This document shows positions 1-42,814 of a stretch of 42,814 nt of DNA, piece by piece (within the stretch, counting starts at the first letter, position 1; every line of letters starts with the position of its first letter). The notes beneath the pieces are model-generated. The model made no database searches. It had not been told where the DNA came from and was given only the letters and a program-made list of their open reading frames with translations. A program made the translations under genes and the position numbers. The DNA is from a virus: the IMG/VR virus record IMGVR_UViG_3300036719_005178, positions 1 through 42,814 of that record; one strand, given 5' to 3'.

Positions 1-216
1 ATCAGATCCATCCGGTGATAATTGATTGACATCAAGTTTGTTTAGAGTAGTAACTCCTGTAATTTGAACATCACCAATAACGTGAAGTTTTGACGATGCA
101 TTTGTAGTTCCAATACCAACTTTCCCAATAACCTCTAATACAGTATTATTTTCTGTATAAGAACTAATGCCAAGTTTTAAATTTTTTTGACGATTACTGA
201 GATATCCTTTTGCCAT
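1..216 (-). CDS. Tail fibre-like structural protein, 3' part outside the window
   Basis: The frame opens with ATG at 216 and stays open to the window edge, giving 72 residues that start MAKGYLSNRQKNLKLG. Residues about 33-47 contain KVGIGTTNASSKLHV, the same 'VGIGT...LHV' motif that recurs in the 2045- and 1955-residue fibre proteins of this window, so I read it as the start of another fibre or fibre-associated virion protein. It lies 9 bases after the stop of the upstream 109-residue gene and is probably co-transcribed with it. The ribosome-binding site is weak (AAGAAA). The C-terminus is missing, so length and attachment domain cannot be judged. Confidence 0.7.
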   Translation of the reverse strand, partial: MAKGYLSNRQKNLKLGISSYTENNTVLEVIGKVGIGTTNASSKLHVIGDVQITGVTTLNKLDVNQLSPDGSD

Positions 217-225
217 TTTCTTATA

Positions 226-555
226 TTAGTTGAGAGTTTCTAAAATACTTGCAATAAATTTCAAATTAGTTGCATTACTACCCGATAACACCAATTTATC
301 TCCTGCCTCAAGAACCAATTTTCCAGAAAGAAGATTTGCAGTATCATTTGCGGCAATTGGATAATTCTTTAACATTTCAGTATCAGTAGAACTTCTACGA
401 TGAATAAGAGTTATATCGTGTGAAGATGCTCCAACATTTGCAACTTGTGCTAAGAGAACTACACCAGTATATCCAACTGGCGCTGTATAAATTTCTGTTG
501 ATGCTATACCAACAACTGCGGTAACTGTTTGAAATACATTTAATGCTAATGCCAT
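226..555 (-). CDS. Small conserved-type virion protein, function unknown
   Basis: This is a complete 109-residue frame starting MALALNVFQTV. A strong ribosome-binding site (AGGAGGGGA) sits inside the end of the upstream gene, only 3 bases before this one, so the two are probably translationally coupled. The protein is rich in beta-prone residues (V, T, I, A), has no Cys and no membrane segment, and contains 'IYTAPVGYTGVVLLAQVAN', which looks like a small beta-sandwich. Its position between two fibre genes suggests a small structural or capping component of a tail fibre. I do not recognise a named family. Confidence 0.7.
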   Translation of the reverse strand: MALALNVFQTVTAVVGIASTEIYTAPVGYTGVVLLAQVANVGASSHDITLIHRRSSTDTEMLKNYPIAANDTANLLSGKLVLEAGDKLVLSGSNATNLKFIASILETLN

Positions 556-558
556 TTT

Positions 559-2433
559 TTAGTCCCCTCCTAATGCGAGTATGAATGGTGTGATAGATGA
601 AAATAAACTCTTGGAATAAAATGTTCCAGAAATAGTTCCGGTTTGTTGATTTACAATCACTCCATCACCAATTCTAAAATTACCAGAATGATCTGTGGAT
701 GTATATACAACTAATCCACCATTTCTAACATCAGTTTCATTTGCTTGAATCGCAACTCCGCCAGCTGCTGGAAGAGCAGATGCAATATTTGTTCCAGATC
801 CAATATATTCAAAAGAATGTCCTGATGCTAATACACGACTTTGTTTAAAGAAGGGGACAGTAGTTCCAACACCTACAATATAAGGAACATTATCAGTAAG
901 AGTAATTGTACAAATACCTACAGAAACTGGTGTTGAACTTTGAATTACATAATATGTTGGAATCAGATTTGCGATTCCTGTAGCAGAGTTTTCTCCAACA
1001 TTAGGAGAACTGAAAGTTACATTTGGTGGAGTTGATCCATATCCTCTTCCACTGGATACCATTTCAACAGAAACTACAGAACCATTCTTAACTTCTGCCA
1101 CTGCAGTTGCAGAGATTCCCCAAGATGGTTCAGGAGAACCAATCGTCACATCAGCATTTCCAGTATATCCAGTGCCACCAGAACTTACAGTGACACTTCC
1201 AACAGTATAATAAAGATTTTCAAAATAAACTACTTGCCCATCAAAAGGTCTAGAAACATTAATTTTAACGGTTCCTCCTGAAGAATAAGTATGCTGAAGT
1301 GTAGAAACACCAACATAAACTTCAAAAGAATTTGGAGATGGAGTACCAACAACTTCAAAAATATATCCTTTATTTCCTGAAGGATAAGTTACAATTCCAG
1401 GTCCCGATGAACAAGTAAATGCTAATCCAACAATTGAAACACCCATTCCAACACTAAAATTATGATTTGTTCCTACAGTAATTGTCGTGAGACCTGTTAC
1501 ATTATTGTAAAGAGCATTTGTTACTTCAAGAGTTGGAACATTTAAATCCAAAACAAAAGTATCTGAATTTGCATTTGCTTGTGATGTAATAATTCCTGTG
1601 TACTTTCTTGGGCCAACTCCGTCTGCAACTAAACCATAATTTCCAAAAGAAGAGTTAGAATTTGTTAGATCACAAGCAGCACCAGATCCACAATAAACAG
1701 CAATATCATCACAAATTGTAAAAAGTGAAACTAATTGGGCATATCCTTCATTAGTAATAGAACAACCAATTCCTCCCTGATTATATTGAGTGTATGAATC
1801 AAGAACCATTGATTTTAATGGCCCTATTGCCTTAGAACCATCAATCTTTAAACCAATACTATTTGGAATAAAGTTTGTGCAGTTTTGAATATATGGAGAT
1901 TGATTGAAATATCCTACTTTATCTGGATTAAATGCAAAGATTGCTTTTCCAGAATTTAGTGTGCCCGTATAAGACATCTCTGCAATATAGTTTCCATTAG
2001 AAACATAAAACAAGTCTTGATTTGCATTTTGTGGAGATACTGATACTTCTCTTAAACTGTCACCAACGATTGAGACTTGCTCTGGAATTATTAATGGATT
2101 ATTTTCTAGATAAGATCCAGCACTAACTTTAACAACTGTTCCTGTTGTTGCTGATTCAAGTGCTGCTCCGATTGTTCTTTTTGCGTCTCCAAGTTTTCTT
2201 CCTGTATTGGAGTCGTTTCCATCTGTTGTAACATATAAAATATTTGTAACTGTTGTTCCGGCACTTACTGAAACAATATCTGAATTGATTCCAACCGCAC
2301 TTTCTCTTTCTCTGCGAACATAAATTTCACCAGAATCAGTATTAAGAGCTAATTCCCCTAAAGATAATTGCTCTAAAGTTGGCTTTTTACCAGGAACTGC
2401 CGACCTTTTTATTTTAATTATAGGTGCTGCCAT
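559..2433 (-). CDS. Tail fibre/spike protein with Mtd_N-like N-terminus and beta-helix
   Basis: The product has 624 residues. The N-terminus (IKIKRSAVPGKKPTLEQL, then LGELALNTDSGEIYVRR) has the LKR...P...L..GELA.NT..G.LY pattern of the phage tropism-determinant N-terminal domain, used to attach fibres. Residues about 65-280 resemble a pectate-lyase-like parallel beta-helix (YVTTDGNDSNTG, SYLENNPLIIPEQVSIVGD, SPYIQNCTNF). A later GYTG...GRGYGSTPPNVTF module and a GHSFEYIGSG segment recur in the 2045- and 1955-residue proteins, so this is a shorter paralogue of them. The RBS is GGAGAA. A candidate late promoter (GGTAAATA) ends 23 bases before the ATG. It probably acts in receptor binding on the host surface; a depolymerase activity is possible but no catalytic site is evident. 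Confidence 0.8.
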   Translation of the reverse strand: MAAPIIKIKRSAVPGKKPTLEQLSLGELALNTDSGEIYVRRERESAVGINSDIVSVSAGTTVTNILYVTTDGNDSNTGRKLGDAKRTIGAALESATTGTVVKVSAGSYLENNPLIIPEQVSIVGDSLREVSVSPQNANQDLFYVSNGNYIAEMSYTGTLNSGKAIFAFNPDKVGYFNQSPYIQNCTNFIPNSIGLKIDGSKAIGPLKSMVLDSYTQYNQGGIGCSITNEGYAQLVSLFTICDDIAVYCGSGAACDLTNSNSSFGNYGLVADGVGPRKYTGIITSQANANSDTFVLDLNVPTLEVTNALYNNVTGLTTITVGTNHNFSVGMGVSIVGLAFTCSSGPGIVTYPSGNKGYIFEVVGTPSPNSFEVYVGVSTLQHTYSSGGTVKINVSRPFDGQVVYFENLYYTVGSVTVSSGGTGYTGNADVTIGSPEPSWGISATAVAEVKNGSVVSVEMVSSGRGYGSTPPNVTFSSPNVGENSATGIANLIPTYYVIQSSTPVSVGICTITLTDNVPYIVGVGTTVPFFKQSRVLASGHSFEYIGSGTNIASALPAAGGVAIQANETDVRNGGLVVYTSTDHSGNFRIGDGVIVNQQTGTISGTFYSKSLFSSITPFILALGGD

Positions 2434-2455
2434 TCACGATTCTCCACATATTAGG

Positions 2456-2463
2456 TATTTACC
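2456..2463 (-). promoter_or_regulatory. Candidate T4-type late promoter, GGTAAATA
   Basis: On the minus strand this reads GGTAAATA, 23 bases before the 624-residue fibre gene. The identical octamer occurs at the same distance before the gp27-like gene (37182-37189). A second variant, CTAAATA, lies at 2500-2506. Both deviate from the ATAAATA core seen elsewhere in the window. Confidence 0.35.
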
Positions 2464-2512
2464 TTAAAAATTAAACTGATATATATCAGTTGTTTTTATT
2501 ATTTAGATGAAT

Positions 2513-2713
2513 TTAAAACTCATCAGAATTTTTATTTACTCTTTTTGATTTTGATTGTTCTGCTGTGTTTAATTCGTTTATTTTTTTTGTTAAAACTTCA
2601 ATTGCTTGATTTGCACTCATTATTTTTGCTTCTAATGCAATATTTTGTGCTATTAATTCATTTAATTTTTGCTGATAAACAACGATAATATTCTTAAGTT
2701 CTTGCTCATTCAT
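2513..2713 (-). CDS. Small coiled-coil protein
   Basis: A 66-residue frame beginning MNEQELKNIIVVYQQKL. Residues 3-50 form an almost uninterrupted heptad-like pattern (L, I, V at a/d positions), predicting one long coiled coil, followed by a charged tail (SKSKRVNKNSDEF). No Shine-Dalgarno sequence is visible: the seven-T tract of a terminator hairpin directly abuts the ATG. The location between two fibre genes suggests a small virion or fibre-assembly factor, possibly a trimerisation chaperone, but this is inference. Confidence is reduced by the odd leader. Confidence 0.65.
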   Translation of the reverse strand: MNEQELKNIIVVYQQKLNELIAQNIALEAKIMSANQAIEVLTKKINELNTAEQSKSKRVNKNSDEF

Positions 2714-2740
2714 AAAAAAAGGGGAAGATTTCTCTTCCCC
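2714..2740 (-). terminator. Rho-independent terminator after the 777-residue fibre gene
   Basis: On the minus strand the sequence is GGGGAAGA, loop GAAA (a GNRA tetraloop), TCTTCCCC, then seven T. The 8-bp stem is perfect. It lies 35 bases after the stop of the 2775-5108 gene. A late-promoter motif is immediately upstream (2741-2748), so a transcript started there would begin inside the stem. Confidence 0.85.
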
Positions 2741-2748
2741 TATTTATT
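2741..2748 (-). promoter_or_regulatory. Candidate T4-type late promoter, AATAAATA
   Basis: AATAAATA on the minus strand, 28 bases before the ATG of the 66-residue coiled-coil gene and directly against the 5' arm of the terminator stem. A T4-like start about 6 bases downstream would fall within that arm. Confidence 0.5.
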
Positions 2749-2774
2749 AACTTTAAATGAGTCTTAATTGACTA

Positions 2775-5108
2775 TCAGACGAATAAACCACCATCAACAA
2801 CGATGTTGCTGAGAGCAAGTTCACCACCGACACAAGAAATAACTTCATCAGTGCCACCAGTGCAAGCATTATTAATTTCTAATCCACCAGCAAGAATTGT
2901 TGCATAAGTGGTAGCAGTAATAACACTTGCTGCTTCGGTTGCGTCATCAGCAAAAGCAATTCTGCTAGTGCTGTCATCCCAGTAAACTGCTGCCTTTTTA
3001 GCAGAACCACTGTAATAGTTGAGGACTAATCCAAGATCCTTATTCAGGTCTGAACCTGGAGCAGATCCATCAACCATTCCAAGTTCAACCAAAGTATCTT
3101 CAACAGTCAGTGAAGTGGTATTAACTTGGGTTGTTGTTCCATTAACAAAAAGATTTCCACTAACAGTTAAGTTTGTGGAAACTCCGACGTTACCTGAAGC
3201 ATCAATTGTTAATGCTTGAGTTCCGTTTGAATGCTGAACAGTAGCAGTCTTAACTGTTGGAACACTTAAAGAAGTACCAACAACTACATCACTAGCAAGT
3301 GAAATTGTAAAATCTGTAGTCAATGCAGTAGTTACAATTTGATTCGCAGTTCCAAAAATTGAAAGTGTATCGGCTGTGCTAACAGAACCACCAAGTCCAT
3401 TGTCACCAGCAATGCTGATGTCTAAATCAAGGTTATCAACATATGCCTTAACTGCTGCTTGTGTTGGTAAGTATGCATTGCTGTTTTCTGCAAGAGTTGT
3501 GCTTGAAGAAATACCAGTAATGCCAATACCAGGAGTGCCACTCAATACTAATGTACCGGTAGTGGTAATACCAGTAATATTAATATCAGGTGAAGATATA
3601 GTAGCATTGATATTAGATGCCGAAATGGTATTAAAATATCCATTGGTTGCAGAAATTGAAGCATCACTCATTGTGATACCAGAACCGACAGCAAGACGAA
3701 CACCATTCGCCATTGTTGTGGTTCCAATCGCTACACCATAGTTAAATCCAAATGCATCAGTACTAAATCCAAGAGTTCCACTCTTGAACCACATCATTTG
3801 CTTATAAGTATCAGGAAGTGTATTGATTCCTGATGCAGTAAATGAAACTAGTGGAGTACCTTCAGTAGAAGCAATTGCAACACCTGCGTGATTTGCAGTA
3901 TCATCAGTTGGAGTAATTGATGTTGTATATCCAAGAACAATATCCTTGTTCTCAATATAAACATCTTCACCCTTAAGAGTGATTGTAGTACCACCAATGG
4001 TTACGTTACCATTTACAGTTAGATTGTTCTGAATCGTAACTGCGTCATCAATAATTGTGGTTCCACCAGCAGAATTCAATGTGAGATTACCAGATCCAGT
4101 GCTAATGACATTTGCGCCGTCAACACCAATCTTAACTCCATCAAACACAGCACCGGCAGATGCAGTTACAATACCCGAAAAACTTCCATTTCTCCATCTC
4201 TGAGTTCCAATACCAATATCATAGGTTTCATCTGCACTTGGAACAAGATTAGAAACAAACTTACCAACTACATCAATATTATCTGAGGAATTATCACCCA
4301 AATAGACATTTCCAGCAAGAGTGGAAATACCAGTAACATAGAGACTATCAAAATTGTTGGGATCCAACGCAAGACTTGCTTCAAGAGTTGCTTTCGTTGT
4401 TGCATCAATTGCTTCAATATTTGAAAGAGTTAAATTACCACCTTCGTCAGATAAAACTTTATCTGCACCAACATAAAGTGAACCTACTGTTGAAATACCA
4501 GCAGTTGAAGAACTATCGTAACTAAGATGCGTAAAAGTACCGGCAGCAGCATTTGAAGCACCAATTACAGTACCATCAATATTACCACCATTAATATCAG
4601 CAGTTGCAATTGTACCCACACCACTGACATTAAAATCATCAAGTTCAGCGTGACCGGTAACATCAAGACCTGCATTAGCATCAATTAATCCACTAAAAGT
4701 TGAAATTCCACTAAATGTGGCATTAGTGAGAGATGCACCATCAAAAGAAGCACCACTGGTAACTGATGCCCACTCAAGAACTCCAGAATTACCTAATTTC
4801 AGGAAATATCCTGCAGGTGAACCTCCTTCAGGAAGTGTATAGGTTACTGGAGTAGCGACTGTTGCGGGAGCACGAAGAGAAACTCCGTTGCTACCATTTT
4901 TATCTACTAATTTGAACTCAAGAGCATTGGTGCCGTTTTCACGAGTCCAATAACGGGATGAACCATAGAATTTATTTGATGCTGTAGTACCAGCACCAGT
5001 ACCAAGAAAAAGGTCGTATTGATCTGTTGTGAAACCTGGTTCACCAGCACGTAAGGCTGGAAGGTTTACAAACAGACCTCTTTTTAACTGAATTGTTGGA
5101 GAAGCCAT
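2775..5108 (-). CDS. Tail fibre protein with Mtd_N-like N-terminus
   Basis: I place the start at ATG 5108 (MASPTIQLKRGLFVNLPAL), preceded by AAGGAAAC, rather than at a TTG 30 bases upstream that would add ten residues without an RBS; the product has 777 residues. The first 45 residues (IQLKRG...LRAGEPGFTTDQYDLFLGTG) match the tropism-determinant N-terminal attachment pattern. The remainder is low-complexity beta structure rich in S, T, G and A with recurring units such as 'GNLTVNGNVTIGGTTI' and 'SGNLFVNGTTTQVNTTSLTVEDT', typical of a fibrous trimeric shaft. The end (CTGGTDEVISCVGGELALSNIVVDGGLFV) has two cysteines. The mRNA leader is about 100 bases. A strong terminator follows, so the gene may be a single late unit. 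Confidence 0.82.
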   Translation of the reverse strand: MASPTIQLKRGLFVNLPALRAGEPGFTTDQYDLFLGTGAGTTASNKFYGSSRYWTRENGTNALEFKLVDKNGSNGVSLRAPATVATPVTYTLPEGGSPAGYFLKLGNSGVLEWASVTSGASFDGASLTNATFSGISTFSGLIDANAGLDVTGHAELDDFNVSGVGTIATADINGGNIDGTVIGASNAAAGTFTHLSYDSSSTAGISTVGSLYVGADKVLSDEGGNLTLSNIEAIDATTKATLEASLALDPNNFDSLYVTGISTLAGNVYLGDNSSDNIDVVGKFVSNLVPSADETYDIGIGTQRWRNGSFSGIVTASAGAVFDGVKIGVDGANVISTGSGNLTLNSAGGTTIIDDAVTIQNNLTVNGNVTIGGTTITLKGEDVYIENKDIVLGYTTSITPTDDTANHAGVAIASTEGTPLVSFTASGINTLPDTYKQMMWFKSGTLGFSTDAFGFNYGVAIGTTTMANGVRLAVGSGITMSDASISATNGYFNTISASNINATISSPDINITGITTTGTLVLSGTPGIGITGISSSTTLAENSNAYLPTQAAVKAYVDNLDLDISIAGDNGLGGSVSTADTLSIFGTANQIVTTALTTDFTISLASDVVVGTSLSVPTVKTATVQHSNGTQALTIDASGNVGVSTNLTVSGNLFVNGTTTQVNTTSLTVEDTLVELGMVDGSAPGSDLNKDLGLVLNYYSGSAKKAAVYWDDSTSRIAFADDATEAASVITATTYATILAGGLEINNACTGGTDEVISCVGGELALSNIVVDGGLFV

Positions 5109-5138
5109 TTTTGTTTCCTTGTTTAAATGAACGAACAA

Positions 5139-5150
5139 ACTACTAGTAGT
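5139..5150. repeat. 12-bp perfect palindrome in the leader of the fibre gene
   Basis: ACTACTAGTAGT is its own reverse complement and lies about 31 bases upstream of the ATG at 5108, in a 111-base intergenic stretch that otherwise holds only A/T-rich sequence and a late-promoter motif. It could be an operator-like site or chance. Confidence 0.4.
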
Positions 5151-5205
5151 ACCAAAATCAATTCAAAAAAAATTATTTTATATCATAAACATTCTTCATT
5201 ATACT

Positions 5206-5213
5206 TATTTATT
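5206..5213 (-). promoter_or_regulatory. Candidate T4-type late promoter, AATAAATA
   Basis: AATAAATA on the minus strand, 98 bases upstream of the 777-residue fibre gene and just after the stop of the 71-residue gene. The leader is longer than for the other motifs of this window (23-37 bases). Confidence 0.45.
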
Positions 5214-5219
5214 TTTTTT

Positions 5220-5435
5220 TTAATCTGAAAAATTTCCAGAATCGAAATCAATTTTGTTATCTAAATCAACATCAAGTTTATCAATAAAATCTTGAGGTAG
5301 GGTATTATCTTCAACAGATTTTTTTAAAACTTCATCAGGATCTACAAAAATCAATTTTTGTTTTTGCTCGTCAAAAATTAATACATATCCATCAGCAAGG
5401 ACTGTGAAATCTATTTTGAGTGATTCAAAGTCCAT
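5220..5435 (-). CDS. Small structural protein, third copy of the DGYVL...VDPD module
   Basis: A 71-residue protein consisting almost only of the module DGYVLIFDEQKQKLIFVDPD...KSVEDNTLPQDFIDKLDVDLDNKIDF, which also ends the two upstream proteins (92 and 186 residues). This copy is the most divergent and the shortest, as if the N-terminal part had been lost. It is acidic, with no Cys and no membrane segment. It has its own late-promoter motif 36 bases upstream. The module is probably a virion attachment or oligomerisation element, since one of its carriers has a fibre-type N-terminal domain; the exact role is unknown. Confidence 0.7.
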   Translation of the reverse strand: MDFESLKIDFTVLADGYVLIFDEQKQKLIFVDPDEVLKKSVEDNTLPQDFIDKLDVDLDNKIDFDSGNFSD

Positions 5436-5470
5436 ATTAGATTAAATTGAAATTTGTTTATCCTTAAAAA

Positions 5471-5478
5471 TATTTATT
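5471..5478 (-). promoter_or_regulatory. Candidate T4-type late promoter, AATAAATA
   Basis: AATAAATA on the minus strand, 36 bases before the ATG of the 71-residue gene; its first base is the last base of the preceding stop codon. Confidence 0.45.
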
Positions 5479-5756
5479 TAAAACCCGCCCCCATCAAAAT
5501 CTATTTTATTGTTCAAATCAACATCAAGTTGATCAACAAATTCTTGAGGTAATGAATCATCTTCTACAGATTTTGATAAAAGAATATCAGGATCTACAAA
5601 TGCATATTTTTTTAAGTTGTCATCATACATTAATACATATCCATCTTGAATATTATCAATATCAACATTATCCACACCACTTAAACTTTCAGGAACAGCA
5701 ATTGATGTTCTTACCTTTATTTTTGGTCTAGAAGAAATCCTAACGTTAATTGTCAT
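5478..5756 (-). CDS. Small structural protein, second copy of the DGYVL...VDPD module
   Basis: A 92-residue protein. Residues 1-35 (MTINVRISSRPKIKVRTSIAV) are basic and beta-prone. Residues 38-92 carry DGYVLMYDDNLKKYAFVDPD and KSVEDDSLPQEFVDQLDVDLNNKIDFDGGGF, nearly identical to the end of the 186-residue protein upstream. At DNA level a 67-base stretch (5515-5581) is identical to 5793-5859, showing a recent duplication or gene conversion. Its ATG shares one base with the stop of the upstream gene (TAATG) and follows AGGAGAA, so it is translationally coupled. It is likely a virion component. Confidence 0.75.
   Translation of the reverse strand: MTINVRISSRPKIKVRTSIAVPESLSGVDNVDIDNIQDGYVLMYDDNLKKYAFVDPDILLSKSVEDDSLPQEFVDQLDVDLNNKIDFDGGGF
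5515..5581. repeat. 67-bp perfect direct repeat, copy 1
   Basis: The sequence is identical base for base to 5793-5859 (offset 278). It encodes the SVEDDSLPQEFVDQLDVDL part of the shared C-terminal module. Confidence 0.9.
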
Positions 5757-6316
5757 TAAAATTCTCCTGAGTCTAAATTAATTCTATTATCTAAATCAAC
5801 ATCAAGTTGATCAACAAATTCTTGAGGTAATGAATCATCTTCTACAGATTTTGATAAAACAACATCAGGATCCACAAATATATATTTGTTTTGATTTAGA
5901 TCATACATTAAAACGTAACCATCTTGAACGTTACTAATATCAATATTTCCAAGGCCATCTAGATTACTACTATCAAGAATTCCAACGGATGTTGTTTCAT
6001 TTACAATGATATTTCCCTCTACTACTTTTCTTATTTTAGAACTACCATCTATAAGAATTAAATCATAATAATTTCTACCACTACTCAAATTTAATGTTTG
6101 AGAATTCGTTAAAGATATTTTTAATCTACCGGCACTTCTATCAACAAAAGTAATTACAAAAGGAGTATATTTTGGAGATTCTGGATATTTTCTAATTTTT
6201 GCTGCAGCAGTATAACCAACAAGATTTAATGGAGACCCATCATCTTCTGCGAGATTAAATTCTTCTTCAAAATCGGTTCCTTTATCTAACGTAAAATTGG
6301 CTGCATACGTTGCCAT
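5756..6316 (-). CDS. Structural protein: fibre-type N-terminal domain plus DGYVL...VDPD module
   Basis: The product has 186 residues. Residues 1-115 (FTLDKGTDFEEEFNL..., SPLNLVGYTAAAKIRKY, GRLKISLTNSQTLNLSSG RNYYDLILIDGSSK) follow the pattern of phage baseplate or fibre N-terminal beta-sandwich domains of the BppU type: ordered strands, 'G...A.I+', 'G.+.+.L....T..L..G.Y.YDL'. Residues about 130-186 are the DGYVLMYDLNQNKYIFVDPD and VEDDSLPQEFVDQLDVDL module shared with the next two genes. It therefore looks like the full-length ancestor of the series. It is probably an adaptor joining fibres to the baseplate; the family assignment is by pattern only. Confidence 0.72.
   Translation of the reverse strand: MATYAANFTLDKGTDFEEEFNLAEDDGSPLNLVGYTAAAKIRKYPESPKYTPFVITFVDRSAGRLKISLTNSQTLNLSSGRNYYDLILIDGSSKIRKVVEGNIIVNETTSVGILDSSNLDGLGNIDISNVQDGYVLMYDLNQNKYIFVDPDVVLSKSVEDDSLPQEFVDQLDVDLDNRINLDSGEF
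5793..5859. repeat. 67-bp perfect direct repeat, copy 2
   Basis: Partner of 5515-5581; the two diverge immediately on the 3' side (plus strand), which places the edge of the conversion or duplication tract. Confidence 0.9.
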
Positions 6317-6341
6317 CTTGTAGTTATAAATTGTCCAAAAG

Positions 6342-6349
6342 TATTTATT
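6342..6349 (-). promoter_or_regulatory. Candidate T4-type late promoter, AATAAATA
   Basis: AATAAATA on the minus strand, 26 bases before the ATG of the 186-residue gene at 6316, in the 38-base gap after the dioxygenase gene. Confidence 0.5.
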
Positions 6350-6354
6350 TGATA

Positions 6355-6918
6355 TTATTTCTGCATTCCCAAAAATGATCGTCCATCATAGATAAGATCT
6401 TTATGAGGTCCATTTATATCAACATAATGCAAAAATGCCTGAAGATGCCATTTATTTTTAAAAGGTGGTCTCCAATGATATAAATCACATCCACGATATA
6501 AACACAAATCTCCTGGATTTAATTTAATTTCTGTTGCATTTGATTGGTCTTCATTTTCACTAAAAAAGATAGAGTTAATTTCCTCTTCTTGAGAAAATCC
6601 AAGTGCAAGAGTTGCCGATATTTCACAAGATGGACGATCCCGATGAATAACCAATTCATCATTTTCTTTGTAAAGCCTTACATAGGAATATTGAGGGGCA
6701 AGATTAATTCCAGTAATATCACTCAAAGGTTCGCAAGATTTCCCTAAAATCGTTTCAATTAATGGATCTGCATAGAAAGAATAACTAAAAGGTGCCTGAG
6801 GATCAACAACAGATTGTTGTGCATTAATTCTTACAAAAAAATATTCTTGAATAAAATTAACAAAATCCAATTCAAGAAAGTTTTCTATTACTTGGTATCC
6901 TTTTCTTTGGAAAATCAT
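6355..6918 (-). CDS. Fe(II)/2-oxoglutarate-dependent dioxygenase-like protein
   Basis: I choose ATG 6918 (MIFQRKGYQVIENFLELDF), preceded by GAGGT and placed 7 bases after the upstream stop; an upstream in-frame extension would overlap that gene. The 187-residue product has the double-stranded beta-helix layout: QYSYVRLYKENDELVIHRDRPSCE with the facial HxD (H92, D94), then LNPGDLCLYRGCDLYHWRPPF with the distal His (H148) and KNKWHLQAFLHYVD as the closing strand. Such enzymes hydroxylate proteins, nucleic acids or small molecules in the cytoplasm. It directly follows a second dioxygenase gene, and a third lies at 10134-10730, all around a collagen-like fibre gene. The substrate is unknown. Confidence 0.8.
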   Translation of the reverse strand: MIFQRKGYQVIENFLELDFVNFIQEYFFVRINAQQSVVDPQAPFSYSFYADPLIETILGKSCEPLSDITGINLAPQYSYVRLYKENDELVIHRDRPSCEISATLALGFSQEEEINSIFFSENEDQSNATEIKLNPGDLCLYRGCDLYHWRPPFKNKWHLQAFLHYVDINGPHKDLIYDGRSFLGMQK

Positions 6919-6925
6919 AATTACC

Positions 6926-7600
6926 TCACTTAAATGCGGGACCGTGAACCCAACCAACTAAAGTATATCTTGTTCCTTTAGTAACAGGTTTAACTTCGTG
7001 CAACGTATAAGATGGGAAAAAAATTATTCTGCCTCTTTTCTTTTCTATAATTGTTGGTTCTTTCCCTGTATATAAACAAAGATCTCCACCTTCATAGTCA
7101 CCTGAATCAGAAAGTTGAAGAATCAAACTCAATTTACGATTTTCTGGCACATTAGTTCCTGATATTGGATCTATATGTTTTTCATAAAAACCATTATCTT
7201 CTTCTTTATATTTTGTAAATTGAAAAGTTTCTAATTTTGTTAAATCAAATTGGAAGAATTGATCATTTATTTGATTCACCGCATCCGTAATTTTTCTGTA
7301 AATCCATTCGGTATGTTTATTGGCAAACATCCACGACAATTTGCACATACGAACATCTGAATTTACCTGACTAACATTTCCACCAACTCTTGCCAGCTCT
7401 TCTGCATATAAATTTCCAAATCTGATAATTTGATCCAATTGATCTTCACAAAAAACATCATCAATAAACGCAAAATTTTGATAATCATATCTCTTTAGGT
7501 ACCAAAAATCTTGAGTCTTATATTTAAAATCTTCTGGATCTATAATTGGTGCAATTTGATCCAAATTAAATTTAGGTGCAATAAAATATGATGAAATCAT
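6926..7600 (-). CDS. Prolyl-4-hydroxylase-type Fe(II)/2-oxoglutarate dioxygenase
   Basis: I take ATG 7600 (MISSYFIAPKFNL) as the start; a TTG two codons earlier is the alternative. In the 224-residue product the catalytic core is clear: GFYEKHIDP (H142, D144), RKLSLILQLSDSGDYEGGDL, then RGRIIFFPSYTLHEVKPV (H201) and GTRYTLVGWVHGP (R211 as 2-oxoglutarate ligand). This is the complete HxD...H...R set of the P4Hc/PKHD class, which hydroxylates proline or other residues using Fe(II), O2 and 2-oxoglutarate. The N-terminal 110 residues (FIDDVFCEDQLDQIIRFG) fit the usual helical lead-in. Context: next to another dioxygenase and 1.2 kb from a Gly-Asn-Pro collagen-like gene, a possible substrate. Confidence 0.9.
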   Translation of the reverse strand: MISSYFIAPKFNLDQIAPIIDPEDFKYKTQDFWYLKRYDYQNFAFIDDVFCEDQLDQIIRFGNLYAEELARVGGNVSQVNSDVRMCKLSWMFANKHTEWIYRKITDAVNQINDQFFQFDLTKLETFQFTKYKEEDNGFYEKHIDPISGTNVPENRKLSLILQLSDSGDYEGGDLCLYTGKEPTIIEKKRGRIIFFPSYTLHEVKPVTKGTRYTLVGWVHGPAFK

Positions 7601-7655
7601 TTTCAAAGTTTTGAGATAAAGAATATTTTTTTAAATTTTAAAGATCTTATTTTAA

Positions 7656-8237
7656 TTATTCGTAATGATTTGAAGGCCAGTCAATTTCCAAATCAAATTG
7701 GGGCAAATCTGAAGGAAATTCTACAGCATCAATTTGCGAAATTAATGCTGCTTCCAGATCAAAACACTTTTGTGTGTAGTCATTAAGAGCATTTGCAATA
7801 AAAATAATATCATTAGAAGTAAATTCTACTGTAGAATTATTGTGTTTCCAACTAAAAGTTTTTTCTGGTGATGATGCAACTATTTGCGTCTTTAAAAGAA
7901 TCGCAGTTTTTGTTCTTTCATCGGTATTAATTAAAATATTTTTATATAAAATTCCACGATTTTCTGCTTCCCATCTTTGACCCGCATATTCATTTTTAAT
8001 TGAATTCTTTGCAAATTCTAACCAGTATTCAGCAAATTCAAATGTAAATGAAAAATCTGAATCAAACTTAATCCATCCAAAATTTTCGTGGCCTGCCCAA
8101 CCCAAATCAGATAATTCTTCATCACTTAATGACTCCATTCCGTGAATATTTTCCCAATTTTCTGGTAACTTTACTGGGTGATTTAAGACCTTGTTAATAT
8201 TTCTGTCAACCAAGACATAAAAATTTTTTCTAGTCAT
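7656..8237 (-). CDS. DUF4376-like protein
   Basis: A 193-residue protein. Residues about 85-180 (RWEAENRGILYKNILINTDERTKTAILLK, TFSWKHNNSTVEFTSNDIIFIANALNDYTQKCFDLEAAL) match the pattern of DUF4376, a roughly 110-residue domain of unknown function common in phage tail-fibre loci, with 'R...E..G......I.TD..T....' followed by 'W+......+......I......Y...CF..E'. Its ATG overlaps the upstream stop (ATGA), so it is coupled to the 174-residue gene. DUF4376 proteins often accompany fibres as caps or assembly factors; this role is inferred from context. Confidence 0.7.
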   Translation of the reverse strand: MTRKNFYVLVDRNINKVLNHPVKLPENWENIHGMESLSDEELSDLGWAGHENFGWIKFDSDFSFTFEFAEYWLEFAKNSIKNEYAGQRWEAENRGILYKNILINTDERTKTAILLKTQIVASSPEKTFSWKHNNSTVEFTSNDIIFIANALNDYTQKCFDLEAALISQIDAVEFPSDLPQFDLEIDWPSNHYE

Positions 8238-8758
8238 TCTTTTACTCTTTTTCTAGTTGATCTTCTTTGTTGTGGTTTTTGAATTTCTTCTATGGATTCC
8301 TTTGTGGATTTTTGTTTAACTTGTTTTTTAAATTCTTCTTTTATTTCCTCTTTTGATGGTGGAAGTTGTTTGACTTCTTTTGCTGCTTCCAACTGCTTAT
8401 CAGATTTTTTATTTTCAGGAGAAACTTGCCAAGGAGCAGCACCTTTCCAATGAACGTGATCTATATTATCAACATCCCATCCCCTCCAAGCACTATAATC
8501 ATCTTTTGGTTTTGTTGCAACTTGAACTCCGGCAGCAGCTGCTATTTGTTCTAGCATTTCAATTGCTTCTACTGGACTCAAAATACACCATAATGAATGA
8601 TAATCACCTCTCATATTAACTTCAATTGCACCACCAAAAGCAGTTCCTACAGTAATTGAACGAGCACGATTCTTGTTTTGTTGAAGATTTGCATACTCAT
8701 TTTCTTCATACATTTGATTGATTCTTTTACGAATTGCAGTTTCTTCTTTTTTTGGCAT
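8234..8758 (-). CDS. Conserved-type phage protein of unknown function, charged C-terminus
   Basis: A 174-residue protein. Residues 1-95 look folded (ITVGTAFGGAIEVNMRGDYHSLWCILSPVEAIEMLEQIAAAAGVQVA), an alpha/beta pattern ending in a helix; residues 96-120 are Trp-rich (DDYSAWRGWDVDNIDHVHWKG). The remaining 50 residues are Lys/Glu/Gln-rich and probably disordered or helical (KEEIKEEFKKQVKQKSTKES), ending in an Arg/Lys patch (RRSTRKRVKE). No enzyme motif is visible. It lies between the collagen-like gene and the DUF4376 gene, with its own late-promoter motif 27 bases upstream. It may assist fibre assembly or bind nucleic acid through the basic tail; both are guesses. Confidence 0.65.
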   Translation of the reverse strand: MPKKEETAIRKRINQMYEENEYANLQQNKNRARSITVGTAFGGAIEVNMRGDYHSLWCILSPVEAIEMLEQIAAAAGVQVATKPKDDYSAWRGWDVDNIDHVHWKGAAPWQVSPENKKSDKQLEAAKEVKQLPPSKEEIKEEFKKQVKQKSTKESIEEIQKPQQRRSTRKRVKE

Positions 8759-8784
8759 ATCAAAAAAATAATTAAATCTTTTAC

Positions 8785-8792
8785 TATTTATT
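8785..8792 (-). promoter_or_regulatory. Candidate T4-type late promoter, AATAAATA
   Basis: AATAAATA on the minus strand, overlapping the stop codon of the collagen-like gene and 27 bases before the ATG of the 174-residue gene. Confidence 0.5.
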
Positions 8793-10098
8793 GAGTTGTC
8801 CAGGTAATTGTTACGAATCCTCCTGGAGCAACTGTAACTGGATAAGTTTGTCCTCCAGTAATCACAGATGCCAAATTAGTCGTATTTGCTGCAGATCCTG
8901 CTCCTCCAGGATTGGAACTGCCCGATCCACCAGGATTTCCTGGATTTCCTGGGTTTCCACCAGATCCAGAATTTCCTGGATTTCCACCAGATCCTGGATT
9001 TCCTGATGATCCTGGATTTCCCGGATTTCCTAATGGAGAGGGGGATTCAAAGCTAGAAAAGAAACCTGCTCCACCACCCCCACCACCTCCACCGGGGCTG
9101 AATGAACTACTACCGCCACTGCCTCCAGATCCACCAGGAAATACTCCAGGAGTACCAGATCCACCGGACGGACTCCCTCCCCCAGCAGAACCGCCAGAAC
9201 CTCCAGATCCACCAGGCCCTCCTGGACCACCCACGCCACCGGCACCACCATTTCCACCTGTACCATTATTTCCCGGATTTCCAGAATTTCCTGCTCCACC
9301 ACCCGATCCATTATTTCCTGGATTTCCTGGATTTCCAGAATTTCCAGTTCCACCAGGATTACCTGTTCCTGCAGATCCCCCTGCGCCTCCAGGAAAAATT
9401 AATCCAAATACTGATGAATTAGATCCAGTAGTTCCTGCATTTCCGGGATTTCCCGGATTTCCACCACTACCTCCTGATCCAGAATTTCCTGGATTTGCAC
9501 CAGATCCTGGATTTCCTGATGATCCTGAATTTCCTGGATTGGCACCAGATCCTGGATTTCCAGGATTACCGGGGTTTCCCGAAGATCCTGTATTACCCGA
9601 TCCTCCAGAATTTCCTGGATTTCCTGGATTTGCAGGAGTTCCACCCCTACCTCCATTGCCTCCAGATCCACCAGAACCACCAGATGGTCCACTACCAGAA
9701 CCTCCTGGATTTCCTGCACCTCCTGCGATGGATCCGCCGCGGCCAGCAGCCAGACCGCCACCGCCACCGCCACCTCCACCACCACTACCAGAATTTCCAG
9801 GGGCTCCTGACAAACCTCTATTTCCGGGATTTCCTGGATTTCCTGCATTACCACCCGATCCAGAATTTCCCGGATTTCCTGGATTTCCACCGCTACCACC
9901 ATTACCGCCTCCACCTCCTCCACCACCATTTCCTGCAGATCCAGGATTTCCAGGATTTCCTGCTCCACCTCTTCCAGAAACACTTAAAGTTCTTAATCTT
10001 GAAGGAGCAGTAAAATTTCCCGGAGCATTGAAGGTAATAGAACTCGCACGATCCATAAATCCTGGAGATCTAGATTTTCCACTGGCACCTAATGGCAT
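8788..10098 (-). CDS. Collagen-like, Gly-Asn-Pro-rich fibre/adhesin protein
   Basis: The product has 436 residues. Residues 1-40 form a short beta lead ([18 protein letters not shown]) as in phage glycine-rich adhesins. Residues about 43-400 are glycine at nearly every third position with many G-N-P triplets ([10 protein letters not shown]), GGN/GSG runs and stretches of 8-10 glycines. About 30 residues at the end ([20 protein letters not shown], then FVTITWTTQ) form a beta cap. Two folds fit: a collagen triple helix (Pro in the Y position) or a bundle of polyglycine-II helices as in T4-like gp38 adhesins. GC is much higher than in the flanks. The repetitive DNA makes the other frames long and open on both strands; these are composition artefacts. 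It is probably a receptor-contacting or spacer element of a tail fibre. Confidence 0.85.
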
Positions 10099-10123
10099 TT
10101 TAGTATTTCTTTATTTCTAAAAT

Positions 10124-10131
10124 TATTTATT
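10124..10131 (-). promoter_or_regulatory. Candidate T4-type late promoter, AATAAATA
   Basis: AATAAATA on the minus strand, 26 bases before the ATG of the collagen-like gene and just after the stop of the third dioxygenase gene. Confidence 0.5.
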
Positions 10132-10133
10132 AC

Positions 10134-10730
10134 TTAATCCAAATAAAACCAACCTGTTACAATATACTTTGATTCGTTTCCGTGAACTACATTTCCTCTG
10201 TGAGTATGAGTGTAAGCAGCTGGCCAAATTGCAATTGAATTTTCTTTGGGAGGAACTCTCAATCTTTGATATAAAAATTCAGTTTCTCCTGCACAATTTT
10301 CTCCCAATGTGTTTAGATATAAACTATAAGCCAAGATTCTATTTGCAAGATCTCCCCCATTTTGTTCAGAATGCCAAATATGATATCCGGCACCCGGAAT
10401 TGTTTTTTGCATTTTTACAGAAGTGCATCTAATTGGAAGATCTCTCAAAATATCAAATTCTGAACTATACTCATCATAACACTTTTGAAGTCCTTCCCAA
10501 AAAATAGATAAAGACGATTCATTATTAAAACTTGATAATGAATGATTTTTTAAATTCAAAAAGAGAAATTCATCTTGCTTTTTTGTCTTATCAATTTCTT
10601 CAGATTTTTGCCGATCAGATCCAACTCCAGATTGAAATAGTCTTTCAAATTCTTGTATTAAGTGATGACAAAAACCATCAGGATACACATTTTCATATAA
10701 TCCAATAAAATCTATATATTGTTTGTTCAT
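10134..10730 (-). CDS. Fe(II)/2-oxoglutarate dioxygenase-like protein with HxE facial triad
   Basis: A 198-residue protein. The core reads GAGYHIWHSEQNGG (H120, E122 replacing the usual Asp), NRILAYSLYLNTLGENCAGETEFLYQRLRVPPKENSIAIWP, then AAYTHTHRGN (distal His 175 or 177) and SKYIVTGWFYLD as the last strand. The order and spacing fit the P4H-type fold; HxE is an accepted but less common variant. The N-terminal 100 residues are helical (FCHHLIQEFERLFQSG). The gene directly precedes the collagen-like gene, so the two dioxygenases at 6355-7600 and this one bracket it. Substrate unknown; protein hydroxylation is the leading hypothesis. The low Asp-for-Glu support and lack of an obvious Arg ligand (K188 may serve) keep confidence moderate. 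Confidence 0.8.
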   Translation of the reverse strand: MNKQYIDFIGLYENVYPDGFCHHLIQEFERLFQSGVGSDRQKSEEIDKTKKQDEFLFLNLKNHSLSSFNNESSLSIFWEGLQKCYDEYSSEFDILRDLPIRCTSVKMQKTIPGAGYHIWHSEQNGGDLANRILAYSLYLNTLGENCAGETEFLYQRLRVPPKENSIAIWPAAYTHTHRGNVVHGNESKYIVTGWFYLD

Positions 10731-10744
10731 ATTTGGATATAATA

Positions 10745-13700
10745 TTATGTAAAGTTATATAGGGCGATATTACCGTACCAAGTTGTTCCATTATTTGGAG
10801 TAAAGAAGGACCAAATATCAGTTGCATTGGCAGTGGTTGTTCTTGATGGAGTTACGTTATTTGGCCATTTTACTGATGCTGGCCATACAATCGTTCTTCC
10901 TGCGGTTGTATCATTTGCCAATATTAACGTAAATGATGCAGTTCCTGAAGTTACACCTGTAGTAAATGTAAACGTACAATTACCTGTCAATGTTGCAGTA
11001 AACACGTTTCCGTTAGCTAAATTAATAGTCGCAGCAGTTCCAGTATTTCCTAATGCACTAGTAGCTTCAACATAATTTTTTAATACTGCTTTATCTAAAG
11101 TTGTTGAAGATAAATCAATTCCCGTAGAATTAATTGTAATTGCAGATCCGACTACCAAATTAGTTCCATTAAATGTTAAATTTGAAGATCCTGCAAAATC
11201 TCCAGATGATCTGTACTGAACTTGATTATCAGATCCAGCAGCATTTGAAGTGATTGTAGCCACTCCAGAAGATGCAGTAATTGATAAAGTTCCTCCATTA
11301 ACGTTAATAACTGTAAGTGCAGTGCCGACACTTACATTATTTTTTCTTAACTCTACTCCAGAAATAACGTTACTTAAACTACTACCATCACCAATAAATT
11401 TATTAGCTGTTACAATACCACTGAATGATGCTTGAGTTCCAAAGAGTGATGTTGTATGAGTTGTAATACCAGAAAATGTAGAAACTCCAGTAACATTTAA
11501 TTGTTGCGAAGTTAAATTAGTAGTACTTGTTACACCTAATGTAGTAATTCCAGAAACTGTAAGGAAAGTTGATCCAACAGAAATAGCACTAATAACATTA
11601 CTAGAATTAAAATTTGTTGCATTTACTGTCGCAAAAGTGCAAACTCCAGTAACATTTAATTGTTGTGAAGTTAAATTAGTAGTACTTGTTACACCTAATG
11701 TAGTAATTCCAGAAACTGTAAGGAAAGTTGATCCAAGAGAGACTGCAGTGAGATTTCCTGTTATATTTGGATTATTCGTAAGATCATATCCAGCACCATT
11801 GCCAACAAGAATAGTTCCCGCAACAGGAGTTGATGTTAGATTTGTACCACCTTTGTTTAAAGGAACTGGACTTGTAAGATTATTTGGATCTTGATAATAG
11901 GATCCATCTTGTCCATCTAACTTATCTGCATCAACATCACCTCCTTGGGCAGAAGTTTTAATTCTTACTGCACCATCACCATCAAAAGCAAATGTTGATT
12001 TCTTAAATTTAGAAACTCCAACGTTTGTGTAATTTACATCTCCAAGTATACCATCAACACGATTTAATTTAAGATTTACATTTCCATAGTAGGTTGTAAT
12101 CCCCGATGAAGCATCAAAAGAAGTTCCAGTAACTGTAAATGGTTCAGTAGTTCCAATTCCAACACCTTTTACAACTTTTTGGAAGGTGCTATTTCCAGAT
12201 AAAAACGTATCAATAGTAGCAGATCCACTTCCAAGACGAGTTGGTGAAATAGTTCCAGAAATAATATTAGATGCGTCAATATTAGTTCCTGAGATTACCG
12301 AATAATTACTTGCGCTTGTTGAAGAAGTATTAACTACTTTATTATATTGAACATTTTGTTTTGTAAAGGTGGCAATTCCAGATCCTGTAGATCCTAGAGA
12401 AACAGCACTTACAGACAATCCATTAATTGAAGCAAGTGCATCTCCTCTTAAACTATGCAGAGTAAACCCATTTGTAATTACAGATCCAATAAAGTAGAAA
12501 TATCCTGAAGTAAGTCCTGAAGGTAATCCTACACCTACAACTTTAACAGCATCTCCAGTAGAGTAACCGTGATTTAGTAAAGTTATAAAATTAGAGCTTG
12601 TATTTACTCCAGATCTTGTTAAAGAGTGTGTTCCAGTTCCAGTGCTGGTCAAATCAAGAATATTTAAAAGTCCATAATTTGTATAAAGTTCAACAGAAGT
12701 TATTCCAACCTTTTTAATATAATAAGTTTGATTATTCGTTAATCCTCCAATTACAGATCCTGCACCAATATTATAAATGACAGGATCTCCGTCAGAAAAT
12801 GTATTTACACCAACAATAATTCTATTTTGAGTTGTATCAATATCACTTAAAGAATTAAATGATGTAGAATACCCCACACTTATATCTGTAGATAATCCTA
12901 TAGCATCATTATCTGAAATAAAATCTGGAGATGTTATAGATGCAGCAAATTTGGTATTATTTGTTAGTTTTGTATATAATCTAGTCTCTACAGAATTAAC
13001 AGTAACAGTTGCATAATTTGTTCCACTTATTGGAACACTTGTAATTCTTAATATATCATTTGCAGCATAATTTCTCCCACCAAATACAAAATCAACATCT
13101 ATAATTTGCCCAGAAGAATTAACGGTTACATTTGCAACTGCCGATGTTCCTATACCCGTTGATGTCGCAATTGAAACATTGTTATAAGTTCCCTGCACAT
13201 AACCAGATCCACCAGATAATAGTGTACTAAGAACTAATACACCCTTAACTAATCCAGTAGTTCCGTATCCAACATTATGAGGTGTAGTTACAATTCCAAT
13301 TGCAACATTATTATTTGCAGATACAATTTGTGTACCATTTGTAAAATTATAATTTCTTGTAGAATCACTTAGAACTAGATATTGACTATCTCTATCGTTG
13401 ATTAATCTATATGTTAGAGTTCCAATTCCCGTAGATTCAACAACAAGATCTCCAGAAAGTAAATCTTTTGGTGGAACATCATCAACTAACGACAATCTTG
13501 CATCAGTTATTGTACTGATATAATATCCAGATTCTCTTGCGACAGAAATTAATTCAGAATTAATTTGTCCGGAAGAATTTAAAATAACAACTGCATTTGG
13601 TACTGAACTTGTAGATGCATTTTTATCAATAAAATCGCCAAGACGATCATTTAAAAATGTTCTTTGTGCCTTTTGTGTGCTAAGTCTATAGTCTTGAGCG

Positions 13701-16700
13701 CCACCAGGTTCGTTATCACCTAAACCAATATCAGCAGATACTTCTGTAATTTCCGGACTATTTCCAATTTTAAATTTAAGGCTTGTTAGTTCACCGATTG
13801 TAACAGTATTATTAAATATAATATTTCCAGTTCTATTAAATGCTGTAATTGCATCACCTACTTTAAAGTCACCAAGTTCATTTGTTCCTGAAGTATAAAC
13901 TCGGCCGCCCCTTTCAGATACTTGCTCTTTTGTAGAGTCAACAATTCCACCATTTTGTGGAAGTGCATTATAATCATTTCCAGATCCAACATATTCCCAA
14001 GTATGAGAAGATGAGTTAATAATACTTGGACGATGGAAATAACAGAAATAATTTTCAGGTAGAGATGATACATTTTGAATACTTTCTCCAGTTTCTGTCG
14101 TTCCAACCGTAACATCAATCGTATAATAAGATGTAATTCCAACAACAGATGTAACTGATGCTGTTTGTGGTGATGGGCTATGATCTTGAATTGTTCCTAC
14201 AGTATTAAAATCTACACCACTTTGTACTGAAACAAGAAGTTTATTAGAAGTAAATGTTACTGCATATCCAGAAGCACTAGTAAATGTTTGTGTAATTAAT
14301 CTTCCAGGAACAAAAGCATATGAACTTGAATCTAAAGTAAGTTCTTGATAATTATTATGGTAAGATGGAATATTTTCTACAAAAAATTCATTATTTGACT
14401 TCTGTAACGTATGAATACCAGAAGATGTATTAGTCAGATCAACAACTTTAGTTAAACTAATATCTTCATAAAGTTTAATGGTATTAATACCAACATAATC
14501 TACAAAATATTCTTTTTTATCCACCAATCCACCAATAGCACCAGAAGAACTTTTTATATAAAGAACTGTATCAGAATCTGTGAGATTATGAGATGTTATT
14601 GTAATTTCATTTGAAACTGTGTTAATTCCCGAAACACCATCAAAAGTGGTAGAATATCCAACACTTTTAAAAGTACCAGTTACATCTTGATAACTTTGAT
14701 TATAAAAACGAAGAACATAATTTGTTTGTTCTTTTCCACCCAAACCAACAATTTTTAAAGATTGATTTCCATCAACTACAGAATTTGCAGCAACAATTCC
14801 TCTATCAAATACAAAAGAATTTGGACTAAATCCTTTGGATCTAAGTGCATTAGTTCCAAAGTTTGTAGCAGAGTTTGTAATAGAGAGATATCCACCAGAT
14901 TCAGATAAAGATCCATCTTGGCAGAAAATTTGGAAACAAGATACTAATTGAGCATATCCATCATTAATTGCTCTATATCCAATACCACCAAAAGAAACTA
15001 GAGTAAAAGCATTTGCAACTATAGATTTTCCTTGTTCAGGAACTCCACCAATCGCAGGATTTTCTGCTTCATTTGGAATAGTTGGTGTATTTGGTGTGAC
15101 AACTTTATTCCCATCAACCAAAATTCCATTACCGCCCAAGAAAGAAATTACTGAACAATTTTGAATATATGGAGATCTTGTAATTACGGGTTTAGTATCT
15201 GTAACTGCATATCCAACTCTAGAAGTTGTTGCATCTAATGGATCATCAAATGATAAAGCATAGTCAAAAGTGTATTGGGGAACCCCACTAATAACGTAAT
15301 CTCTTAGAGTAATTCCAGACACATAGGCTCCATTACGAACCCTAAACATATCTTTTCCGGCACTTTGAGGTCTTACAATAGTATTTCTAATATTATCCCC
15401 AATAATGCTAACATCTTCATAAAGAATAATGGGATTATCTTCTACGTAATCACCAGTCTCAACAAATATTACAACTTTTCCACCTCTCTGCGATGCTAAT
15501 TGTGCTGCTTTTTTAATAGTTTGTACTGGTAAAAGAGTACCATCATTCGCATCATTTCCTTTTGTAATAGAAACATAAATTCTATTATCAAAAGCACCCA
15601 AACTAGGTGCAAAAGACAAGTTTCCAAAACCATCAGTAACAATAGATTGGCCAGCAATTCCATCTGATGTTGGATATTTTAGATTTGATACGGTTAATAT
15701 CCCAGATATATTTAATTGCTGTGTGGTTAAATTAGTAGTACTTGTAACTCCTAGTGTACTAATTCCAGATGAATTAATGTTTGTTAAAGTAGCATTGGTA
15801 CTATTCAGAGTTGTAACAGTACCAATTGTACCACTTAAGTTTGTTAAAGTAGCATTGGTACTATTCAGAGTTGTAACAGTACCAATTGTACCACTTAAGT
15901 TTGTTAAAGTAGCATTGGTACTATTCAGAGTTGTAACAGTACCAATTGTACCACTTAAGTTTGTTAAAGTAGCATTGGTACTATTCAGAGTTGTAACAGT
16001 ACCAACACCACTTACAAGAAGATTTTCATTTGTGACATTGGTTGCAGTTGTAATACCAAGAGTTGTAATTCCGGAAAAAACTTGAAGTCCATTATTGAAT
16101 GTTGCAAGTCCTACAAAAGTAGAAATACCCGTTACTTGAATATCATTGAATGTATTAGGACCATTGACAATGGAAGTTTCAATAGTTGCAATTGTTGTTG
16201 CATCAAGAGAAGTAATGTTCTGAAGTTGTCTTGCAGAACTAATAACTTGAGTATTATTAATTAAATATGCATTTGAAGATGTGACTCCAGAAATTAAAAT
16301 ATCACCAATCACGTGAAGTTTTGATGTTGCAATTGTTGTGCCAATGCCAACATTTCCTTGAGAATCAACTAGTACAACAGTTGATCCACTACCTACTTGA
16401 AATGGATTTAATGAAATATTTGTAGCAATACCAATATTACCAGCAACATAAACATCACTATTAAATGTAGAGACTCCTGCAACTTCAAAATTCGTAGTTG
16501 TTATAAGTTCATTGATGTCTAAATTGCCACTAATTTTTACATCACCTTGAGCATAAAGTGCTGTTTGACCTGTAGAAACTGGTGAACGAATATCAAGTAA
16601 AAAAGCAGGATTAGCTGTTCCAACACCAACAGACTGTCCAGATCCTGTAGGGCCTGCGATTACAGTAAAAATTGTTCCACCAGTTCCAACTCTTAATTGG

Positions 16701-16882
16701 TTAAAAACTGTTGCAATTCCAGTAATACGTGCATCAGTAGCAGCAATTCCACCTAAAACGTGAAGAGTATGATTTGGAATTGAAGTGCCGATACCAACTT
16801 TATTGGTAGTAGCATTTGCAAGAATAAGGTTTTGATTGACCTCTAGGCCATTTTTTACAACAAAATTCTTATTAATAGCCAC
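10745..16882 (-). CDS. Giant tail fibre/adhesin with beta-helix and tandem 20-residue repeats
   Basis: A 2045-residue protein. It starts at GTG 16882 (MAINKNFVVKNGLEVNQ) with GGGGA upstream; no ATG lies near. In order: VGIGT...LHV shaft repeats (residues 25-190); nearly four tandem copies of GTVTTLNSTNATLTNL... (about 290-370); a pectate-lyase-like beta-helix (NRIYVSITKGNDANDG, SIIGDNIRNTIVRPQSAGKD, SPYIQNCSV; about 435-710); beta domains with SHTWEYVGSG (about 950); GSGY modules; a second shaft with a repeated GITTLGVTSTTNLTSQQL unit (about 1720-1830); and a C-terminal domain ending WSFFTPNNGTTWYGNIALYNFT that is homologous to the end of the 1955-residue protein. It is one of the largest virion proteins here and probably a host-recognition fibre. 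Confidence 0.85.
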   Translation of the reverse strand: MAINKNFVVKNGLEVNQNLILANATTNKVGIGTSIPNHTLHVLGGIAATDARITGIATVFNQLRVGTGGTIFTVIAGPTGSGQSVGVGTANPAFLLDIRSPVSTGQTALYAQGDVKISGNLDINELITTTNFEVAGVSTFNSDVYVAGNIGIATNISLNPFQVGSGSTVVLVDSQGNVGIGTTIATSKLHVIGDILISGVTSSNAYLINNTQVISSARQLQNITSLDATTIATIETSIVNGPNTFNDIQVTGISTFVGLATFNNGLQVFSGITTLGITTATNVTNENLLVSGVGTVTTLNSTNATLTNLSGTIGTVTTLNSTNATLTNLSGTIGTVTTLNSTNATLTNLSGTIGTVTTLNSTNATLTNINSSGISTLGVTSTTNLTTQQLNISGILTVSNLKYPTSDGIAGQSIVTDGFGNLSFAPSLGAFDNRIYVSITKGNDANDGTLLPVQTIKKAAQLASQRGGKVVIFVETGDYVEDNPIILYEDVSIIGDNIRNTIVRPQSAGKDMFRVRNGAYVSGITLRDYVISGVPQYTFDYALSFDDPLDATTSRVGYAVTDTKPVITRSPYIQNCSVISFLGGNGILVDGNKVVTPNTPTIPNEAENPAIGGVPEQGKSIVANAFTLVSFGGIGYRAINDGYAQLVSCFQIFCQDGSLSESGGYLSITNSATNFGTNALRSKGFSPNSFVFDRGIVAANSVVDGNQSLKIVGLGGKEQTNYVLRFYNQSYQDVTGTFKSVGYSTTFDGVSGINTVSNEITITSHNLTDSDTVLYIKSSSGAIGGLVDKKEYFVDYVGINTIKLYEDISLTKVVDLTNTSSGIHTLQKSNNEFFVENIPSYHNNYQELTLDSSSYAFVPGRLITQTFTSASGYAVTFTSNKLLVSVQSGVDFNTVGTIQDHSPSPQTASVTSVVGITSYYTIDVTVGTTETGESIQNVSSLPENYFCYFHRPSIINSSSHTWEYVGSGNDYNALPQNGGIVDSTKEQVSERGGRVYTSGTNELGDFKVGDAITAFNRTGNIIFNNTVTIGELTSLKFKIGNSPEITEVSADIGLGDNEPGGAQDYRLSTQKAQRTFLNDRLGDFIDKNASTSSVPNAVVILNSSGQINSELISVARESGYYISTITDARLSLVDDVPPKDLLSGDLVVESTGIGTLTYRLINDRDSQYLVLSDSTRNYNFTNGTQIVSANNNVAIGIVTTPHNVGYGTTGLVKGVLVLSTLLSGGSGYVQGTYNNVSIATSTGIGTSAVANVTVNSSGQIIDVDFVFGGRNYAANDILRITSVPISGTNYATVTVNSVETRLYTKLTNNTKFAASITSPDFISDNDAIGLSTDISVGYSTSFNSLSDIDTTQNRIIVGVNTFSDGDPVIYNIGAGSVIGGLTNNQTYYIKKVGITSVELYTNYGLLNILDLTSTGTGTHSLTRSGVNTSSNFITLLNHGYSTGDAVKVVGVGLPSGLTSGYFYFIGSVITNGFTLHSLRGDALASINGLSVSAVSLGSTGSGIATFTKQNVQYNKVVNTSSTSASNYSVISGTNIDASNIISGTISPTRLGSGSATIDTFLSGNSTFQKVVKGVGIGTTEPFTVTGTSFDASSGITTYYGNVNLKLNRVDGILGDVNYTNVGVSKFKKSTFAFDGDGAVRIKTSAQGGDVDADKLDGQDGSYYQDPNNLTSPVPLNKGGTNLTSTPVAGTILVGNGAGYDLTNNPNITGNLTAVSLGSTFLTVSGITTLGVTSTTNLTSQQLNVTGVCTFATVNATNFNSSNVISAISVGSTFLTVSGITTLGVTSTTNLTSQQLNVTGVSTFSGITTHTTSLFGTQASFSGIVTANKFIGDGSSLSNVISGVELRKNNVSVGTALTVINVNGGTLSITASSGVATITSNAAGSDNQVQYRSSGDFAGSSNLTFNGTNLVVGSAITINSTGIDLSSTTLDKAVLKNYVEATSALGNTGTAATINLANGNVFTATLTGNCTFTFTTGVTSGTASFTLILANDTTAGRTIVWPASVKWPNNVTPSRTTTANATDIWSFFTPNNGTTWYGNIALYNFT
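11482..11577. repeat. 96-bp near-perfect direct repeat, copy 1
   Basis: Matches 11641-11736 (offset 159) with a single difference (TTGCGAA versus TTGTGAA). It encodes the SVGSTFLTVSGITTLGVTST and NLTSQQLNVTGV shaft unit. Confidence 0.85.
11641..11736. repeat. 96-bp near-perfect direct repeat, copy 2
   Basis: Partner of 11482-11577. A more diverged third copy of the same unit is visible at about 15711-15770. Confidence 0.85.
15779..16005. repeat. Tandem array of 60-bp perfect repeats, about 3.75 copies
   Basis: The 60-base unit beginning TTGTTAAAGTAGCATTGGTA (plus strand) occurs at 15781, 15841 and 15901 without any mismatch. A fourth copy at 15961 is identical for 45 bases. The unit length is a multiple of three, so copy number changes keep the reading frame: each copy adds 20 residues (GTVTTLNSTNATLTNL...) to the shaft. 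Confidence 0.97.
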
Positions 16883-16909
16883 GGTTCACTATCCCCGTTA
16901 AATTTTAAA

Positions 16910-16917
16910 TATTTATC
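16910..16917 (-). promoter_or_regulatory. Candidate T4-type late promoter, GATAAATA
   Basis: GATAAATA on the minus strand, 28 bases before the GTG of the 2045-residue gene and touching the stop codon of the upstream gene. Confidence 0.5.
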
Positions 16918-18587
16918 TATGCAACGTTCCTGATAATAACTTTTGCAAGTCCTGTATGCCCACCTTGTCTTGTTGAAACTATTGTTACGGACCCATCAGT
17001 ATATCCACTTCCACCTCCACCACCTCCACCACCATTACCACCTTGCCCCCCCGTTGCACCATTTGCACCATTTCCACCGCCGTTTAATCCAAGTCCAGCA
17101 GTTTGTCTAATTGCATATCCAAATTTATGTCCTCTATTAATAAATGCCGTATTTGGAACAATATATCCATCAGCATTTACTAATTGAACTGTACCAACGT
17201 CTTGACAAGGAGAAAATCCTCTATTTAACCAATAGGAATTTCCTGGTGCAGTTCCTCCCTTGGAACATCCAAGAACTCTACCACCATCAGGTGCAGATGC
17301 TCTACTATCTTCTGAATAAATTGCTACTTGTCCGGATACGGAACCAAAAATTCCACTTGTTGTTGGTAATGTTCCTGGCAAATATAATCTGCCTCCAGCA
17401 CCAGCACCTCTTCCAAATCCATTTCCGCCTGCAACATTAACACCACCACCATCTCCACCATTACCGCCATTACCAGCGTTTCCTCCACCACCTACAGATG
17501 CAATGAGAGAAGATTTCCTCCATAAAAATACTGCTGCTCCACCAGATGCTTGAGGAAGTGCGGAAACAACATATTCAACATTTTTTTGCAAGGTCATTCT
17601 GATTGTGGATACTCCTCCTTCTCCTCCTCTATATCCACCATTACTAACGCCAACACATCCATATAGTTCTACGAGAACATCAATATCAGTTTCTGGAGCA
17701 TAAAAAGAGTAGATAGTTCCTGCCGGATCTCCTGCTTCTGCCGCAAGTGTAAAAGATTCAAAAAACACATTTGTACTTGATAATGATGCTGAAGAACCAC
17801 CAGTTTGATTGACTTTTTCTAAATTGATAATTTTTCTAGCGGATACAACAGAAAAAACTGCAGTGTTACTTGTCAATGGAGAATTGCTTGCTATTGAATT
17901 AGAAACAGTTGCAGTAACATTATAATTTCCAATTGCAGTTCCAGAAATTGAAAGTGTTGAACTTGTTGCTCCAGATACAGTAAATGTTGACCCACTAATG
18001 GAATTGGAACCGTTATTTAATGCAACTCCATTAATGTGCCACCGATAAGCAACAGATCCTCCATCATTTGAAGATGCAACAATAGAAAAAGTTGTCGTAG
18101 AAGTTTGCGAAACAGTTTGTGATGATGGTTGTGATGAAATAGAAACTAATGGATAAACTGTAAGTGTTGCTGTATTGGAATTGATTGGCTCATTTACTGC
18201 ATTTCCTGTAGATCTTCCAGACCCTACTTCCGTAATTCCTGTTGTGTTATATGCAGATGCAATATAATCAGCCTGAACGTAAAATTTTGCCCCATTTCCA
18301 TTTGGACTTACAATATTTGACATTGTAAGTGTAGTTGTTCCCGATCCAGATAATGTAGCACCAAGATATGATCCATCAGTTAATTGACCATAACCATCAG
18401 CATACCACTGATATGAAATAATTCCTGTGTTTGTTGCCGGATTTGTCGGACTTTGTGACGGAAAAGTTGCTGTTGCAATACCAACAAAAGTTACAATTCC
18501 AGCATTAGCAACAGAAACAGATGTTGGGTGGGTTGTAAATGATAAAATAGGACCATTTAAATCTAAAGTAGTCTGTTTATTAATCAT
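16917..18587 (-). CDS. Ig-like domain and glycine-rich adhesin
   Basis: A 556-residue protein. Residues about 10-145 and 148-248 look like two Ig-like beta-sandwich domains of the kind decorating phage virions: SYQWYADGYGQL and AYRWHINGVALNNG carry the core Trp two residues after the aromatic, and TLSISGTAIGNYNVTATVSN is the closing strands. Residues 250-330 form a beta linker. Residues about 330-556 alternate beta strands with glycine-rich loops ([55 protein letters not shown]), like gp38-type adhesins or the glycine-rich domain of phage tip proteins. It follows the 1955-residue gene by 12 bases with GGAAAA as a weak RBS. It probably binds host surface glycans. Confidence 0.78.
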   Translation of the reverse strand: MINKQTTLDLNGPILSFTTHPTSVSVANAGIVTFVGIATATFPSQSPTNPATNTGIISYQWYADGYGQLTDGSYLGATLSGSGTTTLTMSNIVSPNGNGAKFYVQADYIASAYNTTGITEVGSGRSTGNAVNEPINSNTATLTVYPLVSISSQPSSQTVSQTSTTTFSIVASSNDGGSVAYRWHINGVALNNGSNSISGSTFTVSGATSSTLSISGTAIGNYNVTATVSNSIASNSPLTSNTAVFSVVSARKIINLEKVNQTGGSSASLSSTNVFFESFTLAAEAGDPAGTIYSFYAPETDIDVLVELYGCVGVSNGGYRGGEGGVSTIRMTLQKNVEYVVSALPQASGGAAVFLWRKSSLIASVGGGGNAGNGGNGGDGGGVNVAGGNGFGRGAGAGGRLYLPGTLPTTSGIFGSVSGQVAIYSEDSRASAPDGGRVLGCSKGGTAPGNSYWLNRGFSPCQDVGTVQLVNADGYIVPNTAFINRGHKFGYAIRQTAGLGLNGGGNGANGATGGQGGNGGGGGGGGSGYTDGSVTIVSTRQGGHTGLAKVIIRNVA

Positions 18588-18599
18588 TTTTTAATTTTC

Positions 18600-21500
18600 C
18601 TAGTTGACAAAGTTTTGCCCAATAACAACTCCATACCAAGTTAATCCACCATCAAAAGTCTTAAATGAGTAGATATCAGACCTATTTGCAGTAGGAGTTA
18701 CGATTGGAAGAACTCCACCACCAGACCAATAAACAGGAAGTGCGGTACCTCCAGAATTTCTAATATCATCAATGTCCACAGTATAACCACCAGTAGAATT
18801 TTGCGATATCTTAATTGTGAAGGAACTTGATCCAGATGGTGGATTGGTAACTGTAAATTGATTTACGTTTTCAGTTAAGGTTAGATCAAATGTTTGTGCT
18901 TGAGAGAGATCAAGAGTGACTACATTTGAAGAACTTGAAACTGTTTGAACAACTTCAGTGTATGTCTTTAATCTTGTAAGACCTTCAACATCTAGTTTTG
19001 CTCTTGGGACTGTTGTTCCAATACCAACAGAAGGTCCACTTGTCGTGATTGTTGTTCCGCCAGTGCCAACTACAAGAGTTGTTGTAGTAATAATACCAGC
19101 AGTAATTCTACCAGATGAACTATTCAGATCATACGCACCAGTTGCAGTGATGATTCCACTTACAAATACATTGTTTGCAGTGATAATTCCAACAAACTGT
19201 GCAACTCCATTTACATAAAGTGATGTAGATGATGTTCCAACTGCACCAACTTCAAGACTAAATCTTGGAACTGATGTACCAATGCCAACATTATTCAGTG
19301 CAGTATTATAAATTCCACCACTAATTTGCGTCCATCCAAGTGCTGCTGCATTTAGATTTGTTAACGCGCTACCATCACCAGAGAAAGAAGTTGCATAACA
19401 AGTTCCAATAATATTAGTATTTCCATTGACGTGTAACTTGAAGGTATTTGCTGTTGTTCCAATACCAACTCCATTTTCATCAACAGAGAATTGAGTTGTT
19501 CCTGATCCAACCAGAAGTTTTGCAGTCCCCGGTGAAGTTGTTGCAATTCCAACTTGATCAAAGAGACCAATATTCAATGTCTTGGAAAGACTGATTGCAC
19601 CGAAACGATACCAATCATTATCATTTGTATAAATCCAACCAACATAACCACCAGCAGTTGGGTTATCAAGATAAATGATATCTCCTGGATTTCCTGCAAG
19701 AGCTGGTGTTGCAATTCCAACTGTATACTTTCTAGAAACAGTTGAATCTCCCTGCAAGAACAATGAAAATGCTTCAATACCTCTTGTTGAAGTAGAGGTT
19801 ACCTTGTTACTGAAGATTACTGGTCCATTAAATTCTGATGTTGCTTTACCATCAGATCCACCTTCAACACGAATTGAACGTGTAAAGGATCCCTCCGTTG
19901 GGGTAATAACATTTAATCCCTGTTGAGTTCCAATATCTTCACCAGTAATCGTTTGAATTGGGGTATCAAAAATTTCTTCTAATCCAGTAACTGTACTTAA
20001 CTTCTTGTTACCTGCATATGAAATACCCTTATCATTCATTCCTGTGTAGAAGTTGATACCACCATTCTTTCTTGTGGACTGTGAGAGAAGTTCTTCTTGT
20101 GGAGAAATTTGACGATCTTGCTTGTCTGGGAATGCAGTTGAATAGTTACCAGGACCAAATCCAACATATTCAAATGTATGCCCAGAAGCACGAATGATTG
20201 AGTGTCTTCTTAATTCAATGGGTTTAATTTCAATCTTTCTTACAACTGCTCCAACAGAATGAGTTGCTGCTTTACTTCCAAGAATACCACGAAAAACTGT
20301 AATTGGATTCGTAGCACCAACAATGCTACTTGTAGAAGTTGTTGCCCTAACCCGCATTATTTCATCATCAATCATCAAATAATCACCAATATTGACATCA
20401 AGACTAGAAACTGATGTTAAGTTAATTTGATCAGTCGTTGCATTGATAATGGGACTTGAAAGTGTAGTAGTAATTCCCGCATAAATGGTAGACATTCTAC
20501 CATTCAGATTTTCATTATCCACAGTAATGACACCATCATTGGATGTTATACCTTCACGATATGCAAAGAGATTTCCTGTTGCTGTTGGGGCATTTGCAGA
20601 CACTCCAATATTAATTTTAAAAGATGTGTTATTTACATTTTCAGTAACAACAAAATCTCCATTATATAAACTTTCATTTGCACCAACAATACGAACTTTA
20701 CTATCAACTTTTAATCCGTGATTATTGATTGATGTTACCAGAGCAATTCCTGTTGTATTATCATATGAAAAAGCACTGATACGAATTGCTTCTCCAGTTA
20801 GATAGACATATGCATTTGATGTATCTGTTGCACCAATTCCTGTAGTAGTTCCAACTCCAATGGCACTGGTTGAAGTTATAATAAAACTCTTTGCTGCTCC
20901 AACTTGAACATTTGTAATTCTATAAACATCATTAAATGGAGCATATACTTCTGAAGAAACACCAGAAATTCTTACAGTATCTCCAACATTATCATAAACA
21001 CCCGTGACGGTTACAACTGCTTGAGTGTATCCAGTGGTTGTACCAACACCAACAACTGCAAGAGTATTTCCAATACCATATGCAGATCCACCATCCATAA
21101 TCTTCACATCAGTAATGGTTCCAGATCCATCTACTGTGATTTTTGCTGTTGCGTGTTCACCAGTAATTGATCCCGCAAATCCAACAAGTTTTGCATTGTA
21201 GAGATCACCTGCAGTACCAGATCCATAACCAGCACCTGCAGTTGTAAGAGTGAGTCTTGTGATACGGTTCAGTCCGTGATCAATATTTGTATGAATAGTA
21301 TGAGATGTATTGCCAATACTAGAAACAATATCAGTTAAACCAACACCAACATCAGAATCTTTTAAAAACTTACCAATCGTTTCTTTAGTAATGCTGTTAC
21401 GAACATCATTAACCACAACCTCTCCGATTAGAGATGATGATGCAGCACAGATTGTTTCATCAGGATCTGATTTTGGATTATCACGATTAACTTGTGGATA

Positions 21501-24467
21501 AAGTTCTTTGACTGGTTGAGAAAATTTTTCTTCCGTAAATGGTGCAACAGTTGGACTGTTAGACGCATTCAATATTGTAATATAGTAAACTCCATCTTGC
21601 TGTCCCGCAACATACTTTTGAGATTCTTGTGTTCTATAGATGTAATAAGTTTCTTTGTATTGCTTTCTCTTAAAATATGGAAGAGAAGTTGTTCTTGCTG
21701 AAGTATTGTTTGAAAATGTTCCGGGACCAACTATACTTGGAATATTAACATTAAATTGCTTTGCACTACTGATTCCAATAACATCAAATGTCCCATTAAA
21801 TCCAGAGTTTGCAATTCCCACTAAATTATTTGAACTTTTAATATTTACAAGTTCAACCTTAGATCCAACAGAAAGATTATGAGGAAGTTCTGTAGTAATT
21901 TTTGCAATGTTTGATGACCATTCCGCATTTGCAATGAATCTAAAATTTCTTTGTTCATTTACATTTAACAGATATCCACTTCCAAAATTTCCAAAATATG
22001 TTTCAATTTCTTCGTCTATTTGTCCGATAGAAGTATTAGATTCCTGAATAATAAATGCATCAACTGGAGGTCTTGCTACAATTGCTCCAGTGCTCTTTGG
22101 AATTACATATCTAACACGATAAAGAGTATCATTTGTTGTGCGATTATCTTGTTTACGTTTAATATAAGTTCTTGGTGTTGCTGCTCCAAGTGATGTTGAT
22201 CCAAGTCCTACGATTGTGGAATAGATATTATTCTCGGTAGATGCAGTAGCAACTTGAATATACCATTGTCCATTTGTACTATCATATTGAATTGGATGCC
22301 CAAGATCTCCAGAGTTTTTATCAGTAACTCTACTCACAATAGATAAAATTCCACCCCTATCGTTAATTGAAATTGCATTTGATGCAAGAGTAGAATCTGT
22401 TTCAGTTTTCGCAAGTTTGATTTGACTTGTTGATAATGTACCATCTACAGTGTTTGTGATCGCATAATAAACAGTATTTGGCACAATTCCATCAGGCAAT
22501 TGTCCATTATCACTTAAAATTCTTACAGACTCTCCACTATAAAATGTATGATTACTAGTAAGATTTAAAGTGTTTCCATTAGTAACATTATTTGCAGTTC
22601 CAATCCTTGCGACAGTAAATTTCTTTTCAGAGCTGGATTGGGACCCAGACATTACAATACGAGCACTGTATTCAGCAGAAGATCCACTTGATGAAATTAA
22701 AACTTTCAGTGCATCATTTTCTCTTGCACCAATACGATATCCTTCCAATACATTTTCGGGTGGAATATCTGCGTTGGTTTGATTATAAAGATAAAGATTT
22801 CCCGTAGACGCAACACCAACAGTTTTGTTTACATCAATTGCATTAAATTCAATTGCTGTTTCCGTGAGAGGTAATTCTTTAGGAGGAATAATATGAGTAA
22901 TATATCCAAAATCATCTTGAGGGAATGCATTTTTTCTAAATCCCGATGCAACTAGTGCTTTTGATCCAAAGTTAGAATTGGAGTTTGTAACAGACTGATC
23001 ACCACCACTATCAGTTGAAAAATGCTCTGCATATCCGATTGCAAAAATAGAAACGTTTTGAATGAACGCTTCATTGATAGTCTTAATATGGAAGTTACGA
23101 TAAGATGGTTTAAAGATTGCTCTTGAATTGTTACTTATAGTTTCATTTCCAGGTTTGGTACTATCATCATATTCACCTGTTGCTGAATTGTAGAGAACAA
23201 AAGCATTATCATCCTTTTGAAGACCAATTCCAGTAAATTGAGCAATGACCATTGATTTAAATCCACTTGCCTTATCACCATCAGCAAGAACACCACACAT
23301 TCCATACACAGATCGCAAAGAAATATTAAAAATATAGGGTGATGCAGAAGTAACAGTATCTGATGATAAAGTCAGTGATGCATTAGTTACACTCGGAAGT
23401 GCAAGAATTGGAGTATTTTGAACTTGATATTTGAAATTAGTATCATCTACTCTTTCAGTAACAACAAACTGTCCATTATAAGTTGACTCGGAGACATTAC
23501 GAATTCTAAATGCAGTATCAACATCCAAACCTGATACTACAGATGCAGTAGTAACAGTAATTGTTGTTGATGATGTTACCCCATCACCAGATTTAATGCT
23601 CGTAATTCCAACTTCACCACCAGTAGGTCCAACAATACGATATTCATCAATTTTTGGTTGAATATCTAGACTGGAACTTGGATAATCAGGTTCAATTGCA
23701 CGACCAGATGATTGACCATAAGCAAGTCCAACTTTTTCATAATACATATCCAAATCTGTACGATCTGTCGTATAATTGTCAATAAAAGTATCATCAATAC
23801 TTACATCATTTGTACCATCAGCATACTCAAAGCACGTTAATTTGTGGTGAGAAAAATTAGGGACAAATAGGTTAGTAGTATAATCAATAAAACATTGTCC
23901 GTTTGGATCAGCATCAAAAATTGAAAATTGCCAAAAATAACATCCACCAGTTACACGGAAAATTGTAGATCTTTCTATATTATCATTTGTTGGATCTGGT
24001 ACATATTTTGGACGAATTTTTGTTTTACGAAGATCCAATCCGACAATTGATGTGCCACGAGGAACAATCACTCCACCGTGAATACTATTCAATTTATAGA
24101 GAGTATTGCTTGATGTTGTAACATCAAAGTTACTTGTTAAATCAAAAGGTGGAAAATCGTTTGAAGTTGTTCCATCTCTTAATTTAAAATTATTTGATCC
24201 ATCAGGAATCCATCCAGGACGGTTATCTACAATGTGATCTCCAGGATATAAAAGAATTGTGGTCTTTCCAAATCTATCATTGTTCAGTCCCCTCTGATAT
24301 GAAAATCTTGATGCTTCAATGAGAGCACGTTGAATCGTTTTAAATGGACGAGTTAGTGAATTTCCCGTGTTTTCAATACTATCAGTTGAATCAAGAGAGT
24401 TTGGATCAACGTAGAGAATTGTTCCTCTTACAGACTTCAAAAAATTATCTAATCTTGAAAGACCCAT
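18600..24467 (-). CDS. Giant virion protein with beta-helix N-terminus and fibre C-terminus
   Basis: A 1955-residue protein. The first 60 residues (MGLSRLDNFLKSVRGTILYV, DPNSLDSTDS) lead into a long beta-helix up to about 560 (RPFKTIQRALIEASRFSYQR, IVPRGTSIVGLDLRKTKIRP, NSNSNFGSKALVASGF), homologous to the beta-helices of the 624- and 2045-residue proteins. The middle has repeated beta modules, including a GAGYGSGTAGDLYNAKLVGF unit and GHTFEYVGFG. Residues about 1600-1830 carry VGIGT...LHV/LDV shaft repeats, and the last 110 residues (SDIYSFKTFDGGLTWYGVVI) share a domain with the 2045-residue protein. No long repeat of recent origin is seen. It is probably the main long fibre or a baseplate-attached spike. 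A late-promoter motif and a terminator of the upstream unit lie just before the gene. Confidence 0.85.
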   Translation of the reverse strand: MGLSRLDNFLKSVRGTILYVDPNSLDSTDSIENTGNSLTRPFKTIQRALIEASRFSYQRGLNNDRFGKTTILLYPGDHIVDNRPGWIPDGSNNFKLRDGTTSNDFPPFDLTSNFDVTTSSNTLYKLNSIHGGVIVPRGTSIVGLDLRKTKIRPKYVPDPTNDNIERSTIFRVTGGCYFWQFSIFDADPNGQCFIDYTTNLFVPNFSHHKLTCFEYADGTNDVSIDDTFIDNYTTDRTDLDMYYEKVGLAYGQSSGRAIEPDYPSSSLDIQPKIDEYRIVGPTGGEVGITSIKSGDGVTSSTTITVTTASVVSGLDVDTAFRIRNVSESTYNGQFVVTERVDDTNFKYQVQNTPILALPSVTNASLTLSSDTVTSASPYIFNISLRSVYGMCGVLADGDKASGFKSMVIAQFTGIGLQKDDNAFVLYNSATGEYDDSTKPGNETISNNSRAIFKPSYRNFHIKTINEAFIQNVSIFAIGYAEHFSTDSGGDQSVTNSNSNFGSKALVASGFRKNAFPQDDFGYITHIIPPKELPLTETAIEFNAIDVNKTVGVASTGNLYLYNQTNADIPPENVLEGYRIGARENDALKVLISSSGSSAEYSARIVMSGSQSSSEKKFTVARIGTANNVTNGNTLNLTSNHTFYSGESVRILSDNGQLPDGIVPNTVYYAITNTVDGTLSTSQIKLAKTETDSTLASNAISINDRGGILSIVSRVTDKNSGDLGHPIQYDSTNGQWYIQVATASTENNIYSTIVGLGSTSLGAATPRTYIKRKQDNRTTNDTLYRVRYVIPKSTGAIVARPPVDAFIIQESNTSIGQIDEEIETYFGNFGSGYLLNVNEQRNFRFIANAEWSSNIAKITTELPHNLSVGSKVELVNIKSSNNLVGIANSGFNGTFDVIGISSAKQFNVNIPSIVGPGTFSNNTSARTTSLPYFKRKQYKETYYIYRTQESQKYVAGQQDGVYYITILNASNSPTVAPFTEEKFSQPVKELYPQVNRDNPKSDPDETICAASSSLIGEVVVNDVRNSITKETIGKFLKDSDVGVGLTDIVSSIGNTSHTIHTNIDHGLNRITRLTLTTAGAGYGSGTAGDLYNAKLVGFAGSITGEHATAKITVDGSGTITDVKIMDGGSAYGIGNTLAVVGVGTTTGYTQAVVTVTGVYDNVGDTVRISGVSSEVYAPFNDVYRITNVQVGAAKSFIITSTSAIGVGTTTGIGATDTSNAYVYLTGEAIRISAFSYDNTTGIALVTSINNHGLKVDSKVRIVGANESLYNGDFVVTENVNNTSFKINIGVSANAPTATGNLFAYREGITSNDGVITVDNENLNGRMSTIYAGITTTLSSPIINATTDQINLTSVSSLDVNIGDYLMIDDEIMRVRATTSTSSIVGATNPITVFRGILGSKAATHSVGAVVRKIEIKPIELRRHSIIRASGHTFEYVGFGPGNYSTAFPDKQDRQISPQEELLSQSTRKNGGINFYTGMNDKGISYAGNKKLSTVTGLEEIFDTPIQTITGEDIGTQQGLNVITPTEGSFTRSIRVEGGSDGKATSEFNGPVIFSNKVTSTSTRGIEAFSLFLQGDSTVSRKYTVGIATPALAGNPGDIIYLDNPTAGGYVGWIYTNDNDWYRFGAISLSKTLNIGLFDQVGIATTSPGTAKLLVGSGTTQFSVDENGVGIGTTANTFKLHVNGNTNIIGTCYATSFSGDGSALTNLNAAALGWTQISGGIYNTALNNVGIGTSVPRFSLEVGAVGTSSTSLYVNGVAQFVGIITANNVFVSGIITATGAYDLNSSSGRITAGIITTTTLVVGTGGTTITTSGPSVGIGTTVPRAKLDVEGLTRLKTYTEVVQTVSSSSNVVTLDLSQAQTFDLTLTENVNQFTVTNPPSGSSSFTIKISQNSTGGYTVDIDDIRNSGGTALPVYWSGGGVLPIVTPTANRSDIYSFKTFDGGLTWYGVVIGQNFVN

Positions 24468-24498
24468 TTTATTAGTGCTTATAGTTTCCGTTATAGAT

Positions 24499-24506
24499 TA
24501 TTTATC
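24499..24506 (-). promoter_or_regulatory. Candidate T4-type late promoter, GATAAATA
   Basis: GATAAATA on the minus strand, 32 bases before the 1955-residue gene and immediately after the cUUCGg terminator; it would restart transcription of the late fibre block. Confidence 0.55.
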
Positions 24507-24510
24507 ATAC

Positions 24511-24533
24511 AACAAAACCACCCGAAGGTGGTT
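24511..24533 (-). terminator. Rho-independent terminator with cUUCGg tetraloop
   Basis: On the minus strand AACCACC, loop TTCG, GGTGGTT, then TTGTTG. The 7-bp stem closes with C(UUCG)G, the extra-stable tetraloop favoured in T4 terminators. It lies about 26 bases after the stop of the Mom-like gene and ends the accessory unit. Confidence 0.85.
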
Positions 24534-24558
24534 CTGAAGTCACACGGAAGGAGTTTGG

Positions 24559-25188
24559 TTAAGTATCACCTTGATTATTATACCACTTCTCTTCCTTCCA
24601 CGTCAACCTTTTTTCTAATTCTTTATCAAAAATCATTAAGTATCTATGCTTGCGACTTCTTTCCCTCCATTCACCCTCTACACCTTTCACAGAACCTCTT
24701 GAATGTTTGGTTCCATCAGCATAATAAAAATCTTTTTTTGGGTCTGTTAACCCATAATACTTGAAATTACAAGCGCGGTAGATAATTCCGTTGTGGCGAG
24801 TAGAATCAGCGTAGCTAAGAATAGCAGAAACATTTGCATCTTTTTTAAACCTCCGTATGCAACGACTTAAGAACCAGGATGTGATATTATATTCTTCTTT
24901 TTGTATATCTGGATCGACACATAATCTTGAAAGTTCGTATAATCCATCTTGCTGATCACGATCTAGACCAAATGCCCCGACCGCTATTTCTGGGACGGGG
25001 ATCTTAGTAAAGACGCAAGCAGCGAGACAGTTACCAACGTGCAAAAAATCACAAATATTGGATTTGAATAAACCGTAGTTGTATCCACTTTTAAAATCTT
25101 TTGATTCGTCTTTAAGATAATGATGAGTATAAAGAAGGTTTTTGATTTCCTCTTTACACACCTTATCTATATAAAAATCAGATTTCAT
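24559..25188 (-). CDS. Mom-like GNAT-fold DNA modification protein
   Basis: A 209-residue protein. The pattern matches phage Mu Mom and its relatives: YELSRLCVDPDI (acetyl-CoA-binding strand), ITSWFLSRCIRRFKK, then AILSYADSTRHNGIIYRACN, FKYYGLT, YYADGTKHSRGSVKG and a C-terminal SRKHRYL. Mu Mom (about 230 residues) converts adenine in phage DNA to N6-carbamoylmethyl-adenine and so protects it from restriction. Length and motif order agree; the N-terminal 45 residues (KEEIKNLLYTHHYLKDESKD) also fit. It is the last gene of the accessory unit that starts at the sigma70 promoter, consistent with early or middle expression. No RBS is obvious. The alternative is a GNAT acetyltransferase with another target. 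Confidence 0.75.
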   Translation of the reverse strand: MKSDFYIDKVCKEEIKNLLYTHHYLKDESKDFKSGYNYGLFKSNICDFLHVGNCLAACVFTKIPVPEIAVGAFGLDRDQQDGLYELSRLCVDPDIQKEEYNITSWFLSRCIRRFKKDANVSAILSYADSTRHNGIIYRACNFKYYGLTDPKKDFYYADGTKHSRGSVKGVEGEWRERSRKHRYLMIFDKELEKRLTWKEEKWYNNQGDT

Positions 25189-25201
25189 TAAGTATTTTTA
25201 C

Positions 25202-25372
25202 TCAATTTTGTTTGGATTCCAAAATATATTCTACGGTATTTGCAATGTCATTCATAGCTACACGAAGATCTGGTTGCTGTCCCGATTCTTGTCTTATCAC
25301 TGGACGGGAATCTTGAGTTAATACCCATCTCCACTGACTCATTTCTTTACAATACCAAAGATTAATCTTCAT
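25202..25372 (-). CDS. Small conserved-type phage protein
   Basis: A 56-residue frame read directly from the sequence: ATG 25372 (MKINLWYCKEMSQWRWVL) to TGA 25202, with GGAG upstream and an 11-base overlap with the end of the 69-residue gene. A second ATG at 25342 would give 46 residues. The sequence is coherent (SQWRWVLTQDSRP, then QPDLRVAMNDIANTVEYILE), with Trp-rich beta strands followed by an amphipathic helix, and resembles small proteins I have seen in marine T4-like phages. Function unknown; perhaps one of the small early host-takeover proteins. Confidence 0.65.
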   Translation of the reverse strand: MKINLWYCKEMSQWRWVLTQDSRPVIRQESGQQPDLRVAMNDIANTVEYILESKQN

Positions 25373-25571
25373 TCTTAAAATGCTCCAGTTTAATCCAATT
25401 TATAAGAGCATTCAATTCCATCATAAAGGAATTATTGACTTCTACATCTGGCAAGTCTTGATACACTTCTTTAAGTTCTTTAAATGCTTCTTCTTTTTTT
25501 AATGTGTCATCACGATAATATTCTAACGCTTCAATAACAAGTTTGCGATCTTTTTGTGAGAGTAAAGACAT
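25362..25571 (-). CDS. Small helical protein of unknown function
   Basis: A 69-residue frame (MSLLSQKDRKLVIEALEYYR). It is predicted almost entirely helical, with charged and hydrophobic residues alternating (KKEEAFKELKEVYQDL, NALINWIKLEHF). No metal-binding or catalytic motif is visible. It lies 21 bases after tRNA-Thr and overlaps the next gene by 11 bases, so it belongs to the accessory unit. The RBS is weak. It is probably a small early protein; no family recognised. Confidence 0.62.
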   Translation of the reverse strand: MSLLSQKDRKLVIEALEYYRDDTLKKEEAFKELKEVYQDLPDVEVNNSFMMELNALINWIKLEHFKNED

Positions 25572-25592
25572 AAGAGTTGTGATAAAAACTCA

Positions 25593-25664
25593 AGCCCCCG
25601 ATCTGATTTGAACAGACGACCGATGGTTTACAAAACCATTGCTCTACCACTGAGCTACAAGGGC
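25593..25664 (-). tRNA. tRNA-Thr (anticodon UGU)
   Basis: The minus strand folds into a complete 72-base cloverleaf. The acceptor stem is GCCCTTG with CGGGGGC, including two U-G pairs; the D-arm is GCTC...GAGC. The anticodon stem ATGGT/ACCAT holds loop TTTGTAA (anticodon TGT), the variable loop is CGGTC, and the T-arm is GTCTG-TTCAAAT-CAGAT. The discriminator is U and CCA is not encoded. It starts 3 bases after the stop of the 89-residue gene. Confidence 0.93.
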
Positions 25665-25667
25665 AAA

Positions 25668-25937
25668 TTAATCAACAGGCAACATTTCAGGATTTTCCAG
25701 TTCAACGTCAAATAACATTGGATGGCACTCCTCATCAATCAAATAGAATGATGTTCGGTACAAATCTTCTGGATCGTATCTTAATTGTTGGTCTGCTAAA
25801 TGAATAACTTCCAAATCTTGCATTGCACAATCAGGAAGTTCATCAAAAGTAAATGGAATGTGATTTATAAAGTACATTAGAACAATTTGAGTTCCTTTAT
25901 TGTACCAACAGTATGCGGCATCAATTCTGTACTTCAT
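25668..25937 (-). CDS. Small protein of unknown function between two tRNA genes
   Basis: An 89-residue frame (MKYRIDAAYCWYNKGTQIVL). It has a beta start, an acidic middle (DLEVIHLADQQLRYDPEDLY) and an acidic end (DVELENPEMLPVD), and 3 Cys. No known domain is apparent. It lies between tRNA-Leu and tRNA-Thr, and a TCTAAATA motif ends 23 bases before the ATG, so late expression is possible in addition to read-through from the sigma70 promoter. Similar small acidic proteins occur near tRNAs in T4-like phages. Confidence 0.6.
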   Translation of the reverse strand: MKYRIDAAYCWYNKGTQIVLMYFINHIPFTFDELPDCAMQDLEVIHLADQQLRYDPEDLYRTSFYLIDEECHPMLFDVELENPEMLPVD

Positions 25938-25959
25938 AGGATTAGTTCCTACTTTGGTT

Positions 25960-25967
25960 TATTTAGA
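25960..25967 (-). promoter_or_regulatory. Possible late promoter variant, TCTAAATA
   Basis: TCTAAATA on the minus strand, 23 bases before the 89-residue gene. It overlaps an inverted repeat (25963-25980; TTAGAG and CTCTAA around a 6-base loop) that directly follows the 3' end of tRNA-Leu and may instead be a processing hairpin. Confidence 0.3.
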
Positions 25968-25980
25968 GTATAAACTCTAA

Positions 25981-26053
25981 TACCTGTGGTGAGATTCGAA
26001 CTCACGCTTGAACGATTTTAAGTCGTTTGCCTCTTCCGCTGGGCTACACAGGC
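25981..26053 (-). tRNA. tRNA-Leu (anticodon UAA) with short variable loop
   Basis: The minus strand gives a 73-base cloverleaf. The acceptor stem is GCCTGTG with CACAGGT, and U8 A9 precede the D-arm (GCC...GGC). The anticodon stem AACGA/TCGTT holds loop CTTAAAA (anticodon TAA), the variable loop is CAAGC, and the T-arm is GTGAG-TTCGAAT-CTCAC. The discriminator is A and CCA is not encoded. Bacterial tRNA-Leu normally has a long variable arm; here there are only five bases. It reads UUA, a frequent codon in an AT-rich phage. Confidence 0.88.
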
Positions 26054-26060
26054 ATAAAAA

Positions 26061-26267
26061 TCATCCTTGATAGGTTCTTGGATGATACTTCAAATACTCA
26101 AAGAATGTCAACTTCATTTCTTTTTGTGTCATACCACAGTGTTTTGCTGCAGCAGGAAGAGTCATTTTAGAGTAAAACAAACCTTCGTTTGCCTCTTGAA
26201 CATTTTGTGGTGTTGTTTTCACAGGAGGTTCCCAAAGGTTTGTTAGATTAATTTTAAATGGATACAT
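26061..26267 (-). CDS. Small protein with a helix-turn-helix-like segment
   Basis: A 68-residue frame (MYPFKINLTNLWEPPVKTTP). Residues 36-60 read MTLPAAAKHCGMTQKEMKLT followed by FFEYL: two helices separated by a Gly-containing turn, resembling the 'L..AA...G+T...+...F..YL' pattern of helix-turn-helix DNA-binding segments. The protein is too short to be a full repressor but could be a small transcription modulator or anti-host factor. It stops 7 bases before tRNA-Leu. No RBS is clear. Function unproven. Confidence 0.6.
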   Translation of the reverse strand: MYPFKINLTNLWEPPVKTTPQNVQEANEGLFYSKMTLPAAAKHCGMTQKEMKLTFFEYLKYHPRTYQG

Positions 26268-26307
26268 ATTTTAAAAAAGTATCGTGCGTAAAATTTTTAC
26301 CGGAAAT

Positions 26308-26321
26308 TTTTGCCCCTCAAG
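26308..26321 (-). other. Weak GC-rich hairpin without T-tract
   Basis: Between the 73- and 68-residue genes the minus strand contains CCCC-TTGA-GGGG followed by CAAAAATTT. The stem is only four pairs and no run of T follows, so I treat it as at most an attenuating or processing hairpin. Confidence 0.25.
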
Positions 26322-26327
26322 GGGATT

Positions 26328-26549
26328 TTAAAGCGGATTTACATACGAGACTGTTGTTTCATCCAGTGTATCACGAACATATTGTAGCACATTCATAAAT
26401 TCATCAACAGTCTCACAGGACACTTGTCGTTCTGACCCTTCGTTGGAATAAAGATACACAACTCTTTTCACTGGATCAACAACGCAACGTGTCAGATATT
26501 CTTTGTCATCATCAGTTGATTGAGTTTCTGTCAACGATTCGTCTTGCAT
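26328..26549 (-). CDS. Small acidic protein, first gene of the accessory unit
   Basis: A 73-residue frame (MQDESLTETQSTDDDKEYLT). Residues 1-16 are acidic and probably disordered; residues 18-70 (RCVVDPVKRVVYLYSNEGSE, then CETVDEFMNVLQYVRD) form beta strands followed by a helix, with two Cys. It starts about 19 bases after the predicted start site of a near-consensus sigma70 promoter, so it should be expressed early by host RNA polymerase. No strong RBS. Small acidic early proteins of T4-like phages often act on host enzymes; here that is only inference. Confidence 0.65.
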   Translation of the reverse strand: MQDESLTETQSTDDDKEYLTRCVVDPVKRVVYLYSNEGSERQVSCETVDEFMNVLQYVRDTLDETTVSYVNPL

Positions 26550-26574
26550 TGGTTCGTTTGTTGATTACTGAGTT

Positions 26575-26603
26575 ATCATAGCACGATGCGGGAGCAGTGT
26601 CAA
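26575..26603 (-). promoter_or_regulatory. Sigma70-type early promoter (TTGACA, 17 bp, TATGAT)
   Basis: On the minus strand TTGACA (26603-26598) is a perfect -35 box and TATGAT (26580-26575) is five of six for the -10 box. The spacer is exactly 17 bases. It is read by the host RNA polymerase and would start transcription near 26568, 19 bases before the first gene of the accessory unit. The -35 box overlaps the end of the upstream structural gene. Confidence 0.82.
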
Positions 26604-27538
26604 CTGTTGTAATTTTGAATGATGCTGGCATTATTTTGATTCTCAAGACTCATTAATCCTCCTGGATAATCGGTAGGAGTAGGAATTTGTTGACCTTTCT
26701 TTTCAAACCACAAATTAACTTGAGAAATTGATTTTAAAGATCTAATTTTATTTGTAGCAGTCGTAACTCCAGTTACAATCGGATAACCCGTTACAATTGG
26801 ATCTGTAGCAATGCCAGTCAAGAAATTTCTGACTTGATTTCTCAATATTTCAATTTCAGTTACAATATTTGTAATTGATGTTGCTGCACCAGGATTAACT
26901 GAAGATAAATTTGAATAAAAATAATAAGATCCTAAACTTGAATTAGATGTTGTAACTAAACCGATCGTTCCTGTAATTCCAGCAGCATCACCGAATTCAT
27001 ATGCAGTTACTCCAATACCTAAATTTGAATTTGTAACGACAATATCGGTTTCTCCTTGCCTATGAAATTCTGGAGTAATGTTAAGAGTCTCAACATTAGG
27101 ATAATGCCAAGCAGATAAAATATCAGGAAAAACTTGACCAGAAACACCCACTTGACAAATTGGAATTTCATCTCCGGTACAATCATACGTAAAAGTTGAA
27201 ATTCCTGCCATATAAACAACTTTTGCCGCAGTACTATCATTAACTGAACCAATATCCGACACTAATGGCCCACCACTAGTATTATAAACATTATTAATTA
27301 TTGTTACAATTTCTTGCTTTTTATCATTAATAGTTTGTATTTTTACTAAAGCATCTTGATCTAGTGCTTCTAAGACAGTAGTATAATTATTTACTCTTTC
27401 TTGATCTTCAGCTTCATATTTTGCAGATCTTGATTCAGCAAGTGATGCAACTTCTTTTTTCCCTGAAGTATCTATTTCAGTATATACAAATTGTCCAGCA
27501 ACACCACCAGTTGTTGTTGGTGAAAATGGATTAGGCAT
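26600..27538 (-). CDS. Structural protein of unknown function
   Basis: A 312-residue protein. The N-terminus is Pro/Gly-rich (MPNPFSPTTTGGVAGQFVYT), followed by a helical stretch (KEVASLAESRSAKYEAEDQE, about 28-95) that looks like a coiled coil, then a beta-rich core with two Cys (FTYDCTGDEIPICQVG) and a long helix near the end (ITNIVTEIEILRNQVRNFLT). It overlaps the end of the upstream gene by 8 bases and has a good RBS (GGAGG). It is likely a baseplate or fibre-connecting virion protein because of its neighbours. No family recognised. Confidence 0.7.
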   Translation of the reverse strand: MPNPFSPTTTGGVAGQFVYTEIDTSGKKEVASLAESRSAKYEAEDQERVNNYTTVLEALDQDALVKIQTINDKKQEIVTIINNVYNTSGGPLVSDIGSVNDSTAAKVVYMAGISTFTYDCTGDEIPICQVGVSGQVFPDILSAWHYPNVETLNITPEFHRQGETDIVVTNSNLGIGVTAYEFGDAAGITGTIGLVTTSNSSLGSYYFYSNLSSVNPGAATSITNIVTEIEILRNQVRNFLTGIATDPIVTGYPIVTGVTTATNKIRSLKSISQVNLWFEKKGQQIPTPTDYPGGLMSLENQNNASIIQNYNS

Positions 27539-28151
27539 TGTTCATATCCTCCGTATATTCAACCTGAAGTTTTTCCACGTCTTTTCTTTCGGCATAAATG
27601 ATGTAACTACAATCAATTCCACTACCAGAATTGTTAGCAACATTAATTTTTCTTCCCCACTCTATACTTTTAACAAATAATTCTTGATAATAAGAATGTG
27701 GAGTAAAACTTACAGTAATTGTTTCTGGATCAATTAAATTAATCCAATAATCTGGAAGATTAATTATGTTACTACCAATTAATCTGCCCCTGTGATACAC
27801 ACCTATTTCTGGACCCTCAATACAGGCGTGTCTTAACCTCATTCCAAGTTTAGATGGATGCTCAATATCAAATAATTTAAATGGTGCAGCAACACTTGCA
27901 AAAATTCCCAGATCTGCTTGGACAATTGGTGCTTGGATACGGCCTCCAGCAGTTACATTTTGATCTATTTGAACATTACCAATTCTCATATTGTAATGAA
28001 GCCAAGGTTGACAAGCATCTCCTGGATAATCGTCATCTCCAGTAATGCCCTTTGCAACATAATCATATCTTGTCGAAAGTTTACCAAAAGTTTCTTGATC
28101 TGAACAATGGGAAGTGTCTGTACTTTGTGGAACAAATTCTCCTGCTGGCAT
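27531..28151 (-). CDS. Fibre-associated protein with 'LRH.C.EGP...YxRG' domain
   Basis: A 206-residue protein. Residues about 90-195 carry FDIEHPSKLGMRLRHACIEG, PEIGVYHRGRL, LPDYWINLIDPETITVSFTP and VNN/DCSYIIYAERKD. This beta domain recurs at the ends of phage and bacterial fibre proteins, often near self-cleaving or trimerising tails. The upstream 262-residue protein has the same domain (FDIPHPTKEGWRLRHTCPEG), so the pair is paralogous. The RBS is strong (AAGGAGAT). It is probably a receptor-proximal or assembly domain of a baseplate-attached fibre. No Ser-Lys dyad of the S74 type is evident. Confidence 0.72.
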   Translation of the reverse strand: MPAGEFVPQSTDTSHCSDQETFGKLSTRYDYVAKGITGDDDYPGDACQPWLHYNMRIGNVQIDQNVTAGGRIQAPIVQADLGIFASVAAPFKLFDIEHPSKLGMRLRHACIEGPEIGVYHRGRLIGSNIINLPDYWINLIDPETITVSFTPHSYYQELFVKSIEWGRKINVANNSGSGIDCSYIIYAERKDVEKLQVEYTEDMNNA

Positions 28152-28162
28152 TTTAAATCTCC

Positions 28163-28948
28163 TTATTTAACATCATAGTGATATCCAGAAACTGAATATT
28201 CGTTATTATTTCCCGGGTAATCTGCTGGGCTTTCTCCCTCATATTCTGGAATTAACCTTTCACCATCCATACGAGTTCCAAAAATATGATAGAAACAATG
28301 AATTGGAATTCCACTTCTTGATTGAAGATAAATTTTTTCCTCATCGATTCTTTTTATGATCACATCTTGATGTGCTCCAATTGGAGTGAGAGATACAGTA
28401 ATTGTTGTAAAATCAACTAGTTCCTTCCAATACTTTGGAAGTTCAATCTCAGTTCTATTCAGAACCTTTCCTCTCACATAAACATCGTTGGACGGTCCCT
28501 CTGGACAAGTATGTCGAAGCCTCCACCCTTCTTTTGTTGGGTGAGGAATATCAAAGTTCTTTTTAGCAGAAAGGATATGCCCACCGCATCTTGACTTAAC
28601 TTCACCCTGAGCAATAATATCTCCCCCCGAATGAATTCGATTATTCACATCTAAGTTATCAAAAATTGCAGCATCACCAGAAACACATAATGAATATGGA
28701 TTATTAATTCCTCTACATAGACTACCAGGAACTTTGGGTTCATCAGAATCTTCATCATCATTTTGAAGAGGTCCGATCATTACGGTTGCATATGCAGTTG
28801 GAAATTCTGTAGGACTTCCAAAAACTGCAGGACCTTCAACAAAAGCAGATCCATTAATTTTTTGATTTCCCTCTTTGATAGCAGGAACAATACCCGTTCC
28901 CACTTTAAGTTGTCCCCCTACATTTACATCATCTTGAGTAAAACTCAT
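28163..28948 (-). CDS. Fibre-associated protein, paralogue of the downstream gene
   Basis: I choose ATG 28948 (MSFTQDDVNVGGQLKVGTGI), preceded by GGGAGGAT and one base after the upstream stop, over a start 45 bases earlier that would overlap that gene; product 262 residues. Residues 1-110 are beta-rich (GNQKINGSAFVEGPAVFGSP, SGDAAIFDNLDVNNRIHSGG) like a fibre shaft. Residues about 140-235 hold the FDIPHPTKEGWRLRHTCPEG, NDVYVRGKV, LPKYWKELVDFTTITVSLTP, HCFYHIFGTRMDGERLIPEY domain shared with the next protein. It is probably a short fibre or spike component joined to the baseplate. Confidence 0.75.
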   Translation of the reverse strand: MSFTQDDVNVGGQLKVGTGIVPAIKEGNQKINGSAFVEGPAVFGSPTEFPTAYATVMIGPLQNDDEDSDEPKVPGSLCRGINNPYSLCVSGDAAIFDNLDVNNRIHSGGDIIAQGEVKSRCGGHILSAKKNFDIPHPTKEGWRLRHTCPEGPSNDVYVRGKVLNRTEIELPKYWKELVDFTTITVSLTPIGAHQDVIIKRIDEEKIYLQSRSGIPIHCFYHIFGTRMDGERLIPEYEGESPADYPGNNNEYSVSGYHYDVK

Positions 28949-28949
28949 T

Positions 28950-29672
28950 TTATCCTCCCACTTGATTATTTTTTCTTTGGAACTTTTGACCACCTACTTT
29001 CGAATCTTTCTTAGCACAGGCATCAGTGACTCCTTGAATGATAGATCCATACATTTTCAAAACTCCATTTGAAATAACTTCCCCAGTTCCAGGAGTTGCT
29101 AACTTATAATGAGATTTAGCATTCATTAAAAGTTTTTTTGAATCGGTAGTGATATTTTCGGAAGCAGATAAACGAATGTTTCCTTTACTTCCACCTTCAC
29201 CAGTAGCAATTAATTCAATATCAGTTCCTTCTAATCTAATTTTACCATTAGATGCAACAATAAGTATATTACCATTTTTCGAATTAATCATCAAGGTATC
29301 TTGTGCCTCTTGATTATCACTTCCAGCTTCTATCTGAATATTTCCAGGTGCTGTAAGTGTAGTCCACCCCTTTCTTGGACCATCCTTATCCATAGAAAGT
29401 TGATGTCTTCCATCAGGAGTCTGAAGAATGACTGCAGAAGTTACATCTGCCTTCTCGTGAATATGCCCAAAACTAATGGAACCGTGATCGTTTCCATAAC
29501 GAATTGCAGTATAATTTTGCTTCGCAGTATCAGATGGATTAGTGCTCGCATTTCCACCTTCAGTGGAACCTAGCCTATCAACAGCGCATCGACTTGCAAT
29601 GTCATTAAGGTCTCCAAAAACTTGTTGAGATTGATTTCCAATCTCTCTTGTAAAATCGTCAGAAAGAGGCAT
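28950..29672 (-). CDS. Spike-like beta-prism protein (gp5 C-terminal type)
   Basis: A 240-residue protein. Residues about 85-215 are strand after strand with the short period typical of membrane-piercing needles: SKNGNILIVASNGKIRLEGT, DIELIATGEG, NIRLSASENITTDSKKLLMN. This recalls the C-terminal beta-prism of T4 gp5 or VgrG. The gp5-like OB-fold protein of this window (33816-35540) lacks such a tail, so the needle may be a separate chain here. The end is basic (AKKDSKVGGQKFQRKNNQ). A weak ATTAAATA motif lies 23 bases upstream. The role is inferred from pattern and context. Confidence 0.6.
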   Translation of the reverse strand: MPLSDDFTREIGNQSQQVFGDLNDIASRCAVDRLGSTEGGNASTNPSDTAKQNYTAIRYGNDHGSISFGHIHEKADVTSAVILQTPDGRHQLSMDKDGPRKGWTTLTAPGNIQIEAGSDNQEAQDTLMINSKNGNILIVASNGKIRLEGTDIELIATGEGGSKGNIRLSASENITTDSKKLLMNAKSHYKLATPGTGEVISNGVLKMYGSIIQGVTDACAKKDSKVGGQKFQRKNNQVGG

Positions 29673-29708
29673 TTATAAATTTCTATATGATAAGTATTTA
29701 ATCAAGAT

Positions 29709-32700
29709 TTAGATAAGATTTTCTGGAGTACCTGGAAGATTAAGTCTTGGATCGTTACTAGTAACATCCGTACCCTGTCTCTGAATTGCTGATGGGGGTG
29801 TAGTGATTTTTGCATCAATACTTTCTTGAAGAGTATCATAAACTTGAACAAGATCTCCTGGTGTTTCATAGAATCCAGCATAACGAACACCCTCTTTATA
29901 AAAGACAGCACCGTAATATGCACGACCATCAACATATCCAGTTTGTTTGAGACCTACCAAATCAGTAACCTGGATTAATTTTTGTGGTTCAGTAACGATT
30001 GGATCTCTTACAACTTCAAACTGTGGTCTGAATGTTGCATTGATTCCTGTATCTGACGGTAAAGTAATCTCCGGATATCTTGTGAATCCAAGACCAGGAT
30101 TTAAAACTTTTACGTTGATAATTCTACCAAAAGTATCACACTCATAATCAAGAACAGCACCATTGTTTGGTGTGATTTGAATTTGATCTATACCGCAACT
30201 ATAATTGATACCTGTGTCTTCTACAACAACATCCTTAATTCTTAATGTCACTGGATACCCTTCTCCAGGTGAACGAGGATATCCATTTCCAGGATCATCA
30301 ACAATTACATCCGTAACAACACCCTTACCTCTAACTCTCTTAGGGCAAGGAGGAGGAATTAAAATTGCAGAAATTCCCATTGGGTTTTCTGTCCAAGGTT
30401 TACTGACTCCGGTTGCTTGACTTACTTTTTTAGTAATTTGAGCAAATCCTACAACAGGATTTTGTTGAAATCCAGTATCAGGTATTCTTATGTTGGAAAG
30501 TTCTAATTCAATAGTTCTTTTTCCTTTAGTAATATTAAAGTTTGTTTTTCTTCTACCTTCAAATACTTTTGATTCCCCAATTTTGACTCCATCAATTTTA
30601 ATGATTAAAGAATCATCTGCCTGAGATTCTAAAGTATATTGTCCATCTTCAGGAAAATCTACATTTGACCAACGAAAGATCCAAGTCTTTCCTTGAACTT
30701 CCTCATTGGGATCAAGATTTATATCTCCAAAAAGAGGAGACATAAAATCTCCTCTGTAATTTGCAATTGGTGTTGGACCTTCATAAAGAGCACCACTTTT
30801 TGAAGTTCCACTTGTTGTAGCAGGTGGTTTATATGTAACAACAAATTTGCAAGTGTCTCCTTGAGAACCAAAAAACTTTCCAACACTTGCAAGACATTCA
30901 ATATCACGATATGGATTATTTGGATTATCAGAATCTTCAACCTGTAAGAAATTTTCTGCGGGGAATCTTTGCTGTATTCTCCCTTGAGCACTTGATAACT
31001 TTACAGTATATACTTTTCCGTATTCTAAAGTCTTTGTAATTTTTTGACGAATTTCTTTTCCCTCACCATATTCTTTTGAAATATTGACTCCAAGTTCTTC
31101 AATTTTAAAAGAATTTGCATACAATCCAGTAACCGATATATCAAAATTAACATCAACTGTTTTTGGTCCTTGAGAACTCACAAGCCAATCTTTTGTACTA
31201 AAGATCTTTTTATCTACAAATTCAAATGTTTCCGTAATTCCATTTTCAACCTCAACTTGTATCATATGTTTTCCTTTTGTCAGGAAAACTTTTTTTGGTT
31301 TGGGATCATTTTCTCTCCAATTGTATATTCTACCACCATCAATATCCGCAATACCACTTCTCTGTTCAACACCACTTCCACCTCTACTATTTCTCAATTC
31401 TATCGGTATATAATTTGCCTGCATAATCGGTACATTATCAATTAAGATTCTTCCTGCGTTATCAACAGTTGATTTGAGTGCATAAAATCCATCATATGGA
31501 ATATCTAAATTCCATTCATTTCTATAAACAACTCCACCACTATCACTTCCTTTTTTTGAAAGAGGTGGAACTGGAGAAACAGCATAACGATTCATAAATT
31601 GACTCCAACTTGGGCCTTCTTTTAAATCTTTTATATACTTAACTGGCCACCACTTTTCCGTTCCGTTCGGAAATCTTGTTGACCAAATTGGGTTATTTGG
31701 ACACCTACCTTCTTGTGGTATGAGAGGTTCTTGAGGAATAGGGGGCATTGGTGCATCAATTGTTAATGCAACACCCATCGGGTTTTCATTCCAAGATTTT
31801 GGAGAAACAACTTCCTCTTCTCTAAATGAAGTTTCAATATTAATGGCAAGAGCCATTGGATTTCCTTTTGATAAGGGACCAACATTAATTTGTTCCAGTT
31901 CTGCTCTTAATGTATAATCTCCTGCCTTAAAAAATTTTGTTTCTAAAGTTTTTCCAGTGCTTTTTCCTGGTCCACTAAATCCATTTTTATTAATTGTAGT
32001 ATTTCCATTAGGTCCAATAAAAGTAAGAGTTACATTATCATCTACCATTATTTCAATATTATAATTACCATCAATTGGAAATGTAATGTTTTTCCAATTA
32101 ATTATATGAGTTCCAGAAAAACTTTCTGTTTCAGATTCAGTTGATGTGGGGTCAAAAGGAAGAATTCCATATTGACTGATAAACCCAGCATCTCTTCCTG
32201 CTCTTGGATCAATTCTCCATAAAGATCTATCTGCTTTATTAATATAATCAATGGTATTAAATACTCTTCTTGATTGTGTATTTTGAGATGATGTTGATGA
32301 CGATGATGATTTTGCTATTCTAATTTCCTGTAAATTTTTTGCAGAAAATGCTCTGAGTGTTGCTTGAATTGTTGATCCATCTGCGCCAAGAAAATTAACT
32401 TCCCCATATTTTGAACTATCAGGACCATATGCTAAATTTCTTCGTGATAAACTTACCTTTTTTGCCTCACCAGTAAATTGAATTGGACCGTAACCAGATT
32501 CATTTGCCTTAAAAACAGATTTTTCTTCCTTTGTTTCTGAACTTAAAACTACACTTTGTCCTTCTGGATTTGGAATAATAATTTTAGAAACTGATGAACT
32601 TGAGTTATTAGCATATTGCAAAGAAAGACCTACTTCAACATCAGTATTACCACCAACAGTCATATAATATCCATCACTCTTAAGAATAAAATCAACACCC

Positions 32701-33776
32701 GCGACTTGTGTTTCTGTTTGTTGTTTTATAACTTTTTCTTTGATTGCAGTATTTAATAAGTCAAGACGAATTCTATGAACACCAGCCTTGATTGTTTTTA
32801 TAATTGTTTCGGGGGAATCTTTAAAAGATCTAAGATCTGCTATTTTTACATTATCCAAATAAAACTCTGCTTTATTATCACACAATCCTCTAAAGACATA
32901 CTCACCATCATAAGGAAACTCTTCTTCCCACTCAAATGTAAACGGAATTGCTGCAAAATCACTTCCTGGAACATTTGATGGTGGAACGGGAGACACTGCA
33001 AATGAATTCATAAATTCATTCCAAGCAGGATAATTAACATTAAATTTTGTTCTTGTAACCTTATTTGCGGAAGTTAATTTTAGTGGAGGCTCTTTTCTTG
33101 TACTCCACCAAGGATTTTGCAACTGTCTAAGAAAATCTTGATACTCCTTAATTTCTCTTGCAATCGGATCTTTGGATAAATTTGCATAGAGAGTTGGTTC
33201 CCAAGGTCCAAGTTCTTTTCCATTTGGGTCATACCTCTTACCATACCCAACATCCGTAGGCTCACATAATTCATATTCTTCAAAATCTTCTTCTTGATCA
33301 TAAAACTCAACTGTTTCCGTAATTTCACCAATTACAGCACGTGTAACTGCACCAACTCCAATATTGCATCTGTCTTTAACTTCTACAATTGGTGCGTATT
33401 GATATCCAAACCCACCAGAAACTAAATCAATTGCAAGCAATGCCCCATCTTCACCAATAACCGGATTTCCTTGAACACCGACTCCCCCACCACCATAAAA
33501 ATAAACTTGCGGTGAACCACATTCAGATTCAAGTTGAATTCCCCCACAAGGACTTTCTTCAGAAACAATATCATTTGGAGTGAGTTGATTAACTTCATTG
33601 ATGTTTAGATACTTAATAAAGTTCCTGGTCTTAAATACAAAACGAGTTCCAGGATTTAATTTTGCATAATCATTAGCTTCACATACAGATACACCCTCAA
33701 CAAATCCTCTGTCGGTAGAAATGTATCCAACTCTAATTGAGTCTTGTGAAGCAGGCCCAAAAATATTAAAAGACAT
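29709..33776 (-). CDS. Large virion protein with repeated PA14-like modules
   Basis: A 1355-residue protein. At least four copies of a beta-sandwich unit are seen: FEWEEEFPYDGEYVFRGLCD, INWKNITFPIDGNYNIEIMV, YRNEWNLDIPYDGFYALKST and FRWSNVDFPEDGQYTLESQA. Each is followed by a 'D....++iDg.+i' strand and a 'K.G.+.i++el.N' end, as in PA14-type carbohydrate-binding domains. Two copies are preceded by a WSTR segment and an FMN.(F/Y)AVSPVPP segment. GGFGYQYAPIVEV and GLGFTRYPEITLP modules occur near both ends. It sits between gp5-like and spike-like genes, suggesting a baseplate-associated adhesin or large wedge protein. A late-promoter motif (GATAAATA) lies 37 bases upstream. PA14 membership is by pattern. 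Confidence 0.75.
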   Translation of the reverse strand: MSFNIFGPASQDSIRVGYISTDRGFVEGVSVCEANDYAKLNPGTRFVFKTRNFIKYLNINEVNQLTPNDIVSEESPCGGIQLESECGSPQVYFYGGGGVGVQGNPVIGEDGALLAIDLVSGGFGYQYAPIVEVKDRCNIGVGAVTRAVIGEITETVEFYDQEEDFEEYELCEPTDVGYGKRYDPNGKELGPWEPTLYANLSKDPIAREIKEYQDFLRQLQNPWWSTRKEPPLKLTSANKVTRTKFNVNYPAWNEFMNSFAVSPVPPSNVPGSDFAAIPFTFEWEEEFPYDGEYVFRGLCDNKAEFYLDNVKIADLRSFKDSPETIIKTIKAGVHRIRLDLLNTAIKEKVIKQQTETQVAGVDFILKSDGYYMTVGGNTDVEVGLSLQYANNSSSSVSKIIIPNPEGQSVVLSSETKEEKSVFKANESGYGPIQFTGEAKKVSLSRRNLAYGPDSSKYGEVNFLGADGSTIQATLRAFSAKNLQEIRIAKSSSSSTSSQNTQSRRVFNTIDYINKADRSLWRIDPRAGRDAGFISQYGILPFDPTSTESETESFSGTHIINWKNITFPIDGNYNIEIMVDDNVTLTFIGPNGNTTINKNGFSGPGKSTGKTLETKFFKAGDYTLRAELEQINVGPLSKGNPMALAINIETSFREEEVVSPKSWNENPMGVALTIDAPMPPIPQEPLIPQEGRCPNNPIWSTRFPNGTEKWWPVKYIKDLKEGPSWSQFMNRYAVSPVPPLSKKGSDSGGVVYRNEWNLDIPYDGFYALKSTVDNAGRILIDNVPIMQANYIPIELRNSRGGSGVEQRSGIADIDGGRIYNWRENDPKPKKVFLTKGKHMIQVEVENGITETFEFVDKKIFSTKDWLVSSQGPKTVDVNFDISVTGLYANSFKIEELGVNISKEYGEGKEIRQKITKTLEYGKVYTVKLSSAQGRIQQRFPAENFLQVEDSDNPNNPYRDIECLASVGKFFGSQGDTCKFVVTYKPPATTSGTSKSGALYEGPTPIANYRGDFMSPLFGDINLDPNEEVQGKTWIFRWSNVDFPEDGQYTLESQADDSLIIKIDGVKIGESKVFEGRRKTNFNITKGKRTIELELSNIRIPDTGFQQNPVVGFAQITKKVSQATGVSKPWTENPMGISAILIPPPCPKRVRGKGVVTDVIVDDPGNGYPRSPGEGYPVTLRIKDVVVEDTGINYSCGIDQIQITPNNGAVLDYECDTFGRIINVKVLNPGLGFTRYPEITLPSDTGINATFRPQFEVVRDPIVTEPQKLIQVTDLVGLKQTGYVDGRAYYGAVFYKEGVRYAGFYETPGDLVQVYDTLQESIDAKITTPPSAIQRQGTDVTSNDPRLNLPGTPENLI

Positions 33777-33812
33777 CTATATTATAATCTTTCTTGGATT
33801 CCAGTTTAATCA

Positions 33813-33820
33813 TATTTATC
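33813..33820 (-). promoter_or_regulatory. Candidate T4-type late promoter, GATAAATA
   Basis: GATAAATA on the minus strand, 37 bases before the 1355-residue gene, overlapping the stop of the gp5-like gene. Confidence 0.5.
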
Positions 33821-35540
33821 TCTTTAGATTCACGTTCGGAGTTGCCTTTGTTGGTTCAACATAAGGAACCTCTGCAGTTGGAGTTACTGATGTTGTTTTT
33901 GCTGCAATATCTTCAACTGATTTGAGATTTGGTGTTTGTGGTTCTGGTTGTGATGCACCACCTCTTGCAAAGGTATAGTAATCAGATACTGCCACATTTG
34001 GTTTCAATTCACATCCAAAAAGATTTAATTTAAGATTTTCAAAACTTAAAGCAGAAGTCATACTTCCATCAATATTTCCAATCAATGAAGTAATATCCGA
34101 AAAAGGTCCATTCACTCCAGAAATTTGACCTTGAATATCATCAAGAAAAGTATTCACATTATTAATTAAAGTGTTGTTTGCTTCAGTTATATCATTTTTA
34201 CTAAAAGAAATTGCTTGCCCTACAATTTCTTCAGCATAACACATTGGAACATATGGATTCTTTCTTTTATCATTTGTGCTTTGTCTTGCTTGTTGTTCTA
34301 TCTTTTCTGGTTGCAATGCAGCAAGTAATAAAGATTCAATCAACCCACATAATCCTTGAGTAATTTTATTATACAAACATAGAATGAGTTCAGTAATAAT
34401 TTCTTTTATATCTGCAATCATATGTCTCATACTTGAAGGCATTGCAGAAACAATTTTAGTTAATTCTTTGTTTAATAACTTCAAAACATATTCCATAATC
34501 TTATCAAAAATTATTTTCATATATTTTGCAATAATACAAGCAGCCTTTGAAATCAGACTCATTATTTCTTTTATAATACTTGAGACTGCATCTGCATAAC
34601 ACTTAAGAGCATTCAAATACTTTGCTATTTCTTGCAGTAAATTATCTAATACAGTTTGAATAGCTTTAATTGCAGACCCAACTTTATCGTCTGGTTTTAA
34701 TAGAGGAATTCTTTCTTGATACTTGTCTTGTCTTTTTCTATCTCCAGCGGATGTTTGATGAACTGCATTTGTACTTTCCTTTGTTGCTCCTGGTTGAGAT
34801 AATGATGCTGGAGAACTTGCTTCTCTGCAACGATTTTTAATTCCTAGTGCTACTTTTTGTTGAACATAATTATCTCTTTCTGCACCAGTTAATCCTTTTT
34901 GGTCTGCCTCTGTTCTTGCACTTTGAGCATCTGCAAGTTGAGTAGGTGTAAGAGACTTATCTGAACGAAGTCCGTATTCATTTACAGAGACATTTGGTGG
35001 AGCAGGAGCACATTCTGCTGTCTGCTCTGGTGTCTTTGGTTTTACAATAACTTTCTCTTCATCAGGAACTTTTTCCTTTTTATCTCTTACCTTTGGTTCT
35101 TGAGTATTTGCAAATCCACTTTGAGGACTAAAATTCTTTCCTCCAGTGAGTGCTGTTTTATTAGATAATGCTGTTTGTGCATTATTACCCAGAACTCCCA
35201 TAATGACTGGGACTTGTTGATCCTGCCCATCAAGGAAAAATCCAAATACAAAATTTCCTTGACGAAGATTTGGAGTTTGTGATGCAGATGCTTGACCACC
35301 ACCTGCAGTCACAGGATACATCACCTGGGCCCAAGCAAGTTCTTCGGAACGAAGTGACTCCTCATCTTGATCGTGAAGACCAATAATTCTTACTTTATAA
35401 CGATATCCCCACCCAACGACACTATTTCTATCCGTAAATTTTCCCGGCAGTATGTTATCTCTCCAAGTGGAGTCATCAGCAATCTGTCCGATCCACCAAT
35501 TAAAATGTTCACCAAGAAACCCAGGGTTATATAAACTCAT
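33816..35540 (-). CDS. gp5-like baseplate hub protein with OB-fold, no lysozyme domain
   Basis: A 574-residue protein. Residues about 12-120 match the T4 gp5 N-terminal OB-fold: NWWIGQIADDSTWRDN, WGYRYKVRIIGLHDQD, LRSEELAWAQVMYPVTAGGG, then GNFVFGFFLDGQDQQVPVIM and GVLGN. T4 gp5 then has a lysozyme and a triple beta-helix; here there is instead a charged linker (about 150-290) and a long helical region (about 290-470: LLQEIAKYLNALKCYADAVS and following). The ATG shares a base with the stop of the CP12-like gene (TGATG), with GAGGA as RBS. It plugs the tail tube on the gp27-type trimer. Its lytic function seems to have moved to the SleB-bearing tape-measure proteins upstream. Confidence 0.85.
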   Translation of the reverse strand: MSLYNPGFLGEHFNWWIGQIADDSTWRDNILPGKFTDRNSVVGWGYRYKVRIIGLHDQDEESLRSEELAWAQVMYPVTAGGGQASASQTPNLRQGNFVFGFFLDGQDQQVPVIMGVLGNNAQTALSNKTALTGGKNFSPQSGFANTQEPKVRDKKEKVPDEEKVIVKPKTPEQTAECAPAPPNVSVNEYGLRSDKSLTPTQLADAQSARTEADQKGLTGAERDNYVQQKVALGIKNRCREASSPASLSQPGATKESTNAVHQTSAGDRKRQDKYQERIPLLKPDDKVGSAIKAIQTVLDNLLQEIAKYLNALKCYADAVSSIIKEIMSLISKAACIIAKYMKIIFDKIMEYVLKLLNKELTKIVSAMPSSMRHMIADIKEIITELILCLYNKITQGLCGLIESLLLAALQPEKIEQQARQSTNDKRKNPYVPMCYAEEIVGQAISFSKNDITEANNTLINNVNTFLDDIQGQISGVNGPFSDITSLIGNIDGSMTSALSFENLKLNLFGCELKPNVAVSDYYTFARGGASQPEPQTPNLKSVEDIAAKTTSVTPTAEVPYVEPTKATPNVNLKR

Positions 35541-35752
35541 CAGTCCTCATAAATTCTACATTCCAATGCATCTGGATTATCATTACAATATAATTCCAAT
35601 GCTGTTGGGTCGTGATGTTTGGTTGGATGATTTTGAGACCATCTTTCAAGTGCAGCCAATTCATCCTCAATGTGACGTTTTGCTTGAGGGGAAGTTAATG
35701 GGTCATCCAATATTTTTTTATCATACTCTATATGCTTTTCTACACTTTCCAT
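35540..35752 (-). CDS. CP12-like small protein (C-terminal GAPDH-binding motif)
   Basis: A 70-residue protein. The last 23 residues contain DPTALELYCNDNPDALECRIYE, which matches the CP12 C-terminal motif 'L..YC.DNP...ECR.YD' including two Cys eight residues apart (C56, C65). In cyanobacteria CP12 forms this loop when oxidised and inserts its end into GAPDH, shutting down the Calvin cycle; many cyanophages encode CP12. The usual N-terminal Cys pair (PRK side) is absent and the central AWD.VEEL motif is replaced by helical sequence (KRHIEDELAALERWSQNHP). The gene is coupled to gp5 (TGATG), so it is expressed late. It could also be a baseplate protein that kept this motif. Confidence 0.7.
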   Translation of the reverse strand: MESVEKHIEYDKKILDDPLTSPQAKRHIEDELAALERWSQNHPTKHHDPTALELYCNDNPDALECRIYED

Positions 35753-35766
35753 AATTGGTGATGTAT

Positions 35767-35774
35767 TATTTACT
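35767..35774 (-). promoter_or_regulatory. Possible late promoter variant, AGTAAATA
   Basis: AGTAAATA on the minus strand, 15 bases before the CP12-like gene; a TTAAATA lies 7 bases further up. The core is imperfect and the spacing is short. Confidence 0.25.
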
Positions 35775-35785
35775 ATTTAACAGAT

Positions 35786-37159
35786 TTAAAAAGGATTATA
35801 AGTAGGATTTCCTTTTTTTCCAGTGGAATCTCTAACTGCAGTAATCTTGGTAAAGCATCCCGTTGATAAATTGTAATAATGACAGAGATCTGCAATAATA
35901 TAATATCCACCAAGATAATTATCCAGTCCTTGAGTTTGTTTATTTGATAGTTCTGGTGGGTCTATCCAAATCAAATCTCCTGCGTGTAAACTTAAATCGC
36001 CATAAATTGTAATCGTGGTTTTTGATGAGAAGAGTTGATTGTATCTCATTGAAGACTGATTCAAAATATTCTTTGGATCAAAATTTTGATCTTTAGATTT
36101 TTCTATTTGTTTTTTTGTATCTCCAGATGGTAATGTTCCTCTATCAATTAAATGATATTTTGTCTTTGAAAAGTCTTTGTTTTGTCCTTCAATATTAAAC
36201 TTTGGATTTATTTTTGGTAGATTCTTTCCTGCTTTTTGAAGATTTTCTTGTGATGCTTTACTTGAAGCAGAAGATTGTGAATTTGGATTTATAACTTCAT
36301 AATAACAATCAAAGGGATCAAATAGGATTGTTCTTGTAGAATAGGTTCCTGCTTCTAATTTTCTTATAATATCTCCACTTGGATTTGGTGGATCAAGTTC
36401 AAGAATTTTTGCATCATAATCAACAGGAAGATCAACAGTTTGATTGTATATGAATTTCTTTACATTCTTTTTATTTCCACCAGTTCCAGTTTCGGAAAGC
36501 ATTCCATCTATGGATTTAAACTTGAATCCTTCTGAGGTTTCAAAAAAGAAAAATCCCGCAGTGTTTCCTTTTGCACCTTGTATATTTGGAATGGATCTTC
36601 CCGACAACCAATGAAGAATATAAAATGGATGCCAATTATTTGATATGATATTGTAATTATTATCTGTCGTTTCAATATCTAAATCTTTTTCAGTCTGTAA
36701 AAACTCTCTACAAATCTTTGTAACAGTATCAGAAATTTTTCCATCATATCTTTTATTTACAACCTTTTTATAATTACGAATACCTTCTTCAGATATTAGA
36801 TCAAGAGTTGCTAATGACCTTACAGTATCTTTTGATAATGGATTAATTGATCTCACCTGCATCTTTAATTTTAAAGTTGCATCGTGATTCATATCCTTAA
36901 AAGTGATATCAACATCCTCTCCACCTTCTAAAGGCATTCCATCTATAACAGTACTTGTAACGCCATCTGCAACAGAATATTTTCCAATATCACTATAAGT
37001 TACACTACATTTAATCGTCTCATTTAAAATACTTTCATAATAATAAAAGTCAGTAATAGTTGTTCCACTTGCACCCAAATCAATTGGAGAAGTTTTTCTT
37101 CCTGCTGAGGGATTGATTATGAATTTATCAATAGAATAATTTCTAGTACTCTCTTGCAT
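35786..37159 (-). CDS. Putative baseplate hub protein, gp27-like
   Basis: A 457-residue protein. The early part has DFYYYESILNETIKCSVTYS, then DVDITFKDMNHDATLKLKMQ, a tandem beta-barrel pattern typical of the hub proteins T4 gp27 and P2 gpD. The middle carries ISDTVTKICREFLQTEKDLD and WHPFYILHWLSGRSIP, where hub proteins bind their partner, and TTITIYGDLSLHAGDLIWID near the end is a common hub closing motif. The length (T4 gp27 is 391) and the position just before the gp5-like gene support this role: gp27 forms the trimer that carries gp5. RBS AGGAG. I cannot confirm without profile comparison. Confidence 0.65.
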   Translation of the reverse strand: MQESTRNYSIDKFIINPSAGRKTSPIDLGASGTTITDFYYYESILNETIKCSVTYSDIGKYSVADGVTSTVIDGMPLEGGEDVDITFKDMNHDATLKLKMQVRSINPLSKDTVRSLATLDLISEEGIRNYKKVVNKRYDGKISDTVTKICREFLQTEKDLDIETTDNNYNIISNNWHPFYILHWLSGRSIPNIQGAKGNTAGFFFFETSEGFKFKSIDGMLSETGTGGNKKNVKKFIYNQTVDLPVDYDAKILELDPPNPSGDIIRKLEAGTYSTRTILFDPFDCYYEVINPNSQSSASSKASQENLQKAGKNLPKINPKFNIEGQNKDFSKTKYHLIDRGTLPSGDTKKQIEKSKDQNFDPKNILNQSSMRYNQLFSSKTTITIYGDLSLHAGDLIWIDPPELSNKQTQGLDNYLGGYYIIADLCHYYNLSTGCFTKITAVRDSTGKKGNPTYNPF

Positions 37160-37181
37160 TGAAATAAAACTCCTATTCTAT

Positions 37182-37189
37182 TATTTACC
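37182..37189 (-). promoter_or_regulatory. Candidate late promoter variant, GGTAAATA
   Basis: GGTAAATA on the minus strand, 23 bases before the gp27-like gene; the same octamer and spacing as before the 624-residue fibre gene (2456-2463). Confidence 0.4.
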
Positions 37190-40187
37190 CTTTATAACTG
37201 GATGCCATATAATCTTCTACTTCATCAAATATAGACACCATCATTGAAGATTGTTGAGAAGAACCAACTGGAACTGGAACAGGAATTAATTTCTCATCTA
37301 CAATCGCACGAATTGTTGCTCCCATTTCATAAGATGCATAACTTTTTAGAACATTTAATGCTCCTTGATAATCTGCTTTGTTCAATGCATCCAAAAATCC
37401 TGGATAATTATCTTCTAGTGCGGTTGTTGAATTCACATCAAGAACAAATTCACCGTGAGTTAACATTGCTCTTATTTGATCAATACCCATTTTTCCTTTT
37501 ACTTTTCCACCTTTATTAAAAGCAACGTGAACGTGATCATAATGTGTAGAATTTGTTTTATTCCCCCAAGTTGATAGTGGGACTTGTTTTCCTCCAGAAA
37601 TTCCAAACCCTAAAGGAGTATAAATTAGTTGTTTTAAACTAGTTCCATATTTAGAAATCATTGCTTGAGCAAATGCCAATTGACTGGGAGTTCCTCTATT
37701 TCCCGGAGCACCAATCGTTTGGAAGTCCATTGCTCTACCAGATCCGTGATATCCAGGATCTCCCGGACGAAGATAACTTGTAACCTGAAGTCCCATACTT
37801 GCAGCAAGTTGTTGTGCTGCAGAAAGATTACCTCCAAATTTTCCTAGTTTAATATCAACACCTCCACCGGGACGAGATGCAACAGTGGCACCAAAATTAG
37901 GAATACTTGCAATTTTATTTTCTTTATAGTTATAATGCCATCCAAAAACATTCCCTCTTGCGGATCTACTGATACCAGTTACACCTTGTCCTTGTGCCTT
38001 GAAATCAGTTCTTCCCTGTATAAAATCTCTGGCATTTTTTTGTAACGTAGGATTTAATATGTTGGCTGCGACTTTTTTTATTGTGCCAACTTCCATACCA
38101 GCAGCTGCTGCAGCTGATTCTGCATCTTGAATAGACAACCACTCTGGATTTGGATTGCCATTTCCTTGAGTAGGTCCATTTGGATAATCCCAAGTTGGTT
38201 GATATTGGTTTCTTGCTGTTATAAGTTGTTTAATTGTCTTTCCAGTATATGCACCAGATGCAAGACGATTATAAATTGTTTGTGCAACATCAGCACTTCC
38301 CTGGGGGTCGGCATCTTCTCTTGATGCAACTGCAACCAAAGTCCAAAAATCTTCTGTGCCACCACTAACTGAAAAGTCTCCATCCTCTGGTGGAAGTGTT
38401 GCTCCCTCCTTTGCTTTACCTTCAATTACTTTCAATTCAAGTTGTTTCTTCAAATCATTAAGTATATCATCAACTTTAGGGGCAACACTATCTTGAAGTG
38501 CTTTTGCAATTACGTTTTTCATATCAGCACCATTACTAAACATTCCAGCATCAACTTCTCCACCTTCAGCAAATGCACCTACAGTTCTTTGAATTCCCCC
38601 ACCAACAGTTCTCTGCATCCAAGCAGTTAAACCATCTGCTGCACTTTGATAATCTGCACTAGATGGTCTCTCACCAAGTTGTGCCTTCATCATAATACCA
38701 AATAATCCACCTAATCCTGGTGTTGAAGATGCTGTCTTATAAGAACTATTCATATAACCAAGTGGATTTACATTTTTTGTCTGGTCTTCTTCAGGGAATA
38801 TTTTTTTAATCTTATCCTTACCACCAACAGATTGACCCGGTTTAACTTCTGTTGATTTTACTTTTAAAGTTCTTGGTGGTGTTTTTTTTATAGTTCTTTT
38901 GATTGGACCAGTATATTTTCCACCTCTTGTAACTTGTCCACCTTGAGCACGACCTTGAACCTTTTGATTTTGTGGATTTTTATTTCCAAACATCAAATCA
39001 TATAAAAATCCACCAATAGCATCACCAGCTATTCCACCAGCAGCACCACCAATAATGGCTCCAGCAATTGCTAAAGGACCCCCAGCAAGTCCAATACCAC
39101 CACCCAAAGCAGTTCCAACCCAACTCAATAAACCTGCACCAATTGATCTAAAAGCTGCTCTACCAGGGTTTTCTCCTAAAGCCCAAGATAATCCAAAGTC
39201 AATCAAAGCACCAATACCAAATGGAATCATACTTAATCTTGGTTTCACAACAGTCATTACTGCTTTGGATAATGCACCCCTTCCCAACTTTCCTTGAGTA
39301 ATAATTCTAACATAATCCCCAACATTCCCTTTACCTAAAGCAATTCTTAAATTTGAATCTGAAAATCTACCAGCACTACCACCTAATTGTTTTTGAACCC
39401 ATTTTGGCAAATTTCTTTCTGCCATCATTGCAGCATAAGATCTACCTGCTTTACTTGCTTGGTATGCAGAAGCAGCAGTTGACCCCATACCATTTTTAGT
39501 TGGTCCACAATCACATTTTCCAGCACCAGGACCACCCATATCACGAAGTTCATCAAAAGCAATCGCAGCAATAATAGATGCTGTGATGACTTTATCCATC
39601 GCACCAACAAATTCATCAAATGCTTTGGTAAAGTTTTCTCCTCCAAGATTTCCTAAAAACTTTCTTGTTTTATCGTGAACCTCATATGCTTTATCAACAA
39701 AAGAAACCAAACCATTTAAAATTTTACCAGATACATCAATCACAGTATCCTGAACCTTTATAATCGTACCAACAACTCCTGCAAGTTTTGGAAGATATGG
39801 CAATAAACGAAGTGAAATGTAACCAAGAAAAATATTAAATAAAAACTTCTTAATTCTATCAAGAAAACCTAAACGAGGTAATGAAGGTAATTTAATTTTA
39901 TCTCCTTTACCTTCTTTTGGTTTTTCAAGTTTTTCTTCTTTTTTGGCAAATCTTTTTTTCTCACCTTCTTTTTTCTTTCTCTTTTCATTTTCTGCTTTTA
40001 ATAATGTATTTGTTTTGATTAAATCACCAATTTTAATCACTTGTTTCTTAATAAAACTTACCCCAAAAGAAAGATTATCATCAACAACCGATTTAGCACT
40101 AATCCTTTTCACAGTAGGTATTAAAGAACTTCCCTTTAAAAGTTTTGCTGGATTAATTTTTGCAGGAGGAAGTGCTTTAGGTTTCAT
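37185..40187 (-). CDS. Tape-measure-like tail lysin with SleB and M15-like domains
   Basis: A 1000-residue protein. It is basic at the start, then a hydrophobic segment at about 106-142 (FLFNIFLGYISLRLLPYLPK) and a Gly/Ala-rich hydrophobic stretch at about 346-396. Residues about 609-770 match a SleB-type cell-wall hydrolase (VAVASREDADPQGSADVAQT, IYNRLASGAYTGKTI, NQYQPTWDYP). Residues about 776-890 match an M15-like zinc peptidase (TSYLRPGDPGYHGSGRAMDF, then HYDHVHVAF; ligands His, Asp, His). The end has GKMGIDQIRAMLTHGEFVLD, a motif common in tape-measure proteins. It probably sets tail length and opens peptidoglycan during injection. It is a paralogue, in part, of the 694-residue protein upstream. 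Confidence 0.8.
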   Translation of the reverse strand: MKPKALPPAKINPAKLLKGSSLIPTVKRISAKSVVDDNLSFGVSFIKKQVIKIGDLIKTNTLLKAENEKRKKKEGEKKRFAKKEEKLEKPKEGKGDKIKLPSLPRLGFLDRIKKFLFNIFLGYISLRLLPYLPKLAGVVGTIIKVQDTVIDVSGKILNGLVSFVDKAYEVHDKTRKFLGNLGGENFTKAFDEFVGAMDKVITASIIAAIAFDELRDMGGPGAGKCDCGPTKNGMGSTAASAYQASKAGRSYAAMMAERNLPKWVQKQLGGSAGRFSDSNLRIALGKGNVGDYVRIITQGKLGRGALSKAVMTVVKPRLSMIPFGIGALIDFGLSWALGENPGRAAFRSIGAGLLSWVGTALGGGIGLAGGPLAIAGAIIGGAAGGIAGDAIGGFLYDLMFGNKNPQNQKVQGRAQGGQVTRGGKYTGPIKRTIKKTPPRTLKVKSTEVKPGQSVGGKDKIKKIFPEEDQTKNVNPLGYMNSSYKTASSTPGLGGLFGIMMKAQLGERPSSADYQSAADGLTAWMQRTVGGGIQRTVGAFAEGGEVDAGMFSNGADMKNVIAKALQDSVAPKVDDILNDLKKQLELKVIEGKAKEGATLPPEDGDFSVSGGTEDFWTLVAVASREDADPQGSADVAQTIYNRLASGAYTGKTIKQLITARNQYQPTWDYPNGPTQGNGNPNPEWLSIQDAESAAAAAGMEVGTIKKVAANILNPTLQKNARDFIQGRTDFKAQGQGVTGISRSARGNVFGWHYNYKENKIASIPNFGATVASRPGGGVDIKLGKFGGNLSAAQQLAASMGLQVTSYLRPGDPGYHGSGRAMDFQTIGAPGNRGTPSQLAFAQAMISKYGTSLKQLIYTPLGFGISGGKQVPLSTWGNKTNSTHYDHVHVAFNKGGKVKGKMGIDQIRAMLTHGEFVLDVNSTTALEDNYPGFLDALNKADYQGALNVLKSYASYEMGATIRAIVDEKLIPVPVPVGSSQQSSMMVSIFDEVEDYMASSYKG

Positions 40188-40196
40188 AGTTTATGA

Positions 40197-42281
40197 TTAT
40201 GCTACTCCGTGAATTGCAAGTATTCTCTTTCTTTCATTATTACTGTGAATAGAATTAAATGATGGAGCTTTTGGAACTCCTGGTGATGATGGTATGGAAG
40301 GCATCGTCGTGCTTGTTTTACTTGTCGTAGAAACAAGTACAGGTGGAGCAGATGGAGGAGTAATATTTTTTGCTCTAAAAGGCATTTTTGATAGTTGCAT
40401 TGGTGACTGCACCATTCCACCTTGAGCATACCTTGGTTCTTTTGGTTGTGATGGACTAAAAATAAAGTTTTTAACTCTCTCTATAATGTTTGGTTGATTT
40501 TTACTCCCATTCATATCTGGTTTCATAGGAGGAGTTTGAATTTGTTTGGATTGAGAAGAAACTATATTGGGTATTGGTGCAGGTTTTGGTAATTTTGCAT
40601 CATAAAACCACCCAAAGAAATTATGACTTTTACCTCGGGTAACATCGGAAGGTTTCATATATTTTTTCTGACTTTCTCCTTGAAAATCAGTTCTTCCACC
40701 AACAAATTTTGCAGATTCTCTTTGCAATACTGGATTTGTAATTGATTTAGCAGCCATATCAATCTTTTTTTCATTGCCAGTAGCATTGATTGCAGAAACT
40801 CTATCTTTTATTGATCTCCACTTAGATGGATTGGAAAAAGTAGGTTGATATTGACCTGGAGCAGTAATTACTGCAGAAATACTTTTTCCACCAGGATAAG
40901 ATCCAAGGTTGATACGATTGTATATTGACTGTGCTACATCTGCCTGACCTTGAGGATTTATACTATCCTCCTTTGATGCAAGTGCTGCTATCTTCCAAAA
41001 ATCAGGAGAACCTCCAACCAATCCACCACCAGCAGCATAAGTAGTCCCACTAATCATTTTTGGCCTATTTGTACCACCACCGGCAGCATTCATTGCTTCC
41101 AGAGTATTCACACCATATTTTTCAACAGCACCACGAGACATTACAAATTCACCATCACTTAACATTGCAGGAACCTTATCTACACCTTTTTCACCACTTA
41201 CATATCCAGGACTAAAAGAACCACCACCAAACATTCCAAACAATTTCTTAAAGTTTGCAAACCCACCACCATTATAGGTAGGAATTTTTGGTTGCTTATC
41301 CTCACCTTGTCCCGCAAAATTTTCTATTCCTTCACTTAGAGCCATTGTGGTTCCAACTGTTGTTGCAACTGATAATCCTGTTGCAACTAATTTACCACCT
41401 TTACCTCCAAGAAATTTTGCTGCTCCCTTTGCCCCAACCATTTGAAAAACAGTTTGAAGCAACTTTCTTGTTCCCAAAAATACTAAACTAGTAAGACTAC
41501 CAACAAACTTACCCAAACCTGTTCCAAATCTAAGATAAAGTGCAAGAAGTTTTGGCCAATGATCACCAAAGAATCTAAACAAGGAATCAATCTTTTTCTT
41601 GTTTGCTGGATCTGCAAACCAATCTAACAACTTGAGAAAAACTTTACCCCAGAAAATAGCCATAAAGAAATCAATGATTCTTCTAAGCATTGATTTCACT
41701 GGAGCAACAACCTTTTCTGCTGTTTTAATTGCAAGAGCAAATCCTTTTTCTAGTTTTGATTCAGCAAGTGCTCTCTTTGCATTCTCACCTTCCTTTCTTT
41801 CTCTCTCGTTTGAATCTTTTTGTGTTTTATTTTGTTGAGTTAGATTTTTAACAATTTCATTCAATAAACTTGTAATTTCATTAAAACTATCTTGAGTTTC
41901 TCCTTTACCAATTGCTGGAGAAAGTGATAGTTTTTTGATTCCAGAAAGTGCTCTCTGTTTTCCCAAATTCATTCCAACTGCAGTACCTTTTTTAAAACTT
42001 TCTGCAGTAATCTTTTTGACTTTAAATCTACCTTTCTTACCCTTTATTTTTTTCCATTCATTTGTAAGCAATTCAACTTCTTCTGTTGGAAGAGTTTGCT
42101 TTCTCATTCTTGCAGCACCCATCCTCTCTTTGAGAAGAGATGCATAAGTATCATAATCAATATCAAAAACACCTTCAAGACCAAGTAATCTTAGTATCCT
42201 TTCGTCTATCTTCTCATCAACTAAGGCACGACCATTCTTCGGTTTTAATACTGGTACAATTTTAGAAGAATTGAGTGCCAT
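40197..42281 (-). CDS. Tape-measure-like tail lysin with SleB domain
   Basis: A 694-residue protein. The N-terminal 100 residues (DERILRLLGLEGVFDIDYDT, YASLLKERMGAARMRKQ) are helical; residues about 190-285 hold several hydrophobic helices (RRIIDFFMAIFWGKVFLKLL, LLALYLRFGTGLGKFVGSLT). Residues about 370-395 (DKVPAMLSDGEFVMSRGAVE) are the short motif typical of tape-measure proteins, and residues about 424-575 match a SleB hydrolase (ALASKEDSINPQGQADVAQS, IYNRINLGSYPG, PGQYQPTF) with Glu in the expected place. The tail is Pro-rich. It overlaps the gp51-like gene by 20 bases. Placement straight after the tail chaperone-like pair is what is expected for a tape-measure gene. Confidence 0.8.
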   Translation of the reverse strand: MALNSSKIVPVLKPKNGRALVDEKIDERILRLLGLEGVFDIDYDTYASLLKERMGAARMRKQTLPTEEVELLTNEWKKIKGKKGRFKVKKITAESFKKGTAVGMNLGKQRALSGIKKLSLSPAIGKGETQDSFNEITSLLNEIVKNLTQQNKTQKDSNERERKEGENAKRALAESKLEKGFALAIKTAEKVVAPVKSMLRRIIDFFMAIFWGKVFLKLLDWFADPANKKKIDSLFRFFGDHWPKLLALYLRFGTGLGKFVGSLTSLVFLGTRKLLQTVFQMVGAKGAAKFLGGKGGKLVATGLSVATTVGTTMALSEGIENFAGQGEDKQPKIPTYNGGGFANFKKLFGMFGGGSFSPGYVSGEKGVDKVPAMLSDGEFVMSRGAVEKYGVNTLEAMNAAGGGTNRPKMISGTTYAAGGGLVGGSPDFWKIAALASKEDSINPQGQADVAQSIYNRINLGSYPGGKSISAVITAPGQYQPTFSNPSKWRSIKDRVSAINATGNEKKIDMAAKSITNPVLQRESAKFVGGRTDFQGESQKKYMKPSDVTRGKSHNFFGWFYDAKLPKPAPIPNIVSSQSKQIQTPPMKPDMNGSKNQPNIIERVKNFIFSPSQPKEPRYAQGGMVQSPMQLSKMPFRAKNITPPSAPPVLVSTTSKTSTTMPSIPSSPGVPKAPSFNSIHSNNERKRILAIHGVA

Positions 42282-42441
42282 TTACTTGCTGTTGTTTTGT
42301 TTTTTCTTCTTCCAGGTGTTGCATTAACAATTCAACATAGATGTCTCGTTCCCAAGGCATCATATTTTCGATCTCCGTTAATGAGTATTTATGGTACTGC
42401 ATCAAGGCAAAGTTAAGACGAAAATAGCTTTCAAGGTTCAT
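42262..42441 (-). CDS. gp51-like small hub-assembly protein, likely made by -1 frameshift
   Basis: A 59-residue frame not preceded by any Shine-Dalgarno sequence (ATG 42441, TAA 42262). The sequence MNLESYFRLNFALMQYHKYS, then LTEIENMMPWERDIYVELLM and QHLEEEKTKQQQ, is helical and resembles the short baseplate-hub assembly protein (gp51 type) of marine T4-like phages. The frame is open upstream to the slippery T_TTT_TTC of the gp26-like gene and lies in its -1 frame, giving a fusion with the linker RIALVH. Its start codon sits in the loop of a 5-bp hairpin. It overlaps the tape-measure-like gene by 20 bases. Independent translation cannot be excluded. Confidence 0.65.
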   Translation of the reverse strand: MNLESYFRLNFALMQYHKYSLTEIENMMPWERDIYVELLMQHLEEEKTKQQQVNGTQFF

Positions 42442-42448
42442 ATGAACC
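42435..42448 (-). other. Stem-loop 10 bases downstream of the slippery site
   Basis: GGTTCATATGAACC is a perfect 14-base palindrome and folds as GGTTC-ATAT-GAACC. It begins 10 bases after the T_TTT_TTC heptamer and holds the ATG of the gp51-like frame in its loop, so it could both stimulate frameshifting and hide an internal start. Confidence 0.5.
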
Positions 42449-42452
42449 AGTG

Positions 42453-42814
42453 CTATGCGAAAAAAGATGCTAACCCTTCTAAAACAACTTCACTTTCAAC
42501 TTGAGTTTTTGGATTTGTAACTTTAACTTTATGAGAAAGTTTAGGCATCGTTTCAAAGAACTTTTCAATTTCCTTGAATTGCGATGAATTCATTTGCTCT
42601 AAAAATTCATTCAGTTCTTTTTTAGTCACATCAGCAGTAGACCAAACTTCATCCTCAGTATAGATTTTATCAATACAAGAAGCAATCAATTCAAATGATT
42701 GATCCATTGCATTTGTATTTGAAAAATCAAAATTAGTTTTAATAAACTGCTCAAGTGATGGATACTTCATTTCCATCATAATGCTTTTATCTACACGAAT
42801 TTTATTTGTGTGAT
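42453..42814 (-). CDS. 26: gp26-like baseplate hub protein, 5' end outside the window
   Basis: The frame is open to the window edge (HTNKIRVDKSIMMEMKYPSL and on), so the true start lies outside; 119 complete codons are visible before TAG 42453. The visible part matches the end of the T4 gp26 baseplate family: MKYPSLEQFIKTNFDFS, SFELIASCIDKIYTEDEVWS, LNEFLEQMNSSQFKEIEKFF, TMPKLSHKVKVTNPKTQVE. T4 gp26 acts in hub assembly. In its position before the gp51-like frame and tape-measure-like genes it resembles the first of the two tail-assembly chaperones of lambda and P2. Its last codons include the slippery heptamer T_TTT_TTC. Confidence 0.75.
   Translation of the reverse strand, partial: HTNKIRVDKSIMMEMKYPSLEQFIKTNFDFSNTNAMDQSFELIASCIDKIYTEDEVWSTADVTKKELNEFLEQMNSSQFKEIEKFFETMPKLSHKVKVTNPKTQVESEVVLEGLASFFA
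42459..42465 (-). other. Candidate -1 frameshift slippery heptamer T_TTT_TTC
   Basis: On the minus strand the codons GCA TCT TTT TTC GCA TAG give the heptamer T_TTT_TTC in the X_XXY_YYZ frame. A -1 slip continues as CGC ATA GCA CTG GTT CAT and enters the gp51-like frame without a stop. P2 uses T_TTT_TTG for its tail chaperone pair E/E'. A short hairpin follows 10 bases later. Confidence 0.6.

Follow-up and report, generated by a model that had tools for sequence, protein, structure and literature searches.

Uncultured phages pair prolyl-hydroxylase-fold dioxygenases with a Gly-Asn-Pro-rich tail-region protein, suggesting hydroxylation of prolines in one of their own proteins

The gene cassette and its products

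The window, which is the whole stretch of 42,814 nucleotides analysed here (IMG/VR record IMGVR_UViG_3300036719_005178), contains a run of seven closely spaced genes, all on the minus strand. On this strand a fibre gene is followed, after 14 nt, by the dioxygenase gene P4H6 and then by the genes of the Gly-Asn-Pro protein, a 174-aa protein, a DUF4376 protein, P4H2 and P4H1 (Table 1). The six genes behind the fibre gene had been listed in this order by the initial annotation and all were recovered. For P4H1, the ATG 13 codons into the frame is probably the true start (gene 6355-6918), so that its overlap with P4H2 disappears.

Table 1. Positions of the cassette genes and of the preceding fibre gene in the window
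Feature	Positions	Strand	Evidence
Tail-fibre gene, 2045 aa, directly upstream of the cassette	10745..16882	-	PHROG tail fiber phrog_5342, E 4.6e-178
P4H6, 198 aa, prolyl-hydroxylase-fold 2OG-Fe(II) dioxygenase, HxE...H...K	10134..10730	-	PF13640, E 3.8e-9
Gly-Asn-Pro-rich protein, 436 aa, proposed substrate	8788..10098	-	29 Asn-Pro-Gly; conserved beside P4H6
174-aa partner family protein	8234..8758	-	Alignment of 36 sequences
DUF4376 tail-fibre-type gene	7656..8237	-	PF14301, E 1.7e-12; phrog_10508 tail fiber, E 5.4e-21
P4H2, 2OG-Fe(II) dioxygenase, HxD...H...R	6926..7606	-	PF13640, E 4.9e-18
P4H1, third dioxygenase-like protein, HxD...H	6355..6957, TTG start	-	phrog_2954, E 3.7e-41

The HxD/E...H cores noticed earlier in the three dioxygenase-like genes proved to be conserved across the families, with the full HxD...H...R set in P4H2. 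PF13640 recognizes P4H2 with 66.3 bits and P4H6 with 37.8 bits (curated cut-off 27), and both match PHROG 61. P4H1 has no PF13640 match above the cut-off and falls only into PHROG families 2954/3531; its H105-x-D107 and H161 are nearly invariant. The label of phrog_2954 is ferrochelatase, and counting by PHROG names would mislead on this gene. H144-x-D146, H203 and R213 of P4H2 are invariant over 26 sequences, as are H120-x-E122, H177 and K188 of P4H6 over 33, and P4H6 thus carries HxE in place of the HxD iron ligands of collagen prolyl 4-hydroxylase. An HxE triad is unusual for prolyl hydroxylases; among amino-acid hydroxylases, AsnO and clavaminate synthase have it.

The AF2 model of P4H6 (pLDDT 94, pTM 0.90) adopts a double-stranded beta-helix fold, whose nearest PDB neighbour is the viral collagen prolyl hydroxylase (vCPH) of PBCV-1 (5c5t; E 1.7e-10, TM 0.68-0.74, 18% identity over the fold alignment), followed by Pseudomonas P4H and PHD2. 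Among the best 50 PDB rows, 49 are prolyl hydroxylases of proteins, and the third match is the Pseudomonas P4H in complex with EF-Tu. By sequence alone, the similarity of P4H6 to the PBCV-1 P4H is not significant (E 0.11). The closest solved sequence relatives of P4H2 are of the PKHD-type PiuC kind (9ghl, E 7e-7); the match to Bacillus anthracis P4H 3itq is weak (E 0.021).

The Gly-Asn-Pro protein shows the frequent G-N-P triplets described initially, with glycine at every third residue (autocorrelation 0.51 at lag 3) and 47 prolines, 39 of which precede glycine and 29 of which lie within Asn-Pro-Gly. Shuffling of its core with the glycine positions held fixed left 3.3 +/- 1.7 such triplets (maximum 10 in 2000 shuffles) versus the 29 observed, and 29 of the 36 Asn-Pro-Gly in the 28 window proteins fall in this single protein. 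Its proline codons vary (CCA 23, CCT 13, CCG 6, CCC 5), so the tracts are not one copied DNA repeat. Triplet runs of 24, 21 and 13 are interrupted by phase breaks and pure-glycine stretches. Over 2705 triplets of 46 proteins from P4H6-containing loci, proline occupies 34.7% of the Y and 1.4% of the X positions and asparagine 49.5% of the X positions; the longest triplet run in such proteins has a median of 10.5 and reaches 92. Bacterial collagens, mostly unhydroxylated, carry proline at X and threonine at Y, and animal collagens proline or hydroxyproline at Y (review, PMC8968730).

In the AF2 model of this protein, about half of which is of low confidence, beta strands predicted at residues ~17-43, ~228-235 and ~407-435 form a beta-rich cap from both ends and the middle, with Gly-x-x tracts between them. 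A Foldseek search of the PDB returned nothing at E <= 0.001; one viral predicted protein, A0A516KZD8, matches the model at E 1.7e-8. Collagens were the sole phmmer matches, a profile search of cellular genomes yielded no relative, and protein BLAST against cultured phages remained without a match up to E 10, where the low-complexity filter probably masks the query. Homology to Gly_rich_2 (PF21722) was looked for without success: neither the protein nor its relatives L198 and L021 match the profile, and a profile-profile comparison was not significant. The Gly-x-x repeat of the originally proposed collagen-like fibre is real, but the collagen label is doubtful because the triplet runs are interrupted and AlphaFold predicts a beta cap. 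With 17.7 bits, the protein also stays below the 27.2-bit cut-off of Pfam collagen (PF01391), and its features look closer to those of a polyglycine-II adhesin.

The 174-aa family has the conserved core RARSxTVGT-GG...MRG...QPVEVVELIxQLAA...DFxSWRxW and no match among 50,697 phage records. Its gene comes after the Gly-protein gene in most loci, with ATGA at the Gly-gene stop at 53 of 90 boundaries. The protein is possibly an assembly partner.

Linkage across uncultured and cultured phages

With P4H6 as the only bait, 40 of 41 dereplicated loci with enough flank carried a Gly-rich gene with Asn-Pro-Gly within 3 kb, and the neighbouring protein of the remaining locus (L205) has 10 motifs, just under the glycine threshold. 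The gap between the two genes is 4-36 nt in 23 loci and ~580 nt, with P4H1 in between, in most others. When the Gly protein alone served as bait, a P4H-family gene was present in all 12 fully flanked loci; none accompanied the 79 GNPGNPGN ORFs of a negative control retrieved by DNA pattern from cellular genomes. A P4H1-only search of viral contigs found few relatives. The genes of the cassette are arranged in at least four ways (the window type, P4H2-P4H6-(P4H1)-Gly, Gly-P4H2-P4H6 and Gly-87aa-P4H6-P4H2), and the cassette is present in two phage types, as a T4-type hub gene is found in 13 T4-like records and an SU10 adaptor in 6 other, podovirus-like ones, without overlap.

Because this neighbourhood is conserved in both bait directions, in several gene orders and in two phage types, a functional link is strongly supported, and of the dioxygenases it is P4H6 that goes with the Asn-Pro-Gly protein, also beyond the window locus. 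The proposed link of the dioxygenases to the Gly protein is thus supported for P4H6. That P4H1 and P4H2 share the substrate is less well supported, since P4H2 relatives also adjoin ordinary glycine-rich tail genes without Asn-Pro-Gly. Of 28 such control proteins, 17 have a member of this oxygenase family nearby, with a bait partly drawn from loci of that kind. P4H6 presence and Asn-Pro-Gly agree in 43 and 31 cases and disagree in 5 and 1, most of the latter being explained on inspection. Asn-Pro-Gly-rich proteins accompany P4H2 without P4H6 in L019 and L020, and in L012/L013 a protein with 22 Asn-Pro-Gly has no oxygenase in records that end ~1.75 kb or less past the gene. The P4H2 tree shows only 4-5 changes of the traits, too few for an informative independent-pairs test, and the strong statistics therefore rest on few independent events.

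Nine cultured phages contain P4H6-family genes and lack the GNPGNPG repeat. In S-CAM8, the gene sits between dam and a clamp-loader gene. Similar enzymes in S-PM2, S-CAM3 and S-MbCM7 flank a fibre gene and a ~310-aa gene, which in S-PM2 is the tail-assembly chaperone phrog_4697, and a Gly-Asn-Pro gene is absent there. The initial annotation had counted dioxygenases placed elsewhere, in phages without a collagen-like gene, against its proposal; this objection applies by half at the level of the P4H6 family and not to the P4H6 subfamily. The co-occurrence that it suggested checking among cyanophages is seen in the uncultured P4H6-subfamily loci; cultured cyanophages have related oxygenases but lack GNPGNPG repeats. 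The need for a photosynthetic host is less well supported, with psbA in 4 of 22 cassette records tested, all of which may be fragments.

Known systems and competing explanations

Several known systems resemble the cassette in part. PBCV-1 has vCPH, a virus-encoded P4H-fold dioxygenase, together with repeat proteins; it differs in its eukaryotic algal host and its HxD iron triad, and we know of no tight gene cassette around the enzyme. In Mimivirus, a giant virus of amoebae with a different enzyme family, collagen is modified at lysine rather than at proline. This virus hydroxylates and glycosylates its own collagen-like proteins with its own enzymes (PMC8968730). Evidence for 4-hydroxyproline in viral proteins of the PBCV-1 system is credited to Eriksson 1999 (cited in PMC9301287). 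Bacillus anthracis P4H, a prokaryotic but cellular enzyme, hydroxylates Pro-Pro-Gly peptides with a preference for Y (PMC8968730), as opposed to the Asn-Pro-Gly of the phage protein. Like the gp38 adhesins of S16, PP01 and T2, which have a polyglycine-II sandwich, the Gly protein is encoded after a large distal fibre gene, here with P4H6 in between; however, it shows neither a phmmer nor a PDB fold match to them, and neither a dioxygenase partner nor Asn-Pro-Gly repeats are described for gp38. Marine phage tail genes with Gly_rich_2 are glycine-rich and often near the same oxygenase family, but hardly contain Asn-Pro-Gly. The cyanophage oxygenases of PHROG 61 are filed as moron or auxiliary metabolic genes with an unnamed substrate, and those of isolates share less than 40% identity with P4H6.

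The prolyl-hydroxylase fold of P4H6 and the placement of proline at Y favour proline hydroxylation, and the cassette is probably a phage protein-prolyl-hydroxylation module in which P4H6, with P4H2/P4H1, acts on the Y-prolines of the Gly-Asn-Pro protein. It is unlikely that the enzymes act mainly on another residue, such as the X-asparagine by beta-hydroxylation, or on loops, with proline being purely structural. Asparagine at X rises with proline, and composition cannot separate the two; the HxE of P4H6, the P4H2 relatives beside glycine-rich proteins without Asn-Pro-Gly and the two or three distinct enzymes per cassette, which suggest more than one reaction, point the same way. Against this stand the fold neighbours of P4H6, the restriction of proline to the X-Pro-Gly position used by collagen-type P4Hs and the fact that P4H6 tracks Asn-Pro-Gly rather than glycine richness.

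A missing enzyme-substrate link is fairly unlikely as well. The dioxygenases would then travel in tail-fibre modules and target DNA repair, another fibre protein or a host protein such as EF-Tu, as the Pseudomonas complex, the gene positions in S-CAM8, S-PM2, S-CAM3 and S-MbCM7 and the P4H-domain genes beside uvsX/uvsY in Syn9, for which a DNA-repair role was suggested (review, PMC2984593), might indicate. Yet the P4H6 subfamily essentially always adjoins an Asn-Pro-Gly gene across gene orders and phage types, and hitchhiking predicts neither Y-only proline nor the near-absence of Asn-Pro-Gly where P4H6 is absent. The implication of the initial annotation that the Gly protein forms a genuine collagen trimer, a fibre held stable by 4-hydroxyproline, appears improbable. 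Its glycine period, its exclusive phmmer matches, the longest triplet runs and the 106.5 bits of L025, among the longest relatives, above the Pfam cut-off fit such a fibre. The sub-threshold score of the window protein, the short median run, the pure-glycine stretches and phase breaks, the confident AF2 segments from N-terminus, middle and C-terminus, which resemble a folded single chain, and the near-lack of proline at X, unlike animal collagen, do not.

A proposed modification of the tail tip

In the favoured hydroxylation reading, P4H6 would work post-translationally during infection and, with Fe(II), O2 and 2-oxoglutarate, hydroxylate the Y-position proline of Asn-Pro-Gly triplets in the adjoining protein, while P4H2, plus P4H1 where present, may modify the same tracts or further sites. 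The glycine-rich protein is probably a distal tail-fibre (tip) component, its gene being placed behind a large fibre gene, in the way gp38 is placed behind gp37 in phages of the T2 type. From its beta cap, Gly-x-x strands, most likely polyproline/polyglycine-II helices, would extend; hydroxylation could make them stiffer and provide the adhesin surface with further hydrogen-bond donors. More tentatively, and with a little less than even confidence, a transferable module present in at least two phage types may make hydroxyproline in a polyglycine-II-like tail-tip adhesin, the HxE enzyme and the Asn-Pro-Gly repeats having co-evolved as a dedicated pair.

Few unexplained cyanophage genes are as common as those of 2OG-Fe(II) oxygenases, which are usually classed as auxiliary metabolic genes. 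The viral use of prolyl 4-hydroxylase was still called cryptic in a 2022 survey (PMC9301287). Since the cassette names a concrete substrate, the role of these oxygenases becomes testable by mass spectrometry and co-expression in E. coli. Proline hydroxylation of own proteins is known for giant and algal viruses, and no report for a phage was found in the literature. In many uncultured freshwater and marine phages, genes for prolyl hydroxylases of the collagen type sit together with one for a tail-region protein rich in Gly-Asn-Pro, which suggests that these phages hydroxylate prolines in one protein of their own. If true, a phage protein would, to our knowledge for the first time, be reported to contain hydroxyproline, and the cassette would be a compact hydroxyproline-making system; phages would modify their own fibre hardware post-translationally, which would add an extra layer to adsorption biology.

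Organization and linkage of the cassette

The window is a single viral contig of 42.8 kb with T4-like baseplate genes, among them that of a 574-aa hub protein with 50% identity to its Synechococcus phage S-SM2 counterpart. On the minus strand, the gene for a 2045-aa fibre is directly followed by P4H6, the Gly-Asn-Pro protein (Gly protein), a 174-aa protein, a DUF4376 gene, P4H2 and P4H1, with intergenic gaps of -32 to 49 nt; P4H6, P4H2 and P4H1 are dioxygenase-type genes. The Gly protein contains 29 Asn-Pro-Gly motifs compared with 3.3 +/- 1.7 in shuffles with Gly held in place, and its Pro codons are varied. The initial annotation, which described dioxygenase genes around a Gly-Asn-Pro gene, is accurate. 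The fibre protein carries four near-identical tandem copies of GTVTTLNSTNATLTN, an internal repeat whose copy number could be variable. Elsewhere in the window, three adjacent genes have blocks such as DGYVLM-D and SVED-SLPQEFVDQLDVDLDN in common and the largest matches fibre-assembly PHROG 3304, which suggests that they may encode duplicated fibre-assembly proteins.

To analyze linkage, we searched 2.9 million viral contigs with one gene at a time as bait. The P4H6 bait retrieved 80 loci, of which 41 were counted after dereplication and with at least 2.5 kb of downstream sequence. A glycine-rich gene with Asn-Pro-Gly lies within 3 kb in 40/41; in the other locus, L205, the neighbour has ten Asn-Pro-Gly and is slightly under the glycine threshold. 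The gap between P4H6 and the Gly gene is 4-36 nt in 23 loci and about 580 nt, occupied by P4H1, in most remaining ones. The Gly-protein bait yielded a P4H-family gene in 12/12 dereplicated loci with both flanks. Beside cellular genes with in-frame GNPGNPGN, a P4H-family gene was found in 0 of 79 cases.

Gene order varies among loci and includes, besides that of the window, P4H2-P4H6-(P4H1)-Gly-174aa, Gly-P4H2-P4H6 (L025, L027, L030) and Gly-87aa-P4H6-P4H2 (L004). The T4-type hub protein was matched in 13 of 24 records tested and the SU10 adaptor of podovirus-like phages in six others, without overlap. We infer that the cassette has been transferred as a whole from one phage type to another. 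Many SU10-type loci have a further oxygenase of another family directly upstream of P4H2.

Coordinates of cassette genes and related features
Feature	Record	Position	Remark
Hub protein	window	33816-35540	574 aa
Fibre gene	window	10745-16882	minus strand
P4H6	window	10134-10730	minus strand
Gly protein	window	8788-10098	minus strand, 436 aa
174-aa gene	window	8234-8758	minus strand
DUF4376 gene	window	7656-8237	minus strand
P4H2	window	6926-7606	minus strand
P4H1	window	6355-6957	minus strand; labelled 'ferrochelatase'
Three genes with shared blocks	window	5220-6316	
'Ferrochelatase'-labelled protein	L210 (S-PM2)	16318-16926	2OG-oxygenase-like
'Ferrochelatase'-labelled protein	L206	9469-10239	2OG-oxygenase-like
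Two P4H-type genes bracketing a chaperone	L210 (S-PM2)	9806-12143	
phrog_7084/DUF6065-type gene	L012	11810-12496	
phrog_7084/DUF6065-type gene	L019	6874-7575	
phrog_7084/DUF6065-type gene	L020	12963-13676	
PF13759/phrog_81 oxygenase	L198	8839-9429	equivalents of ~197 aa in many SU10-type loci

Architecture and proline placement of the Gly protein

The Gly protein, initially termed collagen-like, is probably not a collagen in the strict sense: in the window it scores under the Pfam collagen cut-off, its Gly-x-x runs are broken and beta segments are predicted. At least one longer relative (L025) passes the cut-off. The AlphaFold model is confident only at three segments (about 11-60, 205-255 and 375-436), which contain short beta strands with Gly-x-x stretches next to them, and pLDDT is below 50 for 209/436 residues. 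We read this model as a putative beta cap with polyglycine-II-like strands, an architecture of the kind described for gp38 adhesins (PMC12892980), to which neither a fold nor a sequence match was obtained.

Among 2705 Gly-X-Y-Gly triplets in 46 proteins adjoining P4H6, Pro occupies Y in 34.7% and X in 1.4%, and Asn occupies X in 49.5%. Animal collagens have Pro or hydroxyproline at Y; bacterial collagens, mostly unhydroxylated, have Pro in the X position and Thr in the Y position (PMC8968730). A Y-specific hydroxylase would select for just such a restriction of Pro to Y. The 29 control proteins without P4H6 (9.4 triplets per protein) have Pro at Y in 11.8% and at X in 3.7%, and this threefold bias shows that the preference is in part structural.

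Specificity and fold of the enzymes

With P4H2 as bait, phages were found in which the glycine-rich tail genes near P4H2 are ordinary ones with 0-2 Asn-Pro-Gly. Eighty dereplicated loci combine P4H2 with a glycine-rich gene. In 74 of them, P4H6 and Asn-Pro-Gly richness are either both present (43) or both absent (31); the p-value of 7.6e-16 overstates the independent evidence, since no more than four or five changes of these traits occur on the P4H2 tree. Among the six discordant loci, L006, L010 and L028 were so counted because a very long Gly gene, which P4H6 in fact adjoins, puts P4H2 past the distance limit, and L205 had been assigned the wrong glycine gene. Only L019 and L020 are true exceptions, Asn-Pro-Gly-rich with P4H2 and without P4H6. 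In a further gene arrangement, a phrog_7084/DUF6065-type gene follows the Asn-Pro-Gly-rich protein.

P4H6 and P4H2 exceed the PF13640 cut-off, and P4H1 matches PHROG 2954. Among relatives, the catalytic H-x-D...H...R of P4H2 and H-x-E...H...K of P4H6 are invariant, and the two HxD/HxE motifs align in a profile comparison (probability 95%). The AlphaFold model of P4H6 (pLDDT 94, pTM 0.90) matches in the PDB first the PBCV-1 collagen prolyl hydroxylase, then Pseudomonas P4H (also present as EF-Tu complex) and human PHD2; of the 50 rows listed, all but 9blq (PolD) are prolyl hydroxylases that act on proteins. The predicted fold therefore favours a protein prolyl hydroxylase over a DNA-repair enzyme.

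'Ferrochelatase', used for P4H1-type proteins by PHROG 2954 and 3531 and in many GenBank records, and 'DNA endonuclease V' (PHROGs 274/2297 type), used for S-PM2p230, which matches PF13640, look like spreading annotation errors.

Possible partners, hosts and the wider P4H6 family

The 174-aa family (invariant core R31, S34, G38, P62, E64, D87, W91, R92, W94) occurs in most cassette contigs, its start often overlapping the Gly-gene stop, and has no member in 50,697 phage records; its members may act as a dedicated partner or as a chaperone. As to the photosynthetic host initially invoked, psbA in 4/22 cassette records, most of them possibly fragments, indicates that some cassette phages infect cyanobacteria; O2, iron and 2-oxoglutarate are all that the hydroxylation would require. 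In 5.4 million open-access papers, viral prolyl hydroxylase and collagen come up in connection with algal and giant viruses, and phage-type P4H is noted as cryptic; no such phage enzyme-substrate cassette was found there.

P4H6-family genes are present in 9/9 cultured cyano- and pelagiphages tested, none with a GNPGNPG repeat, but the P4H6 loci proper almost invariably adjoin an Asn-Pro-Gly gene. S-CAM8 has its P4H6-family gene among replication genes, and for such genes in Syn9 a DNA-repair role was proposed (PMC2984593), so that not all members need share a fibre role. In S-PM2, S-CAM3, Sf-CH1b and S-MbCM7, the gene lies directly 3' of a tail-fibre or adjacent large gene, followed by a gene of roughly 310 aa and a second oxygenase. 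In S-PM2 the ~310-aa gene encodes a tail-assembly chaperone (phrog_4697, E 2.8e-121), which two P4H-type genes bracket right after a gp12-type fibre, and this cultured isolate is a convenient test system. We infer that fibre modification may be the common role of the P4H6 family, with the Gly-Asn-Pro cassette as its clearest case.
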